Shown piece by piece: positions 1 through 64,000 of a DNA stretch of 64,000 nucleotides. This DNA is from Lethocerus indicus (Eukaryota; Arthropoda; Insecta; Hemiptera; Belostomatidae): NCBI GenBank assembly GCA_019843655.1, contig JACDQD010000004.1:1116001-1180000 (forward strand), read 5' to 3'. A program made the position numbers and the translations under genes. How positions within the stretch are numbered: the first letter of the stretch is position 1; each line of letters starts with the position of its first letter. The notes under the pieces are model-generated. The model made no database searches, was not told the DNA's origin, and saw only the letters and a list, made by a program, of their open reading frames with translations.

Positions 1-268
1 GTATCGAACTCATAATTCGAGTCCTTCGATACATCCTCCGACGCTCCATCCAGAAAATCATAAAATTTCATTCTAGTCCCGAACCTCTTCCCCCCCCCAT
101 CGGCGGCTTAAACGCCACCGGCCCGGAGATCTCCTCCGTCTTGAATAACGAACCGGGAAAGTGTCATCTGTGGGTGATTACTTCGTCGTGTTTATTGTCG
201 GGACACAATAGACGAATCGATTGCGCCAATAAAATGTACCGATTGTTGATTGTGCAATAAAAAAAAAA
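1..268 (+). mobile_element. 3' end of Jockey-like LINE (truncated by window edge)
   Basis: Degenerate 3' end of a Jockey-clade non-LTR retrotransposon. Around 110-165 a reading frame gives RRLKRHRPGDLLRLE and a stop. It aligns with the C-terminal end of the reverse transcriptase ORF in the copies at 43080-43577 and 63380-63825 (the former ends FKPHWPRDHLGQ). The 3' UTR finishes with TTGATTGTGCAATAAAA and an A-run at 258-268; the other two copies have nearly the same terminus. The catalytic domain is absent. The 5' boundary lies outside the window, or the copy is 5'-truncated as is usual for LINEs. Class assignment rests on the shared C-terminus, not on catalytic motifs. Confidence 0.6.
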
Positions 269-509
269 AGTTGAATAAAGAAAATGGTCCGGAAAGAATT
301 CAGGACGATATTTTTTTTTTTCAATATACTCAACAAATTAGTCTGGAATAAGAAAACTCTTCTGTCTCGCCGTCAGATTACAGAATTCTTCAACAGCTTC
401 CGCTCGGCTGATCGGCGAAGAGGTACCTGCGCAGGTATGCGATGGGCCATCCTGTCTGCACTGTAGAGTTACTGTCAGCGTTGGATATTAGTCTAAGATA
501 GATCCAATT

Positions 510-592
510 TTTAACGGCGCTGACAGCGGACGCTTCCACCGCCGCGAAGGAGGCTACTGACGGTGGCGCGAAGCCGAAACCGGTCCAACACC
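510..592 (+). repeat. Divergent fragment of the long-arm foldback family
   Basis: The stretch reading CTACTGACGGTGGCG followed by AAGCCGAAACCGGTCCAACA resembles the right-arm consensus (CTACTGAAGATGGCGAGCAG, then CCGAAACCGGTCTAGCA). It is more diverged than every other copy here, so it is either an old insertion or a related family. No arm partner is seen nearby. The rest of 269-1020 holds nothing I can identify. Confidence 0.45.
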
Positions 593-1020
593 GGGAATGC
601 TGTCCCGAGAGAGGGATGGAGCAGTGATGATTCCCGAACACTCTTAATTGTTGAAATATTTTCAACGGTGTGCGGTGAATTCGGATGAAATATTGAAAAA
701 ATACGGCTGTCGATTGTAGAATATGACACGCCTCTATTCCCTGCCATTTGAGGGCGAAAATCACATTCGGGAAATACCTGGAGAGTCATCGCGGGGCTCT
801 CCCGCTTTTGACAGTCGCCCCCTCGGGACTATTGCCACACTGTCCTCCTCGTTCAAATCTATACGTATATTTCAAATCCGATAAATCTTTGTCCTCTCGG
901 GACATACATCTATCCAATATTAATTACAGAAATCTGCAGTTACTTCATTTCAGCACAAAACTATTTTAAGTTTTCAGAACATTTACAATATATCAAGTAT
1001 AAATGTAATTCTTTTCATGC

Positions 1021-1425
1021 CGTAGGTTTGCGGTGTTTCTGTCTCCTCTCGCTCCTCTGATTTGGTCTTCCGCTAAACTCAAATAAGACAAACATAATTC
1101 CCCACTATAACAATATTCGTGTATATACAACTGACGAACACTAGTAGTGTATTCAGTTTAATGCGCTAAATCGTTTCAATGGTACGGCGCTCCTGATACT
1201 AGCCCGCAACAAAGATGTGTCTTACGTTTTAGTATCGGCGCCTTACAGTACAAGTGGACAGTGACACAGTGCAGTGAGGATGCCCCCGAAAAACGTCCAA
1301 AGTGGCGACAGTGACTAACACCGCTACTGAAGACGGCGAGCGAGCTGACAAGACCAGACCGGCGAGAGGGGACAGAAACACCAAAGAACCTACGGTATTC
1401 CAACCCCTCGCAGACCACAGAACAT
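1021..1425. mobile_element. Foldback-type non-autonomous element, copy A
   Basis: The left end (CGTAGGTTTGCGGTGTTTCT, then a block like GTCTCCTCTCGCTC) is the inverted counterpart of the right end (GACAGAAACACC ... CCTACGGTATTCCAACCCC). The left arm is cut short soon after the TTTGGTCTTCCGCTAAAC block. The centre carries GGTACGGCGCTCCTGATACT and TTTAGTATCGGCGCC, which fold on each other. Part of the centre (AAATAAGACAAACATAATTC) recurs inverted in the composite element at 4251-5915, so the two belong to one family. No coding capacity; a non-autonomous DNA element mobilised in trans is the simplest reading. Confidence 0.75.
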
Positions 1426-2512
1426 GATTCTTTTCATGTTCAACCCTCCGTTTGTACGTTTTTTTTGTAAATAATATGCGGCGCAAATTAAGAGGACGAC
1501 TGTTCCTCTAAGAATAATAGATATAGCAGGATATAAAATTTCACTGCCGTCTGTCTTGTGTACGCTATTCTTGCAAGAGGGAACGATGTAAATATTCGGC
1601 GGCCGATCGGACTGTTGAAGATGTTCAGTTCTTAATTATTCAGCCTAAAGTTTCCATTACACCGCCTATCGGTCCAGAGATACCGACCGCTCCGGCTTAC
1701 GCTTCGAACGGATGTTTACCCACCGTCTCGGGGGGAAGGCGTGCTTTTTCTCGGAAAGTGGCCGGGCCGTATTTATATATAAATAAAGTCGCTTGTCCGA
1801 AAGCATATATAGACTATGTTCGCAATTCGCTTGCGAAATAATTCTGCGCTATCCGGCCGTATTTCATGAAATATTTCGACCGATTCAAACCAGCCATACA
1901 GCGGTCCGAAGAGACTATATATAAATATGAGTAAGCGAAAAAGTTAACGGCGTAATTCCCTGGCGATGTTCTTTATCCGTCCGCGTTTCCATCGCTTGTT
2001 ACGAAGGAAATTTTTCTGCAAAATCAATTTTTTTCAGGTATCTGAACTTTATTACGGCCGCTAATGCCGTAATGGTTCAGCCGTGTAGGCGACGTCGCAT
2101 GAGTAAAGTTTATTTCAAATATTAACAGTCGGCGACCGGTTTCGTTTGTCTCTTTATTTGAAAATTGAAGGTGTTGTTTTTCAGGTGTTTTCACTCAGCA
2201 ATAATTGTACCGCATCGCCGGCCGGCCCCGGAGAATTTCGAAAGAATTAGAGACCTTCCCATTCGACCTAATTTCATTCCCCGGCTCGCCAATTTGTATG
2301 CAGGCTTTATTAACTTTTCATCAAGTTTACTACTTCTTACTTATGACGCCCTCTAGGCTTTCTTTCAATTTAATTTCAGCCGAATCGTACCCTGGGGGGG
2401 GGGGGTGTTCAGCGAAACATTGTTCAGTAAAAGAATTCTTCAGGAAAGTTTACTATTTTTATGATTTCCGCGTTGTTTAAAACTTGTAAGGGAAAAACAT
2501 AGGGTTTACCAA
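1426..2512. other. Unannotated interval
   Basis: AT-rich DNA with short GC-rich patches (for example 1670-1770) and several short TATATA-type tracts. A run of 12 G occurs at about 2394-2405. No gene, repeat arm or splice pair that I can support. Confidence 0.5.
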
Positions 2513-2647
2513 TTTAACATACCTGTTTTGTGGTCTTTTGCTAGACCGATTTCGGCCGCCACGCCATCTTCAGTAGCGGTGTTAGTCACTTCTGGCACTT
2601 TGGATGTCTTTCGGGCATCCTCACTGCACTGTCACTGTCACTTCTAC
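2513..2647. mobile_element. Solo left arm of foldback family, copy B
   Basis: It starts TTTAACATACCTGTTTTGTG like copy F, then jumps from TGGTCT directly to TTTGCTAGACCG, skipping about 60 bp present in other copies. The skipped segment is bounded by the same TGGTCT in intact copies, so a deletion between short direct repeats explains it. The arm continues through the CCATCTTCAGTAGCGGTGTT block and TCACTGCACTGTCACTGTCA. No right arm follows. 2648-3084 holds nothing recognisable. Confidence 0.7.
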
Positions 2648-3084
2648 TACCATTTCATGTTGGGCTTATTCATTTCCCTGTACGTCCCTCCGCTTCACAC
2701 TTACGTCTCAGGATTGTAAATGTTGTCTGGTTGGGGCGCAATTTAATTACGCTCGAGTTGTTGAACCCTTCCACGCTTATTACATTTTTTTTTTTTCATT
2801 GTTCCCGGACGATCCCGAGCGCCACTCCGAGGGCGATCCATCATTCCGCACTGATATTACGGCGCTCCCCTTAAGACGTCCACGTTCCGGAGTGACGTTT
2901 CTGCGAATTGGAGCCAACGCCAATATTGGACGTGTCGCAAGGCCGTCCTCTTAATTGGATTAATGTTCTTCAAGCCCCATCTCATATTGTATTGGTCTCG
3001 GTCTTCTAAACCGAGTTGGTTGCATTTAGAACCGAGTCTGATTAATAATTAATACGTCTGTATGCGCGCACGCACGCTAATGTA

Positions 3085-3300
3085 TTCGGTGGACTCAAAA
3101 GTAATCATCAACAATTTGATAAGATCTATTTTGGTCTTGAGGAGTTCTTCAAGGGGGGAAATCGAAAATTTGCCGGAAAAGTGGCCGGAGAGTTGTCGAT
3201 AATATCGGTGAATATAGTATATTAATAAACAAAGTTTCTTTTTTAGCAAAATAAAATGAATTCCAAAGTCAAAATGTTGATTACTTTCGGGCACCCCTAA
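3085..3300. mobile_element. Small TA-flanked miniature element (Tc/mariner-like ends)
   Basis: The left end CGGTGGACTCAAAAGTAATC and the inverted right end (GGGGTGCCCGAAAGTAATCA read on the minus strand) form imperfect terminal inverted repeats of about 27 bp. TA dinucleotides sit immediately outside both ends (3083-3084 and 3301-3302), as expected for Tc1/mariner target duplication. Inside the left end, AATTTGATAAGATCTATTTT with GGTCTTGAGGAGTT is nearly identical to the end at 46108-46167. An 81-codon frame on the minus strand is probably incidental. Family name unknown. Confidence 0.55.
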
Positions 3301-3791
3301 TACAATAATTGATCAAAATCATCATTTTTGGTGAATTCTTTGTCTCAATGGTGAACCTTTGGTGAATTTGCAGGTGCACACATTTTCCTTCCGGTTTTGA
3401 ATTTCACAGCGTCCTTTATATTCCGTATTCCCCGTATCTATTTTCAACCGAACTTAGACAATTCCACCAATCTCCCGAGTTATTAAATTTTTTTCTGCTC
3501 TAATTTCCTTTATACTCCGCCATATCATCGTGTAGAAAATCGTGATGCCAATCGAAATATTCGTTTCATTAGACCTGTTTTTCTCGTAGCTTATTTTTAT
3601 ATCGTCTGCTATTTCATAAGACTCGGGAATGTACGTTTTAATATTTGACTCTAATATTGACGGCTAATATATAACAGAAAAGTAGAATCAAAAGGTATCT
3701 TCTATAATAACGCTGGTGTTAATCAACCTAATAAGAAATGGTGTAACAGTTACACTACTATTCCTGGGAGGAGTTTGGAGGATATTTCTGG

Positions 3792-3838
<47 letters not shown>

Positions 3839-4250
3839 TCCATTTCCCGTTTTCCTTTAACGGGGAGAAACACCGGTGGAAGTATAACGAGCGATTCCCC
3901 AAGGGTTTGGACAGCGTTCAGAATTGCAAACGACAGCTCCTAATGTAATGTTCCCGCTTTTTTTCTCTCTCCCACCGCCATAAGTCGAATTAAATTTCAT
4001 GCCCGTCTCACCGAACGCCAGCCACATTCCCCGGCCCAATTCCCAATTTTTTTTCATTGTTTAAAGAACTTAATTCAGGCAAGCGTAAAAACGCAGAGTA
4101 GACGTATTTCATTACGTAATTGTACCGTAATTTTTCCTACGAATTGCTTTTAGATTTATTCGCAAAAAAGTTGTTAATCTACGTACATATATTTCTATAA
4201 CAAATATTACTTTCGCTAATTGTAAAATATCGCGGAATTATTTACATTTT
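3301..4250. other. Unannotated interval with one microsatellite
   Basis: Apart from the (GT)n tract at 3794-3834 this stretch is AT-rich DNA without a recognisable gene or element. The longer open frames across 3688-3943 are produced by the dinucleotide repeat itself. Confidence 0.5.
3794..3834. repeat. (GT)n microsatellite
   Basis: About 20 uninterrupted GT units. Confidence 0.95.
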
Positions 4251-4597
4251 CCGTAGATTTCGCCTATTTCTGTCTCATCTCGCTGGTTTGGTCTTCTGCT
4301 AGACCGGTTTCGGCTGCTCGCCATCTTCAGTAGCGGTGTTAGTCACTTTGGATGTTTTTCGGGCATCCAAACTGCACTGTGTCACTGTCACTTGTACTGT
4401 AAGGCGCTGATACTAAAACGTAAGACAGACCTTTGTTGCGGGCTAGTATTAGCTGCGCCGTACCATTGAAACTAGTAGCGCACTGTCACTATCACTTGTA
4501 CTGTGCTAGTTGTCGGTTTGTCGTATATATATATATATGTCTTCTTACTGTGTTTCTGGGGAATGTTGTTTGTCTTATTTGGGTTGGGAGGGATTTT

Positions 4598-4792
4598 CTT
4601 AATCGGCTTAACTATTTGTCGGATTATCGGTCAAATATATATCTGATCACACAACTGGTCACAACTATTAGGTCATGACTTCCAAATATATGACAGCAAA
4701 CCTATCTGGTATTGTCTATTTACGATCATAAAAGTCTTCCTGTCGATCCAAAACTTATTGAAAATAGTTTATTTTTTGTAATCTAGTTAATT
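4598..4792 (+). repeat. Conserved left flank of satellite array S1
   Basis: Non-tandem sequence including CACACAACTGGTCACAACTA, CTTCCAAATATATGACAGCA and TTTACGATCATAAAAG, ending in GTAATCTAGTTAATTGG just before the first monomer. The same sequence, with substitutions, precedes arrays S2 (about 18650-18729), S3 (about 24936-25129) and S4 (about 32745-32853). Its reuse at four loci shows that the array and this flank travel together. Confidence 0.8.
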
Positions 4793-5804
4793 GGTACAAG
4801 TGGACCAAACGAACTTTAGTTAAGTACATTTCCGCACCACACTCAGTGGGCGCTAGTTTATCGGTGCATGTGCACCAAACGAACTTTAGTTAAGTACATT
4901 TCCGCACCACACTCAGTGGGCGCTAGTTTATCGGTGCATGCACCAAACGAACTTTAGTTAAGTACATTTCCGCACCACACTCAGTGGGCGCTAGTTTATC
5001 GGTGCATGTGCACCAAACGAACTTTAGTTAAGTACATTTCCGCACCACACTCAGTGGGCGCTAGTTTATCGGTGCATGTGCACCAAACGAACTTTAGTTA
5101 AGTACATTTCCGCACCACACTCAGTGGGCGCTAGTCTATCGGTGCATGTGCACAAACGAACTTTAGTTAAGTACATTTCCGCACCACACTCAGTGGGCGC
5201 TAGTTTATCGGTGCAGAAACGAACTTTAGTTAAGTACATTTCCGCACCACACTCAGTGGGCGCTAGCTATCGGTGCCACTGGACCCAACGAACTTTAGTT
5301 AAGTACATTTCCGCACCACACTCAGTGGGCGCTAGTTTATCGGTGCCACTGGACCCAACGAACTTTAGTTAAGTACATTTCCGCACCACACTCAGTGGGC
5401 GCTAGTTTATCGGTGCATGTGCACCAAACGAACTTTAGTTAAGTACATTTCCGCACCACACTCAGTGGGCGCTAGTTTATCGGTGCATGTGCACCAAACG
5501 AACTTTAGTTAAGTACATTTCCGCACCACACTCAGGGGGGCGCTAGTTTATCGGTGCCACTGGACCCAACGAACTTTAGTTAAGTACATTTCCGCACCAC
5601 ACTCAGTGGGCGCTAGTCTATCGGTGCCACTGGACCAACGAACTTTAGTTAAGTACATTTCCGCACCACACTCAGTGGGCGCTAGTCTATCGGTGCGAGT
5701 GCACGCAACGAACTTTAGTTAAGTACATTTCCGCACCACACTCAGTGGGCGCTAGTTTATCGATGCAAGTGCACGCAACGAACTTTAGTTAAGTACAATT
5801 CCGC
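4793..5804 (+). repeat. Satellite array S1, about 15 x 70 bp
   Basis: Head-to-tail monomers of 70 bp, each containing AACGAACTTTAGTTAAGTAC, ATTTCCGCACCACACTCAG and TGGGCGCTAGTTTATCGG. Most monomers in this array end GGTGCATGTGCACC; a few near 5270-5390 and 5560-5640 carry CACTGGACC instead, as in the other arrays. Small length changes occur (3 to 6 bp deletions near 4940, 5150 and 5215). Each monomer has short dyads: ACTT/AAGT, CCAC/GTGG and GGTGCA/TGCACC. Open frames reading YISAPHSVGASL repeats are by-products of the tandem unit, not a protein gene. Confidence 0.95.
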
Positions 5805-5915
5805 GCGAGCAACCGAAACCGATCTAGTAAAAGACCAAACTAGCGAGAGGAGACAGAAAGATACGAAATCTCTGGTATTCCAACCCCTCGCAGACCACAA
5901 AACAGGTATTCTAAA

Positions 5916-8900
5916 TTTAAATTTTCGTTGCAGAGAATCAATAAGAATTTGAGAATTCGGACAAGACTATTTTCTGTTTTTTTTTCCATCAGACAGATCA
6001 AACAATACACCATGAAGCGTTTTCATTTGCGTTATTTTGATGTAATAATATATTGGTTGTAGCAGAGTGATTAAAATTATTAACCTATTTCAATGATGTC
6101 GCCATACCGCCTTGAGGAACGTCATTGATTGTTCCTCAATCGCTAACGATTACCAATTTCTTGCAAATGAATTAGATTGACTAATTTCCTAAGAGAATAT
6201 ATATATATTTATCATTGGTGACAATGCATTTTCTAAGGGGGTGATTTTCGGTCCAAATTTTTTTTTGACAGTCAACATTTAGGCGTGTCTAATATCGCTC
6301 GGGGAAATTTATAACTTGGGGTCAGAAGGGCATAGCCCGGTGTAGCCTAATCCTAGGACGGGGCGCTAGGACAGTCCTGAAGTTTGTTTTAATTGTGACC
6401 CCGTGAGCCGGTGATGCTCGGCCATAAATTTTTGCCGTTAAGAGCAAGCGGCCTTCTTCGCGCCCGGCTCAAACAAATGGGCCCTTCAGGCCCGCAAAGG
6501 GCCCGCCAGATGTTTACGCCGTATATTAAAAGCAACCCCTTCAACCCCTCCGCCCCTCTGTACCCCCCGCCACCACCCCTTTAAACGTGAACGCATCACC
6601 TCCGCCTCTAAAGATGATGATTTACCCGGTATAACTTACGGCGTTAAACCAACGACTGGCATACTAAGTACAGCCGTGTCCTGGGAAAGGAATAACGGGT
6701 GTTTCTCAGGGCTTCTAGAACCGCTACACACACATACATACATATACACTAACTTGGCCAGTAATGACAACATTTTTTTTAATAAGATCGTTCCGATAAT
6801 TGACCAATTCTTATTATCGAGGTAATTAAAATTGTAATCGATTTCGTATATCTCAATTTTTTGATAAACGTTTGCTTTATTAAAACTTTAAATTAGGAAC
6901 ACCAAAAATTGTGCTTGTAGTATTTATATATTACATACAAACTGTCATTATACCCTCACTGTACTTATTGTACTGTATTTTATAAAAATCTTAATGCATT
7001 TCTGAAATACCTAGTGCAGAAAAAAGTACAGCTGAAAGTATTCTTATTGTTTTCTCTCTTTTCCTTCGTATATCTGACCAGGCATACTTAAGATCGGTGC
7101 CTGTGTTTATATTTCGTTCGGGAGGTCAGTTTATTTTAGGAAACTCTCTCTTTGCATTGCGCACTGAAAAATGAGCCGCGTCTGCGCTCGGTTTTAAGTA
7201 TAGTTGAAAACTGGTTTAGAAGATTTGATCATTTCAACTGTCGATAGATTGAATATTAACTGTTAAATATAGTTCAGATAAATCGTATAGATCGGTATTC
7301 GAACCGGATATCGCAGTTTATATCGGTAGGAGAACTATGATTCATCGCGTACGAGAATTAGTGGGTGGGGGAGTATTAAACTAGCACAACTTAGTGCAGC
7401 ACTTGGAGAAGTTCTAATCGAAGCCGGGCGTCAAGCGCCGCCGATAACGGTCGAGATACAACCTTCCGATCCAACCTACAAAACGGCGGTGGAACGTTTC
7501 AATTGTATTCATAAAATTCCCCGGAAATGAAGTCATGTTCCGTTGGTTCGAGTGAAAAGTTAAAAGGATTAAGAAGTAGTCTTTTAGAACTCGTCGCAAA
7601 GTTGTAATCGGCTCTTTGACAGAACGAGGTACCGTCGGGGGCGCTGCGTATATTCGCGGGGACTTAAGGAACTGTATAATGAAGAAAGTTTCATAAAAGT
7701 ACCACCTCATCCCCCAGGACAAAAAAATTCAAGCGAATAAAAGGGGAGAAGTCGAAAACGTGTCCGGAATATACAGCGCATCTCCAACAAGATCGCAGCG
7801 TCAGCTTTGTAAAAAAAAAGGAAAGTATTTCTTGAAGATTCGTAAAGATTCGAGTTTCGTAATGTCGTACAAAAGATTAATTTATGTACTAACAGAATAG
7901 CGCGTTTAAACCTTATTATGAGAGAAACTATTGCCACAACAACGACCGTTACAGAAACTAACAGAAAGATAAAAAAGACGTACCTTCTCCAAGACCACAG
8001 TAAAATAATCAGAATAATCAAATGACGCAACGAATTATCAATATTAAATGTTGTGTCCGGTTGTTAACTGCAGCTTTCAGTCAAGATGTATAGGAATATA
8101 TTTTGTCTTATCAAAGATAGTATAATTAATTTTCGAATTCATACAGAGGCAAAAGGCGAACACGTTCGAGCCAGTAGGTTGCGCGCCCAAATTGTAGTAG
8201 ATACTAAACCAGCACGACACGCGTACGTACGGTTAGTATCACCCGGTTAGCCGGCGTACATTTATTAACATTAAATTAGTTTGAGGAATTAAGGTAGGTA
8301 TTTTGAGGAATTACAGACTCGTGAGAGCGGATGTTTGAAATTTCGGGAAAAAAACATCAAACATAACGTCCGGACTGAGTTAAATGTTTCAATTATTGTT
8401 GCTCGTAATAATCGTCCCTTCTGTATATTTCCCCAACGAGTTACCGCATTTTCTGTGTGGAGTGGGACATTTGAACGGAACAAAGTTCCCCCTCATTTTT
8501 CGTATTTCAAGCTTTTCTATACTCCTCAAGTGCACTGAATTATTAACCGCTTGCATTGCAAAACGTCCTAGTCTTCGGATAAAAATTCTATATTAGACAG
8601 CGGCCATCAGAGTCCGTAACAGTGGTACAGCTATTGCAGACATTTTCGGTTTGGGCTATAGCCGAATCTGAATGATTTAGACCCGGCAGCGCTCGTAACA
8701 GGGCGAAGGGGCGGCCGTAAAGGCGAACAAAGCCTTGAACAAGGTAACAAGGCTGTAACTCCTTCCGCTACATTATTACTTCTACTACAGAAAATATTCC
8801 CTATTTAATTTCAATGGAAAAATCTACAAATAAATATGTGAACGCTCGAATTCCGTCCGTTTCAACCTGTCGCCTTAAACCGTCAACTCTTTGCTCCGCT

Positions 8901-9224
8901 TTTTAGCGTCGTACTCATTCGTGTTCCGTAAATTCATTTGCAGAGACGATCCGGAAAATAATGAATAACAAATTCAAGTTAACAGAACCGACTAACCGAA
9001 TCATGGCGTTATTTCTATTGTAGAATAATAATATTTAAGTTTAACAGATGTGACGCAGACAACAGTAATGTGTATCTCGGCGCATATATCTAACAGCTGG
9101 ACGGTTTAAGCCCCTCTCCCAAGTACTCCGACTCCTAGAATTCGGATTTAAATCACTTCAAGAGCGACGGCATTGGTACGATGCAATTTCCAGGGGCTTA
9201 AGACCCCGTATTTATTACCTGACG

Positions 9225-9225
<1 letters not shown>
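5916..9225. other. Unannotated interval with a GC-rich island
   Basis: Mostly AT-rich DNA with no supported gene. 6330-6640 stands out as a GC-rich block with GGGCCC motifs and homeodomain-type cores (TTTTAATTG, CCATAAATTT). It might be regulatory, but that is only a guess from base composition. Open frames at 7414-8030 on the minus strand have no recognisable domain. Confidence 0.4.

Positions 9226-9270
<45 letters not shown>
9226..9270. repeat. (TA)n microsatellite
   Basis: About 22 perfect TA units. Confidence 0.95.
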
Positions 9271-9272
<2 letters not shown>

Positions 9273-12200
9273 TGGCCAACGTTAAAGGAGGAAGAGTCGT
9301 CGGGATTTGAGCGTAACTAAGAACGATCGGAAAATGTCAGATAAATGGATCGTGAAAACGTATACTGTTGTCTTATGGGCTATTTATTGTTGGGGCGCTC
9401 AGCATGTAGAGTCTTCGGCGCTTAGGATTCTCGATCCAATCAACTGGAATTGGAGTGCGGCCTCCTTGTATATACCGCCCTTGTAACATTGTACGAATAT
9501 TATGTACCGTGTTTCGGGGTGGTCGTAAATAGACTGAAGCCTGCAACAAGATAAATATGGATCGAGTCTCTACGGTGGCGAATAAACCTCACGAGTCGGC
9601 CTAGTTTTCCTATTCGCTTTCCTGTCTTTCCGGCCCTTATCCCTTTAAATGAGATGTCAATTTTATTTTTTCCCGCGAGTATTCCAGTTTATTTTTCCCG
9701 GGATATTTCTGTTTCAAAGATCGGAGTTGACGGAAGGGTATTCTCATGTTGCCGACGATGCGTCCCATCTACGGGTAAAAATATATTAAAAAAACAATAA
9801 TTCCGTGCCAAATCTTCTGTTAACAAGAAAGACTCTCTGTGAAATGTAACTCTCTGTTGACGGCGCAGTCTCCGGAAAAGTAGAAAACCGGTCTACTGAC
9901 ATCATTAGACCATATCCGGAAGAATAAGAAATATTATTTTATTTCAGTTGAAAGTGGAGTAGAAAAATAGAATTTCGCGAAAATGTCGACGAACCTCTTG
10001 AAGGGGTATGATTTGTCGGCGCGGGCTATTGGTTGGGGGACAAATCGTTATTGACTATTGAAGGGGTCTCCTCCCCCCCCCAGCCGCCCCCCAGCCGCCC
10101 CCCCCTCGAGCTGTAGCTCAAGTCCCCGCCGGCCCCACCACACCCTCACGGACTTATTAAATGAAGTCCCAGCGGACTTATCTTCTCCCGTCCAATATCC
10201 ACAAGCCCGAATGTTAGCCCGAAGCTACGCTCTCCCAATACTCTTTTTTGTCGGGCCTAATACAGACATGGGCCGTTCTTTTTTTCCACAATTTTATCAA
10301 GATTGTTGTTTATTTGAAAAGGATATTGTTATTGTTGCTATGGTCGCCTAAGATGTGTTTAAAGTCTTTAAATCACTGTAGGATGTTAAGATAGTAAATT
10401 TTAAAAAATCAATATTTCAAATGAAATTTTAATGGAGAACTCGTATAACGAATTCTCAAAATCACGCAGAACGGCCATCCATTTCGTTAGCTACATTTTG
10501 CCCCAATTCAGCTGTCATTTACTTTCTCCCAACACGTCATCGATCATCCTCAATCCCATTACCAGGAACACGCGGACACGTAAATCGCGTATAAATAAAA
10601 CGAATTCTTCCCGCAGGTTCTTTAAACCATTCGTGTAGATTGAATGAAAACATTTAGAAACACGGATTGTAAAAGGTAATAACAGAGTATATGATATCTC
10701 CAGTCTCGTGTCTGGGCACAGTATTTCACTAGTTTTATCGTTACTAGAGCGGTATTTTATGTAACGTTTTCTCGTACTTCTTCTACGTCAATTCTCTCTG
10801 TTTCAGTTCCTCTTATAAGTTCTGACTCGGTGTCTAGTTATAAAATAGTATGTAGTGGTATTATTGGTTGTCGATTGTTGGTTAGGCGACTAAGGGATGA
10901 ATCTAAGGAACGCCCCTAAGGAGGACTCCTCGGGAGCATTCGAGGGGTAACTAAAGGCCTATAAAGTGGCCATCATTGTCGGCTCCCATTTTCATACTCA
11001 AAACGATTCCGCACTGAATTCCTTACGAGTATCTCCACCACGGCCGAGCTATTTTTGAAACCTCATTTCAATTCTTTCCCCCTTCTTAAGAACGCGCCAT
11101 TGTTCTAATAAATGTGTTTTTAATGGTTTCCGAAATACTCCAAGAAATGCACCACCGTGCGTAATTTTTGTCCCACTTCAAGTTGATCGCTAATGCTGTT
11201 TTCCTTCAGCTGAATTCTTTTATATAAACTGTAATGTATAAAAATATTTATTCGGTTTTCCGGTCGGGATCTAATTTCTGTTTTATTTTTCAACTTCCAA
11301 CTGTTTTCTCTTAGATCATTCCTCGTGCCTCTTGGCGACCGGTTCTTGAAGGATATTATCTCTCCGAAATATCTTGAAAAACTTCATTTTATAAAAAAAA
11401 ATTGAAATTTTTCATAAAAATTCACCCAGTGCGTTTTGGATTGGCCGCATACTAAATCGCGTCGTATACCGTCGTATCCATCAACAGTGTATCTCACTGT
11501 ATGAATAGCGGAGATCTACTGGCGAGGGCGAGAGGCAGAAAGAGGACTGGCGTTGTAAGAGCGAATCTGCGATTGGAGAGAGAAGAATAATGGGTTCTTC
11601 GCGAACTGAAATTACGCGATATACCACTAGCAGCGTCAATACTGAATGCTGGCCGTTCAGATAATTGAAACGGGAAATAATTGGAGCGTGCGGTCGGCCG
11701 TTTAGAGACGGAGACAAGTGAATGCCGTAATTCGGCCCTTCTCCGTTCTCCCTTCCGATTTTCAAAAGATTTCCAGTCCGAGAGGAGAGTTTGAAAACGG
11801 AAATTTCTGCTCGGCTTACCCTTTCTACCCGAATCCCGAGTGACGTTCGTCGTGTCGGTTTCCGAACGAAATTTCGGAGTCTTGATATTTGTTCTAATCC
11901 GGAAATTTCCCCCCCTTACAAAAATGAAATTCGCCGGCGGGCCCCGGCGACACATTACTCTGATGGGAGGAACACCGTTAAATACGGGCTTTAATATCCA
12001 CCACCCCGCACCGTACAGTGGACCGCTTTGTGGGCCCGACAACGCCTTGTAAAACATTTTTAATAAATGGAAGGGCTCCACGGACCCCACGGGCCGTTAT
12101 TTCATCAACGTCAGGATTCTTAGTGCGCATTCTACACCCGACACTATGAATTCCTTTTTTTTTGTATAAAAAAATTGTAGAAAATTGATTGTCTTCCTAA

Positions 12201-13676
12201 GTTTTAACTCGAAATTGAACGTACTTTACGACCTTTACGTCTCCACCAGCTGACTTAGTCTAGATTGGGCATCGCGTCTGCCTATGCACAGTGCAGTGAC
12301 AGAGTGGTGATGATTATTGAAAACAATTAGCACATACTTATTGCTGTAAATATATTAATTCCGGCTTACCTGTTTATTGGTGCGATGAAACAATAGCGAA
12401 TTACTCGAAAATAGAAAATATATAATTATAGAACTACAACTGGAAATAAACTAATATTCATTCTTTCGCAGTTCTTAGGCTGATTCAAATATCGTGACGA
12501 TATCGTGAATACGTACGCAGCAGGGGGGAGTTTCACAGGGGAGAATTTGCTCTCAAAATATTACCTGGCGGTCATTCTTGTCGATAGTTTTATTAAAAGG
12601 TATGTTGTAGTTTGACCAGGTCGATGGAGACTTTTACCCCGATGACCTTTTCCGATTCTCCGACGCCGCGAAAAGTACACGATTATGGTAATCGCGCCCT
12701 TTACCCGCCAATATCGTCGGGCGCGATTCTCAAAAACGTCGGCCTAATTGGCCGTCTTAAATCAGTCGGAAAATTGTAAATTTCCCGCGGAGCCAACTTT
12801 AATTTCGTACTGGCGGACGCGATTTCTGGCACAAACGGTCTTTACGTGCCCGGTACTACTGAGGGCGGCCGAACGGTCTGAAAATACCTAGCCCTTTCAT
12901 TCCCTTCGTATACAATTTATGCGCATTTCTAGAAACCTTAAGGTCGGTTGACAAAAGAAAAAAGAAACATTATTTAATAATCAGGTGGAAAAAGAGGTTG
13001 CGTGTCGGGGCGGCAATTTCGTGCCCAGAATGCTTTTATCTATCGCTCGAGTTCGTCTGATAAGACGAGCGTGCATCTGCGAACTAACTATTTGGAGGAT
13101 CATAAATACGCGAGTTCATGCGACCTGTTTCCTACTTCCCATAAATAAAAATATAACAATATGCAAACAATCCGTCCTTTCTTACCGTGACCTTACCCTA
13201 AAGGTATGGAATGTTTTGCAGTGTATATTTTGTCCCTAATGGAGGTAGTTAATTGTAGTAATATTTGTAAATAATCTAATACAAGTTAAGTTTTAGTACA
13301 ACGTATTTCAAACAAATCGAGTAACCTCTATTGAAATTCATGACACGATACTGTTGCACAATGTTACTGTACTTATTATCTGTAATGATTAAAATACTGC
13401 TGTCGGAAGGAAAACAATGCTTTGAACCCTATTAACATCAACGGAAATAAATTCCGGATAAAACGAACGCAATTTCAAAAGTTCTCTTATGGCGGATGAG
13501 TGAATTTGGTGAAATTGGTGGGAAGCTGACCCCCGGCAATTTTCCACAGCCGTCGGGCCTGAGTTAAATTGGATTTCGGCCATTGAAGAAATCACGTAAT
13601 GACTCTTAAGCTGGGAGCAACTGAAAGAAGCCCATTGTTGTCCGCAACCCCCGGACTCTCTCCTCTCCCATTGTCT
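9271..13676. other. Unannotated interval
   Basis: No recognisable gene or element. A C-rich low-complexity stretch lies at 10066-10140. The longest open frame (198 codons, minus strand 11494-12090) has no domain I recognise and opposing open frames overlap it, so it is not called. GC-rich patches at 11920-12100 and 12640-12880 alternate with AT-rich DNA. Confidence 0.4.
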
Positions 13677-13807
13677 TCTCTAAAGTCGAGCCTCCCATTT
13701 CAAATACTTCAATTGCAGCCTCGCCACAACGCACTTGCTCTACACCAAATATTAACTTCCACAGATGCGGCGAACACAAAGGAAAGTGAACCGAATATCG
13801 TGCGGTT
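13677..13807 (+). repeat. Dispersed repeat R1, copy 1
   Basis: Contains CTAAAGTCGAGCCTCCCATT, TCAAATACTTCAATTGCAGC and ACACCAAATATTA, followed by AAGGAAAGTGAACCGAATAT. The same blocks, in the same order, occur on the opposite strand at about 15655-15767. Both copies can be read in frame as SLKSSLxFQILQLQ, but no known domain is evident. Possibly the end of an unidentified transposable element. Confidence 0.65.
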
Positions 13808-13830
13808 CCAGTAAAGCATTTGTATTTATT

Positions 13831-14275
13831 TTAAAATACCCGTTTTGTGGTCTGCGAGGGGGTCGGAATACCGTAGGTTTCGCGTGTGTTTCTGTCTCCT
13901 CCCGCTGGTCTGGTCTTATGCTAAACCCGTGGACAGATGGCTTCTCGCCGTCTTCAGTAGCGGTGTTAGTCACTTTCGGCGCTTTGGATGTTTTTTGGGC
14001 ATCCTCACTCGATCACTTACTAGTTACCATGGTACGGCGCTCCTAATACTAGCCCGCAACAAAGGTCTGTCTTACATTTTAGTATTAGCGCCTTACGTAC
14101 AGCGGCTTACAGTACATGTGACAGTGACAGTGCAGTGAGGATGCCCAGAAAACATCCAAAATTGCCAAAAGTGACTAACACCGCTAGTGAAGATGGCGAG
14201 CAGCCGAAACCGGTCTAGCAAAAGACCAAACCGGCAGCGAGAGGAGACAGAAACACAGGAAGCCTACGGTATTTA
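13831..14275. mobile_element. Foldback-type element, copy D (near complete)
   Basis: Both arms are present. Left: AATACCCGTTTTGTGGTCTG, GGAATACCGTAGGTTTCG, then the GTCTTCAGTAGCGGTGTTAG block and TTTTTTGGGCATCCTCACT. Centre: GGTACGGCGCTCCTAATACT, GCCCGCAACAAAGGTCTGTC, TTTTAGTATTAGCGCC. Right: GCAGTGAGGATGCCCAG, GTGACTAACACCGCTAGTGA, GCCGAAACCGGTCTAGCAAA, GAGGAGACAGAAACAC, CCTACGGTATT. The right arm lacks the outermost CCAACCCCTCGCAGACC block. The centre also folds on itself (GGCGCT..AATACTA against TAGTATTAGCGCC). No coding capacity. Confidence 0.85.
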
Positions 14276-15654
14276 TATTTATTTTCTAGGTCTGTTGTTT
14301 TCTAAGTGTTGTCTATAAGTATCTTCTTGTGTTCAGTAAATGCTAGTAAATGCAGTCTATTCGTCGCCCTCCCGAAATACGTCTCAAACCCTCAGAGGAG
14401 TAAAGGGATCTGGTGAAAGCTCAATTTGGCGCTTCGGCCGACTTTATCTGTTTACAGATCGTACCGCTTCCGGGAAAATTAGTCCCTCCGCCCCCCCCGC
14501 CCCGCCCCGTCCTCTCCTCTATTCAAACACTCGACCGCCCCCATTATGGGCCGAGTCTCCACACTCAACTTAAACTCTCCCCCCACCCCCACCCCCCCCA
14601 GCATCCGCCCCCGTTCCCGAATAACGGGGATAAACGGCATCGCCGAGTGGAACTTTTCCGATTATTCTTCGGCCGAATTAACAGTCGGGTCAAAACGGCG
14701 AGATCATCATCAATGAGCAACAGTTTGGCCAAGACAAAATAAACTCCGCCTCCGTGGTATCGGTACTGAATATTTGAGGACCCCTGAATTATTGAAACGT
14801 TAACTGAACGAGTCGTATTTCCAGTTTAATTTCTAATTGCGCAATATATTTGAAATGAATGCAGTTTGGTTCCGAAAAAACTTTTTCGGTTACATATATC
14901 CAGGGCGGACGATACTAATCCCCCAGATCGGATGTACAGAAGTGAAAGAGACCGTTATAATCCGCCAGCATTGTCGGGGCCCTTTATCCCTCGCCCGATA
15001 TATTGACAACAATGAGTTTTTTTCATAGATACAGGGCGTAAGCTCCCTTACCGGAATTCGATTTTACGTCGGATTTTGGCCGGCCATTGTGCGGGCCCCG
15101 ACAAGGTAACAAATTAACGACCTTTTCATCCTGCCCCCGCCACCGACTTTTTTTCATCCGGCTCTGTCAAGTCAGTGGCTCGCAGCCAACACTATAGCAA
15201 AGATTTATTAGAGGCGCTTGTATCCTAATTTAGTTGATATTAGAACCGCGTCAGCGATTAATTCAATTAATTATCAATTAAAGTGTGTCTGAGAAACGCC
15301 TGTTTTTCATTGATGCCGAAATCCTTATACCGGAAATGCGAAGACGGAAAGTTTCAGGCTGTTGGAACTCGCACAAATATTTGACTGGACCAATAAGTGA
15401 ACAATTACATCCACGGAAGGAATCATATTAAGGCATCATTAACATCCTTTTGAAATAATTTATATAGAACTGAAGGTAAGTTTTACCCAGTATCTATAAC
15501 AACAGCAACGAGCGGGTCGAATTATAGTGGAAACGCGCGTTATTAATGTGGTTAAATGAGCGGATCCTGAGGGCTCTCTTGGACAGTCTGTAATTTTCTA
15601 TTGAAGTTCAATAGGACTAGAAAATAAATATGAAGGTTTTACTGATACCTCGCG
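14276..15654. other. Unannotated interval
   Basis: Contains a C-rich low-complexity tract at about 14478-14620 and otherwise nothing I can identify. Confidence 0.45.
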
Positions 15655-15767
15655 ATATTTGGTGTCATTTTTAGTCAGTTCACTTTCGTTTTTTCTACCA
15701 CCACACATAATATTTGGTGTGGTAAGCTGCAATTGAAGTATTTGAAATAGGAGGCTCGACTTTAGGG
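15655..15767 (-). repeat. Dispersed repeat R1, copy 2 (inverted)
   Basis: Inverted partner of 13677-13807: on the minus strand it reads CTAAAGTCGAGCCTCCTATT, TCAAATACTTCAATTGCAGC, ACACCAAATATTATG and then AACGAAAGTGAAC. It differs from copy 1 by substitutions and an indel between the second and third blocks. A 17-bp palindrome (CTATTGAA G TTCAATAG, 15598-15614) lies just outside it. Confidence 0.65.
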
Positions 15768-18649
15768 AATTGGCGATTCGAAGAAACGCTGCCGGCGTCG
15801 GAACACTCATAGCGCTATGACTCGTATTAGACGAGACGAGGATAATGTCTGTTGGTGTAAAACGTCACGGCACTTAACGACCGTCATGAGCCGTGCGCCC
15901 ACCGTTCGGAGGTTGGGGGGGGAGGTTTCCTCCAACTAAGTTGGCCCATATCTAATTCACAGGCCTGTTAGTTACTACCAGACTCCCTCCTCCCTCCGCC
16001 CCCCCCTTCACAACAACAAGCCGTTATTGTCCTAGCGGCGAAATGCGATTTTCATAATGCACGCGACCTGGGACAGTTTGAGAATAAATTTGAAAAAAAT
16101 GTACAATTGTAGTTTAGAAGAATTGTGGTCGGCGAGGGGTTGGAATACCGTACATTTCGTGTATTTCCGTCTACTCTCGCTGAAATCAATCCATTATCAG
16201 AAAATAGAGAATGTGTGGAAAAAAAAGAATGAATATGTACTACATATATGCTATAATATTATCCGCTATATACAAGTTATGAAAGACGGATTTGAACAAA
16301 TTGACAGAAATCGTTTTGTAGTTTTTATTATTGGCCCAGTCAATAAGCTAAGAAACTGAAGGCTTAAAATTCAAAACCAGACTCGAATGGGTCATATGCG
16401 TACATATCGTTTACCATATTCCTTAAGATACCGGATTAATGGTGACGAAAATTTATTAAAATATTTGATGAATCGGAGAAATAATTCCGTGTGGGTTATT
16501 TATTGTGGATCCTTTTATATTCTTTCGTATTTGTTACCGATACAGTTATTAGATATTTGTTTGAAATGTTCAATCGAGGGTTTATTGAGAGCATTGAGAA
16601 CAATTTCCCATCCGCTTTATTACAATTACAGAGGGCTATTATTATAGAGCGTTGCTGGAAAAAGATGGAAATAAAGGCATAAAAGGGTCTGTCCCCGGCC
16701 ATCCCTTTTCCCGTCCGTCTCCTCCGCTGGCTCTAACAGTCCTTCGCCATCAGCCTAAGTGGTAGGCCCGGCTTCCTGCCGGAATACCGCTAATGGCCAG
16801 GGCACGCCAAACAGACGTATCCCGTCGCATAAAACGTCTATTGTGAGTACGTTATGCGTCATTGTTCAACGTGGGGCACCCATTGTACGCCCTGCCCTCA
16901 CCCCCGCCCTGTACCGACACCCGGAAGACGAATTCCCAACGGCGGTCATTAGGCTCGGGCCAGGGTCATCGTTAATCTGTCCCCCTCTTCATTTATGCCC
17001 CAGTCGTTGGATCGCGGTACGATGGTCAGTGGAATTGTTGTCATGAGAACAATAGGCGTTGTAGAAATACTATAAAGAAAAAGCGCAGCCATTGGGCGGA
17101 AGAAACATAAATAAATTGTCCCGAGTACAACGTAAATCCTAATTAAGTATTAGAGGATTTCTACAATAAATGTAGACACGAAGTATGAACAATTCACGCG
17201 TATCGAATTTCTCTGCGGATCTCACGAGTCAATAAAAACTCTCGAAAGTCTCCGCCGTCCAACGAAAAAGCCGCATCCAGGAGAAAAAAAAAGTGAGCCA
17301 ATGTTCTGACGGGCAGACCCGTGGGACGGCTCTTAATCCTTTTAACCGGCAGAAAGGATCGACGTTTCGGAAGGGCCTGCTCAAATGTTGGTTTTACCCT
17401 GGGGCCCGATTTAGGGCCATTCGACCCGGTCGGAACCGGGTTTTTATCGTTAAACGCGACGCGGCACGTCCGCCGCCAGCTAGACCCCGGACGGCGGCCC
17501 CAGGCCCCGCTGGGCACATTTCCATAACCGGGGCCCCGACCTGACCGCCGAATCGGTGCTCGATGCACTCTCCCGATGCGTAATGTGCCCGCTTTGAATT
17601 CAACTCAAATTGGCCGGTCCCGAATTCGCCCTTCAATTTAGTCGGGCTCAGCGCAACTAGTTGAAAACTTCGTTAAAAGTTGTCCGATAAATAAAATAAA
17701 GTTAAAATTTGGGAACGATACCGTAATTGGATTTGTACTTTATTTCCCGAACACAGAATTTCTTAAAGACTAATTTACATTTTTAATTCGAAATTTCGAG
17801 ATTGTAAAAAAAAAAAAAACTATTGCCCTCGACGATTAAAAATACTCCTATTCGCAGAGTTTCAATAGATAACACAATTATCCATTAATTACGGTACCTC
17901 TTTTTGTGTCCGCTAAAATATAAAAATAAATTTGTAGCGATTTCGTAGTGCACATTGGGGTTTTCCGATGGAGCCCTACTGGCGTTGGCGAGAGGCCCGA
18001 AACCAGTCTAGAATCTGGACTGATAAATTATTGTTACCACGTTTTAACGCGTATAAATAGAAGCGATTAATAATTATCATCCCCAGTTACTTGTGAGACG
18101 AACTTTCAGGTAATGACTCGAGGTAATAATATCAGAAAATTACCGAGCTTTACAAGAGGGACGCTCGACTAAATGAAAAATTAACGGTGGCAATATTTTC
18201 ATTCTATATGCTAGATGAAAAGTCCCTCATTTCTGAACAAAAAAAAAAACTAGAGTTGCACAAGGAAGAAAAATCTTTCTAAAATAGGTTGAGTGTAACA
18301 AGTTTAGATCTATCCCAAGGGCGGCGTCCAATTCTGCCCGGTTTGAGATTTGTTGGAATTGTTTGTTCCGAATTGTACGAGTGCTGAGAGCTGCGCTTTG
18401 GCAATGAACTGCACCAGCAGTTCTCTTCAGTTGGGTGTTCAGATATTTTCAGAAAACTCGTGTAAATTCTCTCAACGTTCACTGTTTCCCTACCGTTGTA
18501 AATTAGTGTCGGCATTTTCAAATTTTTTGTTCCATATTTTCAATATTGGACAAAGTTAAAATTGTTGGGCGAAATTATGTCAGTAGGTTGGAAAAACTGT
18601 CGCAACAAGTATACAATATAAATTTGAACAAATACTTATTAGGTTTTCA
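15768..18649. other. Mostly unannotated; GC-rich patches
   Basis: Holds the small foldback fragment E (16122-16185) and GC-rich blocks at about 16690-17030 and 17290-17640, the latter with GGGGCCCC palindromes. Opposing frames are both open across 17194-17636, a sign of composition rather than coding. No gene is supported. Confidence 0.4.
16122..16185. mobile_element. Foldback family fragment E
   Basis: Short piece of left arm only: TTGTGGTCGGCGAGGGGTTG, GAATACCGTACATTTCGTG, then TTTCCGTCTACTCTCGCTG. The rest of the arm and the partner arm are missing. Confidence 0.7.
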
Positions 18650-18729
18650 ATTTCAAAAAAAGTTTCATAAAAGTTTTCCTGTTGATCCGAAATGTATTGA
18701 AAAAAAATTTTGTTTTTAGTAATCTAGAT
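18650..18729 (+). repeat. Left flank of array S2
   Basis: Shares TCATAAAAGTTTTCCTGTTG, ATCCGAAATGTATTGAAAA and TTTAGTAATCTAGATAATCG with the left flanks of S1, S3 and S4. Homology fades out before about 18650. Confidence 0.7.
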
Positions 18730-19305
18730 AATCGGTGCAAGTTCACCCAACGAACTTTAGTTAAGTACATTTCCGCACCACACTCAGTGGGCGCTAGTTA
18801 TCGGTACAACTGGACCCAACGAACTTTAGTTAAGTACATTTCCGCACCACCCTCAGTGGGCGCTAGTTATCTGTACAACTGGACCCAACGAACTTTAGTT
18901 AAGTACATTTCCGCACCACACTCAGGGGGCGCTAGTTTATCGGTGCAACTGGACCAAACGAACTTTAGTTAAGTACATTTCCGCACCACCCTCAGGGGGC
19001 GCTAGTTATCGGTGTAAACTGGACCAAACGTGAACTTTGTTTAAGTACATTTCCGCACCACCCTCAGGGGGGCGCTAGCTATCGGTGCAACTTGGACCAA
19101 ACGAACTTTAGTTAAGTACATTTCCGCACCACCCTCAGGGGGCGCTAGTTTATCGGTGCAACTGGACCCAACGAACTTTAGTTAAGTACATTTCCGCACC
19201 ACCCTCAGGGGGCGCTACTTTATCGGTGCAGCTGGACCCAACGAACTTTAGTTAAGTACATTTCCGCACCACCCTCAGGGGGCGCTAGTTAATCGGTGCA
19301 AGTGC
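18730..19305 (+). repeat. Satellite array S2, 8 x 70 bp
   Basis: Same monomer as S1 but with array-specific variants: the junction reads GTGCAACTGGACCCAACG, and the hairpin core is mostly CACCCTCAGGGGGCGC instead of CACACTCAGTGGGCGC. One monomer (about 19030) has GTGAACTTTGTTTAAG. The array passes straight into the nested hairpin at 19306-19354; no foldback right arm follows. Confidence 0.95.
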
Positions 19306-19354
19306 GCACTCGGTGTTGGTGTAGTTATTGGTCTACAACTCATTCACCGAGTGC
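19306..19354. repeat. Nested hairpin at the end of array S2
   Basis: GCACTCGGTG (19306-19315) pairs with CACCGAGTGC (19345-19354). Inside the loop TGTAG pairs with CTACA. It begins exactly where satellite homology ends. A 3' terminal hairpin is typical of Helitrons, but no Helitron terminus could be established here. Confidence 0.6.
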
Positions 19355-19359
19355 ATATC

Positions 19360-22300
19360 AGGGATTTAATTTGTAATTGGGACCGGCATCCCAATTTGAA
19401 AATAGTTGGAGTAAACTGAAATGGAGACGTTAGTGGTGTGAGGTCGGCTATTGACTCGTAATGGGAGCACTCAAGGAGCGTCGCTCCCGACCTCATTAGT
19501 CATAGACCTATAGGTAATTGCCGACGGGGGGGGGGGTGCGGTAATTGACAGCGCAAGTCCTACCTCCCATCTCTCTTGGTTCTCGTCATTATCAATATTA
19601 CAGCCTCATTAGACGCACCGGCGGTGCACGTCATGCACTTCGCAGTTTTCCCAAAGCACGTCCGCCACGCACAAAACGCCACACTTCTTTACGGCTCTTC
19701 TAAGCGGCAGTTATCCCCGTATAAACAGACGGGCGGTTTATATGCAAAATAAAAACTGTTACAACCACTTTTCCAGTTTCAACTACACAACGCCATAAAT
19801 TTTGGGTAAAATACTTGTGCCTCATTTTATAGGAAGATGATTTCAATAAACAAAATCATTGTACAGTTCAAACAAACTGCAGCATCTATGCACTCGGTCT
19901 GGAGAATTTCAAAGGATCCGCAATAAATGTCTCCGCATGAAATTATTTCTCCAATTTTCCGTGACATGCGTCCCAAGCGCATTTTGCCTTGAATCTGTAT
20001 TTTGGAAGAATAATTATTAAACGCCGTCTTCTCGTATATATTTAAACGATCGAAATGCCAAGAATTGGAGGATATCAACAAATCGAAAGGCGAGCATAAA
20101 GTTGTGAGGGGTAGAGGCGCATCGGTCCCAGCAGCTGGGGCCGTCCCCAGGGCACGCCCCCGCATAACGTCACTATCTCTTATGACCCAATTTCGTATTC
20201 TATATATTTCACCTTTGTATTTTATCGTACAACAGAGAGGGGGGGGGGATTGCCCCCTACTAGCATCCACTCGGGGATACACTGATCGATATAATTATCA
20301 GTGCTATACTTATATAGTTATCTATATAAGTATAGATCCGTTTTCTATCCCGGAACGGGATCTAGACAGGCGGATTGAGAAGCTGATATGGGAGACGTCA
20401 AACAGGATTCACGAATTAATCCTTTTTGGTGATGCACGCGCCCGATGTTGACGCCCGTGATGTACTAGTTGTTTAAAAACTCTGGCGATAATTAAAATGC
20501 TTCAAACGCATTTTGCCGTTAGCCAACGCGGTGCACCCACGCGTCTGGTATGGAAGGCATGACCGGTTAAACAATTTAATACCGTTCACATATTGGAAGA
20601 CGTGACGCTATGTGGAATGCTTTATAACTCCGGTAAAGGTTATCAATTCCACACAGCAGAGGGTGTCCTGCCTATAACCCATAACTATCTATCAAATCGT
20701 TGTGTCAGAGGCCGGTGTTTAAGCTAAGAGACAGATCGTCAGTTTGGGAACGAATTTCTCAAGACAATAAGTACATTTCGGAAATACGAATATGTTCTGA
20801 ATCCTTGCCCCTTACAGACCTTTGAGCCGACATTATTTATTGTCTATTACTTATAAATTGATTTATAAGCGATACAACCCTATTACGGTAATCGGTAGGT
20901 TCAAGCTATCGACGCCCGGCGCCACTACGGTAGTATCAACTACCGCCGTGTGTTAACGCTCAAGGATTTATGAGGACCTAATGCGTCGGGTAAGACAAGT
21001 AGGGCCGTTAAAATTTAATTGGATGCAGAGCCGCCACGCCTAACGCCTAACGTCTTATCCGTCGGTCGCCAATAAAAGCTGTTCCACGCGGCAATAAACT
21101 CGCTCCGTAGGCCCCTCTACCAGCAGACCAATTGGACTTGTTTCGGTAATTGATTCGGAAATTGGATCGGTACGCGATCGGTCGGCGGTCAGATACCGCC
21201 CACGGATGACTTTATTTCGCGGAAAACTTACACGATATCTTAATGAAAAACGGAGATACGATAACACGCCTCTGAATAGCATATTTACATTCCTATTTTC
21301 GTCGTGGTTTTTTTTTCGTCCGTTCGGCTAGTTGGGGTAAATTGCAGGACGCAGGTTTAGGGTTGGGGTGGTTTCGGAGTCTTTCCTATGACTCTTGGAT
21401 TTAAAGATTTAGAAAAAAAAATTTTCAGATATTCTGACTAATGATGACGATCACTTCGGGATTCTCGAATACTTTGTTTACGCCATTAGCCAGTTTTCAT
21501 TTTTAAATTTGTGTCGGTAAAATTAAAGTTTCGTACAATTTCGACTTCGTATTGAGCATCACGGGACTATAAAGTTTGTGCCTATTTCCTGCGGCGGCCT
21601 GTTCAGTAATATGTTGTCTCGTTTAATATTCAGTCGTCCGGAATATCTCCGTAATAAAAATAAGTTTGTATCTCGATTAAATTTTAAGAGATTACAACTT
21701 TATGTACACGATGAAGGTGACCTCGCCTCGGGAACTATTCCTTCTGGTCCTATAGGAAATTCTGGACGGGCGAGGTCGGATCAATAGCGGGTATATCAAT
21801 CACTATTTACTGGCGATCAGATAAATTCGGGCGTAATGGGCTTGGAGGATCCCCTAATATCTTGTTAGGGCGGGCGTTTAGAGGAGGGCCGGGGACCCCT
21901 TCCGGCCCGGCCCAGATAGCGGACGACTTCCGGGGGGAATTGGAAAAAAATAAACGAAATAAAAATAAGCTACGGCCGGCCCAAATATTGAACCAAGACC
22001 GAAACACGAATATAACGCCGGGCGGTGAGAGAAAATTCGTGAGAATTCGAAAGGCGAGAAAAACTTTTTAAATTACCTCGTAACTCCGACGAATTAAGTT
22101 TTGAAATGGGAGAATCGGGTTATTGAAAAGGGATATTAAAAAAAAAATGTTTTAATAAACGATACAGACTGCCCAACGAAATGGAATAAACTCGCGTAAA
22201 GGCGGAAACCAGTGCCGGAGCCGGGGCATTTATTATGGATGGGGTAAACATCCCCAACGGCACCTCCGAGTATCTCCTAGATATTGATAACTCCGGCGGC

Positions 22301-23386
22301 GTATCCTAGATTATCTATCTGTACTACAGTTTAACGTCCTTACACGCCCTTTCAGCCGCCCCGGCCTCCGGGTGATGGATTACACGAAATGTCAGTCCGG
22401 ATTAGGATGCTGTAGGGGGGGATCTGCTGCCATCAAGCGAGCTAACTTGTATTGAATTCTTGTACAAAAGCAAAATAATTATCAACCCTAAAGTCGGTCG
22501 TAATTTGAATACTAGGTTTCAAATAATAATTTCAGAATGGTCAATTTAAAAAACAATACTATTTAATTGATTTTCTCTTAATAAAATTTAATAGATGCCT
22601 GGAGGAAAATAACGTATTTCACAGTCATTGATTTACAGTTCTTTGTTTACGTAAAGGACGAAAAAAAGAAAATGGAGACAACATATTCCGCATTTCTTTT
22701 GATGCGGGAAAAATTGATAATGTATTTAGTTTGTGGCATACAATTATCACAATATAATTAGTTTTTTAAGGGAGCAGTTGCTGGTTAACCAATTAGTTAG
22801 TCGGCAATTGAAATAATTTCACTTCTGATATGAATTGATGGTAAAAAAATCACAATAATTTTTAACAGTTTTGTGGAACCAAGATTCCTTAATTGCTAAT
22901 TTTTTGATAATCAGGACTCGGTGAAATTGGACTAAGTTCTTGAAGTTAAACTGTCATCAAGATTAATTGTATTATTATAGAAATTAAAAGTTGAGCGGAA
23001 GTTTCCAAACTGCCGGCGCAACCCAGTTCGCAAATATCCTGCATATTCGGGAGAAGTTGCATAGCTCAACTTAGTTGAATAGTGGTGAGGGGGGCGCTAT
23101 TTTAGAGGAGACCAACTTCAATGAGCCCAACCGACGCCAAGTAGGCCCTCGTTGCTCACCTAGAACATAAATTTATGTCGGAATCTGGAAAGGTTAATAT
23201 TATATCGGATATTATATTAGTATAATTAAATTATAGTTGACATTTGTAATAGACGAAAATACCTTAGAATCGAAATCCCGTCTAGCGCAGGACCACAGGG
23301 GGGGGGGGTAAGAGATCTCAAGGATGATGATATTACATAGCCCCGGCTATTCTGGTATTCAATTTACCACATGGTTCAAAGTATAC
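19360..23386. other. Unannotated interval
   Basis: Alternating AT-rich DNA and GC-rich patches (20110-20160, 21850-21930, 22200-22400), G-runs at about 19525 and 20228, and one strong inverted repeat at 20304-20335. No gene is recognised; open frames here are short and lack familiar domains. Confidence 0.4.
20304..20335. repeat. Perfect 14-bp inverted repeat, 4-nt loop
   Basis: CTATACTTATATAG, loop TTAT, CTATATAAGTATAG. AT-rich perfect dyad that could extrude as a cruciform or be the relic of a palindromic miniature element. No function can be assigned. Confidence 0.8.
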
Positions 23387-23863
23387 AGTTTAACATACCT
23401 GTTTTGTGGCCTGCGAAGGGGTTGGAATACCGTAGATTTCGTGTGTTTCTCTCTCCCCTCTCGCCGGTTTCGTCTTTTGCTAGACCGGTTTCGGCCGCTC
23501 GCCATCTTCAGTAGTTGTGTTAGTCACTTTTGGCACTTTGTATGTTTTGTGGGCATCCTCACTGCGCTCTCACTTGATCACTTGTACTTGCGGTGGTTGT
23601 AGTGTATTCAGTTTAACGCCATACTGCAATAGTTTCAATGGTACGGCGCTCCTAATACTAGCCCGCAACAAAGGTCTGTCTTACAGTTTAGTATTAGCGC
23701 CTTACAGTACAAGTGACAGTGACAGTGCAGTGAGGATGCCGAAAAACATCCAAAGTGCCAAAGTGACTAAACACCGCTACTGAAGACGGCGAGCAGCCGA
23801 AACCGGTCTAGCAAAAGGGCAAACCGGCGGAGGGGAGACAGAAACACACGAAATCTACGGTAT
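23387..23863. mobile_element. Foldback-type element, copy F (most complete)
   Basis: Left arm starts TTTAACATACCTGTTTTGTG, then GGTTGGAATACCGTAGATTT, TGCTAGACCGGTTTCGGCC and CCATCTTCAGTAGTTGTGTT. The central spacer has GTGTATTCAGTTTAACGCC, a segment shared with copy A. The central fold is GGTACGGCGCTCCTAATACT against TTTAGTATTAGCGCC. Right arm: GCAGTGAGGATGCCGAAAAA, CACCGCTACTGAAGACGGCG, AGCCGAAACCGGTCTAGCAA, GGAGACAGAAACACACGAAA and TCTACGGTATAA. The outer block of the right arm is missing. Arms are roughly 160-200 bp. No coding sequence. Confidence 0.85.
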
Positions 23864-24935
23864 AATTATATACATACTGCCTCTGAAATGTGAGAACGGC
23901 CGATTAAAAAATTCCCCCCTACAGGAGAAGCCAGAAGACCTTTTGAAGCGTCTCTTCTCCCTTTTGTCCCACGTCCTTTTGGGATTGACAGTCCCAAACC
24001 TATTCCTATTTCACGCCCTCTTCCCTCTTTGTTTGTTTACCGCCAATTCCGTTTGTCACAGGCCGCAGTGGGTGGGAAATTTCGATGAATCCACGCGTTT
24101 TCCGAAATAAAGTTTCCTGGTTATATCGCGACCGGAATATTTTAAGGGCGTGAGCCGAAGGGCTGTCGTTTGGAGGAATCGACACGAGGTGCATGTCTGA
24201 GGTGTCTTTTTCTTTCTCGGATATAAATTGAATATTCGTTTTCAGAAAACGAATAAACTCCTAAAGTGGAATTCATTTAAATTAGATAAAGACTAAAATT
24301 AGATTCCAAAACAGTAGGGCTATCGGAGGGTATATTTCAAACCGATATTGGAGGGGCTCTATTCCGTTTCATCCTGGATTTGTCTGGAATTTTTGATATC
24401 GGAAACTTTTCTTATTTTACGGCGTCTGAAGTTATTCGATCTCCGATGGGGGAGGGGGCGCGGATTGTAAGTCAGAGGTGTGATGCGAACTGTAGTACCT
24501 GAGGGGCTATCTGTCATTCCTGATCTTTCTCCCTTTCACGGTAAAACAATTCTTTTGTACTGTACAGCCCTTAGGCCCGCCTTTATCCGCCGTTCACGAG
24601 CCCTTGATTCCGGGCCGGCTTCTCTTTTTTCTCTTCCCGGCCTTTACGAGGGCAAGACCAGCACCGTTGCCTAAATTACGAACGCTTGTATTCAAACCTA
24701 ACTAAACCGAATCCACAAAAAAAATTAGAACAATCTCCTGGATAATTTTAAAAGTAACATTCCTCTATTTGCCTCCCACAATGACAAGTACATTCTCCAG
24801 TCCATCAGTTTAACAACGTTTTCTACGAAATGTTACTGATGATGACGAAAAGTCTAACTCCACCATCACATCACTAAATTATGCTTCATTTTTTATCATT
24901 TTAGGAGACTAATCGGTTTCTTTCATAACCCATAC
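23864..24935. other. Unannotated interval
   Basis: No gene or element recognised. A G-rich patch occurs near 24448-24465. Confidence 0.4.
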
Positions 24936-25129
24936 TTAATCGGCTTAATCGGACCTAATCGGCTTAAGTCTTTGTCAGATCGTCGATCACACAACTGGTC
25001 ACGACTATTAGGTTCTGACTTCCAAATATATGACGGTAAACTTATCTGATATTGTGTATTTACGATCATAAAAGTTTTCCTGTTGATCCAAAATTTATTG
25101 ATAACAATTTTGTTTTTAGTAACCCAGTT
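24936..25129 (+). repeat. Left flank of array S3
   Basis: Begins with short TTAATCGG repeats, then CACACAACTGGTCACGACTA, CTTCCAAATATATGACGGTA, TTTACGATCATAAAAGTTTT and TTTAGTAACCCAGTTAATTG. Nearly the same as 4598-4792, the longest flank homology among the arrays. No foldback left arm precedes it, so this locus is truncated. Confidence 0.8.
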
Positions 25130-25657
25130 AATTGGTACAAGTGGACCCAACGAACTTTAGTTAATTACATTTCCGCATCACCCTGAAGGGGGCGCTAGTT
25201 TATCGGTGCAAGTGGACCGAACGAACTTTAGTTAAGTACATTTCCGCATCACCCTGAAGGGGCGCTAGTTTATCGGTGCAAGTGGACCCAACGAACTTTA
25301 GTTAAGTACATTTCCGCATCACCCTGAAGGGGGCGCTAGTTTATCGCTGCAAGTGGACCCAACGAACTTTAGTTAAGTACATTTCCGCATCACCCTGAAG
25401 GGGCGCTAGTTTATCGCTGCAAGTGGACCCAACGAACTTTAGTTAAGTACATTTCCGCATCACCCTGAAGGGGGCGCTAGTTTATCGCTGCAAGTGGACC
25501 AAACGAACTTTAGTTAAGTACATTTCCGCATCACCCTGAAGGGGCGCTAGTTTATCGCTGCAAGTGGACCCAACGAACTTTAGTTAAGTACATTTCCGCA
25601 CCACCCTCAGGGGGGCGCTAGAGTCTTGGTGCAACTGGACCAAACGAACTTTAGTTT
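25130..25657 (+). repeat. Satellite array S3, about 8 x 70 bp
   Basis: Monomers carry CGCATCACCCTGAAGGGG, a variant confined to this array, and the junction GCAAGTGGACCCAACG. The last one or two monomers revert to CACCACCCTCAGGGG, the S2/S4 type. The array ends in a broken monomer (ACTTTAGTTTCGTTTACC) without a foldback right arm. Confidence 0.95.
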
Positions 25658-27086
25658 CGTTTACCTGCTTACTCTCTGCCATCGATATCGATGCATAAAG
25701 TTGCGGTTTTTAGACCGCCTTTATGAAAAAGGTCGAGTCCATTTCTTTCTGAAAGAAGGCTTGTTTTTCATAGAATGTAAATAAAAGATACAAAAGAGTA
25801 TGGGATATATAGGCGGAGCATATATGACACGCTAGCACCCGGGGCACGCTCACTGTGCGATTACATCTGGTCATAAAGAACCGGGTGGGCGAGTCAGGTT
25901 TAATTAATTAGACTATCTCGAACTTGATGTTACGTTATATCGTAGCTCGGTAACACAAAATTTAATGCCATCGCCGTCGTAGTATTTTAATTAACAGAAG
26001 GGAAGTACTAAAGGACTGAATGGGGAAACACGATATAATATAATTACAGCTTATAATATTAATTCATTTGTGATGTATTGCTAAGAATTATATTTAGAAC
26101 AGGTGACAATTTTACATTTTACGGAATTTTAAATATGACATAAAGTACATGCGGTACTCATTAATTATCCTGCATTCATTTTAGAGATAGAAAAAGGCCC
26201 TTTCCGAGAACTCTTCTCCTTCATTTTTCTCCTCCGTGCGCCTTAATGAGAAATCGATTATGGCCCTCCCAATCTAATCGGTTCCTTAAGTATCCCTCGA
26301 AATATTCGACTTTATATTACAAAAAATTCAGTTGAATATTTTACTTTATTTCATATTCCATGTATGTACTTCGCTTATGGGCGAATGGTCGCATATGGTC
26401 CGCTACAAAAAAAACTTAAATGAGAAAATACCCAAGTGATTAGCTGATTTATAATAACAATTTCCTGGCGCTAAGGGTGACTATAAAGGAAAGGAGTTGT
26501 ACGTGTTTTATTGGCCCAAGTTGAAAAGAGTTTTAATCTGAGAGCGAGGGCTGTTTCGCTTTCAATAGAAGTAAATCTGCGGCTGAGGTTAGTTCAAGAG
26601 GAGAGTCGGCAAGAAATAATGCCCCAGTCCCTTCCGCTGGTGTTGGCCCTTTTTTTCACTTCCTTTCCGGGCCCTTGATCCGGAGACAAGTGGTTACTCC
26701 GCGTCCACTTCCCCATCCCACACTTTCACAGCATTTCGGGCTTCGACCTGACTTTCACTCGAAGGGGAATCGAAAAAATTGAATCGAAATATCCTCAATT
26801 TCTGCCTGAAAATGATCGGGGCCGTCGATTAAACGACCGGCGATGGCTATAACGATACGCGATTAGACCTAATAAATTCTTCCGATTACTCGGCCACCTT
26901 GTTGTCCCCGAACGGAATTTAGTGTTCGACTCCTCGTACAAGAAATATAGTTCGTCCGAGGTCACGCTTCAGCGGTATCGTACGACAAAGAGAGAAGGAC
27001 ACAGTTTACGAAGTTATAGTTTATCCGTGATTAGATCACGATTACGATCGATATCTCGTTTTCTAATAGGATATCTCGTAACAAAC
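25658..27086. other. Unannotated interval
   Basis: AT-rich DNA, no gene or element recognised. Begins with a short ATCGATATCGAT palindrome at about 25682. Confidence 0.4.
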
Positions 27087-27088
27087 TA

Positions 27089-27294
27089 TTGGGTTGGCAA
27101 CTTAACAATTGCGGATTCTTCTCTTTCTTTGGGCGTGTGCACCCTTATTATGTCGTGCAGTTTTCAGTACGGCACGTAATAAACATTTCAGAATACTCTC
27201 TATAGGTTTGAAGGTGCGTAAACGTGCGTAAAAATACAATTAACGCCATCTCCGTCTAGCGACGAAACCCGCAATGACTTAGTTGCCGACCAGA
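27089..27294 (+). mobile_element. Mariner (irritans-type) miniature, copy 1
   Basis: The left end TTGGGTTGGCAACTTAACAA with TTGCGGATTC and the right end GCAATGACTTAGTTGCCGAC are the terminal inverted repeats known for irritans-type mariners. TA flanks both ends (27087-27088 and 27295-27296). The interior shares TGCACCCTTATTATGTCGTG, CGTAATAAACATTTCAGAAT and ACGCCATCTCCGTCTAGCG with copy 2. About 206 bp, no transposase frame. Confidence 0.8.
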
Positions 27295-27940
27295 TACGAC
27301 TTGTAGGGGAACATAATTCGAAGAGTGGACTGAAATTAGACTGGACGGAAGCAATTTTTGATTGGAGTTTATGCGAATAATCCCGTGTATTCGGACACCT
27401 AATTAAACGAGAAGCGTCGCCTCTCTGCCGTCTGTTGATTCCGGCCGCTGCGGTGAAACGGTTTAATATCGGCATAGTTTTCGTAGCAGGGAAAATTAAA
27501 CGAAAGCGCCTCGTCGTATACCGGATATTATAGCTGGGGCCCTTTTGCTCTCCGCGATATTCGACCGAAATTCAAATAACAATTCTAAATAAATGGTCCT
27601 TTTCATTTCGATTCGTTTTGCCAGCAGAGCAATGCTGAAATCGCCGGGAAAAATTAGTTTAGCTGCTCTCTATTCATCCATCGTCTGGACCATTTTCAAT
27701 ACGTGATCGGTTTTGAATTGTCAACGATAAACAAACCATCAAATTTAAAAACTTAACATTCAGTATTCAAAAGTATTTAAATTCAGACACGGATTATTGA
27801 AACTAATTCACCGTCGTCACCATTCTAGGAGGAATATCTTGGGAATACCAATAAGCGTAGTTTCTATTATCTTTAAAACTCCCCATAATCGTAATGAATT
27901 GTCGCTCTTTTTAAATCGGCTTTCTCATAATAATAATTCT
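27295..27940. other. Unannotated interval
   Basis: Nothing recognised between the mariner miniature and foldback copy G. Confidence 0.4.
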
Positions 27941-28194
27941 GGTGGTCGTAGTTTATTCATTTTAATGCGATACTAGTTTCAATGGTACGGCGCAGCTAAT
28001 ACTAGCCCGCAACGAAGGTCTGTCTTACGTTTTAGTATTAGCGCCTTAGAGTATATGTGACAGTGACACAGCGCATTGTGGATGCCCGAAATACATCCAA
28101 AAGTGAGTGACACCGCTACTGAAGATGGCGAGCGGCCGAAACCGGTCTAGCAAAAGACCAAACCGGCGAGACGAGACAGAAACAATTCTACGGT
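27941..28194. mobile_element. Foldback family right half, copy G
   Basis: Contains the central spacer (GGTGGTCGTAGTTTATTCAT), the central fold (GGTACGGCGCAGCTAATACT, TTTTAGTATTAGCGCC) and a right arm to GACAGAAACAATTCTACGG. The whole left arm and the outermost right block are missing. Confidence 0.8.
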
Positions 28195-30118
28195 CTGCAT
28201 TTTTCTTCATGACTCTTCAATGTTATTTTCCGCTTATTTTAAATTGGCTAAAGACAGACTGATAATTACTTATTGGGATGAATCGTCCCAACGGGGGGGG
28301 GGGGAGCCTTAAAATCTATCTCGCCGACGGTCCGTCAGATAACGTCCGATTTTGATGAATTTCCCCCGAATAGATATTTCTTCGCCGAGGGTTCGGGGCC
28401 CCGACCTTCTGCCGAATAGCGCCATGAATTTCATGGTTGATGGATTCATGAATATATTCCCCCCGGAGGAAGACCCTCGGCCCCATCATATTGAACTGGT
28501 TATGTAATTTTTGAATATCTATTGGAATAAATATTGTAGTCGGAACAGGTTGAGACGGGTGCCATAAAGTATAGAGGGCAGCATTTTTTACGTCGCTCGC
28601 TCTGTATTTGTTGCTTATTTTCTCGAGATTATCGCTTTATTAATCGAGAAATTTTATTAATGATATAGAAATACATTAAGAAACTTTTATCTAAATTGCA
28701 CCGATGGTACGGCTGATTAAAATGTTAATAAGCGCAAATAAGAGCGGAAATAACATTCACATAAGATAACAAAAATAAAACATTAATACGTATTTATATG
28801 ATTTTTAACTCTATAAGTCGTCAAAACATATGCCAATATCTGTTTGTTTCTCTTTTTAAACATCGTGTAATTTTACCATACTTAAATTAATATCTTCATA
28901 TATATTTGTTTCGAGTCCACGACTATTTTTAATATAATTTTCTCTCTCCACTAGGTCATTTGGCCCTATTCTACCTATTTGGAAAGAATAAATCATTTAA
29001 TGCACGCATTGATTCAAACATATATACTACTATATTATTTAGGGAATAAATATTTGCTATAACGTGTAATAGGATTCCTTCCAATGCCTCAGAGAATCCT
29101 AAAGGACTCGCATGATCATTTGTTTCATCCGTTTAACACATAATACGTATATATAGACCGTCAGTGGACAAAACATTTGCCGGGTCATTATTCCGGGCCA
29201 TCGTGGCCGACATAATTAAATTCGAAAACGCCCCCGCGCCGAGCAACCGCAGGAAATCTGGGTCGGGTCAGATTTTTAAACGACCAGAATAAACTTTTCA
29301 GAATGGAATAAATCACGTAGAAGGGCTTTGGACGTACAAAGAATGGCTTTTCGGAATTGGGCCAAAAGGGTGGTGGGGTTTGGGGGGGGGTGGGGGTAAG
29401 AGATTTGGAAGGCGAAAAATGATTTGGAGGAAATCAAAAGGAGGAAAATCTGGCGGGCCGCACAAACCGATTAATAATTCATTACCAGTCCCCTCATTAA
29501 TATCCTTTCCGATTGATCTCTTTGCCACTTCAATACCTCCTGGAAATCTGTTGAGGTTTTGTTGGGGGCGAACCGATCCCCTGTCTTTGTCCACAAAAAA
29601 CGCACTGTATTAGTGAAACGGCGGAAGTTCGATTATGGAAAAAGTTAACAGAAGGGATATTTTCTGATGGGAAAGGTCTTAACATTTATACGACACATTT
29701 TATTACAACCAAAAAGAAAGCTTCTAATACTAATAATTCAACAATTTGGCGATATTCCATCGTAATGTTGGAAAATGCCTCTTAGCCGCGATATTCAATA
29801 TGAACTCTACAGATGAAAATAACCCAAACTGATATCATCTTTGAGAGCAGAGTGACGATAATTCGTCTAATATTTAATCATATTAGTACAGTTGGGATAT
29901 ATAGAGGCCAATATATGAGGAAGAAAGTAATTGGGCTGACGGAGGAGGGCTTATTTAATACGCATTTCTTTTCGGTCTCCTCAGAGCGCCGGCTTATGTC
30001 AGGTCCGTTCCGCCGAATAATTCTATCCTGACAGTAATTGCATTGTAATAGCTATTATCTGCCTTTAGGGGAAAAACACGGAGCGAACAGTAGTTTGTGT
30101 TCATGTTATCTGCCGAAA
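28195..30118. other. Unannotated interval
   Basis: AT-rich with a G-run at 28292-28303 and a G-rich patch at 29370-29400. A CCATGAA T TTCATGG palindrome lies at about 28421. No gene or element supported. Confidence 0.4.
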
Positions 30119-30120
30119 TA

Positions 30121-30315
30121 TTTGGTTGGCAACTAAATAATTGCGGATTCTTCTCACCTTTGGGGGGGGTTCGCACCCTTATGTCGTGCATTTTTTTTGT
30201 ATGCGTGTAATAAACATTTCAGAATACTACAGGTTTGAAAATGTAAACATGCGTTAAAATACAAATACATCTCCGTCTAGCGGCTAGACCCGCAATGACT
30301 TAGTTGCCGACCCGA
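30121..30315 (+). mobile_element. Mariner (irritans-type) miniature, copy 2
   Basis: Left end TTTGGTTGGCAACTAAATAA, right end AATGACTTAGTTGCCGACCC, with TA on both sides (30119-30120 and 30316-30317). The interior is colinear with copy 1 (GCACCCTTATGTCGTGCA, GTAATAAACATTTCAGAATA, ACATCTCCGTCTAGCGGC) with small indels. No transposase frame. Confidence 0.8.
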
Positions 30316-30317
30316 TA

Positions 30318-32744
30318 CAATGTCAAATACCAATATATTTCAAATTGGCTGTCTAATAGTGAGGACTTAAGTCGTACGGGCTATCAGTCGGACATTAGTC
30401 GACTGTTGTAGGAATTATGTGGGACGTGAGCCGACGGCGGTGTATGTTGCCGGCGCCGAAACGGACTTGAGCCGCGTGACCAGCACGTCACGCCCAGTCA
30501 TATTTAATGACACCGATTAATCATCCCCCGTTAACGCCAATATCGAAATGGCGGTCGCTAGGATGAGCGGCCCCGATTTGGTGAGCAAAGTGGGAGGCAG
30601 AAACTTTCCCCTGCTGAAACTTTTTTTACGTCCGTTTTATCGTTCATTTTCCAATCCCACGACGTATGATGAAACTAACGAAAATTTCACTAGGCCCAAT
30701 GTGCTCACTGCCAACAGGGTTTTACGGCTGTTGAAATTCGAAAAAGATATTGAAAACAATGACAAAATTCGTCGGATTTCTCGGACGATTCGAGATAACG
30801 GTGAGCCAGATGTGGCTATGGTTCAGAGGTTGTGTTAACACTAATAGGAACGCATAATATAATGACGGCGCCGCCGCCGTGATGCGGGATCGAATATCGG
30901 CGGTGCCGCCGTATATAATCTGCATATACAACAGCTACAGGTTTGAGCGACGGGAAATGTAATACGATTGAGCCCCAAACACGAAGAGATATGGGCCCGC
31001 CCTTCTACATACAACCCGATATACCGACCACCTATCTTGTTCCCCTAACTATATTTCAAACCCGGTCATAATTTCACAGCTTTTGTCCAGATCGCAATCT
31101 TCCTTCAAGATCAGTAAATTAATTACGGCTGAATTTCTCGATTCCGAGAAATTAGAATGGGCGAATTGCGTCGATAAATCATTTTCTCTACATTGCAGAC
31201 AATGCGGAGTAGAATATAAGTCTAAACTACGATATTATGTGTTATTCGGCACAGATGTACACGAATATTAGTATTAGAAATGCAAACTAAAATTTTTAAA
31301 AAAATCTGCGCTCATAGAATGCCCATTTTTCACTTATTACTTCTAAGGATATTCACCCTAATATAAATTTAAAGTAATTGGTTAAAAATGTGTAAATATT
31401 TATTGATTCAATAGCTTGGAGTCCACACAGTACCTCCTGAGATCATAAACCTGAATTGGTACTATTAACATTTTCAGGAATGAGAAAGTCCTCGATCCAA
31501 ACCGTGTATTGAAATTGATCCTATTCCTGGCAATTTTCTTCTTTCTCCTCTCGCATTTCATGAATACATCCTCCGCGTCTTTTTCACGGGAACGCTGATC
31601 TCGGTAATTTATTCCAGGGAACGCCTTAAAAGCTCTAAATCCAATCCTCCGGACTGCAAAAATAAATTCCTTCCGTCCTGACCGTGGCGTGGTGAAGGCG
31701 CCCGAATACCCGGGCTTAGGGCCCTTCTATTCTTGTGGGGCTCGAGAAAAAAAAAAAAACAAAGAAGACAATTGATCTTGGCGTGAGGAGCCGGGAGGTC
31801 GTAAACACGCGAGGGTAAGTTAAAGTTTCAGTATTTTTTTTAACCGAACCTTGTCCCAGGTCTTGACCCCCCCCCGGGTGACACAACCCCTTGGGATCAG
31901 TCTCGGGATCAGGGTCGCCAAACCCCCCCCGCCCGCCGCCCCAACCTCACTCTGTTAACCCTGGCTCAGACAAAGCGGCCCTAGGCGTAATACAGGGGCT
32001 AAGCCACCCTTATTCAAGGCCGACCTATAGGTCCCCGCCCTCCACCCAACCCTCCGGCCCTACAGGACGTCAAACTGAGAGAAGCGGTGGGATAAGGGAC
32101 GGGATAAAAAAAAGGAGACTCCCTGTTATCCCGAGACCCACCCAGGACCAGACTGGTGAAATTAGTACTGTGATTTTCTACCCCACCCCCCCACCACCGT
32201 GTTTGGTCCATTAGATTAGTTACTTCAGTCAGAATTCGTGGGTACCTACATTATTTCGTAGTATTATTCTCCACTAGCTAATTTGTTCTTATGTGAAACC
32301 GGTTTCGGCTTGATGCCGCACTAAATTACTCTTATATTCGCAATGCATCGTGCGATTATTAAACCGCAACCTTTCTAGTAGAAAAGAGTTCAATTACCGA
32401 GTTACAAATACAGTAATTATATGTTGATATGTTGTCCAAATGTATATAACGCAAAATATAATTCAATTCAGCCACCGTGTTTCGTATTATAAGAGTTTAC
32501 TCCCGGTTAATTTATGTTCAGGGAGAAGTCCGCGGCGCACTCTCCGACTGCATCACTCCAGGAACTGCTCCAGCTAATTAGTGGCCTGGAACTCTAGCTG
32601 GAAATAAGTCCAGCGGCGGCAGAATTCCACCAGTTTTCCGCTTAAATCCGAACGGCGAAATTAATCCTTACGGGATATATATTTTAAATAAATTGTAACT
32701 CTAGCGTCCCGGCCGAAAACCTGACGAAGCTCTCATATTCTTCT
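30318..32744. other. Unannotated interval
   Basis: No gene recognised. Contains a GCC-rich dyad at 30868-30912 and a C-rich low-complexity tract at 31867-32200 that creates opposing proline/glycine-rich open frames. A short piece at about 32294-32313 (GAAACCGGTTTCGGCT) recalls the foldback arm but is too short to call. Confidence 0.4.
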
Positions 32745-32853
32745 AATATATGAAAGGAAACCTATCTGGCATTGTGTATTTACGATCATATAAGTTTTCC
32801 TGGTGGTCCAAAATTTATTGAAAAAAGTTAATTTTTAGTAATCTAGTTAATTA
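32745..32853 (+). repeat. Left flank of array S4
   Basis: AATATATGAAAGGAAACCTA, TTGTGTATTTACGATCATAT, AAGTTTTCCTGG and TTTAGTAATCTAGTTAATTA match the left flanks of S1 and S3. Confidence 0.75.
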
Positions 32854-33728
32854 GTTCCGCACCACACTAAGGGGGGGGGGCTAGTTTATCGGTGCAACTG
32901 GACCAAACGAACTTTAGTTAAGTACATTTCCGCACCACACTCAGGGGGCGCTAGTTTATCGGTGCAACTGGACCAAACGAACTTTAGTTAAGTACATTTC
33001 CGCACCACACTCAGGGGGCGCTAGTTTATCGGTGCAACTGGACCAAACGAACTTTAGTTAAGTACATTTCCGCACCACACTCAGGGGGCGCTAGTTTATC
33101 GGTGCACTGGACCAAACGAACTTTAGTTAAGTACATTTCCGCACCACCCTCAGGGGGGCGCTAGTTTATCGGTGCCACTGGTCCAAACGAACTTTAGTTA
33201 AGTACATTTCCGCACACAAACTCCAGGGGGGCGTTAGTTCATCGGTGCAACTGGACCAAACGAACTTTAGTTAAGTACATTTCCGCACCACACTCAGGGG
33301 CGCTAGTTTATCGGTGCAACTGGACCAAACGAACTTTAGTTAAGTACATTTCCGCACCACACTCAGTGGGCGCTAGTTTATCGGTGCAACTGGACCAAAC
33401 GAACTTTAGTTAAGTACATTTCCGCACCACACTCAGGGGGCGCTAGTTTATCGGTGCAACTGGACCAAACGAACTTTAGTTAAGTACATTTCCGCACCAC
33501 ACTCAGGGGGCGCTAGTTTATCGGTGCAACTGGACCAAACGAACTTTAGTTAAGTACATTTCCGCACCACACTCAGGGGGGCGCTAGTTTATCGGTGCAA
33601 CTGGACCAAACGAACTTTAGTTAAGTACATTTCCGCACCACACTCAGGGGGCGCTAGTTTATCGGTGCAACTGGACCAAACGAACTTTAGTTAAGTACAT
33701 TTCCGCACCACACTCAGGGGGGCGCTAG
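32854..33728 (+). repeat. Satellite array S4, about 12 x 70 bp
   Basis: Starts with a truncated monomer, then 12 very uniform units with the junction GTGCAACTGGACCAAACG and core CACACTCAGGGGGCGC. One unit near 33212 is altered (CACACAAACTCCAGG). The array breaks off within GGCGCTAG and continues directly into a foldback right end. Confidence 0.95.
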
Positions 33729-33790
33729 AAGCACACGAAATCTACGTTATACCAACCCCTCGCAGACCACAAAACAGGTATTCTAAACTA
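33729..33790. mobile_element. Foldback right terminus after array S4
   Basis: AAGCACACGAAATCTACGTT, ATACCAACCCCTCGCAGACC and AAAACAGGTATTCTAAAC, the outer right arm seen in copies C and M. Only the last 60 bp remain. The satellite joins the arm at a different internal point than at 5805, so array ends differ between loci. Confidence 0.85.
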
Positions 33791-33819
33791 ATAAATACAT
33801 TTTCATTATATATCTATAC

Positions 33820-33825
<6 letters not shown>

Positions 33826-33864
<39 letters not shown>
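33826..33864. repeat. (TA)n microsatellite
   Basis: Perfect TA repeat beside the element end at 33790. Confidence 0.95.
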
Positions 33865-33870
<6 letters not shown>

Positions 33871-34392
33871 ATATATAAACTATAGCCCTGAAAGCCACAG
33901 CTTTATGTCAACCTTTAATACAGTAATTCATTGGAACTAGTTAAACTGTAACTGAGCCTTTAAACTATAAATTGTTTCGATCCATTAAACCCTTATTCGT
34001 GGAAGAGGTCTTGGTCTTGGATACGTGCCCTGCATGGGCCGAACCTCGCCCACACTTGTATCTGTTAAAGATCTGACTCAGTTGTGGGATCGGTGTAATT
34101 CCATTACGCGGACAGTTCAATTAAGTCCCGTTCAATTGAGTACGGATATCCGCCGCGATTCGAAAGTAAAATAACTCGCAGACCACATGCGTCCGGTTTA
34201 TTACTGGAAATAATTATTCCTCCAACAATTTTTCGACGCAAGCAAGTGCCGGGTTGGAGCCTCGAGGGAAGAAATATTTATCGAGGTAAAGTCACGAAAA
34301 TCAGAAGTTATGAGCGTACGAGAGAGGGATATAGGATGCATCTCATACGTGTCTGTTTCCTCTTGAAGTAGAGTAAGATTCATGACAGCTAT

Positions 34393-41400
<7,008 letters not shown>

Positions 41401-41830
41401 CGTAGTATAACGGCCTTATTCCGGCCTTATATATACACACACACGATTTAAAATAGAAGTTATTAGTAAATATATAGGATAGTAGTTAGTTGCTGTGACC
41501 GATGCCGCTTGTTTGAGGTCGGAGCTGAGAGGGAGGAGTTCAAAGCTGGCCAATAAGCCGCATTTCTGTTTGTTCTTTTTCAGTCCCGACAATAAAAAGT
41601 CTTTTGACTCCGGCCAAACTCCCGTCCTTTGTGACCGGGTCCCTAAATACATCGTTTGCCAATCAGGAACTCCACCATCCGCCAGACAGTTCAAATACCG
41701 CGCCGTCTGCTCAGTGTTCTCAATGACTGTGAACTACTCCGGTGAATGGATCAAACATATATGCACAGATCGACGAACGAAACCCCCTTTCACAGAAAAC
41801 TTGAAGCATATTAGTAATTGGTCATATATA

Positions 41831-42055
41831 TAGGGTGTCCCAAAATTGACGCAAGATTTGAATTTGCCACTGCATTCTGGCACTGGCAACCCCATTAAAA
41901 AAAACCATTTGACAGCCGATAGTTAAGGGTCGGTACAAATGGAGCGTTACACGATAGAACGACGTGTTTTCGTCGTCGAACAATATTTCAAAAATAATGA
42001 AAGTTTAGCGGCCGCAGTCCGATTCAAATCTTGCGTTAATTTTGGGACACCCTAT
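41831..42055 (+). mobile_element. Miniature element with N-terminus of a DUF4817-type mariner transposase
   Basis: Terminal inverted repeats of about 33 bp: TAGGGTGTCCCAAAATTGAC plus GCAAGATTTGAAT on the left, and the exact inverse with one mismatch on the right (ATTCAAATCTTGCGTTAA to GGGACACCCTA). TA lies outside each end (41829-41830, 42056-42057). An ATG at 41939 opens a frame MERYTIERRVFVVEQYFK, followed by NNESLAAAVR, then passes straight into the right inverted repeat. This start matches, from general knowledge of the family, the helix-turn-helix N-terminus (DUF4817) of mariner/Tc-related transposases in arthropods. The catalytic DD(D/E) region is entirely deleted. It reads as an internal-deletion derivative that could move only with a transposase supplied elsewhere. 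Confidence 0.8.
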
Positions 42056-42588
42056 ATAAAGTTATTTTTGTAGGCACCTTTATGTCCATTTAAAGGCATC
42101 TGGAAACATGTGTTAACATAATCTGTCTAACATAAAATGGCTGAATGAGGTAACAATAAGAATAACAGATTTAATTGAACAAACAAAAAATAAATTTCAT
42201 TAAATACGTAACCGAAGGGTTGACTAACACCCGAGTCTATATTTTAAATGTACTTAATTAATGGTCATACTGAAATTCAGGGACATATTCAAATGACTCT
42301 ACTAAATTGCGCAAAGGCTCATAAATATTTAATCAGTACAGGATCGAATTATTGAGAAGTTCATAAATGATAAATGTTCTCTTCGTCGCGGTACCTTCTA
42401 TCCATAATAAAATAGCCCTCTCATTACATTACAAGAGAAACAAATCCCTTTTAATTTTGCGAGGAGTGTTCTTATTGATATCTTGTAGGATATCGTATTG
42501 GCTTTGTTGAGTTTTCAACAATATATAGCAATATATTTGGAAATTTGTTTTTTATTACGCGCAACATAGGTTGGGATAAAATATAATA

Positions 42589-42711
42589 TTGGGTCGGCAA
42601 CTAAGTCATTGCGGGTTTCTGACATTTTTATTACACGCCAACTATTCGTCGCGCGTACCGAAAAATAAGGGTGCAAACACCCAAGGATGAGAAGTTTAGT
42701 TGCCGACCCAA
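42589..42711 (-). mobile_element. Mariner (irritans-type) miniature, copy 3
   Basis: Inverted relative to copies 1 and 2. Ends: TTGGGTCGGCAACTAAGTCA and TTTAGTTGCCGACCCAA, with TA on both sides (42587-42588, 42712-42713). On the minus strand it follows the order of copy 1 (GGTGTTTGCACCCTTATT, GGCGTGTAATAAAAATGTCA) but lacks the inner 70 bp or so with the CTCCGTCTAGCG block. 123 bp; ends are better preserved than in copies 1 and 2. Confidence 0.85.
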
Positions 42712-42842
42712 TAGTTGGGACCGAATTGTAAATTTGAAGCCGGTTGGTGGCCATATGAGGAAAAAATAGACAGTGTGGCCGGCCGGTATGCCTGTAGATT
42801 CTAACCGTTTTTTTTTCTCTTTTCTGTTTAATTCTGTTTCAG

Positions 42843-42993
42843 TGTTGGAGTGTGAGTGGGCCAGTGTTGGGCAGGCTGAACTACCGGCGTCGAGGGAACA
42901 TGTCCACCTCCCCCACACCCCGCAACACCACCCTATCCCACTCCAGCCCCAACAACGCCACCTACTTCCACGACCAGGACATGGACGAGACAG
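42843..42993 (+). CDS. Candidate coding exon of an unidentified gene
   Basis: A 151-bp GC-rich island framed by good splice signals: a pyrimidine-rich tract ending TTCTGTTTCAG at 42832-42842, and the donor CAG|GTGAGT at 42991-42999. One frame is open across the whole exon. It contains an ATG at 42900 in a favourable context (A at -3), giving MSTSPTPRNTTLSHSS, then PNNATYFHDQDMDETG up to the donor (phase 1). The segment 42843-42899 could be 5' UTR or further coding sequence (ends GRLNYRRRGN). A second frame is also open across the exon, so the frame choice is an inference. The peptide is Ser/Thr/Asn-rich and acidic at its end; no domain, signal peptide or membrane segment is recognised. No partner exon was found, so the gene, if real, extends far beyond this exon. 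Chance splice signals in noncoding DNA are the alternative. Confidence 0.45.
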
Positions 42994-43079
42994 GTGAGTA
43001 CCGACAACAACCATCTAGTCTTATCTACCAGTCTAGACTCTTGAACTTTAATTCAAACGGATCGGAACTCAAAAGCATA

Positions 43080-43577
43080 TTTTTTTTAACTGTTTTATTT
43101 TTGCACAATCGACCTATACAGTTACATGATACGTGTGTTTATTTCCGCGTGTTAGTCCCGACAAAGAAACTACCCAGTGATGGCGATTTTGACACGATTT
43201 AACTACTGCCCGAGGTGATCTCTGGGCCAGTGGGGTTTAAACCGTCGTGGTGGGGATAGTGGATGGGCAGAAGAGGAAAGGGACTGAACGAGTGGATTGG
43301 GATGAGGAGAAAGGCGGGAGTGGAACTTGGGGAACCGGGATTTTGCGACTTCATCGACTGTCGGTATGTCGAGGTCATTATGGATTGTTCGGTTAGAAAC
43401 ATACCCGGAGGGAGCATTAAGTATGGTGCGAAGGACTTTTGATTGGAATCTCTGGATGCGAGCGATGTCGGATGTCTCGGTGGAACCCCATAGCTCAATT
43501 CCATATGTCCGTGTCAATTTCAGTATTGCTTTGCATATTGTTAGTTTGTTGCTTAAGGTCAATTTCGATGTCAACTA
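43080..43577 (-). pseudogene. Jockey-like LINE 3' end (reverse transcriptase C-terminus and 3' UTR)
   Basis: The minus-strand frame 43203-43574 encodes the C-terminal part of a Jockey-clade ORF2: SKLTLSNKLTICKAILKL, RTYGIELWGSTETSDIARI, QRFQSKVLRTILNAPSGYV, SNRTIHNDLDIPTVDEV, then a proline-rich tail ending in a stop. The YGIxLWG and QRFQSKxLRxIxNAP motifs are typical of these elements. The 3' UTR runs to 43080 and ends, on the minus strand, GTCGATTGTGCAAAAATAAA with an A-rich tail. Endonuclease and the reverse transcriptase catalytic core are missing, so it is a 5'-truncated, inactive insertion. It lies just downstream of the candidate exon, in opposite orientation. Confidence 0.85.
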
Positions 43578-43636
43578 CCGAAATGGTGTTACATTGTTAC
43601 ATTCAAACCCAAGATACAATATTATTAAACCATTAA

Positions 43637-44242
43637 CCCCTTAAAGCACAGATTTTTTGAAAAAAACCGGCCAAAAAAATCAATTTTTTTGTATCCACAT
43701 TGCAGAAATGAGCCGAATATTGCAATGTTACACCGACTCTTTTATCTTTCTTTTCTAATTGTTATTTCGACAAAAGAAAACATATTTTTATCGGTAAAAA
43801 TATTTATTTATACTTTATGAATACGCAAATTTGTCGGAAAGTGATAATTACAGTAGTGATTCTGAAGAAGATAGTTCAGAAGAAGATATATTGATTGGAA
43901 GGAGATAAGCAACGTCCGACCCAAATCCATCTCCACGAAGGTTTCCATTTGTTGACGCTCCTGCATCAACTGTTCTTTTGGTGGACAATTTTGATATACT
44001 GCGCTTTTTGGAGAAAGGCTATATTTTATTCTTGAATAAATAAGTGTTATAGCTTACAATCCTATGCAAATGATAAATATCGATAAAACGAATTTTTTTC
44101 TTAGCTTTCGCATTGTTATTTTCAATTCTCGGTTATATTCGATTGTGAAAAATTATAGCGGACGTAAAATACAACGCCGCTCGAATTATCTCGAGTGTGC
44201 ACAGTTTGGTCTGTTTAGCGCGCTCTAATTAACTTAACGGGT
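43637..44242 (+). pseudogene. piggyBac-like transposon relic (N-terminal fragment)
   Basis: A TTAA at 43633-43636 is followed by CCCCTTAAAGCACAG, similar to piggyBac-type ends. From 43819 a frame reads EYANLSESDNYSSDSEED and SSEEDILIGRR, is interrupted by TAA at 43906, and continues in the same frame as ATSDPNPSPRRFPFVDAP up to a stop at 44041. An acidic Ser/Asp/Glu leader followed by an RFPF segment fits the N-terminal region of PGBD transposases (from knowledge of the family). The catalytic aspartates and Cys-rich C-terminus are absent. A possible right end, CTTAACGGGT then TTAA at 44243-44246, is weak. The call depends on the combination of TTAA, end sequence and peptide flavour. Confidence 0.5.
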
Positions 44243-44246
44243 TTAA

Positions 44247-45903
44247 TTGAATCGTATTTCCTTACGAATATTTTACATCTCATTCAAACTTCGGTTCAAA
44301 CTCATACCGAAGTAACGTCCCCTGTTGGTTTCTACAGATTTAATTGCAGTGAAAAACGCGAAACGATACAATATCTTATAATAGTACCAATAAAAAATAA
44401 CGTCAATACCGGCTGTTCAATATGTACGGTAGAATATATAAAGTTGTTCCTACTAATTGTGTTGATCATCCAGCGGGAATTTTAATCATATTGCAAGTGG
44501 CCAAATGGTTATTGTAATTTGTATAAAATAAGAGCATAGAATATCTGATTATATTTTAAAATAATAAACCCGCTATGGATAACAAGGATTTTCTATTTTT
44601 AAAATTAAATAGAAAGGAGATTCTACGACGCGGTATTTATAGGAATTTATGATCCTGGAAGTAGGAACACGGCTACTCTATAGAGGAGCCGGAGAGTCCA
44701 ACAGAGTACATAGAATAGTATAGCTTGCAGTTGTACCGGACATGACAATATCATATCTTCGGGCATTAATACTTCGCCCCGAGCTCGGTAGTTTTTAAAC
44801 TACTGTTCGGATTCAGAAATCGTTCGGGCTATAAATTCCCCGCCATTAACTGGTTCAATTTCGACTGGCAGAGGCGGTTATCCGATTGTTCGACCTCCGC
44901 CCCCGCCGCCCCCGTACATTTCATCATTTCGAACGGCCATCGGATGTGACCGGAGTCCAAGTCCGGTCTCGGCAATAAAGAACTCTCCGAAGAAGACTTT
45001 TATGAGAATGCATCCCGGCGGAATTGAATTTATTACGACTCTGGGAATAGGAGTCCGATCGGGGCCACGTTGGGACGCCGTACAGTTGCGATTGTTCCTG
45101 TTACAGATCTTTTTCTTCGTATATATAATACGTCTTAATTATCGTAATATTTCGATAGCATTTCGGATCGGCGGTACGTATTCATTCAAGTGGATGCACT
45201 ATCGTTTAAGGCTGCAACAATTTTAACGATAATGACCATTTCGGAGAATCTGAAATTAAAATAAATTTATACAGTTGTACAATCGCCGATGCGTACTAGT
45301 TTTTAGAATATGAAAAAGTTGTGTACACAGCCTGTTGTTTCAGAACATATGAGCGAGATGATAAATAAATAAACCGATAAATAAATTCACGCCCCGGACA
45401 AGGGATGATGAACTGTTATTATATTCCGTGTGTCTGTGTCTGTGTGTGTGGGAGAGGACCGAATTTTTAAAAAATATGCGGAGCCGGCATATGTAGATAA
45501 TCGGAGGAATAAAATATTGTCTGAAAACGCTGTACGACGAAAATTTAGTCTGACATATGTTCCAAACAAATATATGCGCCCATAATTATGAAAGTGGTCT
45601 GTCAAAATTTAAAAAAAAATGAATTTATCACTTATTTCACGATTTTAAACTAAATTTATTCAATGTAATTTTTACGATATCGTCAAAAATGAACTTTTAG
45701 ATAGCGGTTGTAATTACAACGTTATACGGAATTAATTTAGTGTTTATTATGAAGTGGTCTAAGTCAACAATTTAAAGAAATTATATAAACATAACTTGAA
45801 AATACCGCGTGGCCCTCTTTTTGTCGCGTTCCTGAACTACATAATAAATCGATAAAATAAATGGCAATCAAATAAAAGAAATGCCAATTTAAAAATGGAT
45901 TAC
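44247..45903. other. Unannotated interval
   Basis: AT-rich DNA with a GC-rich patch at 44760-45090. No gene or element is recognised. Confidence 0.4.
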
Positions 45904-45946
45904 TTGTTAAAAATGATTAATAAGATTTATTAATCATTTTTAACAA
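45904..45946. repeat. Perfect 20-bp inverted repeat, 3-nt loop
   Basis: TTGTTAAAAATGATTAATAA, loop GAT, then its exact reverse complement. It is followed at about 45960-45980 by a second small dyad (TATGTATACATAG type). Perfect pairing over 40 bases suggests a young palindrome, possibly part of the element that ends at 46167. Confidence 0.9.
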
Positions 45947-46084
45947 CTAAACATTCCACTATGTATACATAGTATACATAGATAAGACATTTAATGTTTA
46001 TGAATTATTTCGGTAAAGTTGTTGTTTCAAATAAAAATCACAATTTTTTATTACTTTAAGTCAATTATAGGACATTCAGTTAAT

Positions 46085-46167
46085 TTTGAAAATGGTCTAA
46101 GTCAATTCAACTCCTCAAGACCAAAATACATCTTATCAAATTGTTGATTACTTTTGGGTACACCTAA
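46085..46167 (-). mobile_element. Single end of the family seen at 3085-3300
   Basis: On the minus strand it starts TTAGGTGTACCCAAAAGTAA, TCAACAATTTGATAAGATGT, ATTTTGGTCTTGAGGAGTTG. This is nearly the same as the inner left end of the element at 3085. TA follows at 46168-46169. No matching opposite end was found within the preceding 500 bp, although GGTCTAAGTCAA occurs twice (about 45757 and 46094) in direct orientation. Confidence 0.5.
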
Positions 46168-46169
46168 TA

Positions 46170-48185
46170 TTAACATTTCAATCAATAAACGAGTAATGAA
46201 TGAATTTAAGCCACTTCCACCGCAATAAAAATGATTTCTATTCACGTATTCAATTGATTTATCGCCCGGAAGTGGAACTTGATGAATATTCCCGACTGGT
46301 TAATTGAATTCAGCTTATGAAAAATAAATTGCCAAACCGAATTTCGAGTGTCCGTTTTAATCGGGATTATTCGAGATTTATTGAGATTTGCCGACACCGG
46401 TCGGTATTCGTTCCGTTTTTAACACCAAAAACAAGCGGTAAAAACGGCAGATATCACACGAATTTCGCGAAAGATTTAAACAAATAAAAGCACACCGGCG
46501 TTTATTTATTTTAGTTTAGTAGTTTACGAAACTAACGCGTCTTAATTAAAATTACTATTTTTTTTTTATTATCCACAGGCTGCTGAACGATATAATTTTC
46601 CCAGTGTCCAGAAGGGAAGCGTCGGCTAGTTTTCCTTTTGCCGAGTTGAATTATGAATTCAGAATTTCACAATAAATTAGACGAGCCTCAGGCTGGATAA
46701 AGGGGGCCGGATAATATGGGGGCGGTCGGAGGCGGGCACGCCGAGTTATATTTGCCTACCTGTTGACTGTTTGTTCCTCACAATCCAGCTCTGGCTACGG
46801 TTTCCGAAAAGAAAAAAAACAGAGAGACCTCCTCGGGGCCCTAATGACGACGTCTCCTCTTTTCATTTCTTTTCTCGATTATTAGCCCAACAACGCGACA
46901 TCAAATTGCATCGATTCTACGTCGAAATTTGGTAATCCGCTGACGGAAAAAGAACCGGAATCCCAAAATAATTGTATCCTAGAAGCTCAGTCTTTTTACA
47001 AATATAAATAATATATTTTTATTCGAATAGCGCATCGATAAACATATTTTATTCCTTTCTATATTTATAAGTGTTGGGACTGAAGCGTCAGTTTCGTCCA
47101 GAGCTGCACCCGATCAAACTCTAGAGGAAGAATGAGAAACGTCACAATCTCCCCTTGAGTCGTTCTCATATAAAATTATACGTAATGCGTCGAATACGCG
47201 TGCCCATTAAATAAATACTAGTTAAACATTATACATAATATCCTCGTACGCCTGATATATTTCAGCGGTTCATATCTCAACTCGCATTTCCATTTCTCAT
47301 TACCGTGATATCCCGTTATTGGAGCGGGCGATCCTCCGTCGCGGCTATTTCCAGTCCCTCTCTAATGGATTACACCGGGTAAGGGTTTCGGGTGAAGTAT
47401 TCCCCCCCCCTTTTTTTTTTTTTTAACGAAAACTTTCCTCGCCCCTATCCTGCAAACGATAAAAGGGGTTGGCGGGAGGGAAAGCAGTTTGAAAATTAAA
47501 ATTTCAATTTTTCCGCTTTGGGGGGGGGGCGGATTGAATCTCCCCCCGGGGATTATAGACTGCTCGTTGTCGGGGATTTATTAAGGAGTCGTTAGGTTCT
47601 CTTACTCCGCTTTTCCCACTCAATTTTGTCCGCCTTATAGATCTTCCCTTTTTTTGTCATTTTTGTCTCGTTTCATTCTTTTCCATTTTCTTTCTCCCAG
47701 TTCCTTTTCATTCCCGCAGCCCAATGATGAGTTCCCCAATCGACAATTGTTACCCGGCATAATATTGCAACTTTTAATTATTTATTCTTTACCGTCTACA
47801 ATGATAAAACAGCTAACGCTTGAACCGTAAAAAAATATATTTTAATCTCCGTTTTCCAAAGTCCGTTTCTTTCCTTGTAACGCAACTTGCGTGCAATAGA
47901 TACGAGTACCGTTGATCTGTTCTAATTTCAAGATTCTAGAATTTGAAATAAGGTTAAAAATAATGAAAAAGCTAGGTTGTTCTTTAGAATAGAATCAATA
48001 TTCTGATGGACGATCAATTTTCATTCTGAGAGATCGGAAAAAATTTTAGCATCCAGAAAACATTTTATTCCGCAACTTCTAATTCGAACGAAACGCGATT
48101 CAGAATTTCGTATCTGTGCCACAGATCCACCGAATAGACGCCGGAATAAAAAAAATTTTGTGATACTTAGAATTACGTTGGATGT
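46170..48185. other. Unannotated interval
   Basis: No gene recognised. Contains C/T and G homopolymer runs at about 47402-47424 and 47520-47530. Confidence 0.4.
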
Positions 48186-48574
48186 ACTGTAGGTTCGTGA
48201 TGTTTCTGTCTCCTCCGGTTTCGGCTGCTCGCCATCTTCAGTAGCGGTGTTAGTCACTGTCAGCACTTTGGATGTTTTTTGGGCATCCTCACTGTATTGT
48301 CACTTTCACAAGCACTTTAAGGCGCTATACGTAAAAGGCGCTAATACTAAAATGTAAGACAGACCTTTGTTGCGGGTTAGCATGTGAAAGTGACAGTACA
48401 GTGAGGATGCCCAAAAAACATCCAAAGTGCTGACAGTGACTAACACCGCTACCGAAGATGGCGAGCAGCCGAAACCGGTCTAGCAAAAGACCAAACCAGC
48501 GAGAGGAGACAGAAACATCACGAACCTACAGTATTCCAACCCCTCGCAGACCACAAAACAGGTGTATTAAAATA
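48186..48574. mobile_element. Foldback-type element, copy M
   Basis: Left arm from CTGTAGGTTCGTGATGTTTC to GCATCCTCACTGTATTGTCA, missing its outer block and the TGGTTTGGTCTTTTGCTAGA block. The centre is rearranged: AAGGCGCTAATACTAAAATG and ACCTTTGTTGCGGGTTAGCA are inverted relative to copies D and F. The right arm is complete: CAGTGAGGATGCCCAAAAAA, CACCGCTACCGAAGATGGCG, CCGAAACCGGTCTAGCAAAA, CCAACCCCTCGCAGACCACA, AAACAGGTGTATT. No coding capacity; the frame at 48458 is a translation of the arm. Confidence 0.85.
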
Positions 48575-51500
48575 CTTCGGATAAAAAAAGTTCCAAGAGT
48601 TGTGGCTTCTAATTTCCGCCCCAAGTTCCTTTTTTCGGTGGCCAGGTCGTTTACTCGGTGTGCCATCGGCTGGCGGATGAGGGCAGAGGAACGAGTACGC
48701 CAGATACTTAAATACCTCCCCGCTACCCCAACTTCTAGTACTCTTCTTCTTTCAGTTCTCTCCTAGCTTTCGTATATTCCGTCCCCCGCTGCATGTCTCT
48801 CCTTTCCCGCCCCGGGCAAAAGACTTCTTTTAAAACATTAAGCGTCGTCCCTTCGCGCGCACTTTCTTTCATGCGGACGGCGCGCCCCTCCCTTTTTCCG
48901 AATCTCCCATACCCGCCGGATATTCGCAACGGTCCCACTAAAAAGGGGAGCCAGCCCCACCCCCCTTCTTCAATCTCTCTAAAATGCCGCAATCTCTCCT
49001 CCTTTCTTCTACGCCCTCTGAGTTTGGCGCTCGTCCCCCGCCCTGCGGTGGAGTCTTTATCTGCGTCCCTACCCCGCAGGCTTTCTTCCTTCCACAATGC
49101 CACTTTATGCCGTGCTGACCCTCTCCATTTAGCCAATGGGCCCCCTCCCCCCCATTTTGCCGGCTTGGGCCCCTGGCGTTACCGGCAGCTCCTCAATCGT
49201 CGACATTTGTAATGTCGAAAAGCCGAGATGGACCCGTAAGCGTTTATCCCATACTTACTGCCGTTTCTCGGCTTCAATTCATCGATGCGTCGGTCCTTTT
49301 AATTGATACAGTCGTAAATCTAGGTGTGGTTCAGTGTCTGATGAAGTGCTTGAGTACCCTCTAAATTTTTACGCATCCATTGTATTTTTCGTTAAAATTA
49401 TTCTACTCTCAGTGTAAAGACTGATGAGTGCATAATATAGATATGCAACTAGGTCAAAGCACGCGCCTGCTATTGACATTCATTTCCAAACTTTTAATAA
49501 ACAAAAAATACTGGCGTTAATAAACCAGGCGTGAAAAAAACGCCACTAATGTTTGCACTTTATAAACTAGTAATAAGACCGAAATATTACTGTTTATAGC
49601 CCTTTGTTGGCTGAAGCTTGAAGGGAGGAAATATTAGCCCCTGTTATATGTAGGGTAAAACAAGCAACAGTTCTTGTAAACAAGCCAAGGTTGGGCCTAA
49701 TGAAGGGCCGCCCGAAGGCCCCCTTCACCTATCATCAGCCCTTATTAGACCCTCAAGCCCTCTTGTTTTCGGCCAACAGTTATTGACTAATTTTAGGTCA
49801 ATGATTCAGTCACCCTTCTCTCAATTAGCATCTACAACCGATGACGCTAATATATCAAGATATGTGAATGAATGAATTCCACGACTGAAATAGGCCTCTC
49901 GAATTCCGACACTAAAGTACTGTGCCGTAAATTTAAACCGATAATCCGTTTTTATATTTATCTTACATCTCCTGCGTGAAATTTTAAACTGAAACACCCA
50001 TTTTCTTAATATAAATCTTTCTCCGTTTTCCAATTCCATAAGATGGAGTGGCCCGTCGAAATTGAATGGATCGAATGGTCTGTTGATACGCAGGCTGGGG
50101 CTTTGATGTCGTTAGTTCTCAATTTAATATATTCACGGCGGGTTGAATAAGGTGGAGTGGGCAGGTGCATGGTCTGTGATCCTGCCATTAGTCACGAGGG
50201 TTGGGGGGGGGGGTGAATGCCTCTTGCATTTGTTGCCCCCCCCCCACCATATAAATCATGGCTGATTTATCTACAACGAATTGGGCTGACGGACCCCACA
50301 GTGAAACGATTTCAAATTACAATTACCTTTCCGATAAAATTGTCTACACTTTTCGCCAATGCCCTTCAATTTAATAACAACATAATAATAACTATTAAGG
50401 CTCATCGGGCCATGTGTGAATGATATAAACTTTCTGAAATGCTGTTTATCTACTTATTGTATTATAACATTAAGTATTGAACGAATATTGTAATTAGAAC
50501 ATTTTTTATGGATTAAGAGATCCTTTTACCTAATCAGTTTTATAGTGAATTAATGTATTCAATACTATATAAATATTATATAATCTACTTCTTTAGGAAC
50601 CCAGCGCTTTACAATTGGAGAAAAAAAACCCATTGGCCCTCTGATCCATCGAGTTGTTTATAAACCAGCAAAACCCTGTCACGAAGTTTGCGTAATAACG
50701 AGTAATTGTAAAGTTGAATCGACTGACAGAACAAATGCGTTTCATCCATTGTTCAATTGTCAATAGGCAATAATTATTGAATCGGCCGATCTGATTTAGC
50801 TTTCGGAATAACACCGCGATTGTCCGTGATTCATGCGGCCCCATCCCATCCCCCCCCCGCCCCCTTGTAATAATTCTGTTTCCGAGTAATCACAGCTTTC
50901 ATTTGCTTAATTGAAATTTCAATCAACCCCACCGTCAAACGTGCACAAGCGTCAATTACAAGTTTGATATTTAGCCAATGATGAGTTGAGGACACTATCA
51001 TTATCCATATAATGCGGTTGAGATTTTACTTTCCAAAGTTTGTATTTGTATTATTTTTCAATATTTCATTGACCTACAATAGAAACAGTCATAGCTAACG
51101 GAAATTTCTAAACGTGGACTACATTTATGCCATACTACTGAAACATTCAATTAAGCGCGTTATAGATTCTAATTTATAAATTTATTGATATTCAAATTCG
51201 CTCGACCTTAACGCAAAATTATTAATATTGAATTCCTTCTCTGTTCAACATATTTGATTAGAATAACTTGACTTTGAGAATAATGTTGACCTTTTTCACA
51301 GTCAGAAAGTGCAGTAAACTGATTTTCCTTGTCTTATCAACTATTCCCACTTTGGAGCGAATTAAATTATTGCTATTTACTTTTTTTTTGAGGTAACGGC
51401 GTTGCGTTCGGCAGCGATGGCGGCTCGCAATTTCAATACTCTCCGGCCGGGAGAAAGCCCGGGGGGGGGGCGAAATTGCCCCCTTTCAGGGTATCACGCG

Positions 51501-51940
51501 ATTTTATTCCCAGGACCCAATAAGCGGAATATCTTCGCACCCCTCTCTTGCGGGAATGACGGAAAATGTAATGGAACAAGATCCTCCACCCCCCCGATAA
51601 ATAGGTTAAAGGCGGTGATGGGTCTCGGATGTACAAATGGGAGGAGGGCGGGTTTCTGGGAAAGGGTGAAAACCGGGTCGCTGGCTGTGAAACTCAGAGC
51701 TAGTGAGAAAAACTGTGGAGGCAGAACAGCGGTTCCGTGAAAAGAATTGCTGCGTTCAATTTAATGAAAACTCGTTGAATTTGCTATTTTAATGTATGAA
51801 AGTTTCGAAACCATTTAGAAGAAATGCTACAAATATTTCATACTATTCATACTCTCTTCCGACATCCTAAACGTCCCCCAGACGCCTGAAAGGCAAATGG
51901 TACGGGCTCTCCTCCATTAATAGTGCTACTCGAACATGCT
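48575..51940. other. Unannotated interval
   Basis: Begins with a pyrimidine/GC-rich stretch (48700-49200) whose two strands both carry 130-codon open frames without recognisable domains; neither is called. G- and C-runs occur at 50203-50213, 50237-50246 and 50851-50863. The remainder is AT-rich. No tRNA, splice pair or element supported. Confidence 0.35.
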
Positions 51941-52202
51941 GCCACCCTCAGGGGGGCGCTAGCGTCGCGGTGCACGTGCACCCAACAAACTTTAGTTAAA
52001 AACGATAATTTAAGCGTATATGAACGAGATTTTTGGCCTCTTTATATTTTTAAGTGTACTGTGACAGTGCAGTGAGGATGCCGGAAAAACATCCAAAGTG
52101 TCAAAGTGACTAATACCGCTACTGAAGATGTCGAGCAGCGGAAATCGGTCTAGCAAAAGACCAAACCACCGAGAGGAGGCAGAAACACACGATATCTACG
52201 GT
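51941..52202. mobile_element. Deleted composite element: one satellite monomer plus foldback right arm (copy N)
   Basis: GCCACCCTCAGGGGGGCGCT, then GGTGCACGTGCACCCAAC and AACTTTAGTTAAAAACG form a single partial 70-bp monomer (51941-51999). After about 55 bp of spacer, the right arm follows: AAGTGTACTGTGACAGTGCA, GTGAGGATGCCGGAAAAACA, CCGCTACTGAAGATGTCGAG, GGTCTAGCAAAAGACCAAAC, GCAGAAACACACGATATCTA. Same order as in the composite at 4251-5915 but with the array reduced to one unit. Confidence 0.8.
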
Positions 52203-53823
52203 TACCCTCACACCTATTTATTACCCTTATACCTCTCTTGAATCTGCATTTTCCTCTCCTGGCTGTCCCATAAATTGAAAGTTGGATGTGAAGGTACGGA
52301 AGAAGCCGAAACATGTAAAGTATTTATTTTATTATTCAGCGGAAATAAAATTCATTCATCGACATCCGTTTCAGAGAAATCGATCGCTCGCCCCCGTATT
52401 TCCCTTTTGAATTGGCATTTGAATAATTCATGCGATAATAAAAACAATAGCTCGGTGATTGGGGTATGCCCCCCCTCGCGCATTACCATAATTAGAGGCT
52501 AAATCCCCGGGTTCGTCCTATTAAATTAGTGAACGACTGTTGGTCGAGACCGACTGGCTTTGTTCAGCTCGTCTCAAAGCTGTTCAGGTTTTATCGAATC
52601 GCAATTAAAACTGAGGAGGGGACGAAATTCAAAATGTTCGATTTGTTTCCCCTTTTTTTAAAAACGGACGCGGACCAAATTAGTTTTGTTAAGTCACTTT
52701 CGGCTGCGGCGGGTTCATTCGCGAGACTAATGAAAAATTCATTAAGGGCATTATACTTCGACTAATGAGAGAATAAGCGCCGAAATTTTATGCACGCCCG
52801 AGCCCTTTTACCGGCTTAAATGTTAAACCTAATTACTCTGAAAGCCGTAGAAACAATTTATCATCGGTGAAAAAAAAAAAAATTGTGCAGTGTACCTTAA
52901 TCGCTTCGATATATTCTGAAAATAAAAAATGTATATAGAATTCGATAAATTAAAATTCCACGACCGGCTCATAATTCACCACGAGTGTTAATAATTAAGG
53001 TTGAATCTGATGCATGATATATAATTATTTTCGGAATAAAATTTTTGAATATAGCTCGAGACTCCGGTTGAGTTTTTTGACCCGTTCAGGATGATGAATC
53101 GTCCGGTGGTTTGGAAACGTTGGGAAGAGCCCCAATCATCTAGTTATACACTTGGGAGAAGGCACCATTAGGCCATATTCTGCTTGGAAAGCTTGGTCGT
53201 GAAAATGGGTAGCGATTCGACCATTCTTCGTTATAGGAACCATCATTTTTACTTTTAATCGAATTTACCCCAAACTGACTCAGAATATAAGCCGTTTATT
53301 TCATTCAAATACAATAATCATTCTTGAATCAGTTTCATCCCGATAAAAACATATAGATATCGCGACGTTTCAACGACGGAGGCCGTACAACAAGTGCGAC
53401 AATGTACCATTCAACACTTGTGAGGTGAGAAATGCGTCTCGCATTTGAAATGTAAATTTTCTGTGTCCTCGCCGAAATCACTCGCGGTGCTCTATTAAAT
53501 CGAGGACGAAGTAGTTGAATTAGGGCGGTCGACATTTGTAGCCGTCGTGACGGGGGTACACCACTGTCCGAGATGAATGGGCCCAATCGTGTATAATAGA
53601 GAGTCAGATGTCAGTTGATGACAATGTTTGAAAATGGACGACGCCCTTTCCGCGCCCTAAAATTGTACAAGTTCAAAATGACAAGCGATTAGCGCAAATA
53701 AATTGAATGTGAAAACGCGTATTTTATTCTCCTCGCTACAGTGATTATAATCGCACAAGTAGTACAGTGTTAGTAATACGAAAGTTGTGTCGTGCCATTT
53801 ATCATTTCATGATACCGGTCGTA
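52203..53823. other. Unannotated interval
   Basis: No gene or element recognised. 53100-53600 has a more even base composition and an 83-codon minus-strand frame, without a domain I can name. Confidence 0.35.
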
Positions 53824-53950
53824 CGGTTGGAATACCATTATTCCAGCGATCTTCCGTCTCCGGTCCATAATTCGGTTTCGGGTATTTCGGGATGTTAACG
53901 ACGAAGCAAAAGACCAAACCAGCGAGAGGAGACAGAAACACCACAAACCT
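53824..53950. mobile_element. Foldback family fragment O, internally deleted
   Basis: A left piece (GGTTGGAATACC, TTCCGTCTCCGGTCC, TTCGGTTTCGGG) is followed closely by a right piece (AAGCAAAAGACCAAACCAGC, GAGAGGAGACAGAAACACCA). The centre and most of both arms are lost. Confidence 0.6.
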
Positions 53951-54404
53951 TGTATGTTTAATTTTCATTAATCCTCTCGGTACTAATATTTTGTTATTCA
54001 TAGAACGACTGAAATAAATATTGTAAAGAAATAATTTTTTCTTCATTATTATTTCCACCGATTAATCGCATTATGCCGCCCGCCCACCCCACCATTTACG
54101 GTCGGTTTTTGCAAATTACGCCGACAGTTTCTAAACTCTATTATTGCAGTTTGCCCCGCTTTTAAATATTATACTTTGTAATACGGTTTCTTTATTCTCT
54201 CCCGGATGGGATCAGTATCGATCCGAATAGTGAACACGCAACGGTCGTTCTCGCAAAGTGTAAGGTACGCGATAAACGAGGTTTTTCGCTTAACCCTATT
54301 TCTTTCTTTTTTTTTTGACGATCGTTTGAAAAGTCTGAAAGAAGGTCGTATCTAATACAGATCCGTATTATGGAACCGGTTTATTTATGACTGTTTTTCA
54401 CGCA
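53951..54404. other. Unannotated interval
   Basis: Nothing recognised before the solo LTR. Confidence 0.4.
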
Positions 54405-54410
54405 TATCAG

Positions 54411-54991
54411 TTGTAACCCGGCGGACCGGGTTAAGTATATTTCTGTTGCCGCTAGTTTGTTGCCATATTAGTCGGTGGTATTTTGGTAGTTAGGTTTAAT
54501 AAGTCGGGTTCAAACCTTTAGATTGGAATTGAATGCGTGTAAGTGAATAAGTCGCCGGCCGGGAGAAGGCTGGCTACCTAGAGTCGGACCAAACAATGGG
54601 GTAGGTAGCCAGGTCAATTTTTTGGGTAGCGACCCTCCCCCTTTCCAAGAACTAGGGCTGCGGCAAAGGACAAAACGCAGGCTACACAAGGAGACCCGGA
54701 ACTCTGTGGGCGGGGCGTAGGCCGTTGGAGGGAGACGGGAGCCTGGTTACAGGGGTAGTCCGTAGGGGAAAAGTGAGAAAATGAGAGGTACAGGAGCCCG
54801 GAATGGAAGACTACCGGAGTTTTTAGCGAGACGTGGGCTAAGGGAACCTGACACTGGACGAGGAAGGATGCGCGTGCTTCCCATTAGAAGAAGGACACCC
54901 GAAACCGTACAGTAAGCCTAACCGTAAATTACTTGTAGTTCGTCCATTTGATGGAATAAATCAGTGAATAAAATCAAATCGAACCGTTACA
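54411..54991. mobile_element. Solo LTR of an LTR retrotransposon
   Basis: A 581-bp segment starting TTGTAACCCGG and ending CCGTTACA, so that TGTAAC/GTTACA form short terminal inverted repeats, is flanked on both sides by TATCAG (54405-54410 and 54992-54997). That fits a target-site duplication, although 4-6 bp is the usual range for LTR elements. The first bases include an 8-bp dyad TAACCCGG cgga CCGGGTTA (54414-54433). The interior is more GC-rich than its surroundings, and AATAAA-type signals occur close to the right end (about 54953-54975), as in an LTR polyadenylation region. No internal coding sequence is present, so recombination between two LTRs is inferred. Strand + is suggested by the position of AATAAA. 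Gypsy or BEL/Pao membership cannot be decided. Confidence 0.6.
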
Positions 54992-54997
54992 TATCAG

Positions 54998-55691
54998 CCG
55001 AGTAGGACACGATACGGCGAATACGGAATTAGCGTATTGATTCAAGTGATGAAATTATCCGGTGGCTCGAATGTAGGTAATTGTTGGAAAGGAGTTTAGT
55101 TGTCCACTGCGGGGAAGTGCTGGGAGTTCAGCGGAAGTGTGCGGGCCCGACATCCACTTCCCCTCCCCCACCCCCCCGCCCCGCCCGTAAGATTGAATTT
55201 AGGAGACGCCGCTTTGTAACTGGAACTTGGCCCGGGGCTGGGAAAACTGAATTGCTGGCCTCCGGCAGGATGAGGAAGGGCCTTCTCCCCCCCCCCCCCA
55301 ACCCCCCCTAACCCCCCCTACAAACAAAAAATTAACAACTACCGGTCGGGGAAGCGCCCGGGCGCGCCCTGTTCCACCGGAGATCAAAGCCGGGGCCCGA
55401 CCACCCCCAAACAGTCCCCAATTATCGAAACTCGAACACCCCACGACCCCTCAAGCCGAGCTCTCCCCGCACAGTATACAGGCTTCGATTAGAACCTGAC
55501 TTATTAAGAATATATAAAGAAGTAGTTACGGATTCGCGGAATTTTAAATAAGAGTAGAAAACAGGTTAGGGATACTATTCCTCGACATACGCTTAGCAAC
55601 TCTCTCATTTGGTCTTGTATACCTATATTTTCTGGATGGTCTCGGTTCAATCGCATTTTTGTTTGTACCTCGGGACCAAAAGTGGATTGAT
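54998..55691. other. Unannotated interval, C-rich tract
   Basis: Contains C-rich low complexity at 55158-55190 and 55287-55320 and a GC-rich block to 55450. No gene supported. The last 150 bp resemble the sequence downstream of the third tRNA copy (AGCAACTCTCTCATTTGGTC here, AGCAACTTTCTCATTTTTCT near 56788), so the tRNA unit begins about 55555. Confidence 0.45.
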
Positions 55692-55764
55692 TGGAGGCGC
55701 CGGGCATCGATCCCGGTACCTCTCGCATGCTAAGCGAGCGCTCTACCATCTGAGCTACGCCCCC
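55692..55764 (-). tRNA. tRNA-Ala (AGC), copy 1
   Basis: Full 73-nt cloverleaf on the minus strand: acceptor GGGGGCG/CGCCTCC with A73, D arm GCTC/GAGC, anticodon stem CTCGC/GCGAG with loop TTAGCAT (anticodon AGC, alanine), T arm CCGGG/CCCGG with loop ATCGATG. The G3:U70 pair, the alanine identity element, is present. No intron. A TTTT about 9 nt downstream can serve as a Pol III terminator. In the upstream flank (plus 55765-55910), a GCCCCACCACAAGGGG hairpin motif and a TACGGCGCTGATACTAACC motif recur in every unit. Confidence 0.96.
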
Positions 55765-56275
55765 TGATTGGCAAATTGTACCACAATAAAACAGGAATAG
55801 TGAAATTGGGCCGGTGAAAGTCAAGATTGGCCGGCTCTAAGGCCCCTTGTGGTGGGGCAGACACCGAGGAGTGGCCTGCGTGGCCGGTTAGTATCAGCGC
55901 CGTACAACCGAACGAACTGTGCTCCAATTAACTTGTTGAACATATTATATAGTGAAGTACAACAATTAGTATACTAATTATATAATAAATAAATAGTTTA
56001 ATAATGCGGAATTGAGGGCGGAATTCACTTTTTAAAGAGCTATGTTGAATACATTCAATATTGATTTTGTATTAATCACTGCAATTTCAGAGAATAGATA
56101 TCCCCTCAATAGCCTTAGTAGTGTACGCTTTCACCATTTTATATCCTGTAATTATCAATATCTAGCCATGAAAAGAGATACCGGTAGGTTTATGTTTATT
56201 GACTCCATAAGAATATAGCTTACATCGTGATCTCGCAAATTTTTTCCGGTATCACTGGACCAAAAGTGGATTGAT

Positions 56276-56348
56276 TGGAGGCGCCGGGCATCGATCCCGG
56301 TACCTCTCGCATGCTAAGCGAGCGCTCTACCATCTGAGCTACGCCCCC
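56276..56348 (-). tRNA. tRNA-Ala (AGC), copy 2
   Basis: Identical 73-nt tRNA to copy 1, with the same downstream AATCCACTTTTGGTCC terminator context. The upstream flank (plus 56349-56515) differs from copy 1 by the insert CCTCCAACGGTTCAGTGGAA, which is shared only with copy 4. Confidence 0.96.
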
Positions 56349-56882
56349 TGATTGGCAAATTGTACCATAAAAAAATTGAATAGTAAAATTGGGCCGGTGA
56401 AAGTCAAGATTGGCCGGCTCTAAGGCCCCTTGTGGTGGGGCGGACCTCCAACGGTTCAGTGGAATGGCCTGCGTGCCGGGTTAGTATCAGCGCCGTACAA
56501 CCGAACGAAATGTGCTCCAACTAACTTGTTCAACAAATATATAATAAACTATAACAATTAGTATACTAATTATATAATAAATAAATAGTTTAATAAGTGG
56601 AATTGAGGACGCCTTACTCCATTACATGGTATGCTTTCACCATTCTATATCTCATATCTAACAATTTCTGATCGGTTTGGTATAAAGAGACACTGGTCCA
56701 GAAATGTTTTTTTTAACATATTTAATATTGACATCGTGTATCCAAAATTGACGGATTTTTAGGGATACTTTTCCTCCATACGCTTAGCAACTTTCTCATT
56801 TTTCTTGTATACCTATATTTTCTGGATCGTCTCGGTCCAATCGCATTTTTTTATTGTACTTCGGGACCAAAATGCAGGTGTC

Positions 56883-56955
56883 TGGAGGCGCCGGGCATCG
56901 ATCCCGGTACCTCTCGCATGCTAAGCGAGCGCTCTACCATCTGAGCTACGCCCCC
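56883..56955 (-). tRNA. tRNA-Ala (AGC), copy 3
   Basis: Identical 73-nt tRNA. Downstream flank diverges from copies 1 and 2 (the plus strand just before it reads GACCAAAATGCAGGTGTC), but a TTTTGGTCC run is kept about 13 nt after the gene. Upstream flank (56956-57110) retains the GGCCGGTGAAAGTCAAGATT, hairpin and TACGGCGCTGATACTAACCC motifs. Direct repeat of copies 1 and 2. Confidence 0.96.
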
Positions 56956-57114
56956 ATTTTATCAAATTGTACCAGTTAAAAACTAGAATAGTGAAATTGG
57001 GCCGGTGAAAGTCAAGATTGAACCGGCTCTAAGGCCCTTGTGGTGGGGCAGACACCGAGGAGTGGCCTGCGTGGCGGGTTAGTATCAGCGCCGTACAATT
57101 TGTTGAACAAATGT

Positions 57115-58369
57115 GCGTATACTGTGTTTTACCAACTATCGGTTTTTTATTGTATAATCGATAGTTTTATTTGATAGTTCCGTCATAATGTTTAGGTGTC
57201 GCGTTCGAAAACGTTCAGGATCAATATTTCTTTACGCTTCATTCCCGCCTTAGAGTAAGATAATCTTAATTAGTAAGACACCCCTATTAAGGGAGGACTG
57301 GGTAAGGGGTTTGGGGATGGGGCTAAAACTTGGTAGAGCACTGGGAACGTTCTATAACTCTCATGGGGCGAATTATCATTCGAGGAAAACTGACGCATTT
57401 CCCTCTCCCGTTCTTTTCATGGGTTCACCTATATCCCGGCCCTCCCCCCCCACCTCGCGCTCTCAGCCCTTACTCCCTTCTTTATTGTCCCATTAAGCCA
57501 ATTATACGGCCCTTTGACTTTTACAGGCCCCCGCACCCGACACCCTCTGGCCCGGTATCAAATCTCGGAGCTCGTTTGCGGAATTTCACCCCCATTTATG
57601 GTCAATTTGCGTCATTCGCCCGTTTCGCCTTTCATGAGTAATGCAACATGGGATCGGATTTTATCATACCGGCCATTTCTTTCTCTCGAATGGCGTCCTT
57701 ATAAATAGATGCGAATTTTCTTCTATCTCCACTGGCTGTTTTGGTCTCTCTCGTTTAGCCACTTCATTTTATTTAGTCGTCCAGTCATTGAACAAATAGA
57801 AGGTCGGAATCATAAAGTAATGGAAAAATCTGTGAAATGGATTTGGAATGTAATGAGCAATTCGAATCCTGGCGAACGATTCTAATTAAATTCGCCCAGC
57901 TTTATCGGTAAACACTTTACTGTCACCGGAAGGTCAAACCCGTTACCCAAATAACTGTGTATAATTACAGGTTCGATTTAGCCAGTTCGGGCTTTAATTA
58001 AAAGTGGAAAACGGGCGTTTTCAAAACGAGAAAAAAATGTGTAGGGGCGCGGATGGTTGTGACCGCGTATTAAAGGGCGGGTTAATATATTAACGGCGGT
58101 ATCGGATGGGGGGATTAGCGGGCAGAATTTATGAGGCCAATGAGAGTGGAGTGGCGAGCGGCCCACGATCAGATAGAGGCCGCCCCCGCTTTACGATACC
58201 GCCCCCGACCTACTAAACACTGGTTTATGCGTCGCACGAACACCGCTTATTGCTATAGAAAAAAAAATACGCACAGTTTAACGGTTTCCCTATATTCAAG
58301 ATATCCCCTATCTAATTTCATACAGGTATTCAAAGTTTCTGAATTATAAAAAAAGAAATATTATGAAAT
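57115..58369. other. Spacer of the tRNA inverted duplication
   Basis: Non-duplicated DNA between the two arms. Contains a C-rich patch at 57440-57470 and opposing short open frames at 57311-57708; no gene is recognised. Confidence 0.4.
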
Positions 58370-58530
58370 TTCGGTTGTACGGCGCTGATACTAACCCGGC
58401 ACGCAGGGCATTCCACTGAACCGTTGGAGGTCCGCCCCACCACAAGGGGCCTTAGAGCCGGCCAATCTTGACTTTCACCGGCCCAATTTCACAATTAATG
58501 TTGCTTAACTGTAATAAAAATTGATAAAAT

Positions 58531-58603
58531 GGGGGCGTAGCTCAGATGGTAGAGCGCTCGCTTAGCATGCGAGAGGTACCGGGATCGATGCCCGGCGCCT
58601 CCA
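58531..58603 (+). tRNA. tRNA-Ala (AGC), copy 4
   Basis: Identical 73-nt tRNA on the plus strand, anticodon AGC at 58564-58566, TTTT terminator about 10 nt downstream (ATCAATCCACTTTTGG). The immediate upstream 45 bp differ from copies 1-3 (AATTAATGTTGCTTAACTGT, then AATAAAAATTGATAAAAT), so its 5' context may change its expression. Confidence 0.96.
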
Positions 58604-59254
58604 ATCAATCCACTTTTGGTCCAGTGATACCGGAAAAATTTGGATTGAACTTGAGTCGATCGAGAATATAAGTGTACTCAAGTTCGATTGTGCCATTTGT
58701 TGAGCGTATTTCTTTACGTACTTTACATTACTGATGAAATGAAGGTGTTAAAATATATGTCCGGCCCCTACAAGATATTTACATTTTGAGATCACGATGT
58801 AAGCTATATTCTTATGGAGTCAATAAACATAAACCTACCGGTATCTCTTTTCATGGCTAGATATTGATAAATACAGGATATAAAATGGTGAAAGCGTACA
58901 CTACTAAGGCTATTGAGGGGATATCTATTCTCTGAAATTGCAGTGATTAATACAAAAACCAATATTGAATGTATTCAATATAGTTCTTTAAAAAGTGAAT
59001 TCCGCCCTCAATTCCGCATTATTAAACTATTTATTTATTATACAACTAGCATACTAATTGTTGTACTTCATTATATTATTTGTTCAACAAGTTAATTGGA
59101 GCACAGTTCGTTCGGTTGTACGGCGCTGATACTAACCGGCCACGCAGGCCACTCCTCGGTGTCTGCCCCACCACAAGGGCCTTAGAGCCGGCCAATCTTG
59201 ACTTTCACCGGCCCAATTTCACTATTCCTGTTTTTGTGGTACAATTTGCCAATC

Positions 59255-59333
59255 AGGGGCGTAGCTCAGATGGTAGAGCGCTCGCTAGTATGTGAGAGGG
59301 GGTACCTCGGGATCGGATGCCCGGGCGCCTCCA
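59255..59333 (+). pseudogene. Degenerate tRNA-Ala, copy 5
   Basis: Homologous to the four intact copies but broken: one G is lost from the 5' acceptor strand (AGGGGCG), the anticodon region reads CTCGCTAGTATGTGAG and no longer forms a 7-nt loop with AGC in place, and extra bases occur in the variable region and T arm (GGGGGTACCTCGGGATCGGA). It lies in the right arm opposite intact copy 1, so it decayed after the inverted duplication or was damaged by it. Not expected to yield a functional tRNA. Confidence 0.88.
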
Positions 59334-62300
59334 ATTAATTACTTTTGGTACGAAGATTGGACCAATATTTGGATCGATCGAAAGACGATCGACGAAATAA
59401 GTGTTAGCAAGTTCAATTGCGTCAGTTTCTAAGCACAGGTCTTTACTTCCTTTACGTTACTGAAGGAAATGAAGGTGTAAAAATATATGTCCGGCGCCTC
59501 CAAGATATTTGCATTTTGGCGTATGCTTTCATTTAAGATCCATCCGGATTAAATATTTATAAAAATTGATGACGTGAGACATTACCGACGGAATTCTCAT
59601 TTCATATGCTAGGCTATTGAGTCAATGAGTCGATAAATTTAATATCTTTGTTATAGCATTGCGGTGCTTTTCAGCGCCTTACAACGGATATTACATCGAA
59701 ACGTTTATCCGAAGATTTACCGGCCGTAATAAGTTGGATGTTTCGCAATTGAAATTTTTACTGCAGTACAATAAATAGTCACTCGAGAGGGGCTGAGATT
59801 TATTACAGCATTAAACTTTCATTTTTTTTTTAATAGGCCTATATGATCGTAACCTTTTACGTCGTAAAGCCGGGTATTGTAACTGAGATATTAAAAGTTT
59901 AAGAACCGTAAAGCAGTCGGTATTAAACGGAGCGGAAATATTAAACATCTTGAAGAGTAGCATAATTTCCAACATATTGTGATCGAGGATCAGGCGTGAT
60001 TAAATGTTAAAACTTCAATTACCCCCATAGTACTGGAGCAATATCGGAATATTTATATTTAAAACTAACTTGGCGTGCCCAGCGGACGAATTCCCAGAGG
60101 TGATTCGGCGTACTCCTGCATCCACATTTCGATAATGAAGTGTCCGTTATGCGTGTAATGTGGTGTGGGAATTAACTAGTTTTGAATAAATATCTCGTAA
60201 TAATTTGCGGATATATTTGGTTTAATGAGCATTCAGCTGCACGCAACCGTATTCCCCATTATTTCTTTCAAATTTAACTAATTTAAAATTATTCTCTCAT
60301 TTAATAGAAGCGATCGGAAGAAGAATATTTAAAAACCTAAATTATAATTTCATTTCATCCTGTTTGTTAATTTATTAATGACTAAGGGATACTTTTTAGT
60401 ATCAACTTCGATAAAAAAATAAATAGAAAAATGCATAGTCTAAAGAGCCGCGAATACGATTTTAGAGGGTAAAATAATTTTCCCAGAAACGATGCTACGT
60501 CACACGGCGTATACTTTTTACCGAGAGACATAATATTATAATATTATTTCTAGCAGAATTTTGTCAAAAATCGAGTCGTCTAATTACCGAAAACGATGCA
60601 CAACAGAGAGTGCAGTGTTTTAATGCAGATTTAATCAGAGATTCGCACTGTTTCTTCTTAGAGTCAACTTTAAGGATGAAAACGCGAAATTGGCTCACTG
60701 AGTCGATTCTATTTTCTTACTTCGGTTATAAACTTCGGAACCGTATAAATACATTAGGGACGTTCGAACGAGCTATAAAAGCCGGGGGCGCGTTCGGGCA
60801 CACATTCATCCCTAAACGAACTTCGCTTAATTCGAATTTTCGCGATCCGACCTTATAGGACCCTTGAATTCAATCGAATTAAAGCCGGCTCCTAAAAATT
60901 TCTGTTTCTGTGTTGCGAATAGGGGAAAAAAAAACTCGGTCGCGCCTAGCGTTGACTACTACTTGATCACGGTCCGGAACCTCGCTCCTGCCCGTACATA
61001 ATTCAGGGTGTTCTCGGAATGGGAGCGGTTCGGGACGACTACAATGCGAGTGTGGGCATAAAAATTAAACGGACACAAAGGGAGTGACAGGACTGAGAAC
61101 AATTGGGGGGTGGGGGAGAGATTGGGGGGGAGGGCTCTTTGTTGGTTCTAGGGCCAACTTGCAGCGACACGTCGTTTGCTGGGGGCCCCGCTGGCGAAGC
61201 CCGTGCGCGGTTAAACTTGAAATTAACGAGCCCACTGCTTCTCCTCCCCCCCAAAGTCACTTTGATTACTCCCAGGTCTGAGCCAAACTTTGGGGCCGAA
61301 CGTCCTTCGAGTTAACTTACTTCGGTCCATTACTGCAAAAGGCGGTTACTATTTTCTCCCTTATTGAACTGTTCGGTATGGGGCTCCGTAAACTTTTCGT
61401 TTACACGGATAACCGCAGTTAATTTTCGATTTCGCCAAAAACACATAATCGGACAATTACGCCTACTACCGGCTATACTGCCGCGATAGGAGCGCAAAGG
61501 AATACAAGAGAATAGAAGGGTAATCAATATTACCATTTGGCGTGCTCATTGAGCATTTACCTGCGAAATTAGGAGCCCCCATTTCTTCGTATTTAATCCC
61601 CCGAAATTGCGATGATGATATTTCTCATCTGTATAATTCATTTTAAGATACTTGGTCGGCCTCCGCGCCTCTTATATAACTATATAAGATATAGTTATAT
61701 CTTCTGACCGATATAGAGAGCGTGCAACACTTCCAGCTCGGGTAAATTCGACTGAAGATGGGGAGAGGTGGAAATTGTCCCCTCAATTCCAATTAAAAGT
61801 TTGTATTCCTAGGTCTTTTAATAAGCTGGAAATGTACCCCGCTTCCTTTTAATTTTCAATTAAAATATATAGAATCCTGGACGTAAAGGCACGACTGTTC
61901 AGAATGAGTCTATTAATTTCAGTTTTAATTATTGCTTTAACGAAAATCGCAGCCCAAACATCTCGCGGTTAATTAAATGTCATTATTAAAAATTGCTTGA
62001 TTACGTAAGGCTGTTGCGGAATTTATTTCCGCCAAAATTAAAAGATAATTTTGTGTTTCAACTCTGTTGAACGGAAATTAGTCACGGCAACATCGTGACT
62101 ACTGAAGACCGATTGTGTCCCTTTGAAAATAAATCGCTTTTCCTTTCTTAATGGATATTCGGCCATAAAATACTACTTTTAATGAAGCGGTATATTAAAG
62201 TGTAAAATTCATTAGGAAATGTTACAGTAATAATAGAAATGTTTTGCCTTATCCAGAAAAAACTAGCGAGTGGAAATAGAAAATCGAATTTACGCTGATA

Positions 62301-63379
62301 GCTTAGTAAATATACTAAGAACATTATGTTAATGAGGCATTAGCCAATCGAAGATGAATCACCACTGGTTGATTAAGACATTACTCTTACACCTTTGATG
62401 TCGAAAATTACTTGAAAATGTAGAATAATTACATTTTGCAAATTTAATATCCAACACAAGAAAATAAAAATTTCAGTCAAAACTTAATTTTAATTTGGTC
62501 GTTAATTTAAATTTAAACCGTTGCAACCAGAACGTTTTTTACTGTGGGGCCTTTTCATTAGTACCCCGTGTTAAATCATATATTCGGGTTTTGCAAAAAC
62601 CGAAGCGGTTGGCCGGAAATTATATGCACAAGAAGTGCCAACAGGTCGGCCCCCAGCGGGGGGGCGGTGTAATTAATCGGGTTTTCTACTAAACCAGCGG
62701 ATGTTGTTCTTCTTTAACTGTACGGCTTCCCAGCTGAATCTTCATCCCGATGTACGACGGGATCAACTCTGAAGGAACTATTCGATGTCCGAATAATTGT
62801 CCAATATTTAAATTCGAGTTCCGCGTACCCGGAAATTCCGAAACCGACGTACGGATTCGATTGAAATTCTACGTACGGGCGATTAGGGGACGTGGCGCGC
62901 GACCCCAACAACGCCCACTCGAATTTGGTTCGTTCAAAAATTGAAACCGCCCGGGGAGAACCGCGGCTTATTTATTAAAAGGTAGGCCGTACCTTCCGCC
63001 GGGGGCCCCGCGCATAAATAAGATATTAATATCGCGCTTTGATTTACGGTTCGGTCTCTGTGGACGCGCGCCCAGAAAAGGGGGACGCAATTTTTTTTGC
63101 CCAGCAAGGCCGAAAGTGTTTTAAGGGATATTAGATTTTTTACGCGGCACCTGGAAAAAAATACATTCATTACGGCTTATAAACAAAAAGTTGTGGCGAG
63201 GTGGAAATATTTCAATTTTTATCCAATTGGCGGTCAGATCGCGACTGCTTTTTCTATTTTTACTCCGGTGTCTTTCTAATTTAGCTATATATCGCGTTTT
63301 TATAAGTTCCATTTTATCGATTCGTGTATCTATAAATATTCTCGATTCTATAGTTCTTTTATCTCTCCAAGAAGAACTA
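59334..63379. other. Unannotated interval
   Basis: Four kilobases with no supported gene. G/C-rich patches at 61098-61260 and 62880-63080, an 18-bp palindrome CTTATATA AC TATATAAG at 61671-61688, and a possible TATA box at 60774. Open frames are short or run on both strands. Confidence 0.35.
60774..60812 (+). promoter_or_regulatory. Possible TATA-type core promoter
   Basis: TATAAAA at 60774-60780 is followed by a GC-rich spacer and CACATTCATCC about 30 bp downstream, where an initiator would be expected. No transcript or downstream coding exon is seen, so this may be chance. Confidence 0.2.
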
Positions 63380-63825
63380 CATTCTTGGTGGCTTTGTATA
63401 TTCTTGTCCACATACCCGACTCAAAAGAATCGACTTAAACAGAAAATTTGGATTCTTAAGGCCGTTACTAAAACGGACATCAAATTTGACCAACAAACTG
63501 ACACGGACATACGGTATAGAGCTGTGGGGTTCCACCAGGAGACATCCAATTTCAGTCAAAAGCCCTTCGTACCATCCTTAATGCTCCCCCCCGGGTATGT
63601 TTCTAACCGCACAATCCACCATGACCTCAACATACCGCAAAAGTCGCAAAATCCCGGTTCCCGAAGTTCCACTCCTCATCCTAATCCACTCGTTCAGTCC
63701 CTTTTCTCCCTTACCCATCCATTACTACCCCCCGCCACGCGTCGGCTTAAACGCCTTCTCAGCCCTTAGACTACACTGTCAAGTCTGACTAAACTTGATT
63801 GTACAAAATAAAAAAAAGGTTAACA
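63380..63825 (+). pseudogene. Jockey-like LINE 3' end, frameshifted
   Basis: Broken C-terminus of the same ORF2 as at 43080-43577. Recognisable blocks are spread over different frames: ACACGGACATACGGTATAGA (TRTYGIE in the other copy), GTACCATCCTTAATGCTCCC, then GYVSNRTIHHDLNIP in frame and HPNPLVQSL in the proline-rich tail. A deletion removes the segment between the LDIP motif and AKSRF. The 3' UTR ends TTGATTGTACAAAATAAAAA with an A-rich tail at about 63800-63830, matching the terminus at 245-268. Inactive remnant. Confidence 0.8.
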
Positions 63826-64000
63826 AAAAAAATTGTATATTCTTACTCGGAGGTAATATGTACTGAAGATATCTTCCCAAATGCGATGAAACGCAGTACA
63901 GCAACATTTATTCTTTTCCACTTATTAAACGCGGTAAAATAATTCTTTAGAACACCTTCGGGGCTCAAACAAAGTCAGCCGCGATTGCACATGAATCCCT
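63826..64000. other. Unannotated window end
   Basis: AT-rich DNA after the LINE tail; nothing recognised. Confidence 0.4.

Follow-up and report, generated by a model that had tools for sequence, protein, structure and literature searches.

The spread of short satellite arrays through genomes is an open question. In the excerpts of the papers compared here, satellites are carried either by Helentrons (PMC7492417) or by a DNA transposon of the foldback type (PMC4079207). The question is raised again by a 64-kb stretch of Lethocerus indicus DNA (the window; 42% GC), where a tandem array of a 70-bp repeat lies between two inverted arms: what carried the array there? Our evidence base is this one window, with four arrays and five two-armed copies of the arm family. 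An array within Penelope-like inverted ends hints at one way in which arrays get carried around a genome, and a template-jumping retroelement, if truly the carrier, would be a further route with checkable marks in its tail, duplication, and chimeric joints.

Arrays of the 70-bp repeat and their left flank

The repeat forms four arrays and one single monomer, all on the plus strand. Copy numbers were obtained with Tandem Repeats Finder (TRF) and by counting a conserved box within the unit.

4597-4782, plus strand: array-common left flank, longest copy (BLAST and alignment)
4783-5804, plus strand: 70-bp tandem array of 15 units (TRF, 14.8 copies; box count, 15)
18662-19305, plus strand: flank and 8-unit array at 18731-19301, no adjoining arm (TRF, 8.1; box count, 8)
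24955-25656, plus strand: flank and 7-unit array at 25138-25656, no adjoining arm (TRF, 7.4; box count, 7)
32735-33728, plus strand: flank and 12-unit array at 32855-33728, first unit partly missing (TRF, 12.4; box count, 12)
51942-51999, plus strand: lone diverged monomer (BLAST self-comparison)

Between loci, array plus flank gives a BLAST E-value printed as 0.0, and the arms described below give values as low as 7e-85. The first-pass annotation of this DNA held that copy number changes, as is indeed seen from the differing unit counts among copies with a common left junction, and that the same left flank precedes all four arrays. The flank is upstream of 4/4 arrays, but it is of unequal length, with BLAST matches to the first copy starting at 24956, 32745, and 18665, equivalent to 4600, 4685, and 4726, respectively. 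Aligned flank segments differ at 12/69, 24/178, 19/118, 8/70, 9/66, and 22/118 positions. In three copies the flank/array joint falls at the identical monomer position, and the 33-kb copy misses part of its first unit. In contrast, each of the four arrays ends on the right at its own point of the monomer, and no right flank is common to the copies. As the joint is constant on the left and the edges are variable on the right, flank and array together form a dispersed unit whose copies share the left joint but no right end.

Unit identity is mostly greater within an array (0.925 to 0.955) than between arrays (0.85 to 0.935), and two of the arrays also repeat internally over greater lengths (141 and 422 bp), a pattern that would fit local expansion through unequal exchange. 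When 26 monomer bases were compared with bacterial/archaeal contigs and with viral contigs, there were 0 matches in either set. The monomer contains a small inverted repeat (CACTCAGTG, CCCTCAGGG), for which compensatory change was dismissed because the second array and the fourth often have unpaired intermediates. By eye, a hairpin with a 10-bp stem (GCACTCGGTG / CACCGAGTGC) is apparent at 19311-19350, immediately right of the 18.7-kb array.

Arms, tail, and hammerhead motif

The first array was claimed to be framed by inverted arms that belong to a dispersed family. This is borne out at 4783-5804: positions 4255-4321 and 5805-5871 are inverted repeats with 86.6% identity over 67 bp, and self-comparison places both in a dispersed family. 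The window contains five two-armed copies (at 1.0, 4.3-5.9, 13.8, 23.4, and 48.2 kb); arms that stand alone, or fragments of arms, occur at 2.5, 16.1, 28.0, 33.7, 52.1, and 53.9 kb. An alignment of 15 arm sequences was made, leaving out the 53.9-kb fragment. We call the tail-less end of an arm B and the tail-bearing end A.

4251-4482, minus strand: left arm, antisense, tail-less (B end), Penelope-like terminal repeat
4298-4334, minus strand: minimal hammerhead-like motif of the left arm, with both stems (I and II)
5805-5914, plus strand: right arm, sense, 5'-truncated, with AC-rich tail (A end), Penelope-like terminal repeat
33729-33787, plus strand: end part of a sense arm with tail, joined directly to the 33-kb array
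52052-52202, plus strand: tail-less sense arm, 45 to 50 bp beyond the single monomer
1020-1427, plus strand: two-armed copy without array, perfect 11-bp duplication
13830-14273, minus strand: two-armed copy without array, duplication of 13 of 14
23391-23866, minus strand: two-armed copy without array, no duplication found
48188-48574, plus strand: two-armed copy without array, no duplication found

An AC-rich tail is present on exactly one arm in all five two-armed copies, being slightly shorter in the 1.0-kb copy. In each of the five, the B end lies near ...CTACGGTAT, and the A end, past the tail, at about ...CAGGTATNNTAAA. The arm order at 4251-5914, antisense/B followed by sense/A, matches that of the other two-armed copies. 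Among shuffled sequences, 0/100 are as stable as the hairpin of the 23.4-kb copy (z = -23.7).

The association of arms with arrays is uneven. Both arms accompany one of the four arrays (the first), a single arm end abuts another (33 kb), and no arm adjoins the remaining two (18.7 and 25.1 kb). It had been proposed that array or monomer is again followed by the right arm at 33729 and 51999. At 33729 this is so, with only ~60 bp of the tail-bearing end; at 51999 a gap of ~45 to 50 bp intervenes and the arm is tail-less. The arrays ending at 5804 and 33728 both run without a gap into a tail-bearing arm end, the orientation being the same in each case, and no array units are found beyond either arm end. 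The joint at 5804 is in mid-monomer, and that at 33728 is at a different monomer point.

Read in the sense direction, the arms contain CTGAAGA, a 3-bp stem II, GAAAC-NN-GTC, and a 4-bp stem I. Minimal type I hammerheads have their elements laid out in this order. A strict search for the layout returned four matches in the window, all in arms, versus 0.005 expected per random window (200 first-order Markov windows), the four related copies counting as one motif. The nine pairs are formed in 91.6% of cells, compared to 13 to 39% with the partner slid. Covariation of the pairs was not detected in the arm alignment, with shuffles equaling or exceeding the observed value in 500/500 cases. At gathering scores, Rfam reports no hammerhead in the whole window, only four tRNAs. 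When 4001-6100 was scanned permissively, the sole match had an E-value of 5.3, far under its gathering score.

The ATG of GATGGC starts right after core residue G8, such that motif and ATG overlap. In the 3/15 arm rows that could be measured to both ends, these lie 77 to 84 and 114 to 122 nt beyond the ATG-overlapping motif, which leaves a tail of 37 to 38 bp; one of the three has ACG in place of ATG. In a fourth row, with an internal deletion, only the B end is reached, at 51 nt. A separate hammerhead-like motif on the minus strand at 37055 has an ATG at the equivalent place. Only 2/4 of its stem I pairs form, the self-comparison links it to none of the arms, and it was set aside.

PLEs, the Penelope-like retroelements, contain hammerhead motifs (PMC7761336, PMC7229834), and these are minimal forms (PMC7761336). 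In the available excerpt on Poseidon, a PLE of Anolis, C3 and G8 precede the start codon, initiation occurs 111 to 118 nt into the open reading frame (ORF), and a 30- to 40-bp tail lies between two start sites (PMC11167929). The arms resemble Poseidon in the hammerhead over the ORF start, the tail size, the initiation distance, and AT-rich targets. Both the hammerhead layout and a one-sided tail of 30 to 40 bp are found here. Poseidon, however, is autonomous and has a protein (PMC11167929), whereas here only terminal repeats were found. Metazoan retrozymes share tandem repeats, type I hammerheads, and a proposed use of PLE machinery, but carry the hammerhead within the tandem unit (PMC7229834, PMC7761336). 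Here it is in the arms, and a search of the 70-bp units gave no hammerhead match in any array.

The hammerhead motif overlapping an ATG, the head-to-head arms, and the AC-rich tail on one arm only point to Penelope-like arms. We consider it probable, with some reserve, that the foldback family represents the terminal repeats (pLTRs) of a Penelope-like retroelement, inverted and placed head to head, and that at 4251-5914 such repeats frame foreign DNA, flank and 70-bp array, as one insertion.

Origin of the unit at 4251-5914

Unit ends were taken from the family termini, and each candidate duplication was compared with AT-matched random pairs.

4240-4250: left candidate target-site duplication copy, ATTTACATTTT
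4480-4585: unit interior, in which 4480-4504 repeats an arm stretch and 4546-4585 matches the interior of the 1.0-kb copy
5915-5925: right candidate target-site duplication copy, ATTTAAATTTT

The unit at 4251-5914 is bracketed by an 11-bp duplication in which one position is mismatched; the next base agrees as well, for a score of 11 of 12, which 11/3,000 random pairs attain. Among the other two-armed copies, the perfect 11-bp duplication at 1.0 kb is equaled by 0/3,000 pairs and the 13-of-14 duplication at 13.8 kb by 7/3,000, and none is found at 23.4 and 48.2 kb (1,489/3,000 and 3,000/3,000 pairs as high), making 3/5 in all. The same copies stand out when the bounds are shifted slightly and the null is not AT matched. 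No significant duplication surrounds the 33-kb array (523/3,000), and none was found around the 18.7- and 25.1-kb arrays (no match; a best score that 9% of random pairs also attain).

As the near-perfect 11-bp duplication brackets the whole unit, arms and array probably entered together, as one insertion. This agrees with the first-pass annotation in treating arms and array as one element, and it weighs against the outcome named there as refuting, in which the arms inserted independently next to an older array. The bounds given, 4251-5915, were nearly exact, with family termini and duplication placing the end at 5914. The duplication is also compatible with a later nested insertion of flank and array into an arm unit. 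Positions 4546-4585 have 80% identity over 40 bp with 1115-1076 in the interior of the 1.0-kb copy (E = 4.6e-5). This piece and the arm repeat at 4480-4504 are of the kind that template jumping would leave.

The likeness extends to the Penelope elements of Adineta vaga, which have inverted pLTRs, a 31-bp tail on one of them, and duplications of 8 to 10 bp, and in which unrelated non-coding DNA has been captured between solo pLTRs, again with duplications (PMC3846280). The cargo here differs in being a tandem array plus flank that also exists at armless loci. In a search of open-licence titles and the beginnings of abstracts, no satellite array between PLE pLTRs is described among the matches listed, a result of little evidential weight.

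Given the anatomy, hammerhead motif, one-sided tail, and candidate duplication observed directly, PLE machinery acting in trans most likely captured flank and array between two terminal repeats. A PLE endonuclease would make a staggered cut at an AT-rich site, and reverse transcription would start at both ends in the AC-rich 3' part of PLE RNA, at one end from the outer start site (A) and at the opposite end from the inner one (B). The middle would then be filled by template jumps to an RNA bearing flank and array, repair would leave the duplication, and array length would be altered afterwards, locally, for example by unequal exchange. Several observations count against this reading: the differing arm/array joints, the two of four arrays without arms, the two of five two-armed copies without duplications, the lack of a significant duplication at the 33-kb array, the lack of an Rfam hammerhead and of covariation, and the lack of a PLE gene in the ORFs scanned. 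Neither a PLE reverse transcriptase nor an endonuclease was found in the 10 of 29 window ORFs scanned, where Pfam gave one match, below the cut-off (E = 0.06).

Some of these observations would also be expected if flank and array formed a repeat that moves or duplicates in its own right and came to lie in or beside PLE copies, with the PLE not being the carrier. The flank occurs without an arm at two of four arrays, the arm/array joints differ, and the left flank/array joint is common where the right ends are not. Such a repeat would less readily account for the two arrays that directly abut tail-bearing arm ends in the same orientation, for the absence of units past those ends, or for the lack of an own duplication around the 18.7- and 25.1-kb arrays, and we regard it as unlikely, though less so than the other alternatives. 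Irregular joints, and a candidate duplication that is mismatched and lies in AT-rich DNA, could instead reflect a chance junction, in which ordinary rearrangement or repair joined the pieces and the array never transposed. That the arm order is the one seen in other two-armed copies, and that the duplication abuts the family termini, renders chance highly improbable. Helitrons are not known to make target-site duplications, and the candidate duplication bracketing the first unit weighs against a non-autonomous element of the Helentron type that carries a satellite at its core. The left flank with tandem core does recall the oyster Helentron Cg_HINE, with its short satellite-like arrays and constant left flank (PMC7492417), and the short hairpin seen by eye right of the 18.7-kb array would suit such an element. 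However, in the excerpt available the oyster elements have common right flanks as well and no pLTR arms, whereas here the left flank is common and the right is not; a Helentron origin is accordingly a very slim prospect.

The first-pass annotation favored a non-autonomous DNA element with foldback arms and a tandem-repeat core; a comparable foldback transposon is Tetris of Drosophila virilis. Long inverted arms, internal tandem repeats, and the absence of visible coding capacity all fit, and Tetris shares inverted arms, tandem repeats variable in number, and duplications of 8 to 10 bp, similar in size to those here (PMC4079207). Tetris, however, carries 220-bp repeats (TIR-220) within its terminal inverted repeats, and its excerpt mentions neither a one-sided tail nor a hammerhead. 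In the window the array is outside the arms and lies between them, once and in one orientation. The ends are also unequal, with a tail on one side only, and contain a hammerhead motif with ATG. We therefore find a foldback transposon improbable, and the designation "non-autonomous DNA element" is not supported, as the arms bear the marks of Penelope-like terminal repeats in comparison with the excerpts on Poseidon and Adineta (PMC11167929, PMC3846280).

The further proposal that the element seeds satellite DNA across the genome finds little support, with two of the four arrays in the window lacking an arm. Because of these two, flank plus array may move by other means when armless, or may have lost its arms.

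A conserved box within the unit

Part of the repeat is far less variable than the remainder, a separate and testable sign of selection. The 28-bp box ACGAACTTTAGTTAAGTACATTTCCGCA is exact in 39/42 units, and the other three differ at 1, 2, and 4 positions. Over 38 full units, there are 5 substitutions in 1,064 box positions versus 129 in 1,596 positions of the rest of the unit. Between locus consensus units, 0/28 box positions are variable, compared to 9/42 in the rest of the unit (Fisher P = 0.009) and 18/67 four-way flank positions (P = 0.001), P values that are affected by the box bounds having been picked after inspection of the data. The rest of the unit and the flank do not differ in variability (P = 0.65). 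When variable columns were shuffled, an equally long invariant run arose in 868/100,000 trials.

A near-exact box, next to a remainder of the unit that differs among loci to roughly the extent of the flank, suggests selection acting on the box, and the sequence comparison makes constraint likely, short of proof. Priming, chromatin, and protein binding are all candidate roles. A broader possibility, which we put forward tentatively and hold doubtful, is that PLE machinery in trans spreads the satellite via tail-joined array RNA and that the box is a selected binding or priming site keeping the satellite mobile or functional. Array RNA ending in a PLE tail, or joined to one by a template jump, would then be copied into new sites.

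A second conserved part of the unit reads ...AG(G/T)GGGCGCTA; as a loose pattern it has 30 matches in the window, all in the four arrays and all on the plus strand. It appears similar to the CTCF core.

Other repeats are present in the window. Four tRNA-Ala (AGC) genes at 55692-58604 lie in duplicated segments of ~220 to 570 bp that are ~79 to 95% alike and partly inverted. Related stretches within ORFs at 43203-43574 (minus strand) and 63495-63755 share 75% identity over 296 bp and have no Pfam match; these ORFs recall the end of a non-LTR retrotransposon protein. Finally, 27084-27297 and 30116-30318 form a dispersed repeat pair, 80% identical over 217 bp and unrelated to the array and arm families.
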